Assembly: GCA_023382265.1 (NCBI GenBank)
Contig: JAMCPX010000058.1
Location: 1 to 45,697 of the forward strand
Origin: Deltaproteobacteria bacterium
GTDB taxonomy: Bacteria > JAMCPX01
Direction: 5' to 3'
Length of the DNA stretch: 45,697 bases
Shown here piece by piece: positions 1 to 45,697 of the stretch; position 1 is the stretch's first letter, and every line of letters starts with the position of its first letter. Under the pieces are notes generated by a model. It worked only from the letters and a program-made list of their open reading frames with translations. It was not told the origin of the DNA and made no database searches. The position numbers and the translations under genes were made by a program.

Positions 1-29
1 TATATATTTGATACGAGAGATACCTCTGC
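1..29. repeat. Inverted copy of sdhB bases 466-494 at contig edge
   Basis: The first 29 bases are the exact reverse complement of 466-494. The match stops at base 30. At the join, sucC and sdhB share only the octamer GCAGAGGT, a microhomology typical of template-switch chimeras or a false assembly extension. Confidence 0.85.
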
Positions 30-186
30 CGCCAGCATGAACCTGCGCCTTTACAACAAATCTTGGTGAGCCAAGTTGTTTTGCGGCATCATAAGCCTCA
101 TCCGCGGAAAAGGCTACTTTGCCTTTAGGTACGGCAACACCGAATTTACCCATTAATTCTTTAGCCTGATATTCGTGTATATTCAT
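1..186 (-). CDS. sucC: Succinyl-CoA synthetase beta subunit, N-terminal fragment (contig edge)
   Basis: This is the ADP-forming succinyl-CoA synthetase beta subunit, which interconverts succinyl-CoA and succinate with substrate-level phosphorylation. Only 62 codons are present. They begin [17 protein letters not shown], the usual SucC ATP-grasp start, and include [12 protein letters not shown] at about residues 44-55. The ATG lies at 186-184 behind an AGGAGT ribosome site. It is the last visible gene of the TCA operon, 131 bp after sdhB. After GGRG the reading frame turns into ISRIKYI, which does not look like SucC. The bases encoding it (1-29) are an exact inverted copy of 466-494 in sdhB, so genuine sucC sequence probably ends near base 22-29 and the rest is a chimeric end. 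Confidence 0.9.
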
Positions 187-225
187 TTCTACTCCTTTTA
201 AACAATATTGATATCCTCTCTTCAT

Positions 226-249
226 AGGGGCAAACCTGCGTGTCTGCCT
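226..249. repeat. Short dispersed intergenic repeat, GGGGCAAACCT type
   Basis: The gap between sdhB and sucC holds AGGGGCAAACCTGCGTGT followed by a GCC block. A sister copy starts at 4966 in the mdh-fumarase gap. Both lie inside the operon, so they are transcribed and may fold or affect mRNA stability. Comparable motifs are common in gaps of deltaproteobacterial-type genomes. The function is unknown. Confidence 0.5.
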
Positions 250-317
250 TTACAAGAAAATGCCCTGCTGTCATTGCTATCCGCCTAATATGACGGATTA
301 GAGGCAATTCATTGCCA

Positions 318-1013
318 CTACAACCTCGTTGTTGCAAGCGCGACTTTGAGTTTTGATATCCATTCCGTTATTTTTATTTCTTTTGGACACGCCTCCATAC
401 AATTAAAAATTGTGTGGCATCTAAATACGCCGTGTTTATCGTTAACAAGATTGAGCCTTTCTTCTGCAGAGGTATCTCTCGTATCAAATATATATCTGTA
501 TGCCTTAACCAGTGCCGCTGGACCGATATATTCATCATCAGCCCAGAACGACGGGCATGACGATGTACACGCACCGCAGAGTATACATTTACTTGCATCC
601 TCAATCAAAGCCTGCTCCTCAGGGGATTGCAAACGTTCACGATCCGGCAGAGGTTCATCATTTATTAGATACGGCTTTATTTTTATAAACTTATTATAGA
701 ATTTATCGAGATCCACAACCATATCCTTTATAATGGGGAATGATGGCAGAGGTTCTATAGTTACATTTTCACCCGTATCTTTGATAAGTGTCTGACAGGC
801 AAGACCATTTTTACCGTTTATTTTCATTGCGCACGAACCGCAGATTGCATGACCGCATGACCTTCTAAAAGCAAGCGTCTCATCCTGGTGCCATTTTATA
901 TCGTTAAGACAGTTTAATATAGGGGTCTGCTCTTCCGCATCTACACTATATTCTTGATAATAAGTTCTATCATTTTCCGGATCATACCTCTTAATCTTGA
1001 TCTGTACCTTCAT
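318..1013 (-). CDS. sdhB: Succinate dehydrogenase / fumarate reductase iron-sulfur subunit
   Basis: SdhB of complex II passes electrons from the flavin of SdhA to quinone. At 231 residues it has the usual length. It carries all three cluster sites: Cys53, 58, 61 and 73 for the 2Fe-2S cluster (plant-ferredoxin fold), Cys143, 146 and 149 plus Cys209 for 4Fe-4S, and Cys153, 199 and 205 for 3Fe-4S (assigned by position against the family). The gene starts one base after the sdhA stop region, within the sdhC-D-A-B block. Bases 466-494 are duplicated in inverted form at the contig start. Sequence alone does not give the direction, but the neighbouring oxidative TCA genes favour succinate oxidation. 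Confidence 0.95.
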   Translation of the reverse strand: MKVQIKIKRYDPENDRTYYQEYSVDAEEQTPILNCLNDIKWHQDETLAFRRSCGHAICGSCAMKINGKNGLACQTLIKDTGENVTIEPLPSFPIIKDMVVDLDKFYNKFIKIKPYLINDEPLPDRERLQSPEEQALIEDASKCILCGACTSSCPSFWADDEYIGPAALVKAYRYIFDTRDTSAEERLNLVNDKHGVFRCHTIFNCMEACPKEIKITEWISKLKVALATTRL

Positions 1014-1014
1014 T

Positions 1015-2751
1015 TTAATATCTCCTTTCCTGTGGTTTATATCTTGTTATAGAGACATCTCTAGTAGCAATTCTAGGAGTAGCTCCCTGTACCCTGAAAA
1101 CGAGTGTATGTTTTAAAAAGTTTTGATCATCCCTTTTAGGATAGTCAACTCTTGAATGCGCACCGCGGCTTTCTTTTCTGTATATCGCGGATGCAAGCGT
1201 TGCTTCAGCATATTCAAGCATATTACCAAGCTCAATTGCTTCTTTCATTTCCATATTAAATGTTGAAGCTTTATCAATAAGCCTTACGTTCTCATATCTT
1301 TTCTGGAGCTCTTTAAGTGCACTAAGCCCTTCTTTAAGGGTTTTTTCATCTCTGAAAACAGAACATTTCTGCCACATAATATCCTGAAGGTTTTCTCTTA
1401 ATTTGCTGACAAGCTCTTGACCCGTTGAATTCGTAAGGTTAGTAATCATCTCTACCGTTTGTTTGCCTTCATCGCCTTTCAATTCCGGCTTATCTACCTG
1501 TTGAATATATTTATACATGTGCTTACCTGCTTTTCTGCCAAACACAACGGTATCCACAAGTGAATTTGCTCCGAGTCTGTTTCCGCCGTGTACTGATTCA
1601 CAAGCAGCCTCACCAGCCGCATACAATCCTTTAACCGTATTGCCTTTATCATCAGCGATAACAAGCCCGTCTTCATAGTTTGTTGGGATACCCCCCATGT
1701 AATAATGCATTGTCGGCATAACAGGTATCGGCTCTTTTGTACAATCTACACCGGCATAAGTTATCGTAAACTGGTATATCTCCGGCAGCTTTTCAAGTAT
1801 TGCCTTTTTACCAATATGATGTATCTGAAGCAAAACATGATCCTTCTTAGGCCCCACGCCCCTGCCTTCCATTATTTCCGTGTATATGGCCCTGGAGGTA
1901 AGATCCCGCGGAGCCAAATCTTTGAATTCGGGTGCATATTTTTCCATAAATCTTTCACCTTTGCCGTTTAGCAGAAATCCTCCTTCGCCTCTGACACCTT
2001 CTGTTATAAGAATACCGAGGGGATACAAACCCGTTGGATGAAATTGAGGAAACTCCATATCCTGTAAAGGTAATCCAGACTTATAAATAAGACCAAATCC
2101 ATCACCTGTAGACTCATGCGCATTTGATGTTACCTTGTAAATCCTTCCGCCCCCGCCAGTCGCGATTAAAACAGATTTAGCAGAGAAAACATGAACGTTT
2201 CTCTTTCTTAAATCATAGGCAACAACACCTTTGCAAACATTGTTATCAATAATCAACTGGGTAACCACAAATTCACTATAATAATGAACATTTTCTTTTA
2301 TACTCTGTTCATATAGAGTATGCAGCATAACATGGCCCGTCCGATCAGCCGCATAAGCTATCCTGGGCCTTGAATGTCCTCCAAAATCCCTCTGTGCAAT
2401 CTTACCGTCGGGCATCCTGCTAAACGGCACACCCATGTGTTCAAGCTCTATAACTGTCGGAGGCGCTTCCTTACACATGTACTCAATAGCATTCTGGTCT
2501 CCAAGATAATCGCTGCCCTTTACAGTATCAAACATATGCAATTCCCAGGAATCTTCACCTTTTGCTTTGTTATTATTAAGAGATGCTGCCACCCCGCCTT
2601 GAGCAGTCGTTGAATGCGAACGAGTTGGGAACACCTTTGTAATAACAGCAACATCTGCTATTGATGCGACTTCGATCGCCGCCCTTGTGCCGGCAAGCCC
2701 TGCACCAATTATTATAACATCATGATAATGATTTTTTATATTCATCTGCAT
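1015..2751 (-). CDS. sdhA: Succinate dehydrogenase / fumarate reductase flavoprotein subunit
   Basis: SdhA is the catalytic flavoprotein of complex II, oxidising succinate to fumarate or the reverse. The 578 residues include the Rossmann FAD motif DVIIIGAGLAGTRAA (11-25), the covalent FAD attachment in SHSTTAQGG with His46, and the substrate-site segments HPTGLYPLGILITEG and HGGNRLGANSL. The ATG at 2751 follows AAGGAGAG at good spacing. A second in-frame ATG lies two codons downstream and is less well spaced. The gene lies between sdhD and sdhB. The length and covalent-His motif fit quinone-linked SdhA/FrdA rather than soluble fumarate reductases. Confidence 0.96.
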   Translation of the reverse strand: MQMNIKNHYHDVIIIGAGLAGTRAAIEVASIADVAVITKVFPTRSHSTTAQGGVAASLNNNKAKGEDSWELHMFDTVKGSDYLGDQNAIEYMCKEAPPTVIELEHMGVPFSRMPDGKIAQRDFGGHSRPRIAYAADRTGHVMLHTLYEQSIKENVHYYSEFVVTQLIIDNNVCKGVVAYDLRKRNVHVFSAKSVLIATGGGGRIYKVTSNAHESTGDGFGLIYKSGLPLQDMEFPQFHPTGLYPLGILITEGVRGEGGFLLNGKGERFMEKYAPEFKDLAPRDLTSRAIYTEIMEGRGVGPKKDHVLLQIHHIGKKAILEKLPEIYQFTITYAGVDCTKEPIPVMPTMHYYMGGIPTNYEDGLVIADDKGNTVKGLYAAGEAACESVHGGNRLGANSLVDTVVFGRKAGKHMYKYIQQVDKPELKGDEGKQTVEMITNLTNSTGQELVSKLRENLQDIMWQKCSVFRDEKTLKEGLSALKELQKRYENVRLIDKASTFNMEMKEAIELGNMLEYAEATLASAIYRKESRGAHSRVDYPKRDDQNFLKHTLVFRVQGATPRIATRDVSITRYKPQERRY

Positions 2752-2761
2752 TGTTCTCTCC

Positions 2762-3124
2762 TTATATTTTGGGTGTAAAAGTTATGATTGTAAGTGCGCC
2801 GAGTATAAGGAAAATGAATCCTGCAAGAACTATTGTTGAGTATATAACAATCCTCCAGCCGTCCTTATGTACGTAATCATCCACTATGACCCATAATCCT
2901 GCCATGCCGTGATATAGTGCAAATATAAGGAATGCAAGATCAAAGGTTTTCCAATATAGAGATGCGAGTCTTGGAGCCACCGTCTTATAATCTATCTCGC
3001 CTGTTCCTATAAAATGCATAACCGTAAAATGCACTAACAGCACAACTACAAGAAATATCCCTGTGATACGCTGATAAAACCACCTTTTTATACCTGAATT
3101 GCCTGAAACTAATTTAATATTCAT
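2762..3124 (-). CDS. sdhD: Succinate dehydrogenase membrane anchor subunit SdhD
   Basis: A 120-residue integral membrane protein with three hydrophobic spans. It has an N-terminal KRWFYQRITG motif and a conserved LYHGMAGLWVIVDDYV segment, whose His is the expected haem b ligand and whose following residues line the quinone pocket in the family. With SdhC it anchors SdhAB and carries electrons to the quinone pool. It is placed 9 bp after sdhC and 10 bp before sdhA. The C and D assignments rest on gene order and motifs, and either could be swapped. Confidence 0.85.
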   Translation of the reverse strand: MNIKLVSGNSGIKRWFYQRITGIFLVVVLLVHFTVMHFIGTGEIDYKTVAPRLASLYWKTFDLAFLIFALYHGMAGLWVIVDDYVHKDGWRIVIYSTIVLAGFIFLILGALTIITFTPKI

Positions 3125-3133
3125 ATCCGCCTC

Positions 3134-3508
3134 CTATTGCAAATGTAAATGACTTAAAAAGGGTACCGCACCTGCAAAGAGCAGGATTATACCAATCGCC
3201 ACTGTAGCCCAGAACAAAGGCTTCTGAATCAGTGAACCCTTTACAAAATCAATTATGATAATGCGCAATCCATTGATCGCATGATAAAGAATTACACCCC
3301 ATAAACCGAGCTCTAATATTTTAAACATAGGTTGGTTCAAAAACTTCATAACGGTGTCAAAGCCCTGCGGGGTTTCAAGCCTGTGGATCACCCAGATGTG
3401 TATTAACAAATAACCAATCAAAGCCAAGCCCGATAACCTGTGCAGTATCCACGCAACTGTTCCTGAATGATACCTGTAACTAAACTCGTAAATCTTTTTC
3501 TTTGCCAT
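3134..3508 (-). CDS. sdhC: Succinate dehydrogenase cytochrome b subunit SdhC
   Basis: A 124-residue three-span membrane subunit of complex II. It shows the SdhC signature HRLSG near residue 28, with the preceding WI, and ILYHAINGLRIIIIDF near residue 78, whose His is the family haem b ligand. The ATG at 3508 follows TAGGAGGC. It begins the sdhCDAB block directly downstream of the fumarase beta gene (11 bp gap), so fumarase and complex II, consecutive steps of the cycle, are made from one message. Confidence 0.88.
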   Translation of the reverse strand: MAKKKIYEFSYRYHSGTVAWILHRLSGLALIGYLLIHIWVIHRLETPQGFDTVMKFLNQPMFKILELGLWGVILYHAINGLRIIIIDFVKGSLIQKPLFWATVAIGIILLFAGAVPFLSHLHLQ

Positions 3509-3519
3509 TTATATGCCTC

Positions 3520-4077
3520 CTAAATTTGTTTATATACTTCTACACCTTTGACGTAAAGGTCATTACCGTAAGCATCATTTATGACAATAGCAGGAAAATC
3601 TACTACCTCAATCCTCCTTACTGCTTCAGGACCAAGGTCATCATAAGCAATGATATCAGATTTCTTTATGGACCTGGCGATCAATGCACCTGCTCCGCCT
3701 GTTGCGCCAAAATATACAGCCCTGTATTTTATGCAGGCATCAATAACATCTTTTGCTCTCCAGCCTTTTCCGATCATGCCTTTCAATCCCAGTTTTATCA
3801 GTGCCGGCGCATAAGCATCCATCCTGTAGCTGGTGGTTGGACCTGCGGACCCTATCGGTTTACCGGGTTTTGCAGGTGAAGGACCAACATAATATATGAT
3901 CTGACCCCTTATGTCAAAAGGCAGTTCCTCTCCTCTATTTAACGCATCCACCATTCTCTTGTGTGCGGCATCCCTGCCTGTGTACATCACGCCTGTTATT
4001 AAAACACTGTCATCACTCTTCAGTTTTGATACCGTATCATCCGTTAAAGGCGCAGTTATTCTTATCACTTCTCCCAT
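3520..4077 (-). CDS. Class I fumarate hydratase, beta (C-terminal) subunit
   Basis: The small subunit of the oxygen-sensitive 4Fe-4S fumarase, which hydrates fumarate to malate. The 185 residues include ITGVMYTGRDAAHKRM and the substrate-binding block GSAGPTTSYRMD. The C-terminal swivel domain has GATGGAGALIA. In E. coli FumA both halves are on one chain. Here, as in many anaerobes and archaea, they are separate genes 7 bp apart (alpha first). L(+)-tartrate dehydratase beta is the main alternative, but the TCA context makes fumarase far more likely. Confidence 0.9.
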   Translation of the reverse strand: MGEVIRITAPLTDDTVSKLKSDDSVLITGVMYTGRDAAHKRMVDALNRGEELPFDIRGQIIYYVGPSPAKPGKPIGSAGPTTSYRMDAYAPALIKLGLKGMIGKGWRAKDVIDACIKYRAVYFGATGGAGALIARSIKKSDIIAYDDLGPEAVRRIEVVDFPAIVINDAYGNDLYVKGVEVYKQI

Positions 4078-4084
4078 ATTTGCC

Positions 4085-4924
4085 TCATATTATTATTTCT
4101 TTGTGTCTTGCTGAATGACACTGTATATTTACAGCAAGAGGTAAACTCGCTATATGGCATGGCTCAACAATAATATGGACTGCAAGAGCTGTAACCCTGC
4201 CGCCGAGCCCCATTGGTCCTATGCCAAGTTTGTTGATAGAAGTAAGCAGTTCATTCTCGAGTTTGTCAAGCTCCGGATCCGGATTCGGCACATCTAATGG
4301 TCTTAATAACGATTTTTTTGCAATGATTGCAGAACGTTCAAAGGTTCCGCCTATTCCAACTCCAACAATGACAGGAGGGCATGGATTTGATCCCGATTCT
4401 TTTACCCTCTCTACGATATACTTTTTTATACCTTCAAGTCCATCCGAAGGCTTCATCATCATCACCCTGCTCATGTTCTCACTGCCGCCGCCTTTTGCAG
4501 CCATCGTTATTTTTATTTTGTCTCCGGGAACGATCTCATAATGAATGATTGCCGGTGTATTATCGCCGACATTCTTTCTTGTAAACGGATTACAGGTGGA
4601 CTTTCGCAAATAGCCGTCTTTATAGCCCTTTCTGACGCCTTCGTTTATTGCCTCCGTAATAAGCCCGCCTGTAATGTGTACTTCCTGTCCGAGCTCAACA
4701 AAAAATACGGCAAGCCCTGTATCCTGACACATGGGAACTTCTTCATTATGGGCTATCTCGTCATTCTCTATGATTTGCTTTAGAACATCCTTTCCCTGTG
4801 GAGAAACCTCCCGGTTATGTGCATCTCTAAGCACCTTCATAACGTCCTCTGGGATATCGAAATTAGCCTTGGTGCAAAGATTACCTACGGTCTCCGTGAT
4901 CTGTTTTGCTTTTATTTCACGCAT
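4085..4924 (-). CDS. Class I fumarate hydratase, alpha (N-terminal) subunit
   Basis: The catalytic 4Fe-4S subunit of the two-component fumarase, 279 residues. The cluster ligands are Cys66 in PMCQDTG, a Cys in SGSNPCPPVIVGVGIGG and one in the C-terminal EPCHIASLP segment. The substrate-site block NPFTRKNVGDNTPA is present. It pairs with the beta gene immediately downstream. Upstream is a 146-bp gap from mdh that carries a copy of the GGGGCAAACCT repeat. A labile Fe-S fumarase fits an anaerobic or microaerophilic life style, though it does not prove one. Confidence 0.92.
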   Translation of the reverse strand: MREIKAKQITETVGNLCTKANFDIPEDVMKVLRDAHNREVSPQGKDVLKQIIENDEIAHNEEVPMCQDTGLAVFFVELGQEVHITGGLITEAINEGVRKGYKDGYLRKSTCNPFTRKNVGDNTPAIIHYEIVPGDKIKITMAAKGGGSENMSRVMMMKPSDGLEGIKKYIVERVKESGSNPCPPVIVGVGIGGTFERSAIIAKKSLLRPLDVPNPDPELDKLENELLTSINKLGIGPMGLGGRVTALAVHIIVEPCHIASLPLAVNIQCHSARHKEIII

Positions 4925-4965
4925 CCTATTTTACCTTCTCCAAATAATTTGTTTATTGATTTTAC

Positions 4966-5060
4966 AGGGGGCAAACCTATGTGCTCGCTCTTTTTTGAAT
5001 GAGTGATTTTCAATCGGGCAGATGTGGTATCCAAGCTCTGTCTGTGCCTGGCCTGCCCCT
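4966..5060. repeat. Intergenic repeat in mdh-fumarase gap
   Basis: This holds AGGGGGCAAACCTATGTG with GCTCGCTC after it, the sister of 226-249. It is followed by GGCCTGCCCCTG, which can pair imperfectly with the first block to form a long stem. The element fills most of the 146-bp gap and would lie inside the operon transcript. Confidence 0.5.
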
Positions 5061-5070
5061 GCTGTTAAGG

Positions 5071-7289
<2,219 letters not shown>

Positions 7290-7360
7290 AGTATATATCT
7301 CTCCTTTTATTATTTTATCATTCCGCTCTTGACACTAAATCCAGTTTTTATTTTTCATGG

Positions 7361-7380
7361 ATTCCTGCTTTCGCAGGAAT
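7361..7380. repeat. Palindromic REP-like element (ATTCCTGC..GCAGGAAT)
   Basis: A perfect 8-bp inverted repeat with a four-base loop between aconitase and icd, preceded by TCATGG and followed by GACA. The same skeleton (GGATTCC..GGAATGA) recurs at 18371-18396 and 21571-21690. No T-run follows, so it is unlikely to terminate transcription, but it may act as an mRNA stabiliser inside the operon. Confidence 0.65.
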
Positions 7381-7384
7381 GACA

Positions 7385-9307
7385 TTAATTATTCTTTACC
7401 GTATAATTCAACAAACCACCTTCTATGATGATCTCCACCTGTCGTGGTGTCAAGCTATGTTTTAAAAAAAGTTCTTTTCCTGTGCCTGTATGTGCGGCAA
7501 TCCTGTTTGAACCGGTTATCTGTGTTTTTATGTCCTTAATCTCAACGGTATCCCCTTGTCTTATTGAGTCATAATCAGCCTCATTCTCAAACATCAGAGG
7601 GATAATCCCGAAGTTAACAAGATTTGCATAATGAATCCGCGCGAACGATTTTGTTATTACAGCCTTTACCCCGAGATACATAGGCGCAAGAGCTGCATGC
7701 TCTCTGCTTGAACCCTGTCCGTAGTTAACCCCGCCTACGATAAACCCGCCGTTGTTTTCTTTTGCACGCTTTGGAAAATCGGGATCAACCCTTTCAAAAA
7801 CGTGTTCAGCCATTGCGGGAATGTTCGATCTGAAAGGCAGCACCTTTGCACCGGCAGGCATGATATGATCGGTTGTGATGTTGTCCCCGACCTTTAATAA
7901 TATAACCCCTGATATTGTATCTTTTAAAGCCTCTCTTCTCGGAAGCGGCTTTATATTAGGACCTCTTACAATATCAACGCTCTCGGGTTTCCTGGAAGGT
8001 TTTATAATCATGCTGTCATCAATTATAAATTTTTTGGGCCACGCAATCTTAACGGGTTTACCCATCTTTCTCGGATCTGTTAATACACCTTTTATAGCTG
8101 ATATAGCCGCTGTTTCAGGGCTTAACAGATATATCCTTGCATCGGGTGTTCCACTCCTTCCTTCAAAATTCCTGTTATAAGTTCTAATTGAAACTGCCGC
8201 GCTCGCTGGTGCCTGTCCCATACCGATACAGGGGCCGCAAGCCGTCTCAAGAATCCTTGTACCCGCAGACAGCAGATCGGATAATATGCCGTTTTTTGTA
8301 ATCATGTTAAGTACCTGTTTTGAACCCGGAGATATGGCAAAGCTAACGTCGGGATGAACCTTTTTACCTTTCATGATCTTACCCACTGTTACAAGGTCTT
8401 TATATGATGAGTTTGTGCAGCTGCCTATTGCTACCTGATCTATTTTTAACCCTTCAACCGCTTTTACCTCTACCACATTATCAGGGCTATGCGGCTGGGC
8501 AACAAGCGGGACAACCTTTGATAGATCTATTTCTATAACTTCATCGTATTGAGCATCTTTATCAGCCATAAGATTTTTCCATTGTTTAACCCTGCCCTGT
8601 GCGGACATATAAGCCTTTGTCATCTCATCACTCGGGAATACAGACGTCGTAGCACCAAGTTCGGCACCCATATTTGTTATTGTCGCCCTTTCAGGGACAG
8701 AAAGGGTTTTAACGCCGTCTCCGCCATATTCAAAAATCTTGCCAACCCCGCCTTTAACAGTAAGCCTTTTCAATAGTTCCAATATGATATCTTTTGCGCT
8801 TACCCATGGCTTAAGCCTCCCTGTGAGTTTTACAAGAACAACCTTTGGCATACTAAGATAAAACGGCCCGCCGCCCATTGCTACAGCGACATCAAGTCCT
8901 CCTGCCCCTATTGAAATCATGCCAATCCCTCCGCCTGTCGGGGTATGGCTGTCCGAACCGAGCAGTGTTTTACCGGGTGCGCCAAAACGTTCGAGATGAA
9001 CCTGATGGCATATACCGTTACCCGGCTTTGAAAAATGGATCCCGTATTTTGATGATATTGTCTGCAAAAACTTATGGTCGTCCGCATTTTCAAAACCAGT
9101 TTGCAATGTATTATGATCAACGTAACTTACGGACAATTCCGTTTTAACCTTCGGGATACCCATTGCTTCAAATTGTAAATATGCCATTGTGCCTGTTGCA
9201 TCCTGAGTAAGTGTTTGATCAATCTTAATTGCTATCTCTTCGCCCGGAATCATCTTGCCTGATACAAGATGAGAAGAAATTATTTTTTGTGTAATATTCT
9301 GTCTCAC
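7385..9307 (-). CDS. Aconitate hydratase, single-chain Aquifex-type
   Basis: This enzyme interconverts citrate and isocitrate. At 640 residues it is shorter than AcnA or AcnB and matches the compact form known from Aquifex and many deltaproteobacteria. The 4Fe-4S ligands are Cys297 in GSCTNSS and Cys357 and Cys360 in ACGPCIG. The substrate loops GSDSHTPTGGG and NYGQGSSREHAA are present. The swivel domain is at the C-terminus. The start is GTG at 9307: the nearby ATG at 9309 is followed at once by TGA, and AAGGAGGC sits five bases before the GTG. It is the first gene of the TCA operon. Confidence 0.93.
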   Translation of the reverse strand: MRQNITQKIISSHLVSGKMIPGEEIAIKIDQTLTQDATGTMAYLQFEAMGIPKVKTELSVSYVDHNTLQTGFENADDHKFLQTISSKYGIHFSKPGNGICHQVHLERFGAPGKTLLGSDSHTPTGGGIGMISIGAGGLDVAVAMGGGPFYLSMPKVVLVKLTGRLKPWVSAKDIILELLKRLTVKGGVGKIFEYGGDGVKTLSVPERATITNMGAELGATTSVFPSDEMTKAYMSAQGRVKQWKNLMADKDAQYDEVIEIDLSKVVPLVAQPHSPDNVVEVKAVEGLKIDQVAIGSCTNSSYKDLVTVGKIMKGKKVHPDVSFAISPGSKQVLNMITKNGILSDLLSAGTRILETACGPCIGMGQAPASAAVSIRTYNRNFEGRSGTPDARIYLLSPETAAISAIKGVLTDPRKMGKPVKIAWPKKFIIDDSMIIKPSRKPESVDIVRGPNIKPLPRREALKDTISGVILLKVGDNITTDHIMPAGAKVLPFRSNIPAMAEHVFERVDPDFPKRAKENNGGFIVGGVNYGQGSSREHAALAPMYLGVKAVITKSFARIHYANLVNFGIIPLMFENEADYDSIRQGDTVEIKDIKTQITGSNRIAAHTGTGKELFLKHSLTPRQVEIIIEGGLLNYTVKNN

Positions 9308-9344
9308 ATAGCCTCCTTAAAAAACTATAAGATATCTTGAATAT

Positions 9345-9374
9345 TGTATACAAATTTGATTTTTACATTGTCAA
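9345..9374 (-). promoter_or_regulatory. Promoter of the TCA operon
   Basis: Reading the minus strand, TTGACA (9374-9369) and TATACA (9350-9345) are separated by 18 bp and lie about 40 bp before the aconitase GTG, in an AT-rich gap. It is a good sigma70-type match. No operator palindrome is obvious beside it. Confidence 0.7.
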
Positions 9375-9567
9375 CAAAAACTATAATTTTTTATATGGCA
9401 TTATCATAGCGCATACAGACTGCAAGTTCATTTGTAAAATTTAAAACCTTGTAAAAAGGGTAAAAGGATTCCGTCATCCGTATACTGCATAGGACATGAA
9501 AGATATAAAATGCAGGGTGTGTTTTGTGCTTCGAGCCACATATTACCATGTGCATTAAGCGCCAAAT

Positions 9568-9600
9568 AAAAAAAGAAAAGGCGTGCATAAAGCACGCCTT
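9568..9600 (-). terminator. Rho-independent terminator of the outer-membrane barrel gene
   Basis: Minus-strand AAGGCGTGC, loop TTTAT, GCACGCCTT, then a T-rich tail (TTTTCTTTTTTT). The 9-bp perfect stem lies 31 bp after the stop of the gene ending at 9632. It isolates that gene from the TCA operon promoter downstream. Confidence 0.9.
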
Positions 9601-9631
9601 GTAACAACGGATAAGAGACTAAGAGGTAATG

Positions 9632-10228
9632 TTAAAAAAGAAACCTGTATCCTCCCATAAGTTCATAGCTGCCAACATCAACGCTTGTACTTGAACCGTT
9701 AAAGGTAGCACTTTCACTGATTGGAAGTGAGATTTCAACAGTAACTGCCCCATTATGGGTTACTAAAAAGTCTGCTCCTCCGACAATTTCTAACCCAATA
9801 CCGCTTCCACTTATAGAAGTTGAATAACCTCCACCACTAACAGAAATACTCGGACTGTTGTATACAGGACCAAGACCAAAGAATGGTGTTATCTTGCCCA
9901 AAGGTATTGTCCCGAGTGCATCGACTTTGATCGCGAAATTGCTGAAATTTTCAGTGGCGCCGTTTATATTAGCGCTTGAGACACCAAGATAATCAAGTTC
10001 CGCTGATACAGCAAAATACTTCATAAAATTATACCGCCCGTCAACTCCAACACCTACTCCTGGACCAAAATTATTTAATCCGGGATTACTGCCGTTGGGA
10101 AAGAAAATAATAAGTTTAGGTGCGACAGACCATACCTGATTTACTCTCCCATTATAATCCGCTTTTGAAGATACTGCAAATCCAATGATTATCAAAGATG
10201 CTAATATTGTCATACAGATTCTTTTCAT
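9632..10228 (-). CDS. Outer-membrane beta-barrel protein (OmpX/OmpW-like), family uncertain
   Basis: I do not recognise the exact family. The 198 residues start with a clear signal peptide (KRICMTILASLIIIGFAVSS, cut near SKA). Alternating hydrophobic/polar strands rich in Gly and Ser follow, and the chain ends in YRFLF, the terminal aromatic signal for BAM insertion. The length suits an eight-stranded barrel. Phrases such as KYFAVSAELDYLGV and ITPFFGLGPVYNS are typical of porin-family outer-membrane proteins. It is a single-gene unit: the terminator is just downstream, and tRNA genes are upstream beyond a 365-bp gap. The ATG follows AAAAGGAG. Substrate and role are unknown. Confidence 0.75.
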   Translation of the reverse strand: MKRICMTILASLIIIGFAVSSKADYNGRVNQVWSVAPKLIIFFPNGSNPGLNNFGPGVGVGVDGRYNFMKYFAVSAELDYLGVSSANINGATENFSNFAIKVDALGTIPLGKITPFFGLGPVYNSPSISVSGGGYSTSISGSGIGLEIVGGADFLVTHNGAVTVEISLPISESATFNGSSTSVDVGSYELMGGYRFLF

Positions 10229-10593
10229 ACTTTTTTCTCCTTTTATTATTATTAGTTTTGTTACATTTATTAATGGAACAGCTTTCTTTTTGTCTTACAA
10301 ACTAACCCATCCTCTATTTTCCCATTGGCAAGGACAGGACAGCTTAATTTGATATGTCTAAGCGTATAACACACGAAAAGTCACAAATTGGTCACATATT
10401 GAGATTTTTTGTAAAACAAAAAATGCATTTAAAAATAGCGATAGAGTTGTATCACTCCCTGCATTTGCTACAACAACCAAGTCAAAACGGCTTAAATATG
10501 ACTCAACAGCTACAAATACCACTAAACTCGGGTATGCCAAGCTGATAATGATTTGCTGAAGATTTAGTTTATTTTTCAAGACCTTATAAAAAA
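10229..10593. other. Gap with no supported gene
   Basis: A 365-bp gap between tRNA-Glu and the barrel gene. It holds the barrel gene's upstream region and a T-run just after the tRNA-Glu 3' end. Weak open frames exist on both strands (for example 10354-10545 plus), but none has a ribosome site or family features. Confidence 0.5.
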
Positions 10594-10668
10594 CGTCCCC
10601 AACGGGATTTGAACCCGTGTTACCACCTTGAAAGGGTGATGTCCTTGGCCGGGCTAGACGATGGGGAC
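10594..10668 (-). tRNA. tRNA-Glu (anticodon UUC)
   Basis: A 75-nt cloverleaf on the minus strand. The acceptor GTCCCC pairs with GGGGAC, the discriminator is G, and the anticodon loop CTTTCAA gives UUC. The T-arm ACGGGTTCAAATCCCGT is intact. The sequence closely resembles other bacterial tRNA-Glu. CCA is not encoded. A T-run follows on the minus strand and may end transcription. Confidence 0.96.
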
Positions 10669-10715
10669 ACAACAATCATACCCTACTGAGGGTATAATTC
10701 TCTAAAACTCTATAG

Positions 10716-10777
10716 AGATTCTTCACTTCGTTCAGAATGACACCGGTCATTCATGGTGGTGCAGCCACGAAGAATCT
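10716..10777. repeat. 62-bp palindromic element between two tRNA genes
   Basis: The outer arms AGATTCTTC (10716-10724) and GAAGAATCT (10769-10777) are exact inverted repeats. An inner perfect hairpin GAATGAC-accg-GTCATTC sits at 10735-10752. The sequence AGATTCTTCACTTCGTTCAG belongs to a style of short repeat scattered in many bacterial genomes. It could be a MITE-like insertion or a processing hairpin in the tRNA transcript. Confidence 0.7.
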
Positions 10778-10787
10778 ATTCTAAAAA

Positions 10788-10860
10788 TGAGCCACGCGGG
10801 GCTCGGACCCGCGACCCCCTGCTTAAAAGGCAGATGCTCTACCACCTGAGCTAGTGGCTC
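10788..10860 (-). tRNA. tRNA-Lys (anticodon UUU)
   Basis: A 73-nt minus-strand cloverleaf. The acceptor GAGCCAC pairs with GTGGCTC, the discriminator is A, and the anticodon loop CTTTTAA gives UUU. The D-arm is TAGCTCAGGTGGTAGAGC and the T-arm CGCGGGTCCGAGCCCCGCG. CCA is not encoded. It lies 119 bp before tRNA-Glu in transcription order, probably on the same transcript. Confidence 0.97.
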
Positions 10861-11014
10861 TTAATCGATCTTTTCTATAAAATACCTTGCTGCTTTCAGA
10901 TAATCTTTAACAGCATTCGTATCATAAATAAGTCCTCTAATACGTATCATCCTCTACAGGGACTTTTTTTAATATCTCTTTTGCATTATTTAGATATCTA
11001 ATAGCATCTTTCAT
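10861..11014 (-). pseudogene. Decayed small gene, two frames (DUF5618-like remnant)
   Basis: Minus strand from the ATG at 11014: 25 codons read MKDAIRYLNNAKEILKKV then PVEDDTY and a stop (10937). In another frame the sequence continues as IRGLIYDTNAVKDYLKAARY, then FIEKID and a stop at 10861, abutting tRNA-Lys. Both halves look like helical protein. From memory the first resembles the start of small DUF5618-like proteins (EAIRYLNNAKEIL). The simplest reading is one short helical gene broken by deletion and frameshift. Two very short peptides would be the alternative. Confidence 0.4.
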
Positions 11015-11031
11015 GTTAACACCGATTTTAA

Positions 11032-11059
11032 ATATTATATACTGTAGAGATTATGTCAA
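11032..11059 (-). promoter_or_regulatory. Possible promoter for the decayed gene and tRNAs
   Basis: Minus-strand TTGACA at 11059-11054 with TAATAT at 11037-11032 (16-bp spacer). An overlapping TATAAT lies two bases closer. It sits upstream of the remnant gene and the tRNA pair, so it could drive all of them. Confidence 0.5.
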
Positions 11060-11100
11060 GACAAAATACAAGCAATTAAACCCCTTGCTTTCACTTAACA

Positions 11101-11275
11101 GGAAGGGATGTCTACTGAAGTCCCCATAATATGAGTGCATATGGGGTCTAAATTCGTCCTTCCCGGTCCAGGCACCGCTGAAGCATCCCGCCTCCTCCGT
11201 AAACGGGGAGGGAATTTAAAAATAAAAAAATCCCCTCCCCTTTCAACTCTCTCCTGAGAGGAAGGGCGAGGGGGC
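11101..11275. repeat. Composite palindromic repeats in lipoprotein-tRNA gap
   Basis: Three nested or adjacent palindromes are seen. GGAAGG (11101) pairs with CCTTCC near 11158-11163, enclosing CCCCATA/TATGGGG. Next come GGGGAGGG (11205-11212) and CCCTCCCC (11233-11240) around an A/T-rich loop. Then CTCTCCTGAGAG with GC-rich flanks ends near 11275. No gene is present. These look like degenerate repeat units stacked after the lipoprotein gene, and may also stop transcription. Confidence 0.5.
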
Positions 11276-11294
11276 TGTAAGAAAAATTATCTTT

Positions 11295-13001
11295 TTACCA
11301 GATCGGGTTCTCTGTTGTGAATGGTTTACCCGCGTTTGTCGTATCCGTAAACAACCCGTAGATGCCGCCTGCGATGAGCTTATCTAATGAATATACTGAT
11401 GCTGACTGGAATCCTGCTGGTGTTGCTGCCGGACATGGAGATGATCCACAGAACTCAAGCATCTGACTTAAGTCGATTGAAAGTATGCCGCCAAATGTTG
11501 GATCAGCAAACGAGATATACGGGATCATTGCCGGTAATGATCCAAGTAAAGAAATACTCAAAGGACCTGCTGTTACAGGCACTGAAATGCCGTCTGGCGA
11601 TATATTTGTGTTTGTACCATCTGTAAAGTGGCTTGCATCACCTGCTTCATAATACCACGGCATGCCGCCTGTTGTAGCTGTAATCTCTGCCTCTATCTGG
11701 AATTGATTCTGATCACCAGCATTACTTGCAAGCGTTGGTAAAAATGAGTTGATGGGCTTTGGAGTCTTAAAGTAGTAGTATGGATCCAGCGCTACCACGT
11801 TTGATGTAAAATCATCGCCTGTGAAGCCTAATGACTCAAGCAGGGGGTTTACATCCGTCGGTACTATCTGTGCAGGGCTGTTAGTTTTAAGGTTGCCAGC
11901 CATATTACTGAGTAGTGCAGATATTGCCGGCATAAACTTCTTTGATACGTTTGCCGGGATTGTAATTGTTCCATCCGAAGCTATACCGCTACCATTCATT
12001 GTAACCCCCAATCCACCGACCATACCTACTACATCTGTCACACAATTTGTCGTTGTGGTCGGATCGGTACAGCCAAGCTTTATAGTATCACCACCGTCAA
12101 CCACACCATCTCCGTTTACATCCGTATACTGGATTATCTTTGCAGGATTGCCCGCATCTTTTGCAAGGGCCGCCGGCAGGTTTTGTATCTCCTGCATTGC
12201 ATCAGCCATATCAGCACCTGCCTGAGTCATTAAAGTAGCTCCATTGGATGTGAAACCAAGGAATGAAGGACATTGATAATAAGCCGCACCTATTCCTCTT
12301 AATCCACCTATCTTGTCTGAACTGAATGTTGTCAAAGCAGCTTTTAACGGTGTCAGCTGTCCTATTAAGCATTGCACACCGAGTGTTTGTGCAGAAAGTG
12401 AAGCAATAGCGGCATTAAGCATATTTGCTGTTGAGCCGAGCACACTTGCCTCTGCAGGACCCCACTGAGTTCCAAAAGTCATCTGTATGTCAATATAAGG
12501 CAGAGATAATGAAGAAGACCCCCCGCCGACAGTGCCAAGGAGCGAAGATACCGTTGAAAGATCCGGCTTAATCTCAATTGGAAGCGCCGGCAAAGTAAAC
12601 TCGCACCCCTGACTCTCTATGACAGCGGTTCTGGTTGGTATATCCTGCAAATCAATATTAACTGCCGTAAATGTATTCCCGATTGTATCTGTAAGCAGGT
12701 TGGTTATAAGATTTGCCACAAGCTCTGTTAACTGAACGTTTGCTGCGTCCTGGAAATCGGCAAGTGTCATTCCCCAGTTTGCGCTGCAATTATTTGGATC
12801 AGATTTAAGTACCTGAAGGAATGCAGATTTTGCTCCGGCCGGATTTTTCGCTGCAAGTGCGTCACTGCCCTGCTGTATAAGTTGTGCAACAGTTGGTCCG
12901 GTATTACCTTTACCTCCGCTGCCTGATGAACCGCAGCTTGATACCATCGCACCTGCTGTTATTAAACCAATTGCCAATAAACTAAACTTTGTTAATTTCA
13001 T
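11295..13001 (-). CDS. Large lipoprotein with N-terminal TPR-like segment, unknown role
   Basis: The family is not recognised. The 568 residues begin with a lipoprotein signal (lipobox VSSC, Cys23) and a Gly/Ser linker. A TPR-like helix pair follows (SDALAAKNPAGAKSAFLQVL, residues about 47-66), then a long domain with several Cys. DVNGDGVVDGGDTIKLG, an EF-hand/dockerin-type calcium loop, lies near residue 295. The protein is expected to be exported and lipid-anchored. The ATG follows a GGAGAGGG ribosome site. It lies 89 bp after another large lipoprotein gene, with a palindrome between them, so the pair is probably co-expressed. Confidence 0.8.
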   Translation of the reverse strand: MKLTKFSLLAIGLITAGAMVSSCGSSGSGGKGNTGPTVAQLIQQGSDALAAKNPAGAKSAFLQVLKSDPNNCSANWGMTLADFQDAANVQLTELVANLITNLLTDTIGNTFTAVNIDLQDIPTRTAVIESQGCEFTLPALPIEIKPDLSTVSSLLGTVGGGSSSLSLPYIDIQMTFGTQWGPAEASVLGSTANMLNAAIASLSAQTLGVQCLIGQLTPLKAALTTFSSDKIGGLRGIGAAYYQCPSFLGFTSNGATLMTQAGADMADAMQEIQNLPAALAKDAGNPAKIIQYTDVNGDGVVDGGDTIKLGCTDPTTTTNCVTDVVGMVGGLGVTMNGSGIASDGTITIPANVSKKFMPAISALLSNMAGNLKTNSPAQIVPTDVNPLLESLGFTGDDFTSNVVALDPYYYFKTPKPINSFLPTLASNAGDQNQFQIEAEITATTGGMPWYYEAGDASHFTDGTNTNISPDGISVPVTAGPLSISLLGSLPAMIPYISFADPTFGGILSIDLSQMLEFCGSSPCPAATPAGFQSASVYSLDKLIAGGIYGLFTDTTNAGKPFTTENPIW

Positions 13002-13043
13002 ATTTCCCTCTCCTTTTATGTGTTATATTTTTAATCAATGAAA

Positions 13044-13073
13044 GCATGGGACGAATCATGATTCGCCCCATGC
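13044..13073 (-). terminator. 30-bp near-perfect palindrome between two lipoprotein genes
   Basis: GCATGGG-a-CGAATCATGATTCG-c-CCCATGC is a 30-base palindrome with a single mismatched pair, 18 bp after the stop of the upstream gene. The minus-strand tail (TTTCATTG) is only weakly T-rich, so it may be a partial terminator or attenuator. It could instead be a protein-binding site. Confidence 0.5.
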
Positions 13074-13090
13074 AAATTTATCATATACTT

Positions 13091-14398
13091 TTAATCTGTA
13101 AAAGTTGTTCCTGTCACAGTCTCAAGGTTAAACATGTAAAACGCATTGTATGTTGTCCCTGGTGTTGTTGTAAATGTCGAACCTGTTGCAGGATCGATAA
13201 GATTAAACTCTTGGGTAACAGTGCTAATTCCTACCCCGGGGGTTCCTACACTTTTTGACACAGCATTACCTGTTCCTGCTATTTCCAAATAGCCGGTTGT
13301 TGGATCTGTTTGTGCAAGTATTGCATAAGGCAGATAACTTGCAATATTTGTTACTTGGGAACCTGCTGTTGTAGTAATCTCAAGTGCTGTTGTTGATGTG
13401 GGACCGAAGCCTGTTGAGCCATTACCAGGTATACTTCCAAGGCCAGTTGGTGATATCCATGAGGCTGATAACGTATTTGGCGAACCTGTAAAAGTCCCGA
13501 CAACTGTAAGATTACCCTGTGAATCACAGAAGGTCGACACAAGGCTTGCTGCGCTACCAAGTGCACTGCATTTAACAACCGCATAAACCGTGCCGCCGGT
13601 AATAGAACCGCCGGTAGTAATCTGACCGCTTAATGCAAACGGGTTTAATGGTATTGAGATACGGGAAACAGTTATTGTTACCTGCCCGCTTGACTTGAAG
13701 TAAGAGCCGTCATAGGTTGCGCTAAGAGGGATCGTAAAGCCGCTCGGCTTTATATCCGTTGGAGAAACAGCCTGCGCTGCCTCACCGCCATACAGGATCA
13801 TGGACCCAATAAAAGTTGTAGGATTCGGAAGTGTTCCACCAACAACTACCATTGCTATAGGCAGACTATTTAATGCACCGCCAAGAACGGCTGATATCCC
13901 GGGGGGCTGAGTAACATTGTTTATAAGCACTATAAAACTGCTGCCTATACCTGCGCCCGGAATTCCTGCTGAAGCAACTGTTGTGAATGTGTTATATTGT
14001 GTTGTGGAATAGGTTTTATTATTTAGCGTGTAACTGAAGTTTGTTGTTACATTGAATGTTGTTTTTGTTGGTAGAAAACCCGTTGGAACAATGTTAATTG
14101 AGCTCCCGTCATAAGCAATTGATGTTGTAAACGGTAGGCTTGGGCTTAAAGAAACCCGAACTGTTGCAGGATCAAGAGTGCCGCTTACATTACCTAATAC
14201 AATGGAAACACCCTCTGTTATTAATGCGTTTAGACCAACCGCATCCACTGTTCCTGTAGACGGTTGTAAAGTTAATGCAACAGTTGCCCCGGCAGGTGTA
14301 CTGCTACTGCTGCTACTGCTGCCGCAGCTATAAACCATTGTCATGACAAGCAAGACAGCGATTGAAAGTCCAAAAAACCTGAATGTGATCTTTTTCAT
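13091..14398 (-). CDS. Lipoprotein with Ig-like domain, unknown role
   Basis: A 435-residue exported protein with lipobox VYSC (Cys25), followed by a poly-Ser linker. The next about 130 residues read as a bacterial Ig-like (Big_5-type) strand domain: GTLDPATVRVSLSPSLPF and IVPTGFLPTKTTFNVTT match the family pattern. The rest is Gly/Thr/Ser-rich beta structure without a recognised signature. It is the first gene of a two-gene unit with the following lipoprotein, driven by a good promoter just upstream. A surface or outer-membrane-associated role is inferred from the signal only. Confidence 0.8.
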   Translation of the reverse strand: MKKITFRFFGLSIAVLLVMTMVYSCGSSSSSSSTPAGATVALTLQPSTGTVDAVGLNALITEGVSIVLGNVSGTLDPATVRVSLSPSLPFTTSIAYDGSSINIVPTGFLPTKTTFNVTTNFSYTLNNKTYSTTQYNTFTTVASAGIPGAGIGSSFIVLINNVTQPPGISAVLGGALNSLPIAMVVVGGTLPNPTTFIGSMILYGGEAAQAVSPTDIKPSGFTIPLSATYDGSYFKSSGQVTITVSRISIPLNPFALSGQITTGGSITGGTVYAVVKCSALGSAASLVSTFCDSQGNLTVVGTFTGSPNTLSASWISPTGLGSIPGNGSTGFGPTSTTALEITTTAGSQVTNIASYLPYAILAQTDPTTGYLEIAGTGNAVSKSVGTPGVGISTVTQEFNLIDPATGSTFTTTPGTTYNAFYMFNLETVTGTTFTD

Positions 14399-14429
14399 TT
14401 TGCTCTCCTTAATAATTATATTTATTTTT

Positions 14430-14458
14430 TTTATACCAATTTACAAAAATATTGTCAA
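14430..14458 (-). promoter_or_regulatory. Promoter of the lipoprotein pair
   Basis: Minus-strand TTGACA (14458-14453), 17-bp spacer, TATAAA (14435-14430), about 32 bp before the ATG and in front of AAGGAGAG. A strong sigma70-type match. Confidence 0.75.
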
Positions 14459-14472
14459 GCAATAAATCTTAA

Positions 14473-15093
14473 TCAATGTATCAACATACCAAATCTATTC
14501 CACCTTACGTGCAGCGTCTTTGGGTTCCATGAAAAATATATAACCCATGCCTTGCCGAGAATCAAGTCCCTTTTCACAAAACCCCAGAACCTCGAGTCAT
14601 TTGAAAAATCCCTGTTATCTCCCATCATAAAGTATTCTCCCTTCGGCACAACAATGGGTCCGAAGTTGTCTCTCGGCGATACATTCGCCGACAGGATGTC
14701 CGAATCTCCATGATACGCATAAGGTTCATACAATGCTTTTCCATTTATATAGACTTGTTTGTTTATGATTTGTAACTTATCGCCCGGCAGGCCTATTGCC
14801 CTTTTTATAAAATCTATCGATTCATCCTTTGGATACTCAAACACAACAACATCTCCTTCTTTCGGGTTCTCGAGAGGCAGTATCACGTGATTCGTAAAAG
14901 GTATGTGCATGCCGTATATGAATTTACTGACCAGTATATGATCCCCTACAAGCAATGTGGGCTCCATCGAGCCTGAGGGGATCTTAAATGCCTGTATGAT
15001 GAATGCCCGTATGATCAACGCAAGAACAATCGCTGTTGCAAATGCCTCTACGTATTCTCTTATTATCCCTTTTTTCTTTTTCTCTTTTGTCAT
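14473..15093 (-). CDS. lepB: Signal peptidase I
   Basis: This inner-membrane serine protease removes signal peptides of Sec and Tat substrates. The 206 residues have one N-terminal transmembrane helix (about 15-35), catalytic Ser42 in PSGSMEPTL and the general base Lys97 in DFIKRAIGLPGD. The box GEYFMMGDNRDFSNDSRFWG completes the family set. A basic start (KEKKKK) gives the usual N-in topology. It follows lepA by 46 bp, a common pairing. It presumably serves the many exported proteins encoded in this window. Confidence 0.95.
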   Translation of the reverse strand: MTKEKKKKGIIREYVEAFATAIVLALIIRAFIIQAFKIPSGSMEPTLLVGDHILVSKFIYGMHIPFTNHVILPLENPKEGDVVVFEYPKDESIDFIKRAIGLPGDKLQIINKQVYINGKALYEPYAYHGDSDILSANVSPRDNFGPIVVPKGEYFMMGDNRDFSNDSRFWGFVKRDLILGKAWVIYFSWNPKTLHVRWNRFGMLIH

Positions 15094-15139
15094 ATCATCT
15101 CCTTATATATAATATAAATCCGAAACCTAATATCTAATC

Positions 15140-16936
15140 CTAATCCGTCTTCAGCACCGCAAGAAAAGCCTCCTGGGGTATGTTTACGGCACCGACGTGC
15201 TTCATCCTTTTTTTGCCCTCTTTCTGCTTTTCAAGCAATTTCCTCTTTCTTGTAATATCGCCGCCATAGCACTTTGCAAGCACATCCTTTCTCATTGCCC
15301 TGACACTCTCCTTTGCAATGATCCTTGAACCGATGGCAGCCTGTATCGCCACATCAAAAAGCTGTCTCGGTATAACCTTCCTTAACCTTTCCGTAAGTGC
15401 TCTTCCCCTGTAATATGCATTATCCTTATGCACAATCAGTGAAAGTGCATCCACAGGCTCGCCGTTGATAAGTATGTTAAGCTTTATAAGCTCCGACTTC
15501 CTGTATTCAAGAAATTCATACTCCATGGATGCATATCCGCGTGACAGAGATTTTAGCTTATCATAAAAATCACTGATGATCTCAGATAACGGCAGCTCAT
15601 ACACAAGCATAACTTTACTCCTGGTGAGGAATTTCATCTCTCTCTGGATACCTCTCTTATCCTCGCACATTTTCATGATTGCACCGACATAATCAGACGG
15701 GATGTGTATGGTAACTTTTACATAAGGTTCTTCTATATTTTCTATCAGCCTGTTCTCGGGAAAATTTGCAGGGTTCTCAACAACCATGGGCTTTCCATCC
15801 TGCAGATAGATTTTATAAGCGACCGTTGGAGCCGTTGAGATCAGTGAAAGCTCGTACTCCCTTTCAAGCCTTTCCTGAATGATCTCTTTATGCAGTAATC
15901 CAAGAAAACCGCACCTGAAACCGAAGCCGAGCGCGGAGGACGTTTCAGGCTCCGATGTAAATGAGGCATCGTTTAATCTCAGCTTTTCTATTGCCGCCTT
16001 CAAAGACTCATACTGATTATTTTCAACAGGATAGATGCCGGCAAATACCATCGGCTTCATCTGTTTAAAGCCTGGTAAGGGGGATGAAACAGGATTTTCA
16101 TCAAGGGTAATTGTATCACCGATATTCGTATCATGAAGATCCTTTATGCCTGCTATTATCACGCCGACATCGCCTGCCGACAGATTCTGTACCTGTTTTA
16201 CATAAGGAGCAAAAATAGCGAGATTCGTTACTTCATAACTACGTCCGGTTGAAAATATTCTTATCCTGTCGCCTAACTTCATTGAGCCGTCAAAAACCCT
16301 TACAACCATAATTACGCCCTGATAACTGTCATACCAGCTGTCGAAAAGCAGGGCACTTAAAGGTTTTTGAGGATCTCCTTTTGGCTGCGGTATGTGGGTT
16401 ACAACCGATTCGAGTATCTCTTCAATGCCCGTACCTTCTTTTGCACTCGCAAGTATTGCTCCCGATGCATCAATGCCGATTATATCCTCTATCTCTTTTC
16501 TCACTCTTTCAGGTTCAGCGCCCGGCAGGTCGATCTTATTTATAACAGGGATGAGTTCCAGATTATTGTCAATGGCAAGATACGCATTGGCAAGGGTTTG
16601 TGCTTCTACACCCTGTGTGGCATCCACAACAAGCAGAGCACCCTCGCATGCCGCAAGGCTCCTTGATACTTCGTAAGAAAAGTCCACATGCCCCGGGGTA
16701 TCTATAAGGTTAAACACAAAATCTTCACCTGATTTTGAACGATAATTTAATCTGACGGGTGAAGCTTTTATCGTAATGCCTCTTTCTCTCTCAAGTTCCA
16801 TCTGGTCAAGGAACTGATCTTTTTTTTCTCTCAAAGAAAGCACGCCGGTGAATTCAAGTATCCTGTCGGCAAGCGTTGATTTGCCGTGATCAATATGTGC
16901 CACGATAGAAAAATTCCTGATGTGAAGCGTGTCCAT
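15140..16936 (-). CDS. lepA: Elongation factor 4 (ribosome back-translocase)
   Basis: A translational GTPase that acts on stalled or mistranslocated ribosomes. From the ATG at 16936 the protein has 598 residues, the usual LepA length, starting [20 protein letters not shown] with the G1 P-loop. Switch motifs [10 protein letters not shown] and DTPGHVDF and the G4 motif NKIDLP follow, and the LepA-specific C-terminus is present. The frame stays open to 17002, but that start would add 22 unrelated residues. The chosen ATG overlaps the truA stop (TGATG) and has GGAG seven bases before it, implying translational coupling. Confidence 0.96.
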
Positions 16937-17673
16937 CAATACTCCACATTCATGAGGAACAGCCCTTTTGCAGGAGCTCTTGCTAAACCCCATTTTTTGC
17001 ATTCCGGTTCTATATAGTGCATTACATCCTCTGGCCGCATACTCCCTCTTCCTGCCTCAATAAGCGCAGATACAATATACCTCACCATGTGATGTAAAAA
17101 ACCATCTGCCTTAATTGTTACGTAAATAAAGTCATCTTTTTTTTCTATATCAAGTTTCATGATATTTTTATATGTAGGAACTATTTTCTGTCTGCTCACA
17201 AACCCTGCAAAATCATGCTCTCCTTTTAAATAATTAGCAGCCTGTTCCATCGCATGAATATCCAATTTAAAAGCTACATGATAGCTGTACAGTCTATTCG
17301 TGGCTGTTCTGTATCTGCCGTTATAAATAACATACCTATACTCTCTTGCCTTTGCGTCCTTTCTTGCATTAAAACCTAATCGAACATCCTGTGCAGATTT
17401 TATAACAATATCGGATGGAAGATGTGCGTTGATCGCATAAGGCATTCTTTCAATAGAGATGCCCGATGATGTTATAAAATTTGCTGCCTGTGCCTTTGCG
17501 TGAACACCGGTATCCGTTCTTCCTGCACCTATTAACTTAATATGCTCACCTGTAACTTTTTCTATAGCTGATTTTATGGCCGATTGAATTGACGGTACAT
17601 CAGCCTGTGTCTGCCAGCCGTTGTAGCTTGTGCCGTCATATTCTATTGTGAGTTTTATATTTCTTTGAATCAC
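16936..17673 (-). CDS. truA: tRNA pseudouridine(38-40) synthase
   Basis: This enzyme isomerises uridines 38, 39 and 40 in the tRNA anticodon stem-loop. The 245 residues include the signature [11 protein letters not shown] with its catalytic Asp, and [10 protein letters not shown] near the N-terminus. The start is GTG at 17673, immediately after the TGA of the preceding barrel gene, so translation is probably coupled. The truA stop overlaps the lepA start. In related genomes truA follows asd, whereas here two exported-protein genes lie between them. Confidence 0.95.
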
Positions 17674-18312
17674 TCAAAACTCAAACCCAAGTGAACCAAT
17701 GATATACTGTGTAGAAAAATTAAATCCGCTCGTTTTACCAAAGTCGTTAACAATGTCCTGGCCATACCTTAGATCAATATAAACATGGTCGATGCCGTAC
17801 TCCGTTCTCAGGTAGCCGACATGCCTCATATCAATCGGATCAAGCAGCAAATGTATACCCGCTATAAAATCGTAGCCGTATCTATAACCGCTTACTATAG
17901 CTCCACCGGACGAAGCTATCTGATAAAATCCGGTTGCAACCGCGCCCGCCCCTACATAAGGGTATATCACCTGGTCATCCTTTACTCTGAGTTGTGCAAC
18001 AACATTGAGTCTTGCGGGATAAATCATAAGCGTGTATTGCTGCCCAACACCTGTCTGGGCATATATGGTATCCTTGCCGGTCAGAAAGCTTAATGAGCCG
18101 TCAAGCCCTATGACATGATAAAATAAAATACCGGCACCGAGATTGTACACCGGTACATAACTTTTTTTATAAAATGATTTGAGTACCGGATCTTTTGTAA
18201 AACGCAGCGCCCCGGCACCAAGTGTAAGTTCATAATGAATATTCTCAGACGCAAATGCAGGTACACTGAGAAAACCTATAAGTAAAAATAGCATTATAGC
18301 CTTTTTTAACAT
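17674..18312 (-). CDS. Predicted outer-membrane beta-barrel protein
   Basis: No named family is recognised. The 212 residues start with a signal peptide (KKAIMLFLLIGFLSVPAFA, cut before SEN). Amphipathic strands rich in Tyr and Gly follow and the chain ends SLGFEF, with the terminal Phe typical of outer-membrane barrels. The segment YPYVGAGAVATGFY is the kind seen in OmpW/OmpA-like barrels. The stop touches the truA GTG, so it sits in the operon asd - YVTN protein - this gene - truA - lepA - lepB. It may work with the YVTN protein encoded just upstream. Confidence 0.7.
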   Translation of the reverse strand: MLKKAIMLFLLIGFLSVPAFASENIHYELTLGAGALRFTKDPVLKSFYKKSYVPVYNLGAGILFYHVIGLDGSLSFLTGKDTIYAQTGVGQQYTLMIYPARLNVVAQLRVKDDQVIYPYVGAGAVATGFYQIASSGGAIVSGYRYGYDFIAGIHLLLDPIDMRHVGYLRTEYGIDHVYIDLRYGQDIVNDFGKTSGFNFSTQYIIGSLGFEF

Positions 18313-18367
18313 TTATTATTCTCCTTTTACATATTCCCTTTCCCGATTTCAATCGCCGTTAACTTTC

Positions 18368-20455
18368 TCATGGATTCCCATTCTCACGGGAATGATACGA
18401 ATTATAATATGTTTCATATCTAATTATAATAAATATTGTCCCCAGAAGTAATAGAATTGCCAGAGCTATAAAAATTTTCTGTACCATTGTCCCGTAAAGC
18501 ACAACCATGCTTCCTAATACAAAAGGTTGAAGCATCACGCGGACAACTGCCCTTAATGTATCTCTACCTGCTATAAAATGCGCAATGGGCGGGCTTAATT
18601 TATAATATGTTTTTACGAACCATATTCCGGGTTTATTGGTCAGCAATATTTTATTCCTGAACTGTCTTAATACCCACACATCAAATTGATCATATGAGCC
18701 GTAAGCTGCCGTTGCGATAAAGCAATTGCCCTTCTGACCTGAAAGATCGGAAGGACTGGGGATATAAACAGGCGTAACGGTTGTAATATTGCTTAATGTA
18801 CTCTTATTCGCAGCCAGATCATAAGCGATAGCTCCGATATAATAAAGCGTTCCGTTGGTAAGCCCGTTCAGCGTGTAAGATGTCGTATTCCCTGCATCAA
18901 CAACGGTTGACGGCAGACTATTGATATCAAACATGGAGGTAGAATAATACACATAGTATCCTCCAAGGTATTGAGATGTGCTTGCTGTCCAGTTCAGATA
19001 AGCTTTTCCGTTATTTGGCAGGGCGGAAAGATTAGAAGCAGGTGACGGAGGAACGGTTAATAATAAAATACTTGTTGATGCGTATGCAACAATACCTTGA
19101 GTGGTTGTTACGTAGATGTATATCGTGTATGGACCATTTTTGCCTCCGGCAAGATTGATAAGGTCGGATGCATAAATAGGCATTGTCATTGTCTGTCCTG
19201 CTGTTACAGAACCGCTGCCTCCGGGCAATGGAATACCGCTCCCCTTCGTACCATTGCCGCCAATCTCTGCCTCGTACGTTCCCGACATAGTCGACGACCA
19301 TGTAATTACGGATGTATTATTGGTTGTGTTATTTATAGCAGAAGGCTTTGTAGAGGATATCGTAACTACGCTTGAAAGTTCATAAACCGTGCTTGCCGAA
19401 TAATCTGTTACGTACATGTCCGAACCATTTGAAGTAACATAAGCCTGCTTGAGGTATGAGCCCAGAGATAGGGTGTTTATTACGGTATTGGTAGATGTCT
19501 GAATATAGGTAATGCCGCCTGTCGGGGAATTAATAACCATTAAAGTTGAGCCGTCAGGCGTTATTGCAAGGCCATTTGGATGCCCGCCTGAGGATGAGCC
19601 GAGAGAGATGGTATTAACAACACTGTTGGAAGACGTGTTTATAACAGATATAGTATTATCATTCGCATTAGCAACATAAAGCTTTGTTTGATCGGGTGTT
19701 AATAATATCGCTGACGGATATGATCCGGTAGTAATGGTTGTTGTCACTCCGTAAGTACCGGATGCATTAAAATTATATTGAAATACATTTACGGCATTTG
19801 ATGTACTGTTGGCTACATAAACCGCATTTGCACTTGAATTTGCCGCTATACTTATAGGACCGCCTCCCCATGTTTGCACAGTGGTTGGAGATGAAGAACC
19901 AACCGGAAAATATGAGAATGTATCATTTGCATAATTTGTTACAAATACAGTGTTATTGGCTATGCAAATACCGATAGGTCCGCTCCCGACTGAAATCGTG
20001 GACGTAGTAAAGCCGGTTGAGCTGTTCAGGTTTATGGCATAAACAGAATTATTTCCATAGTTTGTAACATAAGCCGTTGTTCCATCATGAGTAATAGTTA
20101 CCATTGATGGATTTGTTCCGAGAAGGACTTTTTGAGCAATCTGGTTGTTTGAAAAGTTGATAAGGTCTACATAGCCTGTCTGGCTTTCAGCCACAACAAC
20201 GTACGTCCCGTTTCCTGCAATACCATAGGGGCCGTTGCCGACAGAAATAGAGCCAATCTTTGTATTTGGGAAGGCGTAAGAAATCGTTGTACTAAATAAG
20301 ATCAATGCGGCTATCACCATAATTATAGGCAAAAATGATGATAAAAGCTTCCCTGTTTCCAGAATAGGGCGGAGCGTTGCCCCGCTCCTGCATTTATCTG
20401 ATCTATTGCCGGTCATTACAGGCACAGACCCCACATGCAAACACTCCTGTTTCAT
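18368..20455 (-). CDS. YVTN beta-propeller / fibronectin type III surface protein with CFIATAAYGS tail
   Basis: A 695-residue exported protein. After a hydrophobic signal (LPIIMVIAALILFSTTISYA, about residues 42-61) there are about seven propeller blades with repeats such as TAYVTNYGNNSVYAINL. A linker and a fibronectin type III domain (PASNLSALPNNGKAYLNW) follow. The C-terminus holds CFIATAAYGS, a tail motif of unknown function common in deltaproteobacteria, and a transmembrane helix. The ATG at 20455 overlaps the asd stop (ATGA), which supports this start, but the signal would then have a 40-residue lead, so a later start is possible. The last residues, SYHSRENGNP, are encoded by a REP-like element. 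Confidence 0.8.
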   Translation of the reverse strand: MKQECLHVGSVPVMTGNRSDKCRSGATLRPILETGKLLSSFLPIIMVIAALILFSTTISYAFPNTKIGSISVGNGPYGIAGNGTYVVVAESQTGYVDLINFSNNQIAQKVLLGTNPSMVTITHDGTTAYVTNYGNNSVYAINLNSSTGFTTSTISVGSGPIGICIANNTVFVTNYANDTFSYFPVGSSSPTTVQTWGGGPISIAANSSANAVYVANSTSNAVNVFQYNFNASGTYGVTTTITTGSYPSAILLTPDQTKLYVANANDNTISVINTSSNSVVNTISLGSSSGGHPNGLAITPDGSTLMVINSPTGGITYIQTSTNTVINTLSLGSYLKQAYVTSNGSDMYVTDYSASTVYELSSVVTISSTKPSAINNTTNNTSVITWSSTMSGTYEAEIGGNGTKGSGIPLPGGSGSVTAGQTMTMPIYASDLINLAGGKNGPYTIYIYVTTTQGIVAYASTSILLLTVPPSPASNLSALPNNGKAYLNWTASTSQYLGGYYVYYSTSMFDINSLPSTVVDAGNTTSYTLNGLTNGTLYYIGAIAYDLAANKSTLSNITTVTPVYIPSPSDLSGQKGNCFIATAAYGSYDQFDVWVLRQFRNKILLTNKPGIWFVKTYYKLSPPIAHFIAGRDTLRAVVRVMLQPFVLGSMVVLYGTMVQKIFIALAILLLLGTIFIIIRYETYYNSYHSRENGNP
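18371..18396. repeat. REP-like palindrome forming the 3' end of the YVTN gene
   Basis: GGATTCCCATTCTCACGGGA then ATGA, with ATTCCC (18374-18379) paired to GGGAAT (18388-18393). It lies inside the coding region and supplies the last ten codons and the stop context of the YVTN gene. It belongs to the family at 7361 and 21571. Confidence 0.7.
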
Positions 20456-21477
20456 AATAACCCGTCTTTTATCATCTGTTCTGCTATCTGTATAGCATTC
20501 AGTGCAGCACCCTTTTTTAATTGATCGCCCACAACCCAGAAATTTAAACCGTTCTCAACGGAATCGTCCTCTCTTATCCTGCCCACATAACAATCATCTT
20601 TTCCAGCTACAAACAGAGGCATTGGGTATTTCTTATTGGCCGGGTCGTCTTCCACCTGAACACCCGGAAAAGCGTTTATAAGTTCCATCGCCTTTTGTCT
20701 TGTGATCTTTTTCTCTGTCTCGATATTAACTGCTACAGAATGCGCCCTGAAAACAGGCACCCTGACGGTCGTCGGGGAAACCTTTATCGTCTGATCGTTC
20801 AATATCTTTCTTGATTCATTGATAAGCTTCATCTCTTCTTTTGTATATCCGTTCTCGAGAAATACATCAATGTGCGGAAGAACATTAAATGCGATCTGAT
20901 ATGGAAATGCTTCCACCTTTAGAGGCTCGCCTTTTACATAAGCCCTTACCTGGGCTTCAAGCTCTGCCATTGCCTTTGCACCGGCGCCTGAAACCGCCTG
21001 ATAGCTTGTTGCAACCATTCTTTTTATCTTACCGTACATATGAAGAGGTGCAGCACCCATTAATGTAACAATGGTAGTGCAATTCGGATTTGCGATGATC
21101 CCTCTTTTTTTATACAGCTTTATTGCATCAGGATTTATCTCCGGCACGATAAGAGGAATATCGGGTTCCATTCTGAATGCAGAGCTATTATCAATCACAA
21201 CGGCACCTGCCTTAACTGCGTGTGATGCAAATTCTTTACTTCTTGAAGCACCGGCTGAAAACAAAGCTATCTCAACCCCTGTGAATGACTTTGTTCCAAG
21301 CTCTTCTACGATTACAGCCTCTCCATTAAATTTTAATTGTTTACCCTTTGACCTGTTTGATGCAAGCAGTTTTAGTTCTCTAACAGGAAATTTTCGTTCC
21401 TCAAGTAATTCCAACATTACCTGTCCCACCGCGCCTGTTGCCCCTGCAATAGCGACTGAATAACTTTTACTGCCCAT
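20452..21477 (-). CDS. asd: Aspartate-semialdehyde dehydrogenase
   Basis: This enzyme reduces aspartyl phosphate to aspartate semialdehyde for lysine/diaminopimelate, threonine and methionine synthesis. The NADP fold AIAGATGAVGQ is at the N-terminus, the catalytic Cys lies in IIANPNCTTIV, and SYQAVSGAG and the substrate-binding EDD segment follow. I place the start at the ATG at 21477 (341 residues): the upstream TTG at 21486 touches the GGAG ribosome site and cannot be used. The stop overlaps the start of the YVTN gene. It follows leuB after a repeat-filled gap, as is usual for deltaproteobacteria. Confidence 0.95.
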   Translation of the reverse strand: MGSKSYSVAIAGATGAVGQVMLELLEERKFPVRELKLLASNRSKGKQLKFNGEAVIVEELGTKSFTGVEIALFSAGASRSKEFASHAVKAGAVVIDNSSAFRMEPDIPLIVPEINPDAIKLYKKRGIIANPNCTTIVTLMGAAPLHMYGKIKRMVATSYQAVSGAGAKAMAELEAQVRAYVKGEPLKVEAFPYQIAFNVLPHIDVFLENGYTKEEMKLINESRKILNDQTIKVSPTTVRVPVFRAHSVAVNIETEKKITRQKAMELINAFPGVQVEDDPANKKYPMPLFVAGKDDCYVGRIREDDSVENGLNFWVVGDQLKKGAALNAIQIAEQMIKDGLL

Positions 21478-21570
21478 TTTTTTCAACTCCTTTTATTTAA
21501 TTGTACTCTATTTTTTACCATTTCAATCTGTCTGCCCTTACAAAAGTTATGAACGTATGAACTCATTTCT

Positions 21571-21690
21571 GTCATTCCCGTGTAAACGTGAACCCCGTTC
21601 TTTATTCGTTCTATAATTTACTTCTTTCAAAAAAACAACATCTGGATTCCCGCTCCCCGTTTTCACGGGGGCAAGTTTCCCGGAAATGAA
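21571..21690. repeat. REP-like element in leuB-asd gap
   Basis: It starts GTCATTCCCGTGTAAACG and ends with GGATTCCCGCTCCCCG followed by TTTTCACGGGG, so that the end blocks can pair with each other (CATTCCCG/CGGGAAT-like) and CCCCG with CGGGG. It is a longer, degenerate member of the family at 7361 and 18371. The 234-bp gap has no other content. Confidence 0.55.
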
Positions 21691-21711
21691 ACAGAGGAAT
21701 CTTTAATTGCT

Positions 21712-22773
21712 CTATCCTATCCTATTCAATATCTCCTCACCCATTTCTGATGTAGAAACCAATCTGCCTGTGCCGTCATTTATATCCTTTGTCCTCAATC
21801 CACTATCAAGTGTCTTTTGAACAGCATTATCTATTATATCAGCTAAATCGGGTTTATTAAAGCTGTATTTTAGCATCATTGATACGGATGCTATTGTTGC
21901 TATGGGATTTGCTATGCCCTGACCGGCAATATCAGGCGCTGAGCCATGGATCGGCTCGTATATACCGCCTTTATCCCCGATACTTGCCGAAGGCAGCATT
22001 CCAAGCGAGCCTGTCAGCATGGATGCCTCATCACTCAGAATATCACCAAACATATTGTCCGTTAAAATCACATCAAACTGACCCGGGTTTCTTATGAGCT
22101 GCATTGCACAGTTATCCACATATAAGTGATCAAGCTTTATATCGGGATAATCTACCTTCACCTCATTAACAACCTGTCGCCATAGCATGGAGGTTTCAAG
22201 TATATTCGCCTTATCAACACTTGTTACATGCTTTTTTCTTAACATGGCAAATTCATAAGCCTTTTTTGCAATCCTTACTATTTCATCCTTTTTATAAACA
22301 AGGGTGTTATAACCCTTCCTATCTTTTTTTATACCTCTCGGTTTGCCGAAATATATGCCGCCAGTAAGCTCTCTTACAACAAGGATATCAACATCTTTGA
22401 TAACTTCCGGCTTTAATGTTGATGCGTTTAGCAGTGATACAAAAGGCTTCACAGGTCTAAGATTCGCATAAGCTTTTAACTCTTTTCTCAATGCAAGTAA
22501 AGCCTTCTCAGGACGTATTGAAGGATCCACGTTGTCCCATTTTGGTCCACCCACAGCACCAAGCATAACGGCATGAGCCTTTTTTGCGTGTTTGAGGAAC
22601 TCATCTTTTAAAGGTACACCGTACACATCTATACTTGCGCCGCCAATGGGAAATTCCTGTATATCGAGTTTCAAACTACCGATTTCTGCTGCTCTTGTAA
22701 GTACCTTTTTTGCCTGTTCTATAACCTCCGGGCCTATTCCGTCTCCTGGAAATACAACTATCCTCTTTTTCAT
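21712..22773 (-). CDS. leuB: 3-Isopropylmalate dehydrogenase
   Basis: The third step of leucine synthesis: oxidative decarboxylation of 3-isopropylmalate with NAD. The 353 residues show FPGDGIGPEV, the substrate motif RELTGGIYFGKPRG (the leucine-pathway version), DKANILETSMLWR, and EPIHGSAPDIAGQGIANP, the NAD-type coenzyme block that separates it from isocitrate dehydrogenase. It follows leuD by 58 bp. The DNMFGDILSDEAS segment holds the metal-binding Asp residues. Confidence 0.96.
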   Translation of the reverse strand: MKKRIVVFPGDGIGPEVIEQAKKVLTRAAEIGSLKLDIQEFPIGGASIDVYGVPLKDEFLKHAKKAHAVMLGAVGGPKWDNVDPSIRPEKALLALRKELKAYANLRPVKPFVSLLNASTLKPEVIKDVDILVVRELTGGIYFGKPRGIKKDRKGYNTLVYKKDEIVRIAKKAYEFAMLRKKHVTSVDKANILETSMLWRQVVNEVKVDYPDIKLDHLYVDNCAMQLIRNPGQFDVILTDNMFGDILSDEASMLTGSLGMLPSASIGDKGGIYEPIHGSAPDIAGQGIANPIATIASVSMMLKYSFNKPDLADIIDNAVQKTLDSGLRTKDINDGTGRLVSTSEMGEEILNRIG

Positions 22774-22831
22774 AATAACAAGCCTCCCATATTTTTTTTC
22801 AAATATTTATTATAATATTTTTATTCTTGCC

Positions 22832-23326
22832 TTATTTCCTTTGCTTCTTCTCCATATAATTCATCAATCCGCCTGCACCCAGCAGTTCCTGCATAAACCC
22901 CGGGATAGGAGCAGCATTATAAACCTTATTCGTTGAAAGCTCCTTTATTAGCCCCTTATCGAGATCAACCTCAATCGTTGAGCCATCCTTTATATAATCA
23001 ATACCTTCATTTAGCTCAAGCAATGGTAACCCGATATTAAAGGCATTTCTATAAAATATCCTTGCAAAACTCTTTGCTATAACAAGTGATATGCCTGTTG
23101 CCCGTATTGCAATTGGTGCATGCTCCCTGGAAGATCCGCTCCCAAAATTAAGCCCTGCAACAATGATGTCGCCCTTTTTTACAGTTTTATAGAATTCGGG
23201 CTTAATCCCTTCCATAGCATGCCTTGCGAGTTCTTCATGATCAAACGTGTTTAAATACCTCGCAGGTATAATCACATCTGTATCTATATCATCTCCAAAT
23301 ACATGGACATTGCCTTTTACTATCAT
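22832..23326 (-). CDS. leuD: 3-Isopropylmalate dehydratase small subunit
   Basis: The 164-residue swivel subunit pairs with LeuC to isomerise 2- to 3-isopropylmalate. It has the [14 protein letters not shown] start and the substrate-recognition loop [14 protein letters not shown]. The short length is typical of the archaeal/deltaproteobacterial subtype. A GAGGAGAA ribosome site precedes the ATG. The aconitase earlier in this window carries the equivalent loop fused in one chain. Confidence 0.95.
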
Positions 23327-23348
23327 TTTATTCTCCTCATTTATAAAT

Positions 23349-23375
23349 GTAGGGACGGGGTCACACCAACCCTAC
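23349..23375. repeat. Short palindrome in leuC-leuD gap
   Basis: GTAGGG at 23349 pairs with CCCTAC ending at 23375, with inner GGT/ACC. It fills about half of the 51-bp gap and is probably a degenerate cousin of 24685-24709. Confidence 0.5.
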
Positions 23376-23377
23376 TG

Positions 23378-24655
23378 TTAACCATTGCCCTTCATCCCAA
23401 GTTCCTCCGGTGATCCAATCCTGCCAAGCACTGCAGAAGCTGCTACTATTGCAGGGTTTGCAAGGTAAACCTCGCTGTCAAGATCCCCCATCCTGCCTTT
23501 GAAGTTTCTGTTAGTTGTTGCAATTGCCCTTTCACCCGGTGCAAGAACACCCATGTGCCCGCCAAGGCATGGACCGCATGTAGGGGTACTGAACACTGCA
23601 CCTGCTTCAACAAAGCTATCAATCAACCCTTCTTTTAAAGCCTGCTTGTAAATCTCACGCGTTGCCGGAATAACAATCATCCTTAAATTAGAATTTACTT
23701 TTTTACCTTTTATGATATTTGCCGCTATCCTCAAGTCTTCTATCCATCCGTTTGTACATGAACCCACAAATGCCTGATCAATCTCTATCCTGCCGACTTC
23801 ATCGATAGGCTTTGTGTTTTCGGGTAAATGGGGGAAAGCAACCTGCGGCTTAAGATTTGAAAGCTCATATTCAATGACGTTTTCGTATTTCGCATCTTTA
23901 TCGGAGATGAACACAGTGTAGGGTCTTTTAACCCTGTCGTTTACGTAGCTTATAGTCGTTTTATCGGGTATAATTATACCATTTTTACCACCCGCCTCTA
24001 TGACCATGTTGCACATTGTAAACCTCTCACTCATATTCATCCGATCTATTATCCCGCCCGTGAATTCCATCGATTTATAAAGTGCGCCGTCTACGCCGAT
24101 CTTGCCTATCGTATAAAGGATCACGTCCTTACCATAAACCCAGCCTTTTAATGTACCGTGATAAACGAACTTAATTGTTTCCGGAACTTTAAACCATGCC
24201 CTGCCGCTCATCATGGCTGCAGCAAGGTCGGTACTGCCTACACCGGTTGAAAAGGCTCCAACAGCACCGTAAGTACATGTATGGCTGTCCGCACCTATTA
24301 TTAGATCACCCGGTGCTACAAGCCCTGATTCGGGCAGTAATGCATGCTCAATACCCATATTCCCTACCTCAAAATAGTTTTCAATGCCCTTTTCTCTCGC
24401 AAAATCTCTGAGTATTTTACATTGAACTGCTGATTTTATATCTTTGTTTGGCGCAAAATGATCAGGGACAAGAACTACCTTGCTTTTGTCAAAAACATCT
24501 TTACCGCCGTGTCTTTTGAATTCATCAATGGCAATGGGAGCTGTAACGTCGTTACCAAGCGCCAGATCAACGTTTGCCATAATGAGCTGCCCCGGCTCCA
24601 CACGATCAAGCCCCGTGTGCAAAGCGAGTATCTTTTCTGTAATCGTCATTCCCAT
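23378..24655 (-). CDS. leuC: 3-Isopropylmalate dehydratase large subunit
   Basis: The 4Fe-4S catalytic subunit of isopropylmalate isomerase. At 425 residues it is the compact subtype found in archaea and many deltaproteobacteria rather than the about 465-residue E. coli form. Cluster ligands lie in FVGSCTNGW and [10 protein letters not shown]. The substrate loop [13 protein letters not shown] is present. A homoaconitase role is conceivable from family similarity, but the adjacent leuA, leuD and leuB settle it as leucine synthesis. Two in-frame ATGs lie close together (24655, 24649), and the first is kept. Confidence 0.95.
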
Positions 24656-24684
24656 ATTAAATTCCTTTCACCTTAAATTTTACA

Positions 24685-24709
24685 AGGGGCAGGTTTAAGA
24701 CCTGCCCCT
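24685..24709. repeat. Perfect 10-bp stem palindrome in leuA-leuC gap
   Basis: AGGGGCAGGT-TTAAG-ACCTGCCCCT, followed by A and C. The stem is perfect and GC-rich, but there is no T-run, so it is unlikely to terminate. Its position inside the leu operon suggests a REP-type element or mRNA-stabilising hairpin. Confidence 0.75.
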
Positions 24710-24722
24710 ACATTTATCATAT

Positions 24723-26252
24723 TTAAAATCCTTTTATCCTATTATTTTTTTTCTGTTCAAGCTTATTCAAAGCATTGATGTAAGCCTTTGCACTTGCAAC
24801 AATTATATCCGTATCGGAACCTGTGCCACTAACCGTATGATTGTCCTCCTCTATCCTGACGGATACCTCACCCTGTGCATCCGTTCCGCCCGTTATTGCA
24901 TTGACCTGATACCTCAGGAGTCTGCTTCTTGTCTTTGTTATTGAGGTAATGGTCTTATACACAGCATCAACAGGTCCATCACCGTGTCCGCTCTCGGTCA
25001 CAGCGTTCCCGTCTATGCTTATTTTTACAGTTGCCGTCGGCAGCATGTCGGTACCTGATGCAATGTTCAAAGACTCAAGCCTGTATTTTTCAGACCATTT
25101 AAACACCTCATCCGCTATTATGGCTTCTATGTCTTCATCATAAACCTCTTTTTTTTTGTCCGCGATCTGCTTAAATACAATAAAAGCCCTGTCAACCTGC
25201 TCATCTTTCAGCTCATACCCGAGTGCATTCAATCTCTCCCTGAAAGCATGCCTGCCGGAATGTTTGCCGAGCACAAGCATATTTGAAGGCAGGCCTATTG
25301 ACTGCGGCGTCATTATTTCATAGGTGAGTTTTTCTTTTAACACGCCATCCTGATGTATGCCCGCCTCATGAGCAAATGCATTTGTACCAACAATAGCTTT
25401 ATTCGGCTGAACGGATATACCCGTAATCTGACTGAGCAATCTGCTTGACGGATAGATCTGCTCGGTAACAATATCGGTGTAGAAGTCAAAGAAACCTTTC
25501 CTTGTTTTCAGTGCCATAACTATTTCTTCCATAGCGGCATTCCCTGCCCTCTCGCCTATGCCGTTTATGGTGCATTCAATCTGTCTTGCACCCATTTTAA
25601 GCGCTGCAAGCGAATTGGCAACAGCAAGCCCGAGGTCATTATGGCAGTGAACACTGACAACGAGCGTTTCTGGAGCCTTAATCCGACCAATGATGTATTT
25701 GACAAGCTCGCTGAATTCCTCCAGTATTGCGTATCCAACCGTATCGGGAATATTTATTGTTGTTGCGCCGGAATCAATAGCAGTCTGGAATATCTTTACA
25801 AGATAATCACGATCGCTCCTGGTTGCATCTTCTGCCGAGAACTCAACATCATCTGTAAATCTCTTTGCGAGTGCTACTGCGTTGCCCGTCATCTCTACAA
25901 CTTCTTCTCTTGTTTTTTTCAGTTTTGATTTAAGATGGATATCGGAAGTTGCCACAAAAGTATGTATCCTTGGTTTATCCGCATACTTTAACGCCTCGTA
26001 AGCCCTTTCAATATCATCTTTGTTCGTTCTTGCAAGACCGGCTATCGTAATACCTTTAACCGACTTTGCAATCTCTCTTACAGCTTCGAAATCACCGTCG
26101 GATGCTATAGGGAATCCGGCTTCTATTACATCCACATTCATTTTTTTTAACTGTTGAGCCACATTTAACTTCTCCTGCATGTTCATGCTTGAGCCGGGGG
26201 ATTGCTCCCCGTCCCTTAATGTTGTATCGAATATTATAATTTTATTATTCAT
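24723..26252 (-). CDS. leuA: 2-Isopropylmalate synthase
   Basis: The first committed step of leucine synthesis: acetyl-CoA plus 2-oxoisovalerate. The 509 residues comprise a TIM barrel with FDTTLRDGEQSPG at the start, metal-binding HCHNDLGLAVANS, NGIGERAGNAAMEE, and a C-terminal allosteric domain (about 385-500) that binds leucine in the family. It is therefore probably feedback-inhibited. No leader peptide or T-box is visible in the 52-bp gap after pssA, so transcription seems to come from further upstream. Confidence 0.95.
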   Translation of the reverse strand: MNNKIIIFDTTLRDGEQSPGSSMNMQEKLNVAQQLKKMNVDVIEAGFPIASDGDFEAVREIAKSVKGITIAGLARTNKDDIERAYEALKYADKPRIHTFVATSDIHLKSKLKKTREEVVEMTGNAVALAKRFTDDVEFSAEDATRSDRDYLVKIFQTAIDSGATTINIPDTVGYAILEEFSELVKYIIGRIKAPETLVVSVHCHNDLGLAVANSLAALKMGARQIECTINGIGERAGNAAMEEIVMALKTRKGFFDFYTDIVTEQIYPSSRLLSQITGISVQPNKAIVGTNAFAHEAGIHQDGVLKEKLTYEIMTPQSIGLPSNMLVLGKHSGRHAFRERLNALGYELKDEQVDRAFIVFKQIADKKKEVYDEDIEAIIADEVFKWSEKYRLESLNIASGTDMLPTATVKISIDGNAVTESGHGDGPVDAVYKTITSITKTRSRLLRYQVNAITGGTDAQGEVSVRIEEDNHTVSGTGSDTDIIVASAKAYINALNKLEQKKNNRIKGF

Positions 26253-26304
26253 TTTATCTTCCTCCTTTCAGATTATTAAATAAAAAATGTAAAGAAACGT
26301 GTTT

Positions 26305-27174
26305 TTATATTTCTGTAGACTTAACTCCCCTTCTGGGGAGTAGGAGGGCTATGAGACCTGATAAAGCGTATCCTACAAAAATAACAAAAAGCATTTTTAT
26401 AGGTTCAAGGAAAAGCAAAGACATCATCATTATAGCAAGTACCAGGAAAGAAATGGGACGTTCTTTTATGATGCCAGCGTTCTTAAAACTTTTATACTTA
26501 ATCGTACTTATCATAAGTATTGCCGATATAAGAACAAGAAGTAATATCGTGAAATGCTGTGATAATATAAAATCAATAGGCCTGGTAAGAAACAAATTGA
26601 TAGGCTGTTTTACCATTGTCGAAATCATCTCTTTATTATCACCGCCGATTACATTTGAGGGTGTTACATAAAGCAAAACGGTGGTTGTTATTATACCGGC
26701 TGCTGCAGGAGACGGCAAGCCGTTGAAAACACTTTTCTCTACGGTATTTACCTGTACATTAAACCTTGCAAGCCTTATCGCCGTGCATGCTACATAAATA
26801 AATGCAATGAGCCAGCCTATTCTCCCGAATGAATTGAGCGCTATTGAATATGCAAGAAATGCGGGGGCCACACCGAATGCAACGAGATCGGACAATGAAT
26901 CATACTCAACGCCGAACGCACTTGTGGTATGTGTAAGCCTTGCTACTTTGCCGTCAATTCCATCAAAAAAGATGGAAGCCATGATCGCAATAGCACTATA
27001 AAAATAACTGCCGTTAAATGTGGCAATCATCGAGTAGAAACCCGAGAACAGGCTTGCCGATGTAAAGATGTTTGGAAGCAGATAAATACCCCTTGCACGG
27101 GCTTTATCCCTTCTTCTGCCCGCTTTTGGTTCTTTTATCTCTGTTTTTATTTCTACAATATTTTTATTATCCAT
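26305..27174 (-). CDS. pssA: CDP-diacylglycerol-serine O-phosphatidyltransferase
   Basis: This membrane enzyme makes phosphatidylserine from CDP-diacylglycerol and serine. The 289 residues carry the CDP-alcohol transferase motif at 71-96 (DGIDGKVAR..G..YDSLSD, with Asp71, Asp74, Asp92 and Asp96 placed for metal binding and catalysis). Several transmembrane helices are present, with a basic cytoplasmic start (GRRRDKARAR). It begins three bases after the psd stop, so the two phosphatidylethanolamine genes are coupled. Confidence 0.93.
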   Translation of the reverse strand: MDNKNIVEIKTEIKEPKAGRRRDKARARGIYLLPNIFTSASLFSGFYSMIATFNGSYFYSAIAIMASIFFDGIDGKVARLTHTTSAFGVEYDSLSDLVAFGVAPAFLAYSIALNSFGRIGWLIAFIYVACTAIRLARFNVQVNTVEKSVFNGLPSPAAAGIITTTVLLYVTPSNVIGGDNKEMISTMVKQPINLFLTRPIDFILSQHFTILLLVLISAILMISTIKYKSFKNAGIIKERPISFLVLAIMMMSLLFLEPIKMLFVIFVGYALSGLIALLLPRRGVKSTEI

Positions 27175-27176
27175 AT

Positions 27177-27818
27177 CTATGCCGCTATTATCGTTTCTCC
27201 TGCCCTAACCTTGTCGTTTAATTTTACATTTATTTTCATGCCCGAGTCAACATAAACATCAAGTCTTGAACCTAATTTAATTATACCATATCTTTGTCCT
27301 ATTGTCATCCTCATATCTTTTTCTGCATTACATACTATCCTTCTTGCGATTGATCCGGCAATCTGGACAACGACCAATCTTTTACCCGAATCGGCATTTA
27401 TAAAAAGCGCTGTCTGCTCATTCAGCTCTGATGCCTTGTCTACGCTTGCTATATGAAACTTACCCGGATTATATTTCTTATCCACAACAACACCATCAAC
27501 AGGACTTCTATTTACATGGACATTAAAAACGGACATGAATATGCTTATGCGTACGGCATCATTACCTATGAATTCTTTATATTTGTCGTTTTTTTCTATC
27601 TTTATAACTGTTCCGTCTGCAGGCGAAATGATGTGATTACCGTGCGGCGTATTCCTTTCCGGATTTCTGAAGAACCATGTCACAAAAACAAGCAGCAGAA
27701 TGGACGGCACATAAAGAAAATACCCGTATTTAAGCAGCAATCCCGCAAACGTAAGTAAAACAAAAAAACCTATATACCTCCAGCCGTCTTTAATTATAAC
27801 CGTATCATCTGTATTCAT
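27177..27818 (-). CDS. psd: Phosphatidylserine decarboxylase proenzyme (short type)
   Basis: This enzyme decarboxylates phosphatidylserine to phosphatidylethanolamine. The 213-residue form is the short type common outside enterobacteria. It has two N-terminal hydrophobic helices, FNVHVNRSPVDGVV, and the self-cleavage site KLGSRLDVYV, where Gly-Ser184 yields the pyruvoyl group. No ribosome site precedes the ATG, and the promoter -10 box ends eight bases before it, so the message may be leaderless. First gene of a psd-pssA-leuA-leuC-leuD-leuB-asd unit. Confidence 0.92.
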   Translation of the reverse strand: MNTDDTVIIKDGWRYIGFFVLLTFAGLLLKYGYFLYVPSILLLVFVTWFFRNPERNTPHGNHIISPADGTVIKIEKNDKYKEFIGNDAVRISIFMSVFNVHVNRSPVDGVVVDKKYNPGKFHIASVDKASELNEQTALFINADSGKRLVVVQIAGSIARRIVCNAEKDMRMTIGQRYGIIKLGSRLDVYVDSGMKINVKLNDKVRAGETIIAA

Positions 27819-27826
27819 AATTTTTT

Positions 27827-27855
27827 ACTATACTGTTGCAGCAAATATTTTGCAA
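27827..27855 (-). promoter_or_regulatory. Promoter of psd-leu operon, possibly leaderless
   Basis: Minus-strand TTGCAA (27855-27850), 17-bp spacer, TATAGT (27832-27827). The predicted start of transcription falls at about 27818-27821, on or just before the psd ATG. Confidence 0.55.
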
Positions 27856-27918
27856 GCAGATATACGATCTGACCATCTCAATACGATTTTCATTGCCTTC
27901 ACTTTCATAATGAAAGGA

Positions 27919-27970
27919 AATCCCCTACGCATATATTTTTATACCAAAAATGCATTAAAAAAAGGGGATT
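27919..27970. repeat. Long-loop inverted repeat in divergent gap
   Basis: AATCCCCT (27919-27926) pairs with AGGGGATT (27963-27970), with inner GCAT/ATGC. GCATTTTTT follows on the plus strand. It lies in the divergent control region between psd and the TPP enzyme gene. It could be a binding site or a weak terminator. Confidence 0.45.
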
Positions 27971-27998
27971 GCATTTTTTGGGTTAATAGGTTTAATAT
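27969..27998 (+). promoter_or_regulatory. Possible promoter of the TPP enzyme gene
   Basis: TTGCAT (27969-27974), 18-bp spacer, TAATAT (27993-27998), about 40 bp before the ATG. A moderate match overlapping the right arm of the inverted repeat. Confidence 0.4.
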
Positions 27999-28037
27999 GT
28001 AAATTATTATGTTATCCGTTTCTTTAATAGAGGGCTT

Positions 28038-29771
28038 ATGACCGGCGGGTTCATAACTGCAAAAATACTTAAGGAGCATAATGTAAAGCACATCTTTACA
28101 GTGTGCGGCGGTCACATATCACCGATACTATCCGAAGGTAAAAAGCTCGGCATCAGAATCGTAGATGTGCGTAATGAAGTAAACGCTGTTTTTGCCGCTG
28201 ATTCTGTAAGCAGGCTGACCGGTTCTCCCGGTGTTGCAGTAGTAACCGCAGGACCAGGTGTAACAAACAGTGTTACCGCACTCATCAATGCGAAAATGGC
28301 GCAATCTCCGCTTATCATATTTGGAGGTGCTTCAGCAACCGTACTCCGTGGAAGGGGCGCACTTCAGGATATCGATCAGATATCGCTAATACGCTCTGCC
28401 GTAAAAACGGTATTTACCATAAAGAGAAATTGTGATTTTATCCCTGCCATTGAATCCGCATTTGCATCTGCAGTGTCGGACGTTCCAGGACCTGTTTTTA
28501 TAGAATGCCCCATAGACCTGCTTTATGATGAGACGCTGGTAAGACAATGGTATGCCATGAAAGGTTCAACAGGAGATAAATGTTCTTTGCGCGATAGATT
28601 AACCAGCTGGTATCTTAACAGGCATCTGAATAAAATATACGCCTGTGACATTGATACTATGAGCCGTGAAAGTATACCTCCTGCAAAGCCGGATTTTAAA
28701 AAACACACACCTGCAGAGGCTGTTAGATTAATCGATAAATCCGTACAGCCGCTGCTTATTATAGGGAGCCAGGCTTTATCGAACCCGGATTTAACGCCGG
28801 AACTTACAGAGGCTATAAATACAATGAATATACCTGTGTATCTGACAGGTATGGCCCGCGGGTTGTTAGGGAACAATCATCCTTTACAATTCCATCATAA
28901 ACGAGATATCGCACTTAAAGAAGCGGATCTCGTTATCTTAGCAGGAGAGCCGTGCGATTTTCGTCTTGATTATGGAAGGTCCATAAACCCGCGGGCAAAA
29001 ACTATCGCAGTAAACCGCAGTAAACATGAGTTAACTCTGAACCGTAAGCCGTATCTTGCTGTTCATGGAGATCCGGCTGAATTCCTTACAGCCTGTTCTT
29101 CAATTATGAAAAGCAGACCTGCACGTAATGAATGGAAACAGGTATTGATATGCCGGGAAAAACAGCGTGAGAATGATATAAAAAAACTTGCGATGGAGAG
29201 AACCGGATATATAAATCCCCTATTATTATTAGAAAGAATTAACAGCGTATTAAACAACACAAGCATCATCGTTGCCGACGGTGGAGATTTTGTCGCAACA
29301 GCGTCTTATGTATTACATCCGCGAAGACCTCTTGCATGGCTTGATCCCGGCGTATTCGGGACATTGGGTGTCGGTGCCGGGTTTGCAATGGGTGCAAAGG
29401 TTTTAAACCCGGACTCGGATGTATGGCTTATATGGGGAGATGGGGCAGCCGGGTACAGTCTAATTGAATTTGATACTTTTGTGCGGCACGGCATTCCCGT
29501 TATAGCTGTTATTGGAAATGATGCCGGCTGGACGCAGATAGCCCGGGATCAGCTTGAATACCTTAACGATGATGTTGCTACAGTATTACGTTATGCCGAT
29601 TATCATGGTATTGCCGAAAGTCTTGGTGCAAGAGGGTTCATGATCAATAACGAAGATCAAATCGATACAACACTCGAACAGGCTGTAGAGCTATCAAGAA
29701 AAGGCACACCAGTCCTTATTAATGCTCTGATCGGGAAAACGGCATTTCGAAAAGGATCAATTTCTGTGTAA
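28038..29771 (+). CDS. Thiamine-diphosphate enzyme, ILVBL/HACL2-like 2-hydroxyacyl-CoA lyase candidate
   Basis: The only plus-strand protein gene. The 577 residues have the three-domain acetolactate-synthase fold. The catalytic Glu lies in DVRNEVNAVFAADSVSRL, the TPP site is WGDGAAGYSLIEFDTF to GNDAGWTQIARDQ, and TAGPGVTNSVTA and LIIGSQAL lie between. From memory, long stretches (FTVCGGHISP, GMARGLLG, GDFVATA, WLDPGVFGTLGVGAGFA, FVRHGIPV) match human ILVBL/HACL2 closely, more so than IlvB. No small subunit (ilvH/N) is adjacent, which argues against a true acetolactate synthase. Likely chemistry is C-C cleavage of 2-hydroxyacyl-CoA, or a related carboligation. RBS AGAGGG. Confidence 0.85.
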   Translation: MTGGFITAKILKEHNVKHIFTVCGGHISPILSEGKKLGIRIVDVRNEVNAVFAADSVSRLTGSPGVAVVTAGPGVTNSVTALINAKMAQSPLIIFGGASATVLRGRGALQDIDQISLIRSAVKTVFTIKRNCDFIPAIESAFASAVSDVPGPVFIECPIDLLYDETLVRQWYAMKGSTGDKCSLRDRLTSWYLNRHLNKIYACDIDTMSRESIPPAKPDFKKHTPAEAVRLIDKSVQPLLIIGSQALSNPDLTPELTEAINTMNIPVYLTGMARGLLGNNHPLQFHHKRDIALKEADLVILAGEPCDFRLDYGRSINPRAKTIAVNRSKHELTLNRKPYLAVHGDPAEFLTACSSIMKSRPARNEWKQVLICREKQRENDIKKLAMERTGYINPLLLLERINSVLNNTSIIVADGGDFVATASYVLHPRRPLAWLDPGVFGTLGVGAGFAMGAKVLNPDSDVWLIWGDGAAGYSLIEFDTFVRHGIPVIAVIGNDAGWTQIARDQLEYLNDDVATVLRYADYHGIAESLGARGFMINNEDQIDTTLEQAVELSRKGTPVLINALIGKTAFRKGSISV

Positions 29772-29802
29772 ATTACACATACCCGGATGTACCTCTGCAA
29801 TT

Positions 29803-30310
29803 TCACTGTAATTTGATGTTTTTAATAGCAACATCATTGGTTTCGCTGTCACAATAATAACTAGAAATCCTAAGTAGAATATCTATTTTCTGTGTTGTTA
29901 AAGGAAGCGCTGCAAACTGAACTGTAAAATTCTTTTTAACAATTGGTACAGACGGCTCGTTAGGAGATAATTGGAACGTGGTAGAAATAAAATTGTATTG
30001 GTTGTCATCCTGATCCATTATGTAGGTATAATGATGAGGATCATCCAAAAAAAAGTATCCTGTTTTTTGTTGTAAATTCTGTATCACAAAGTTTGCCACG
30101 GTTTCATTCTTTTTGATTTCAATTGATCTTAACGACACCTTAAAACCAATCCGGCATGTTGCCACTTTCTTTGATGACAGTCCTTTGCCCTGCTATCGGT
30201 GCAGTCGGTACGGACGCACAGCCGATTACAAATCCTGCCACAATCGATCCTAACATAAAAACTTTAACACTTTCATACATCTTCCTGTTATTGTTTTTAT
30301 ATGCCTTCAT
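29803..30310 (-). pseudogene. Small lipoprotein gene split by a +1 frameshift
   Basis: From the ATG at 30310 (behind AAAGGGGG) the frame encodes a lipoprotein signal (lipobox VIGC, Cys31), then VPTAPIAG and NMPDWF, and stops at TAA 30142-30140. Dropping one T of TTTT there gives NMPDWF-KVSLRSIEIKKNE, running without further stops to 29803. The second part (about 112 residues) is a beta-rich domain with EIKKNETVANFVIQNLQ, resembling small DUF4352-like extracellular domains. An open frame from a GTG at 30165 covers the second part alone but lacks a signal and ribosome site. Either the gene is recently broken, or TTT TAA G is a programmed slip site. The start overlaps the preceding gene's stop (ATGA). 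Confidence 0.65.
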
Positions 30311-30858
30311 TTTCCCCCTTTATCAAGATGGTTGTTTTCCTTTCCATTTTTATCCTTTGCGTTATTCCCATTGTTTTGTTTATCTTGTGTTACATTTTGC
30401 GTATTATTCTTTTTTTCTTTTTTATTTTCTTCACCTTTCTTGTGACCCTTGCTGTTTTGGCCTTCCTTTTCATGTTCGGGCTTTTTCCCATGCTCACCAT
30501 TCTTTCCTTTATTCTTATGAAATCTATTTTCCCCCTCTTTCTCATGATTTCCTTCCCTACCTGGCTGATTTACGACAATCGGTGTGCCACCAACTGGAGG
30601 AACAATACCGATGTTCCTTGATGGATAATAAGGCGGAGGTCGATGAGCTACCGGTGGATTGGATATGACTGTGTTGTTAATATATGGAGAGTTGGCATTC
30701 TCCCTTAACTCTTGAGGCGGTGAAGTTGGCGTATAACCAGATTGAACACGCGGAGTTACAACAATACAGGAACAAATAAAGCATATCATAACTCCCGTAA
30801 TAGTTACCTTTTGCACATTGTTGTTTCTATTTGACTTATTTTTCATTTCTTTCTTCAA
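30307..30858 (-). CDS. Low-complexity, Lys/Asn/His-rich exported protein
   Basis: Unknown family. I choose the TTG start at 30858 (183 residues) because GGGAGG lies four bases before it; the later ATG (30846) is too far from that site. A basic N-terminus leads into a short hydrophobic stretch with a lipobox-like end (ICSC). A Pro-rich section follows (PPVAHRPPPYYPSRN). The last about 85 residues are almost only Lys, Glu, Asn, Gly and His and are surely disordered (EKEGENRFHKNKGKNGEHGK). The stop overlaps the next lipoprotein's ATG. The basic tail could bind polyanions or metals, which is inference. Confidence 0.6.
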   Translation of the reverse strand: MKKEMKNKSNRNNNVQKVTITGVMICFICSCIVVTPRVQSGYTPTSPPQELRENANSPYINNTVISNPPVAHRPPPYYPSRNIGIVPPVGGTPIVVNQPGREGNHEKEGENRFHKNKGKNGEHGKKPEHEKEGQNSKGHKKGEENKKEKKNNTQNVTQDKQNNGNNAKDKNGKENNHLDKGGK

Positions 30859-30875
30859 AAGTCCTCCCTTATAAT

Positions 30876-31313
30876 TTATTGGCAAGTAGAAGAAGGATAA
30901 CAAGGTGTATTGCAGTAAAAATAGGTTTCAGCATAATATATAGATGAACCAAAACTATTGGGTGTATAAAATGAGCCAGGACTGCTGCAAGATGTTTCAC
31001 TACAATCAGTGCATGTCATTATTGTGTAATTCTGATCGGTATTCACTATTATACCTGTACTTTCACAACCTGTGTAAGAATTTTGTAATTGTTTACACGA
31101 ATTGTTGCCATTAACAGTATTTTGTACAACCACATAATCATCCACAGGATTGCAAGTAAAAAAGTCAGGACAAAGATATACATATAATGTAGCTTGATCA
31201 TATACAGTGTACGAACTTTTGTTTCCACAGCTATTTAAAACAAGCACTGTGCTTAAAACCAAAAGTAAATAGCACAGACCTAATGTTATGCCTTTTCCAT
31301 TTAGACTTTTCAT
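30876..31313 (-). CDS. Cysteine-rich small lipoprotein
   Basis: No known family. The 145 residues start with a lipoprotein signal ending LNSC (Cys29). The mature part is Thr/Tyr/Ser-rich and holds 13 further Cys, many closely spaced (MTCTDCSETSC), suggesting a disulfide-knotted extracellular domain. It is first in a three-gene unit (this gene, the Lys-rich protein, the split lipoprotein) with a strong promoter upstream. The 18-bp spacing to the next gene and ATGA overlap further on support one message. Confidence 0.7.
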   Translation of the reverse strand: MKSLNGKGITLGLCYLLLVLSTVLVLNSCGNKSSYTVYDQATLYVYLCPDFFTCNPVDDYVVVQNTVNGNNSCKQLQNSYTGCESTGIIVNTDQNYTIMTCTDCSETSCSSPGSFYTPNSFGSSIYYAETYFYCNTPCYPSSTCQ

Positions 31314-31374
31314 TTTTATAATCTTATCCTTCTTAAAGTTATTATACGATCTTTTTTACTTTTCTTACATTACA

Positions 31375-31404
31375 ATTATACAATTTTTAGATTCATTTAG
31401 TCAA
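31375..31404 (-). promoter_or_regulatory. Promoter of the small-lipoprotein operon
   Basis: Minus-strand TTGACT (31404-31399), 18-bp spacer, perfect TATAAT (31380-31375), about 60 bp before the first ATG. It lies directly beside the 31415-31550 inverted-repeat element. Confidence 0.72.
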
Positions 31405-31414
31405 TCAAATTGCG

Positions 31415-31550
31415 GTTAAATTTTTAAATGACTTAACAGGTCATATTGCCCTAAAGGATGAATGCAGCTATGCACAGGGTTTCGGCTTTCAAGTGCTATT
31501 TCCTGTGCAAGCAGCTATATTTAAGTCAATCGCTTATTTAAAATTTTAAC
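31415..31550. repeat. 136-bp nested inverted-repeat element
   Basis: The left arm at 31415-31436 (GTTAAATTTTTAAATGACTTAA with one mismatch) is matched by the reverse complement of 31521-31550, apart from an 8-base insertion in the right arm. Inside, AGCT..GCACAGG (31466-31478) pairs with CCTGTGC..AGCT (31502-31516). The whole can fold into one long cruciform. It accounts for the centre of the 380-bp gap. MITE-like or a structured RNA. Confidence 0.65.
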
Positions 31551-31693
31551 CTTCGTGTATATGGAAATTCCATTTCTATTTATTAAGACGAACAAAAAAG
31601 ACGTTTTGTTGAATTTGTATTGTTTTTTCAGGTGTGGGGTTTATGTATAAGTCTAATTATGAAGAAGAGTTACACGAGCTTGCCCATGGGTAT

Positions 31694-34216
31694 CTACGAT
31701 GATTTTATCATCATATCATCGGTAAGTACTATGATTTTTTTTATCGGCTTATTTGCCAATTCCTTATAACTAGTTTGCCATTCTAAGATTTCTTTCTCTA
31801 CAAACCTTGTTTGTCTAGTGTAATTTTTTCGTGATAAATTTAGTATGGTGGCAACATCTACCGTATCTTTTACTTTTAACATCGGGGTTGTTTTGAACAC
31901 AAACGGATGGCTTGGAGCATTCTTTATTAATAACCTTCCGGCCGCATGAAAATCCGGCAACTCCTGCAAATCATTGGCTTGCAACACTGGTTTTGTATAT
32001 ACCTCCATTTTATCTGCATCCGTTGAGCCGAGCCGCAGCATTAGAATCGTTCCAACATTACCAAGAACAGAATCAAGAATATTCTGCATACCTTGGTTTT
32101 TAGTTAGCTGGGCAAGATTTTGATTTGCAATAGTCATATGTATACCGAATTTTCTTGCTTCCGAGATCAAATATGCAATCGTATCGGTGGTAAAATTCTG
32201 AAACTCATCCACATAGAGGAACATTGGCCTTCTTTGCTCAAGGGGAATTGAGACACGTCCCATTGCGGAACTAAATATCTTCCCAATAATTAACATGCCG
32301 AGCAATTGGCTATCTAACTCACCAAGGAGACCTTTAGAAAGATTAACGAGCAAGATTTTACCTTTGTCCATAATTTCACGGAAATTGATAGTGCTTTTTG
32401 ACTGACCTATAATAGGTCGTAATAGTGCATTTGTGGTAAACTGATTAAGCTTACAGGTAACATATGGCGCCATATTATTTAATGATGCCTCGCCATCAGC
32501 TTTTTCTGCCTGCCTCTCCCAAAATCCACTAACAATAGGGTTATTGCAGCCTTCTATCAGGAATTCACGATATTCTTTATCCTCAAAGATCAAGGGTATA
32601 TCCATAAGCGTACGTCCCGGGTATTTGTTATCCATTGCAAGAAATAATGCATTTCTCATATACTGCTCAAATATCGGCCCGCCTGTTCTTGAAAGATCAT
32701 ACAGTCGATCAAAGATCTTGATCATCTCATTCGTTATATAATTTATCTGTACCTGTTTATATTGCTCATCAAATTCGAGGAAGTTAATCCCGACCGAATG
32801 ATTGAAATCACAGGGGTCCACCAGTACTACATCATCCATTCTCCAACTTGGTATTGATGCCAATATCTGGTGGTAGAGGTCACCGTGCGGATCTACAACA
32901 GCCACACCCTCTCCGTTTTCAATATCCTGTACTATCATGTTATAAAAGAGTGTAGATTTCCCAGTTCCTGTAGCACCGACTACATAACAGTGCCTGCTTC
33001 TATCCGATCGTGAAAAACGGACGTTCATCTGTTTCAGATCATCTTTTATCTGTCCGAGAATAATACCGTCTTGGGGCAAGTTCATGATACGGTTTTTGTA
33101 AATACGGTTAACTCCATAATCTATCAGAGTAGATACATCAGGAAACAGGGGAGGCAATGCAGCACCCATGTTGAGGCAATCCCTGAGATCAAGAGCTTTA
33201 TCATCTAAAACAGATTGGGGTTCTTCGCTCAATATGATCTCTTTTGCCTGCTTTACTACCTTTACCGAAACCGGACAGTCATGGAAGATTTCATTGCCGA
33301 CCATCTTTAAGAATGCAACTGATATAGGCTCTTCCGACATAACTTTGCAGTTTATCCTAAAACCGGAAGGATTTTTAAGCCATGATATGAGATTGCGTCT
33401 AATGCCATTAATTATTTTGGGGTCGTCAACTCCGGCTTCTGCATCAGGAAGATAATTGATCCTTTTTATTCCACCGTTCTGCAACCATTCGAGAGTAGTT
33501 CCTATGTCTTGCAGATCATTGGCGGTAAGAGTAAACGGGTTAATTGAGAATACCAGTCTTATGGGTGCCACATGCCTTAATGCTTCTATAAGCACTGAAT
33601 TGAAGCTATCGACATATTTGTTTCCTACTGTTGGGACAATGAGAAGATTTGACTTATTTAATCGCTCTTCAGGGGATACAAAACCTGCATGTCTTTGTCT
33701 CCGTTTATCTATCGCAACTCCTGACAATGTTATTATACCTTCCCAGTATTTATTGTTCTCTACTTTAGTCAGCTTTTCCGTAGTTTTCACCGGGAGGAAG
33801 CTGTATTTCTTTTCTGTACTTTGTAAAAGGAGTTGTGTAGCCTTCCATAACTTCAATGTATCCAGGGCTGCTATCTCAGGGACACTGCAGGTAGAACTCC
33901 CTATAATCTTCCATGTGAAGCATTTACCTTTTGTGGTTACATTTTCTGTGCTATATACAAACTCCAATTTATCATTTATCGAAAGGCATGATATTAAGGA
34001 ATTCTTAAAACGATCATGAGAGAATGCATGTTCCGTATCTTCTACACTATTGTTTTTAACTATCCCCTCCAACTCAAGCTCAAAAAAGGCTTCAAAAGAT
34101 TTATGTTCCATGTTCTCTATAACATGGATTAAAGGTTGTTCATGGCTTAATGGTTCAATAAATTCTTGCCAGCTTTTTCTGTTTTTATTTTGGTGTTCCT
34201 TTTCAGTTGGTATCAT
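31694..34216 (-). CDS. VirD4/TraD/HerA-like DNA-pumping ATPase, orphan
   Basis: An 840-residue P-loop ATPase of the FtsK/HerA superfamily. Walker A GATGTGKST lies near residues 413-421, followed by VVDPHGDLYHQIL, a hallmark of conjugative coupling-protein and HerA-like enzymes. Walker B FLYVDEFQNF lies near 670, then EARKFGIHMTIANQNLAQL. The C-terminal half matches the TraD/TraG-type motor. The N-terminal about 400 residues are not recognised. No transmembrane anchor is evident, so it may be cytoplasmic. No relaxase, T4SS or nuclease gene is nearby. AAAGGAGGTC precedes the ATG. It probably moves DNA or protein, but the partner is unknown. Confidence 0.8.
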   Translation of the reverse strand: MIPTEKEHQNKNRKSWQEFIEPLSHEQPLIHVIENMEHKSFEAFFELELEGIVKNNSVEDTEHAFSHDRFKNSLISCLSINDKLEFVYSTENVTTKGKCFTWKIIGSSTCSVPEIAALDTLKLWKATQLLLQSTEKKYSFLPVKTTEKLTKVENNKYWEGIITLSGVAIDKRRQRHAGFVSPEERLNKSNLLIVPTVGNKYVDSFNSVLIEALRHVAPIRLVFSINPFTLTANDLQDIGTTLEWLQNGGIKRINYLPDAEAGVDDPKIINGIRRNLISWLKNPSGFRINCKVMSEEPISVAFLKMVGNEIFHDCPVSVKVVKQAKEIILSEEPQSVLDDKALDLRDCLNMGAALPPLFPDVSTLIDYGVNRIYKNRIMNLPQDGIILGQIKDDLKQMNVRFSRSDRSRHCYVVGATGTGKSTLFYNMIVQDIENGEGVAVVDPHGDLYHQILASIPSWRMDDVVLVDPCDFNHSVGINFLEFDEQYKQVQINYITNEMIKIFDRLYDLSRTGGPIFEQYMRNALFLAMDNKYPGRTLMDIPLIFEDKEYREFLIEGCNNPIVSGFWERQAEKADGEASLNNMAPYVTCKLNQFTTNALLRPIIGQSKSTINFREIMDKGKILLVNLSKGLLGELDSQLLGMLIIGKIFSSAMGRVSIPLEQRRPMFLYVDEFQNFTTDTIAYLISEARKFGIHMTIANQNLAQLTKNQGMQNILDSVLGNVGTILMLRLGSTDADKMEVYTKPVLQANDLQELPDFHAAGRLLIKNAPSHPFVFKTTPMLKVKDTVDVATILNLSRKNYTRQTRFVEKEILEWQTSYKELANKPIKKIIVLTDDMMIKSS

Positions 34217-34267
34217 TTGACCTCCTTTCTTTTAAAGTAAAATTACGTTCCTTCCTTCTTTCGAAAT

Positions 34268-34293
34268 AGAAAAACCAGATTTTTAATCTGGCC
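34268..34293 (-). terminator. Rho-independent terminator of the 113-residue gene
   Basis: Minus-strand CCAGATT-AAA-AATCTGG followed by TTTTTC, about 35 bp after the stop at 34326. It separates that gene from the ATPase gene, which must be transcribed by read-through or its own promoter. Confidence 0.75.
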
Positions 34294-34325
34294 TTCAAGG
34301 CTTTTGTATAAATAATTATGAATTG

Positions 34326-34667
34326 CTACTTATCTGGTTTCCACCTTTGATTCATCCTGTACATTTCATAGCCTATATGTGGAGCCAATGCCCTGCAGCA
34401 TGCATTTTCTAATACAGCTTGCGTTTCTTTATACTGTGATTCAACCGCTTTTTTCCCACACCCTAAAAGTATATCCTTCGCCCTGTCTACAATACTAAAC
34501 ACCGATTGGCCGTTTAACTTTCCATCCTTTGCCAAGAAACTGATTTCGACAGTCCAGCTCTTTAATCTTTTTCCCCATTCACGCTTGAACTTTTCTGGAT
34601 TTTCTTGTGCCAGCATCGATAGAAATAATTGTTGCTTGCTTTTTCTCCTTTCCGAAGCTTTACCCAT
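34326..34667 (-). CDS. Small hypothetical protein upstream of the ATPase
   Basis: Not recognised. A 113-residue, basic, mainly helical soluble protein starting MGKASERRKSKQQLFLSML, with no signal or membrane segment. A very strong ribosome site (AAAGGAGGAG) precedes the ATG, so it is probably abundant. A terminator follows. Its position directly before the ATPase gene suggests a partner, possibly DNA-binding, but no motif proves it. Confidence 0.65.
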   Translation of the reverse strand: MGKASERRKSKQQLFLSMLAQENPEKFKREWGKRLKSWTVEISFLAKDGKLNGQSVFSIVDRAKDILLGCGKKAVESQYKETQAVLENACCRALAPHIGYEMYRMNQRWKPDK

Positions 34668-34850
34668 ACTCCTCCTTTCATTTAAAAAGATTTGTATTTT
34701 GCCTATTCAGACTATAGCCCTTTCGGCTTATTTGATTTTTTATTTTACTTGAAGACGATAAGATAAGGCATTTTGTTGAATGAAAAAGCTGTAGTTCATA
34801 TAATAAATAAACAGGTTAAGTAGAACTTGCTAACAAAAAAGACTAACCTA

Positions 34851-35213
34851 TTATTTTCGCTGCACTATTTTTATCAAAGACACGATTCCAACTGTAGTTA
34901 CCTCATACCATTTGACAAATATCTTACCGATGAATTGTATAAATGACCACAAGATATTTGTAATGAGTCCAGCTACTACCTTTTCAGTAATCTTTGTAGA
35001 AAAGACAATATCAATACAGATCAAAAGAGCAATAATACTACCAATAAGCAATAAACCTAATTCAAGTATTACTGTTAATACACTCCATACCAATAATTTA
35101 TTATTTCCAGAATTATGAATTGAGTGAAGAAGAATACTACCATGCTGGATAATTAGAGGAACAACAATAACTCCCACTACTATCACTCCCATTAATTTCA
35201 ATAGCTTGTTCAT
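34851..35213 (-). CDS. Small membrane protein, last gene of the kinase-AAA cluster
   Basis: Unknown family. The 120 residues contain an N-terminal hydrophobic segment (about 8-22), a strong central span (about 42-72), and a weaker amphipathic C-terminal segment. It has few charged residues until the end. The ribosome site is weak (AGAAATT). It lies 147 bp after the lipoprotein gene and is AT-rich like the rest of the cluster. It could be a membrane partner of the kinase or PEGA protein. Confidence 0.55.
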   Translation of the reverse strand: MNKLLKLMGVIVVGVIVVPLIIQHGSILLHSIHNSGNNKLLVWSVLTVILELGLLLIGSIIALLICIDIVFSTKITEKVVAGLITNILWSFIQFIGKIFVKWYEVTTVGIVSLIKIVQRK

Positions 35214-35218
35214 AATTT

Positions 35219-35320
35219 CTAATTTATTGTGAGATTCGCTTGAAAAATATTATCATTGTTTAATAATTGCCCATTTGCCTGATGAATTGTTATTCCGCCA
35301 TGTCCTACTGATATATCCAC
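35219..35320 (-). CDS. Possible 33-residue peptide
   Basis: An open frame with a GTG start reading MDISVGHGGITIHQANGQLL then NNDNIFQANLTIN, stopping six bases before the small membrane protein's ATG. The frame stays open upstream to about 35350. The sequence has protein-like strand character, but the Shine-Dalgarno-like GGGGAAG touches the GTG, so initiation is doubtful. It may be a remnant of a longer gene. Confidence 0.25.
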   Translation of the reverse strand: MDISVGHGGITIHQANGQLLNNDNIFQANLTIN

Positions 35321-35360
35321 CTTCCCCAATCGATTTGCTAATAGATATCTACAAACATCT

Positions 35361-36440
35361 TTAATATTTCACCCCATTTGTTTTAATTTTATTAGTTATT
35401 GAATATTCTCTGCCGGATTTTGTATCTACCAGTATAAGAGAATCTCTATCACCAATGAGTATTACATCAGCTCCAGTTAAATTACCTATAATCTTTGCAA
35501 ATTGTATTCTATCATTCTGTATTTTACTTTTATCCAAGTCAGAAAGTGAACTCTTTATTAAATTATCATTAACCACACTTATTCTTATCTTTGCTAATTT
35601 AGCTTTTAATTTCGCTATCAGCGCAGTCACATCAGATGTTGTTGAAACTGGCGGTAATATAGCAATTCTTTCATAATGTTTTGTAGCAATGATGTTTAAT
35701 AATCTTTTTGTAATGATATTAATATTCTCATTCATACCTGATACTTGTTTCAGTAATTTTTCGAAAGCTTTACTCATTGCCTCACCAATAACTTTTGAAT
35801 AACCGTTATTAATGGTATTAATATAGTCTAATAATCCGATACAGTATGCTGGTACACTGCTTGGCTCTGAGGAATCTTGCGAAGTAAAGTCTTCTATAAC
35901 TTCAGAATTTTCTGGATCTATCACCTGTAATTCATATTCAACTGATGCATCAATAGTAATAGATCCTGTAAGATTTTCATCTTGACTATAATGTGCTGTA
36001 ACGCTGGAATAAGGAATCAAAATATAATCATAATCGTTTTTGTTTTTAATCTGTGCGATATCTCCGTACATATCAACACTATCAAATAGATTGGACAAAT
36101 CTTGGGCAAATAGCTCCGCATTGGCAGTACCTACTTTACTGCCAAATGGTATATTCCATTTAATATTACCACCTACTTCATTTGTATTGCAAACAGACTC
36201 TGTAACTAATGTATCATTGTAAACAGCATCTTTAAACTTGTTTGTAATAATAAGAGCAATCCTATAAGGAAGCCTTTCATCTAAAGGTATATTCTCTGAA
36301 AAAGTAATCTGTGGTATAATTGGTGTAACAGTACATGAAATAGATAAAATATTTAGGAATAATAGTAACAATAAAACTCTTTTTTTAAAAAACAACCTAT
36401 TAAAACTGTTATGCATAATATTTACAACACTAATCGACAC
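35361..36440 (-). CDS. Probable lipoprotein with CsgG/TolB-N-like C-terminal domain
   Basis: A 359-residue exported protein. Start GTG at 36440, with AAGGAG at good spacing; an ATG eight codons on is the alternative. The basic-hydrophobic signal ends ILSISC (Cys36), an imperfect lipobox. The N-terminal domain (about 55-200) resembles lipoproteins that report on envelope assembly (DYDYILIPYSSVTAHY). The C-terminal part (ERIAILPPVS, GADVILIGDRDSLILVD) has the strand pattern of CsgG/FlgO-type domains, which is a tentative match. It starts three bases after the PEGA gene stop, inside the kinase-AAA operon. Confidence 0.6.
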   Translation of the reverse strand: MSISVVNIMHNSFNRLFFKKRVLLLLLFLNILSISCTVTPIIPQITFSENIPLDERLPYRIALIITNKFKDAVYNDTLVTESVCNTNEVGGNIKWNIPFGSKVGTANAELFAQDLSNLFDSVDMYGDIAQIKNKNDYDYILIPYSSVTAHYSQDENLTGSITIDASVEYELQVIDPENSEVIEDFTSQDSSEPSSVPAYCIGLLDYINTINNGYSKVIGEAMSKAFEKLLKQVSGMNENINIITKRLLNIIATKHYERIAILPPVSTTSDVTALIAKLKAKLAKIRISVVNDNLIKSSLSDLDKSKIQNDRIQFAKIIGNLTGADVILIGDRDSLILVDTKSGREYSITNKIKTNGVKY

Positions 36441-36442
36441 TT

Positions 36443-37204
36443 TTACTCCTTTTTGCTGAGCATATAATCAAATGTTCTTTTTTCTCCTTTTTTAACATTT
36501 AGTATGTCCCATATAGTTTTATATCCTTGCTTCTCGATAATGATACCATGTGATCCATTCTCTAAAGCTACAGTAAGAGGGGTTGTCCCTTTGGCTTTTC
36601 GGTCTATCTTGACCAATGCACCTGAGGGTGAGGATTTTATCGTGAAAGAGAGCAATTTTAATTGATTATTTGGCTTTTCTACCAATGAAGTTGACACCTT
36701 TGCAGCAAACCAATAACCACTATGACCAGCGGTATCTGTGTAATTCCCCCGTATAGATTTGAAATCTGATGTAATATTTCCATTAAACGTATCTAAATTA
36801 AACCAACCTCGGCCTTTTAAACGTTTATAACTTGTACCCCTTAAAATAATCCGACTATTACCCTGTATTTGCCCCTGTAAATTTTCTTTTACACCTTGGT
36901 AATATATATCTCCATAAATGTTGTTCTCCTTTCGATTAAGATAAATAACTCCAGGAATATTCCCAACCCTTGTATTCCATTTTCCGGTGAGATCGCTTGC
37001 AGTAGCTGGCTGAACATAAGACTGCGTCGTTGTTCCACTTCGGACGGCTGGTTGAACTGTAGAAAATAAGTTTGTTAGATTAGCATCGCTATATGCGGGG
37101 AAATACTTGTTTATAATCAAATAATTTAATGATAGATATAAAATAGCGGGAATCGCTATCAACATTGCTATAGTTGGTACGTGATCAAAAGTATCTTGCC
37201 TCAT
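36443..37204 (-). CDS. Membrane-anchored PEGA-domain protein
   Basis: A 253-residue protein with one N-terminal transmembrane helix (about 11-30) and a Ser/Thr/Gln-rich linker. A beta-rich middle domain follows (LTGKWNTRVGNIPGVIYL to GYWFAA), then a C-terminal PEGA domain (about 187-250; SPSGALVKIDRKAKGTTPL, GYKTIWDILNVKKGEKR). PEGA domains are found in surface and S-layer-linked proteins and in kinase-linked envelope proteins. The topology puts both domains outside the cytoplasm. AAGGAGGG precedes the ATG. It lies between the PP2C and lipoprotein genes. Confidence 0.75.
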   Translation of the reverse strand: MRQDTFDHVPTIAMLIAIPAILYLSLNYLIINKYFPAYSDANLTNLFSTVQPAVRSGTTTQSYVQPATASDLTGKWNTRVGNIPGVIYLNRKENNIYGDIYYQGVKENLQGQIQGNSRIILRGTSYKRLKGRGWFNLDTFNGNITSDFKSIRGNYTDTAGHSGYWFAAKVSTSLVEKPNNQLKLLSFTIKSSPSGALVKIDRKAKGTTPLTVALENGSHGIIIEKQGYKTIWDILNVKKGEKRTFDYMLSKKE

Positions 37205-37269
37205 TTACCCTCCTTCTGAAAGGTTTCTATTTAAATCCTATCCATTGAATGAATGTTCTACAAACAACA

Positions 37270-38022
37270 TTATTCCTCTCTGTAAATTGTCGCTATTATT
37301 ATGGAAATATTATCCTCACCGCCATTATCCTTTGCTTTTAACAAAAGCTTATCTATCGGAGTCTCTCCAGTTAAAATCTGTTCTATTTCATCATCCGGTA
37401 CCATTTTTGTTAAACCATCACTACACACAATTAAAATATCTTCGTTTAATACTTTACCACCAATGGGTGCGAAATCAATAAAGAATTTCTCCCCTCCTCC
37501 AAAAGAATTAATAAGAAGACTTGAATCTATAACTTTATTGCCTATGACCTCAGATAATGAGTGATCCTTTGATATTTGCATGAGATTTCCTCTGCGAAAT
37601 CTATAAAGTCGACTATCGCCCACATTCATATAAAAAGCCTTATCTTCATAGAACAATACACCAATAAAGGTTGACCCCATACCTTTTTTTGTTAAATCAT
37701 TATTCCCTTCATTTAACATAAAGTTGTGTATCTCTTTTGCCCAGCCAGTAATTACTTGTTTTATCTCCAGCTCGCTTAATTTCATGTCCAGCGTATTAAA
37801 CTTCTCCGCCATCTTCTTCAAAACAATATCACTTGCAATCTCGCCAGCATTATGTCCACCCATGCCATCTGCAATTGCTATAATGTATTTTTTAACATTA
37901 CCTATATCAATTTCGATTTGCTCGCTGTTATCTCTGAAAATATGATCTCCTATTAATATCATATCTTCATTATGGTCTCTTACACAGCCTTTATCACTCA
38001 CAGCGGAAATCTTTAATTGCAT
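37270..38022 (-). CDS. PP2C-family Ser/Thr protein phosphatase
   Basis: A 250-residue cytoplasmic phosphatase, single PPM/PP2C domain. It has RDHNED (15-20) and ADGMGGHNAGEIAS (51-64) for the metal-binding Asp residues, then MNVGDSRLYRFR, VCSDGL and a final GGEDNIS with the last metal Asp. All catalytic residues are present, so it should be active. It is three bases after the FHA gene and in the same operon as the Ser/Thr kinase; it is presumably the antagonist of that kinase, as in PppA/PpkA or PstP/PknB pairs. Confidence 0.92.
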   Translation of the reverse strand: MQLKISAVSDKGCVRDHNEDMILIGDHIFRDNSEQIEIDIGNVKKYIIAIADGMGGHNAGEIASDIVLKKMAEKFNTLDMKLSELEIKQVITGWAKEIHNFMLNEGNNDLTKKGMGSTFIGVLFYEDKAFYMNVGDSRLYRFRRGNLMQISKDHSLSEVIGNKVIDSSLLINSFGGGEKFFIDFAPIGGKVLNEDILIVCSDGLTKMVPDDEIEQILTGETPIDKLLLKAKDNGGEDNISIIIATIYREE

Positions 38023-38025
38023 TAA

Positions 38026-38646
38026 TTATATCCTTCTTGTGCCAGTTTTTCCTATCATAAATATCTGTACATAAAACTCTATTTTATCCGCAATCAATAA
38101 AAGTGATTTATCTTTCAATATTTGCGGTTGATTGGGTGTTAATAAAACATTATTGTATTTGGTTCCGAATGTTGAGTCCATGTCAATACATATCCAACCA
38201 TTTTTAGGATCATAGTTGATTTGCAAATGTTTTCCTGAGACGTATTGATATTGGCCAAATACGTCAACAAACCGCCCAGTTGTCCGGCCAATTATATCTC
38301 CATTCTCTACCCTCAAATCCAACCCAAGATTATTATTTATTAAATGTAATTCATTTGTCTTTAAATTCACCGGTGAAGCTGCTGGATTGTTTAAGGGAGG
38401 GGATACCGGATTAATTGGAGTTGGATTAATTGCAGACACATTGTTATTTACCCATAGAGGAGATTGAACATTACCCCCTTTATCTTTCTTAGAGACCAAA
38501 GCTGTTCCATCAGATGTACAAACTTTCCCCTTCCCGGGTTTACCACATTTGGGACATATAAATATCTCCCTACCACATTGATCGCAGTATATTGAATTAT
38601 CTTCTATATCACTTTTACAAAATGGACAAATCATAATATTTACCAT
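38026..38646 (-). CDS. Zinc-ribbon and FHA-domain protein
   Basis: A phosphothreonine reader. Two short zinc-binding blocks are at the N-terminus (CPFCKSDIEDNSIYCDQCG and CPKCGKPGKGKVC), then a Pro/Asn-rich linker, then an FHA domain at about 105-200 (IIGRTTGRFVDVF, YVSGKHLQI, DMDSTFGTKYNNVLL) with the conserved Gly-Arg, Ser-x-x-His and Asn positions. I use the ATG at 38646 rather than the TTG at 38655; the ribosome site is weak in either case. It probably binds a phosphorylated product of the operon's kinase. The AAA+ protein also begins with a zinc ribbon, hinting at a shared partner. Confidence 0.85.
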   Translation of the reverse strand: MVNIMICPFCKSDIEDNSIYCDQCGREIFICPKCGKPGKGKVCTSDGTALVSKKDKGGNVQSPLWVNNNVSAINPTPINPVSPPLNNPAASPVNLKTNELHLINNNLGLDLRVENGDIIGRTTGRFVDVFGQYQYVSGKHLQINYDPKNGWICIDMDSTFGTKYNNVLLTPNQPQILKDKSLLLIADKIEFYVQIFMIGKTGTRRI

Positions 38647-38662
38647 AAAAATCAATTACATA

Positions 38663-38848
38663 CTAAATTGCTCCATGAGCTTTTAATAAATTTATCATAT
38701 CGATATGCTTATTCTCTGTAGCAAACATTAAAGCTGTAAAGCCATCGTTGCTCTTTACATTTATATCTGCACCTTTCTCTAAAGCAGTTTGTAATACAGG
38801 TAAATTCCCTTCTTTTGCAGCTCCCAACAAAACATCATCTAAATCCAT
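38663..38848 (-). CDS. Small ankyrin-repeat protein (truncated paralogue)
   Basis: The 61 residues form about two ankyrin units: EGNLPVLQTALEKGADINVK and DGFTALMFATENKHIDMINL. The first about 33 residues closely copy the start of the large ankyrin protein encoded just upstream (shared AAKEGNLP and LQTAL), so it arose by duplication with loss of the repeat array. AAAAGGAGAT precedes the ATG, so it is probably translated. It could compete with or cap the larger ankyrin protein. Confidence 0.75.
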   Translation of the reverse strand: MDLDDVLLGAAKEGNLPVLQTALEKGADINVKSNDGFTALMFATENKHIDMINLLKAHGAI

Positions 38849-38895
38849 TTTTTATCTCCTTTTATTTCATATTATCTTATGATTGCGAGAATTTT

Positions 38896-40440
38896 TTAGT
38901 CACTCTCATCGTTATCTTCATCATTGTCATTTTCATATTCCTCTTCATTGTTATTTCCTACCAATACTTTTATTGCTCCTGAATCTTTTAATAACTTTAC
39001 AACTAATGTATGACCTTTATCAGAAGCAAACTCTAAAGCACTTGAACCACCATTACTTTTTTCATTCACGACTGCACCCTTTTCTATTAGTAGTTTCACT
39101 ACATCGGCATAACCACTGTCAGAAGCAATCATTAAAGCTGTAGAACCAATGTTGTTCTTTGCATTTACATCTACTCCTTTTGCTATCAAAAGATTGGCTA
39201 ACTCTGCATTCCCACCCACTGCAGCATGCATCAAAACTGTATCACCACCGTTGCTCTTTACATTTACATCTGCTCCTTTTGCTATCAAAAGATTGGCTAA
39301 CTCTGCATTCCCTTTCGCTGCAGCATAAAATAAAGCTGTAAAGCCATCGTTCGTTCTCGCATTTACATCTATTCCCTTTTCTATCAATAAATTGGATATC
39401 TCTGCATACCCTTCCTGTGCAGCATCAAATAAAGCTGTAGAAGCATTATTTGCTCTTGCATTTACATCTGCTCCTTTTGCTATCAAAAGATTGGCTACCT
39501 CTGCATTCCCATTTACTGCAGCAGCCATTAAAGCTGTAGAACCATTGTTGTTCTTTGCATTTACATCTGCTCCTTTTGCTATCAAAAGATTGACTAACTC
39601 TGCATTCCCACCCACAGCGGCACCCATTAAAACTGTAATACCAGTGTTGTTCTTTGCATTTACATCTGCTCCTTTTGCTATCAAAAGATTGGCTAACTCT
39701 ACATGCCCATTTACTGCAGCAGCCATTAAAGCTGTAGAACCATCATTTGCTCTTGCATTTACATCTGCTCCTTTTGATATCATAAAGTTAGCTACTTCTG
39801 CATGTGCATATCCTGCAGCAAACGTTAAAGCTGTAGAACCGTCATTTGTCCTTGCATTTACATCTGCTCCTTTTGATATCATAAGATTGGCTACCTGTGT
39901 AAGTCCACCCTGAGCTGCAGCCATTAAAACTGTAAAATCATCGTTCTGCATTATATTTACATCTGCACCTTTCTCTATTAAAAGATTGGCTATCTCTGCA
40001 TGCCCATTCGCTGCAGCAACCATTAAAGCTGTAGAACCATTATTTGCTCTTGCATTTATATCTGCTCCTTTGTCTATTAAAAGATTGGCTACCTCTGCAT
40101 CCCCGTCCTGCACAGCATACATTAAAACTGTCTCACCATTGTTGTTTTTTGCATTTACATCTGCACCTTTTGCTATCAAAAGATTGACTAACTCTGTAAG
40201 TCCGCCCTGTGCAGCACCCATTAAAACTGTAATACCAATATTGTTCTTTGCATATACATCTGCTCCTTTCTCTATTAAAAGATCGGCTATCTCTGCATGC
40301 CCATTCGCTGCAGCAATCATTAAAGCTGTAGAACCATTGTTGTTCTTTGCATTTACTTCTACACCTTTATTTAAAGCAGTTTGTAGTATAGGTAAATTCC
40401 CTTCTTTTGCTGCTTCTAATAAAATCTCATTTAAATCCAT
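38896..40440 (-). CDS. Ankyrin-repeat protein, 15 units
   Basis: A 514-residue cytoplasmic solenoid. It has fourteen exact 33-residue units and a last unit with an acidic tail (EEEYENDNDEDNDESD), with no indel between units. The consensus is NNGSTALMAAAxNGxAELANLLIAKGADVNAK. There is no signal peptide. The matching 99-bp DNA repeats are partly near-identical, so copy number may change by slippage and assemblies may collapse it. TAGGAGG precedes the ATG. Placed between the AAA+ gene and the FHA gene, it is a likely scaffold or substrate-recognition part. Long antisense open frames here are by-products of the repeat. Confidence 0.92.
   Translation of the reverse strand: MDLNEILLEAAKEGNLPILQTALNKGVEVNAKNNNGSTALMIAAANGHAEIADLLIEKGADVYAKNNIGITVLMGAAQGGLTELVNLLIAKGADVNAKNNNGETVLMYAVQDGDAEVANLLIDKGADINARANNGSTALMVAAANGHAEIANLLIEKGADVNIMQNDDFTVLMAAAQGGLTQVANLMISKGADVNARTNDGSTALTFAAGYAHAEVANFMISKGADVNARANDGSTALMAAAVNGHVELANLLIAKGADVNAKNNTGITVLMGAAVGGNAELVNLLIAKGADVNAKNNNGSTALMAAAVNGNAEVANLLIAKGADVNARANNASTALFDAAQEGYAEISNLLIEKGIDVNARTNDGFTALFYAAAKGNAELANLLIAKGADVNVKSNGGDTVLMHAAVGGNAELANLLIAKGVDVNAKNNIGSTALMIASDSGYADVVKLLIEKGAVVNEKSNGGSSALEFASDKGHTLVVKLLKDSGAIKVLVGNNNEEEYENDNDEDNDESD
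38985..40431. repeat. 99-bp tandem repeat array encoding the ankyrin units
   Basis: About fourteen units in register. Short cores such as GCTCCTTTTGCTATCAAAAG and CATTTACATCTGCTCC recur almost unchanged. This is a site for unequal recombination and for short-read assembly error. Confidence 0.85.
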
Positions 40441-40452
40441 ACCTTTTACCTC

Positions 40453-42966
40453 CTAAGTATTTATCGACTTGAAATCATCCCGTTGAATTGTGTCGCGTAT
40501 CTCAGAGCTTATTTTCTCTTTTTGCATTAGTTCTGCAATTCTTGCCGCTTGATTCTGAATTACAGTTTCAAATAAATTTCTCACAGTCCTGCCATTGGCA
40601 AATTTCTTATCCCTATTTTCATGCATCTTCAGAAATACAGAATCTAAAAAGGTGTCTGTATCAGGAGTAAGTCCCATCCCCTTCGATCTAGCCATCGATA
40701 TGAATATAGCCTTCAATTCTTGAGGGGTATAATCTTCAAAGTTAATATATTTTGTAAATCTTGAAGGAAGTCCTGGATTAGCACTAATAAAATCATCCAT
40801 CTCCTCGCTATATCCCGCGGCAATTACAATAAACTTGCCTCTATCATCCTCCATCCTCTTCAGAAGGATATCTATAGCTTCCTCCCCAAAATCTGTTCCA
40901 TCACTTTTAGGAGTAAGGGTGTAAGCCTCATCAATAAATAGTACACCACCTATGGCGTTATCTATTACCCTGTTAGTTTTAGGCGCTGTTTGACCTACAT
41001 ATTCAGCTACAAGTCCTGATCTATCCACCTCAATAAGTTGCCCTCTTGATAAAAGCCCCATTGCTTTAAAAATATCAGCTAAAATCCTTGCTACAGTCGT
41101 TTTGCCTGTTCCAGGATTACCCTTAAAAACAAAGTGCAGGTTCAAAACGGTCCCTTTCCCACCATCAGCTACTCTTTCTTTTTCAACAGTGATATAGTTT
41201 ATAAGGTTCTTCACTTCTTGTTTAACAGTATTAAGCCCTATAAGATTGTCTAACGTCTTTAATGCTTCTTCAACTGTTACCTTCTTATCTTTTTCATAAG
41301 TTTTTGGAATGTCTTCAGCCTTGATTAACAATAATTCTTCTTTTTCATAATTAACCTTTTCCACTAATCGTTTCGACAGTAATTTTTTACATTCATCAAA
41401 AATATTCCTGACTTCTCTCCCATTTGCAAAGTTTTTATCTCTTCGCAAATACATAGCACTAAAAATATCTTTAAGTTTATCCTCTGCCTTATCTTCAACC
41501 TTATATTTATCACTTTCAGCCATTTTTTTAAATATAGCCAGCATCTCATCCGCATTGTAATCATTCAAATGGAACTGCCTATTAAATCGCGATTTCAGCC
41601 CGGGATTGGCGTTTATAAAATTATCCATTTCTTTTGGATATCCGGCAGCAACTACAATAAATTTTCCTCGGTCATTCTCCATTCTTGTTAAAAGCGTGTC
41701 GATTGCCTCTTTGCCGAAAGAATCATTAACCCCTTCAGGGGCCAATGTATATGCTTCATCGATAAATAAAATACCACCCATTGCTTCATTTATTTTATCA
41801 TTAGTTTTTCCCGCTGTCTGACCAACATACCCGGCAACAAGGTCCTTTCTTTCTGCACCAATCACCTGGCCCCTATCTAATAAACCGATTGCCTGAAATA
41901 ATTCCCCAAGCTTACTAACAATAGTAGTCTTTCCTGTCCCTGGATTGCCGGTTATTACAATATGTATTGCAGGCTTTGATGTAGAACCGATAATCTTGGA
42001 CCTATCTTCTTCAATTCTAATACTTGAAAATAAATCCCTTATATCTCTTTTGATATCTTCCATCCCAATCAAGGAATCGACTTCCTTTATAATATCTTCA
42101 ATACTTTTCTCTTCCGGTATTTTACCCTTAATGTCTGCGGGAATTATAATATTATCATCGTTGGCGCCTTCAGATATTCTTTGATAGTAATTACTTATTA
42201 TATCATCAACGATTTTAAGTACAAGCCGTGCATTACTAAAGGATGTATCCTTTGTTTTTACTAAATATTTAAACAATCTTTTTAATTGTTTCTCAGCATC
42301 AGGATTTAAATTGAATTTTTGTTTCATTAATTCTTTTTCTGCAATCTGAAACATTTCATCAGGATTGAAATCCGGAATCTGGAATATGTACTTAAACTTA
42401 CTTTTTGCGCTTGGGTTCTCATTGAGATATTCATTTAATCCCTTTGGCAAACCAGCAAGCATAACAATGGGATCGTATCCTGATTTGTCCATTTCCGTGA
42501 AGAGTTTATCCAACGGATTTATCTCACTTGAATAGCCAGCGGGTAGTAATTTTTGCACGTTGTCAATAAAGAGAATCCCACCTTTTGCCTTGCCATAATT
42601 GGTTTCAAAATCTTTGGCAAATTTCGAGTAATCTACCGCGTCCACCATTACTGCATCTTCCTTTGCAGTAATCCCATATTTATAAAAAACTCGGCATAAT
42701 ATCTCACCGATTTTACTCTTACTTGTTCCAGTGTTACCTATAATGATCGTATGAAGATTTACTTTCGGAACACTTTGACCATCCTTTTTCTTTTTCGTCA
42801 TTGATTGGGCAATATTAATAATTTTTTGAATCTGTTGTTTTATATCATCTAATCCAACAAGATCTTCCAAGTTGAAAGAAGATTTAGCTATTTTAGCACC
42901 GCAATACTTACAGTATTGCGCATTATCTCTGTTGTCCGCGTTACATTTTTCACATTTGATAGACAT
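40453..42966 (-). CDS. Zinc-ribbon protein with three CbbX/SpoVK-type AAA+ modules
   Basis: An 837-residue cytoplasmic protein. A zinc ribbon (CEKCNADNRDNAQYCKYCG, residues 4-22) is followed by three AAA+ domains of the CbxX/CfqX class. Module 1 has a degenerate Walker A (GNTGTSKS, near 77) and Walker B (LFIDNVQ, near 134, with Asn for Glu), so it probably cannot hydrolyse ATP. Modules 2 (GNPGTGKTT near 339; LFIDEAY near 402) and 3 (near 616 and 678) are intact, with the VGQTA pore-loop motif and GVNDSFG- or GTDFG-type loops. Relatives remodel Rubisco or act in EccA-type secretion. The target is unknown here. It is 15 bp after the kinase gene. Confidence 0.9.
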   Translation of the reverse strand: MSIKCEKCNADNRDNAQYCKYCGAKIAKSSFNLEDLVGLDDIKQQIQKIINIAQSMTKKKKDGQSVPKVNLHTIIIGNTGTSKSKIGEILCRVFYKYGITAKEDAVMVDAVDYSKFAKDFETNYGKAKGGILFIDNVQKLLPAGYSSEINPLDKLFTEMDKSGYDPIVMLAGLPKGLNEYLNENPSAKSKFKYIFQIPDFNPDEMFQIAEKELMKQKFNLNPDAEKQLKRLFKYLVKTKDTSFSNARLVLKIVDDIISNYYQRISEGANDDNIIIPADIKGKIPEEKSIEDIIKEVDSLIGMEDIKRDIRDLFSSIRIEEDRSKIIGSTSKPAIHIVITGNPGTGKTTIVSKLGELFQAIGLLDRGQVIGAERKDLVAGYVGQTAGKTNDKINEAMGGILFIDEAYTLAPEGVNDSFGKEAIDTLLTRMENDRGKFIVVAAGYPKEMDNFINANPGLKSRFNRQFHLNDYNADEMLAIFKKMAESDKYKVEDKAEDKLKDIFSAMYLRRDKNFANGREVRNIFDECKKLLSKRLVEKVNYEKEELLLIKAEDIPKTYEKDKKVTVEEALKTLDNLIGLNTVKQEVKNLINYITVEKERVADGGKGTVLNLHFVFKGNPGTGKTTVARILADIFKAMGLLSRGQLIEVDRSGLVAEYVGQTAPKTNRVIDNAIGGVLFIDEAYTLTPKSDGTDFGEEAIDILLKRMEDDRGKFIVIAAGYSEEMDDFISANPGLPSRFTKYINFEDYTPQELKAIFISMARSKGMGLTPDTDTFLDSVFLKMHENRDKKFANGRTVRNLFETVIQNQAARIAELMQKEKISSEIRDTIQRDDFKSINT

Positions 42967-42980
42967 TGTTTTATTGCCTT

Positions 42981-45680
42981 TTACATCTTCTTTAAGTCCA
43001 AAGTTATAGGAGTATTTGTTATCACAGATTTCAAAGCTTCTTGATCAAAAGTACCATTATATTCGAGTAAAGAAGCTGGGAAATAGCCTAATGCATTAAT
43101 TTCATTATGTTTATATTTCATTAAGAAGAAACTACCTGCAACAGCGCTTGATGCCAGTAAAATATTTCCTACAAACAAAGGTAATAAAAATGCTATTACC
43201 ATATATATCAAGAGTATAGGCAGAAAAAACCCCAATGCTGCTCCCGCCTTAGGATGTCCTTTACGATCTCCTAAATATCCACCGAGAATTGTTCCAACAA
43301 GCGATGTAATAAGGATTATGGCGGAAATACTGTTTGAATGAACATTCTGCCATTGGTCATTATTTAAGAAAAACAGGAATTGATGAATAAATAATATAGA
43401 TGTTATACCTACTATACATAGAGCTAAGATTGTATAATAAGTAGTAGTGTACCATGTATTTATACTTTTTCTTCTGTTGTTTTCTTTTTCTATATCCTTT
43501 TTAAGTTCTTGTACTGCATTGTCATATTTTACTACTAACTCATCCGATGAATAAAGAGCTCTGATTTTATTCAGTATATCTTTTTGTTTACCGAAATCAC
43601 CCGTATTAATAATACCCTTATATCCCTTAATCAGATAATTTTTATACGTTTCATATAGATCTTTGGATAAAAGTCCCTCGTTGAATCCGGTATTTACCAA
43701 CGACTTAAAATTGTCCCAGTGATAATCCGGAGTTGCGTTAGCTTGCATGGTATATCCTATAAGTGATGCAAAAACTTCCTTGTTTATGTTATGTAAATTC
43801 TTCTGTACATATTCCTTTAGGATATTCAGATAATCTGTGTTTTGATAATTTGTTAACCAAAAGTTAGCCTCTTCAACGAAAATAGAATTGGTGGATGCTT
43901 CTTGCAGAAAATCTTTATCTGAAAGTTTTGCTTCAAACCGGGTCTTAAACTGATCTAAGTTCGCTGCTTCTATTATAAGATGGAATGGGCTTATTTCTTC
44001 CAGCGCATAAGATAGCGTTACGTTATTATGTCTTCCGAGCTTTCTCCACTTGTCAATATTCCCTCTTATATTAGTAAATTGCTCTAACCAAAGAGATAAT
44101 TTTGAATCCAGGTTTTCAAGTTGATTGGCAAATTTTGTCTTTATTGCATCTTCTGATAAAATTATGTCTTCCGGCTTAAAAAATACAAAATTATCGATTT
44201 TAAACTTCTCTTTGCCCTGTAGTTCCAACACTATTGTATTAAATGCTTTATCTGGATTAAAAGCTTTTATATACTTTCTGAAAGTATCGGCTAGATCTTT
44301 GTGCCCTCTTGCTTCTAAATAAATATATAAATCGGTATTTTGATTTTTTGTTAGTGCCGATTTATAATATGATGATTCCTTTTCTATATTATCTCCTATT
44401 TCTTCACCATTCTTACATTCAACACCAGTAAATGTAGTGAAATTCTTATACGGGTCTAATGTAAAAATAGCTTTGATCAATCCAGCAGTTTCATCCTTTG
44501 GATATTCATCTTCAACAATACTTCTGATTGCTACATGGAGTGATTGTACAGTCTCCGCCCATTTCTGTATGGTACCTTTATAAAGATGTTTCTTACCTTG
44601 TTCGGGATATTCCTCTAATAATTTTGCTAAATCGGCTGGATCATTTACGACGACTTCTTCTCCATTTATAACTCCAAAATGGAAATCTCCGTATTTAACT
44701 TCGACGATTTTATAATATACGGGGACATACTCTCCGTTTAGCCACTTCTCTACTTCTGTATAAGACCATCTCTTTGTAGGTTCCACCGTTATTAATCCCT
44801 TAATTAGATTCTTTAAATCTTCCGGCATATCATCAGGTATATCTACTTTACCTTCTGACTTAGCTCTCATTATTGAAAGCTCATTCAATTCTTGGAATGG
44901 TTCTTCTCCGGACCATATATGTATCAACGTCATTCCTAATGCATAATAATCTAATTCTTTACTAATAATGGTTTTGCCGTCTACCGCCTGATAAAGTTCC
45001 GGAGCAGCATAAATTGCGGTCCTCGCTTGACCGGTCATATGTTTCGACATCCCGTCTTCAAGCATTGAAGAAATGCCGAAATCGCCAATCAACACATCTG
45101 TACCATCTGCATTCTTGAAAAAGATGTTCTCAGGCTTTATATCTCTGTGGACTATCCCTTTTGAATGACAATATTTTAATGCATTAACGATTTCTTTTAC
45201 TATTTGTTTTATTCCATTAATGTCCGTGATGGGCAAGTATTTATATTTTTCATTGTCTGTTTTATCCATGAGATTGCCGCCTGCAGCATACTCCATGACT
45301 TCGTAAAACCTATCTCCGTACCAACCATAATCTTCAAGATCTACAATATCCTCATGATGTAATCCTTTCAGTTGAGATAAAATAGTTTCCTTGGGCCTGA
45401 AATTGGGATAATAGTATTTAAAGACAAAGTTTTGATTATTTTTCTCTAACAAATATATTTCGGCTTCACCCGTGGATTTAGCGATAACTTTTACTATATT
45501 ATAGTTTTGATTATTAAGGGTTATCCCCTCACCTGGCTTGCTATCCATACCCGCAGAAATAATCTGGGACTGAGAACTAGCAGGTATTACTCCCGACGAT
45601 ATTTTTCCATCCGAAGATGTGACCCCGGACGAGATTACCGAGCCATCTGCACGAGTAGTTTTGTTAGGTTTATCTACCAT
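42981..45680 (-). CDS. Membrane-anchored eukaryotic-type Ser/Thr protein kinase
   Basis: An 899-residue protein, first visible gene of the cluster. A Ser/Gly-rich N-terminus (SSGVTSSDGKISSGV) leads to a kinase domain (about 55-320). It has the catalytic loop HRDIKPEN (His178, Asp180), DFG at 200-202 and YAAPELY. The Gly loop is poor (AKSTGEAEI), but Lys in FVFKYY and the other catalytic residues are present. Residues about 330-735 are a helical region with KKHLYKGTIQKWAE that I cannot assign. Several transmembrane helices lie at about 743-850, and a short cytosolic or periplasmic end follows. The ATG follows AGAGGG. Expected to phosphorylate partners read by the FHA protein. Confidence 0.88.
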   Translation of the reverse strand: MVDKPNKTTRADGSVISSGVTSSDGKISSGVIPASSQSQIISAGMDSKPGEGITLNNQNYNIVKVIAKSTGEAEIYLLEKNNQNFVFKYYYPNFRPKETILSQLKGLHHEDIVDLEDYGWYGDRFYEVMEYAAGGNLMDKTDNEKYKYLPITDINGIKQIVKEIVNALKYCHSKGIVHRDIKPENIFFKNADGTDVLIGDFGISSMLEDGMSKHMTGQARTAIYAAPELYQAVDGKTIISKELDYYALGMTLIHIWSGEEPFQELNELSIMRAKSEGKVDIPDDMPEDLKNLIKGLITVEPTKRWSYTEVEKWLNGEYVPVYYKIVEVKYGDFHFGVINGEEVVVNDPADLAKLLEEYPEQGKKHLYKGTIQKWAETVQSLHVAIRSIVEDEYPKDETAGLIKAIFTLDPYKNFTTFTGVECKNGEEIGDNIEKESSYYKSALTKNQNTDLYIYLEARGHKDLADTFRKYIKAFNPDKAFNTIVLELQGKEKFKIDNFVFFKPEDIILSEDAIKTKFANQLENLDSKLSLWLEQFTNIRGNIDKWRKLGRHNNVTLSYALEEISPFHLIIEAANLDQFKTRFEAKLSDKDFLQEASTNSIFVEEANFWLTNYQNTDYLNILKEYVQKNLHNINKEVFASLIGYTMQANATPDYHWDNFKSLVNTGFNEGLLSKDLYETYKNYLIKGYKGIINTGDFGKQKDILNKIRALYSSDELVVKYDNAVQELKKDIEKENNRRKSINTWYTTTYYTILALCIVGITSILFIHQFLFFLNNDQWQNVHSNSISAIILITSLVGTILGGYLGDRKGHPKAGAALGFFLPILLIYMVIAFLLPLFVGNILLASSAVAGSFFLMKYKHNEINALGYFPASLLEYNGTFDQEALKSVITNTPITLDLKKM

Positions 45681-45697
45681 ATTTACCCTCTCTGTTT

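Follow-up and report, generated by a model that had tools for sequence, protein, structure and literature searches.

A proposed phospho-gated AAA+ module, probably stress- or conflict-related, whose candidate core recurs in a second bacterial phylum

The window, an entire contig (C58) of 45,697 bases, ends in nine minus-strand open reading frames between positions 34851 and 45680 (Table 1). All nine were verified in position, as were the gaps separating them: from the kinase to the small membrane protein these measure 14, 12, 47, 7, 3, 65, 2 and 147 bases. The initial annotation had described nine same-strand genes with mostly short gaps, which is borne out; operon membership of the small membrane protein, beyond the 147-base gap, is uncertain. 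Its domain assignments (kinase, triple CbbX-type AAA+, ankyrin, FHA, PP2C and PEGA) agree with Pfam and NCBIfam. The first codon of the kinase lies at the edge of the sequence: the contig terminates 17 bases further on.

Table 1. Genes of the cluster, listed from the kinase onwards (window coordinates).
Feature	Length (aa)	Position	Strand	Basis
Ser/Thr kinase	899	42981..45680	-	Pfam Pkinase 8e-40; G085 orthologue; post-kinase profile; hydropathy
Zinc-ribbon and triple CbbX/SpoVK/EccA-type AAA+ protein	837	40453..42966	-	Pfam/NCBIfam; alignment; G085 orthologue
Ankyrin-repeat protein	514	38896..40440	-	Pfam; sits between AAA+ and FHA
Short ankyrin paralogue	61	38663..38848	-	Translation; N-terminus resembles that of the large ankyrin protein
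Zinc-ribbon and FHA-domain protein	about 202	38026..38634	-	Pfam FHA 1e-9; 47% identity to G085
PP2C-type protein phosphatase	250	37270..38022	-	Pfam/NCBIfam; catalytic motifs intact
Membrane-anchored protein with C-terminal PEGA domain	253	36443..37204	-	PEGA 2e-14
Lipoprotein, lipobox LSISC	359	35361..36440	-	No family match
Small membrane protein	120	34851..35213	-	Hydropathy

The kinase domain has intact catalytic motifs (Lys, HRD and DFG). It is preceded by an N-terminal tail in which ISSGV is repeated and followed by a post-kinase domain (about residues 311-495), a variable region and, at the C-terminus, three hydrophobic segments (residues 745-851, from hydropathy). The post-kinase domain is common, by profile, to the kinases of the window, of genomes G085 and G273, and of Aristaeella; it has no Pfam match and no sequence match in the PDB, and a single-sequence AlphaFold2 model was unusable (pLDDT 39). 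The ISSGV motif is also repeated in the tail of the G085 kinase; a docking function for this tail is speculation. The C-termini differ: that of G085 consists of TPR-like repeats, those of G273 and G097 carry hydrophobic segments, and hydropathy places no membrane segments in the G085 and Aristaeella kinases. A tree that took in six of the seven other kinases of the host genome (the seventh, on contig C31, was left out) places the window kinase with those of G085, G273, G097, Aristaeella and Rhizobium, apart from these six (support 100/99). A PP2C-kinase pair on contig C56 of the host genome proved to be unrelated to the cluster. The kinase had no match among phage proteins at 1e-12, and a scan of viral contigs with the AAA+ and kinase alignments returned none.

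The second gene encodes an N-terminal zinc ribbon followed by three AAA+ modules, each with an AAA_lid_6 domain (Pfam). The spore_V_K, CbbX and EccA models all score above cut-off, with scores summed over the repeats, and the best PDB match is CbbX. Alignment shows that the modules are not equivalent: the first is degenerate, with the Walker B glutamate missing from both known orthologues and no YVGQTA pore loop, whereas in modules 2 and 3 the Walker A and Walker B motifs, the pore loop and the arginine finger are all retained. Those members of the SpoVK/CbbX/EccA clade that have been characterised act as dedicated chaperones, each with a narrow range of targets: SpoVK is an activator of MurG, and EccA1 has an effect on mycolic acids (PMC10659427). 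The window protein shares the modules, lid domain and YVGQTA pore loop of this clade and differs from it in its three tandem modules, its N-terminal zinc ribbon, its degenerate first module and its coupling to a phospho-switch.

Within the cluster, zinc ribbons are found at the N-termini of the FHA and AAA+ proteins and not on the kinase. For the FHA gene, 38634 is the probable start, since a relative begins at the corresponding MICP; a TTG at 38655 is the less likely start. The PP2C shares 46% identity with that of G085, as against 27-33% with the other PP2Cs of its own genome. Among the envelope genes, the PEGA protein has a single hydrophobic segment (residues 6-24). No Pfam family matches the lipoprotein, whose single-sequence AlphaFold2 model had a pLDDT of 36, so that the CsgG-like domain suggested for it initially was not confirmed; relatives of it were absent from the eight family genomes and from three other carriers (12 genomes checked, including the host).

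The GC content of the cluster is 34.6%, compared with 41.6% in bases 1-31000, a stretch of housekeeping genes that includes TCA-cycle, leucine-synthesis, lepA and lipid genes. Close relatives of the host (a 2.63 Mb genome, 95.8% complete) numbered eight in the searched set, all from the same family, the remaining genomes returned being of the same domain only; none of the eight has the AAA+ gene. The low GC content, together with the absence of both the AAA+ and the lipoprotein genes from these eight relatives, suggests that the cluster was acquired as a unit. Beyond it on the same strand follow a gene for a 113-aa protein and one for an 840-aa TraG/HerA-like ATPase (gaps of 183 and 109 bases), which we do not count in the unit. 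These two genes (31694-34667) are possibly remnants of a mobile element: the ATPase matches PHROGs family 5156 (E 6e-55).

Of 386 genomes surveyed, one besides the host has a full-length orthologue of the triple AAA+ protein: G085, which belongs to a different phylum. The match covers the full length at 52% identity. On contig C27 of G085 the AAA+, FHA and PP2C genes lie in the same order and orientation as in the window (52, 47 and 46% identity, respectively), and the contig terminates 15 bases past the AAA+ start. Because this order recurs in another phylum, the arrangement goes beyond chance. A kinase orthologue (51% identity over residues 9-496, E 1.5e-155) is also present in G085, but in the interior of another contig (C8), unlinked in the assembly from the other three genes. 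The expectation that the genes would be co-located across lineages therefore holds in G085 for AAA+, FHA and PP2C and, in this assembly, not for the kinase, nor for the ankyrin and PEGA genes. No ankyrin, PEGA, lipoprotein or small membrane gene lies beside the G085 trio, which is instead adjoined by a glycosyltransferase gene and, past PP2C on the opposite strand, by groEL- and groES-like genes. Reading all nine genes as a single fixed system is thus not upheld. On these comparisons the conserved core is kinase, AAA+, FHA and PP2C, with the ankyrin and envelope genes as lineage-specific additions outside it.

The scope of this recurrence is narrow: the triple-AAA+ form is known from two genomes, in both of which contig breaks conceal neighbours. 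The phylum of G085 is represented by seven genomes, of which only G085 has the AAA+ gene, and a search among its relatives returned the same background genomes again. The greater similarity of the window PP2C to that of G085 than to the others of its own genome, taken with the split in the kinase tree, indicates that the core genes were probably inherited, or travelled, together. At its own locus the G085 kinase is preceded by a multi-zinc-ribbon protein (the pair at 9356-12357 and 13981-15429 of L066), with a BrxL gene a few kb off and SNF2 helicase/NOV_C on the other side; the locus possibly lies inside a BREX-like island.

A contig scan with the AAA+ alignment, using zinc-ribbon peptides as patterns, gave a single match of 26 residues. 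Matches to CbbX-type AAA+ proteins are numerous in plasmids, and the kinase/FHA/PP2C context is missing from those inspected; the FHA and PEGA proteins had no plasmid match. The Calothrix plasmid NC_019728 encodes an 848-aa multi-module CbbX-type AAA+ protein in one run with Hsp70, TPR and 4Fe-4S single-cluster proteins, with no annotated kinase or PP2C. A search among the relatives of genome G252 drew mainly on one large genus, which has many long open frames (about 1,100-1,460 aa) with tandem CbbX-type AAA+ modules; these were rejected as full-length orthologues.

The kinase leads to operons with a different AAA+ protein. A kinase search of the background genomes found G273 (E 7e-49; two genomes of its phylum are in the set), where a single run encodes a ClpB-like AAA+ protein, a 4Fe-4S protein, a zinc-ribbon FHA protein, PP2C, a kinase with C-terminal hydrophobic segments and a membrane protein. 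A plasmid of Aristaeella lactis carries a kinase, a hypothetical protein, FHA, 4Fe-4S, a ClpB-like AAA+ protein as in G273, PP2C, DUF6273 and a second kinase; this operon (L068) adjoins a gene for a DUF4011 protein, and the 44-kb element that bears them also has an integrase-like gene. Rhizobium and Caballeronia plasmids (L107, L113 and L114) combine a ClpB-like AAA+ protein and a 4Fe-4S single-cluster protein with a protein of about 2,090 aa that has a related kinase domain (annotated as AAA domain-containing in L107), followed by a protein whose first residues are MSGPK, an operon that looks like an extended Mokosh-type system. Plasmids of Acinetobacter, Moellerella, Polaromonas and Photobacterium (L109-L112) carry a five-gene operon for a large AAA-domain (helicase) protein, PIN, a hypothetical protein and this pair of ClpB-like AAA+ and 4Fe-4S proteins; the Polaromonas helicase, the first gene, matches the PADLOC Mokosh MkoA model (7.6e-102), and the Moellerella operon is near resistance genes. 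The ClpB-like and CbbX-type AAA+ proteins are not close relatives, and the link between these operons and the window is through the kinase and the shared gene types. With that proviso, the kinase/PP2C/FHA switch is found with various AAA+ machines and is often plasmid-borne.

How does the cluster compare with systems already described? With the threonine phosphorylation pathway of type VI secretion (PpkA, PppA and Fha) it has in common a membrane kinase, PP2C and an FHA protein; it differs in that its AAA+ protein is of the CbbX type, not ClpV, and in that its host genome has no sheath gene. TerY-P triads, and the SpoVK-extended Type III-A CoCoNuT operons, likewise include a Ser/Thr kinase, PP2C, zinc ribbons and, in some operons, a SpoVK-type AAA+ protein. 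Up to the contig end, however, the cluster has no vWA domain of the TerY kind (Pfam) and does have an FHA domain; it also has no CoCoNuT genes, and its kinase ends in hydrophobic segments, whereas the TerY-P kinase is fused to a C-terminal zinc ribbon or OB fold. The KKP system (PfkA/PfkB/PfpC) resembles it in placing kinase, PP2C and FHA domain in one operon, but has two adjacent kinases where the cluster, up to the contig end, has one, which is much larger; the cluster also has its FHA domain on a separate zinc-ribbon protein and adds the triple AAA+ protein. As for Mokosh type I and Mokosh-like systems, the window kinase domain groups distantly with that of the Rhizobium plasmid protein, and no SF1 helicase is fused to it or near it (Pfam). 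A literature search found no description of the gene set, operon drawings in figures and subscription papers lying outside a text search. The cluster is thus akin to the switches of TerY-P, KKP and the T6SS threonine pathway and a member of none; like the initial annotation, we know of no named system that combines these genes.

We propose that the core works as an AAA+ chaperone module gated by phosphorylation, a reading to which we give an even chance. The kinase, membrane-tethered in the window genome, would sense a signal and phosphorylate its partners as well as itself; the sites so marked would be read by the zinc-ribbon FHA protein, which would recruit the triple AAA+ protein by docking; the latter would remodel one dedicated client, with module 1 structural and modules 2 and 3 hydrolysing; and PP2C would reset the switch. 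The genes for the ankyrin proteins, PEGA protein and lipoprotein may encode sensors or client adaptors that act at the envelope and are specific to the lineage. In favour of this proposal, AAA+, FHA and PP2C have diverged to a like extent (46-52%) between the window and G085, which also has the kinase orthologue, and the same functional set occurs with a different AAA+ protein in G273 and Aristaeella. The phospho-switch with a CbbX-type remodeller, already singled out in the initial annotation, is a unit conserved in at least one unrelated lineage (G085). Against it, the triple-AAA+ form occurs in only one further genome, with its kinase on another contig. Moreover, FHA domains prefer phosphothreonine, whereas the repeat in the kinase tail offers serine, and the window FHA copy lacks the usual asparagine (TFGT instead of TNGT).

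The main rival is an anti-phage or inter-element conflict system, in which the kinase would be a toxic or alarm effector restrained by PP2C, FHA and AAA+ would sense or assemble the response, and missing effectors may lie past the contig end. It owes this place to the kinase relatives in plasmid and defence-like operons (the Aristaeella plasmid by DUF4011, the Rhizobium/Caballeronia plasmids, G085 near BrxL) and to comparable modules of defence: KKP is an experimentally shown defence system (PMC11341870), and TerY-P triads accompany defence operons, in some cases with a SpoVK AAA+ protein (PMC11090510). The phage-family match of the neighbouring ATPase points the same way. We nevertheless rate it unlikely, for the nine genes include no nuclease, helicase or other effector; PADLOC gives single-domain matches only, with no system-level match for any cluster protein; the MADS kinase model (MAD6) reaches 99 bits, far below its cut-off of 460; and the G085 trio sits beside glycosyltransferase and groESL-like genes with no visible defence island.

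More doubtful still, and in our estimate improbable, is an envelope-homeostasis regulator akin to PASTA kinase/PP2C/FHA modules, its AAA+ protein chaperoning a cell-wall or lipid enzyme while the PEGA protein and lipoprotein report envelope state. The kinase membrane segments, PEGA protein, lipoprotein and small membrane protein do fall in one run, and the activation of MurG by SpoVK and the effect of EccA1 on mycolic acids fit this view (PMC10659427). The envelope genes, however, are not conserved together with the core, membrane segments are missing from the kinases of G085 and Aristaeella, and the family relatives live without the AAA+ protein. The original suggestion of a machine at the envelope is weakened accordingly, as it relies on lineage-specific genes and on kinase segments for which those two kinases have no counterpart.

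That the cluster belongs, as its regulatory part, to a T6SS or ESX locus past the contig end is scarcely credible, despite its PpkA/PppA/Fha-like set and EccA-type AAA+ protein: VipB/TssC (PF05943) is absent from the host genome and from G085, G273 and G097, with E. coli as positive control, so the cluster is not a T6SS regulator, in keeping with the initial observation that no tss gene is visible, and the T6SS reading is largely refuted; EccA, a TPR plus one module, is unlike a zinc ribbon with three modules, and the window has no EccC or WXG100 match (Pfam; window only).

Returning to the chaperone module, we see it as mobile and probably stress- or conflict-related. A bolder version, possible though on the doubtful side, is that a stand-alone kinase/PP2C/FHA switch, diversified on plasmids and in little-known phyla, drives interchangeable AAA+ proteins that remodel a target when the cell is infected or stressed; this would be a new kind of phospho-controlled conflict machine. 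The known targets of bacterial kinase/PP2C/FHA switches are secretion, cell-wall growth and phage defence, and we found no earlier case of a CbbX/SpoVK-type chaperone under such a switch. If the coupling is real, the core would allow the gating of a dedicated AAA+ remodeller by phosphorylation to be put to the test, and the occurrence of ClpB-like AAA+ proteins in parallel operons suggests a switch that can be reused to control different machines.
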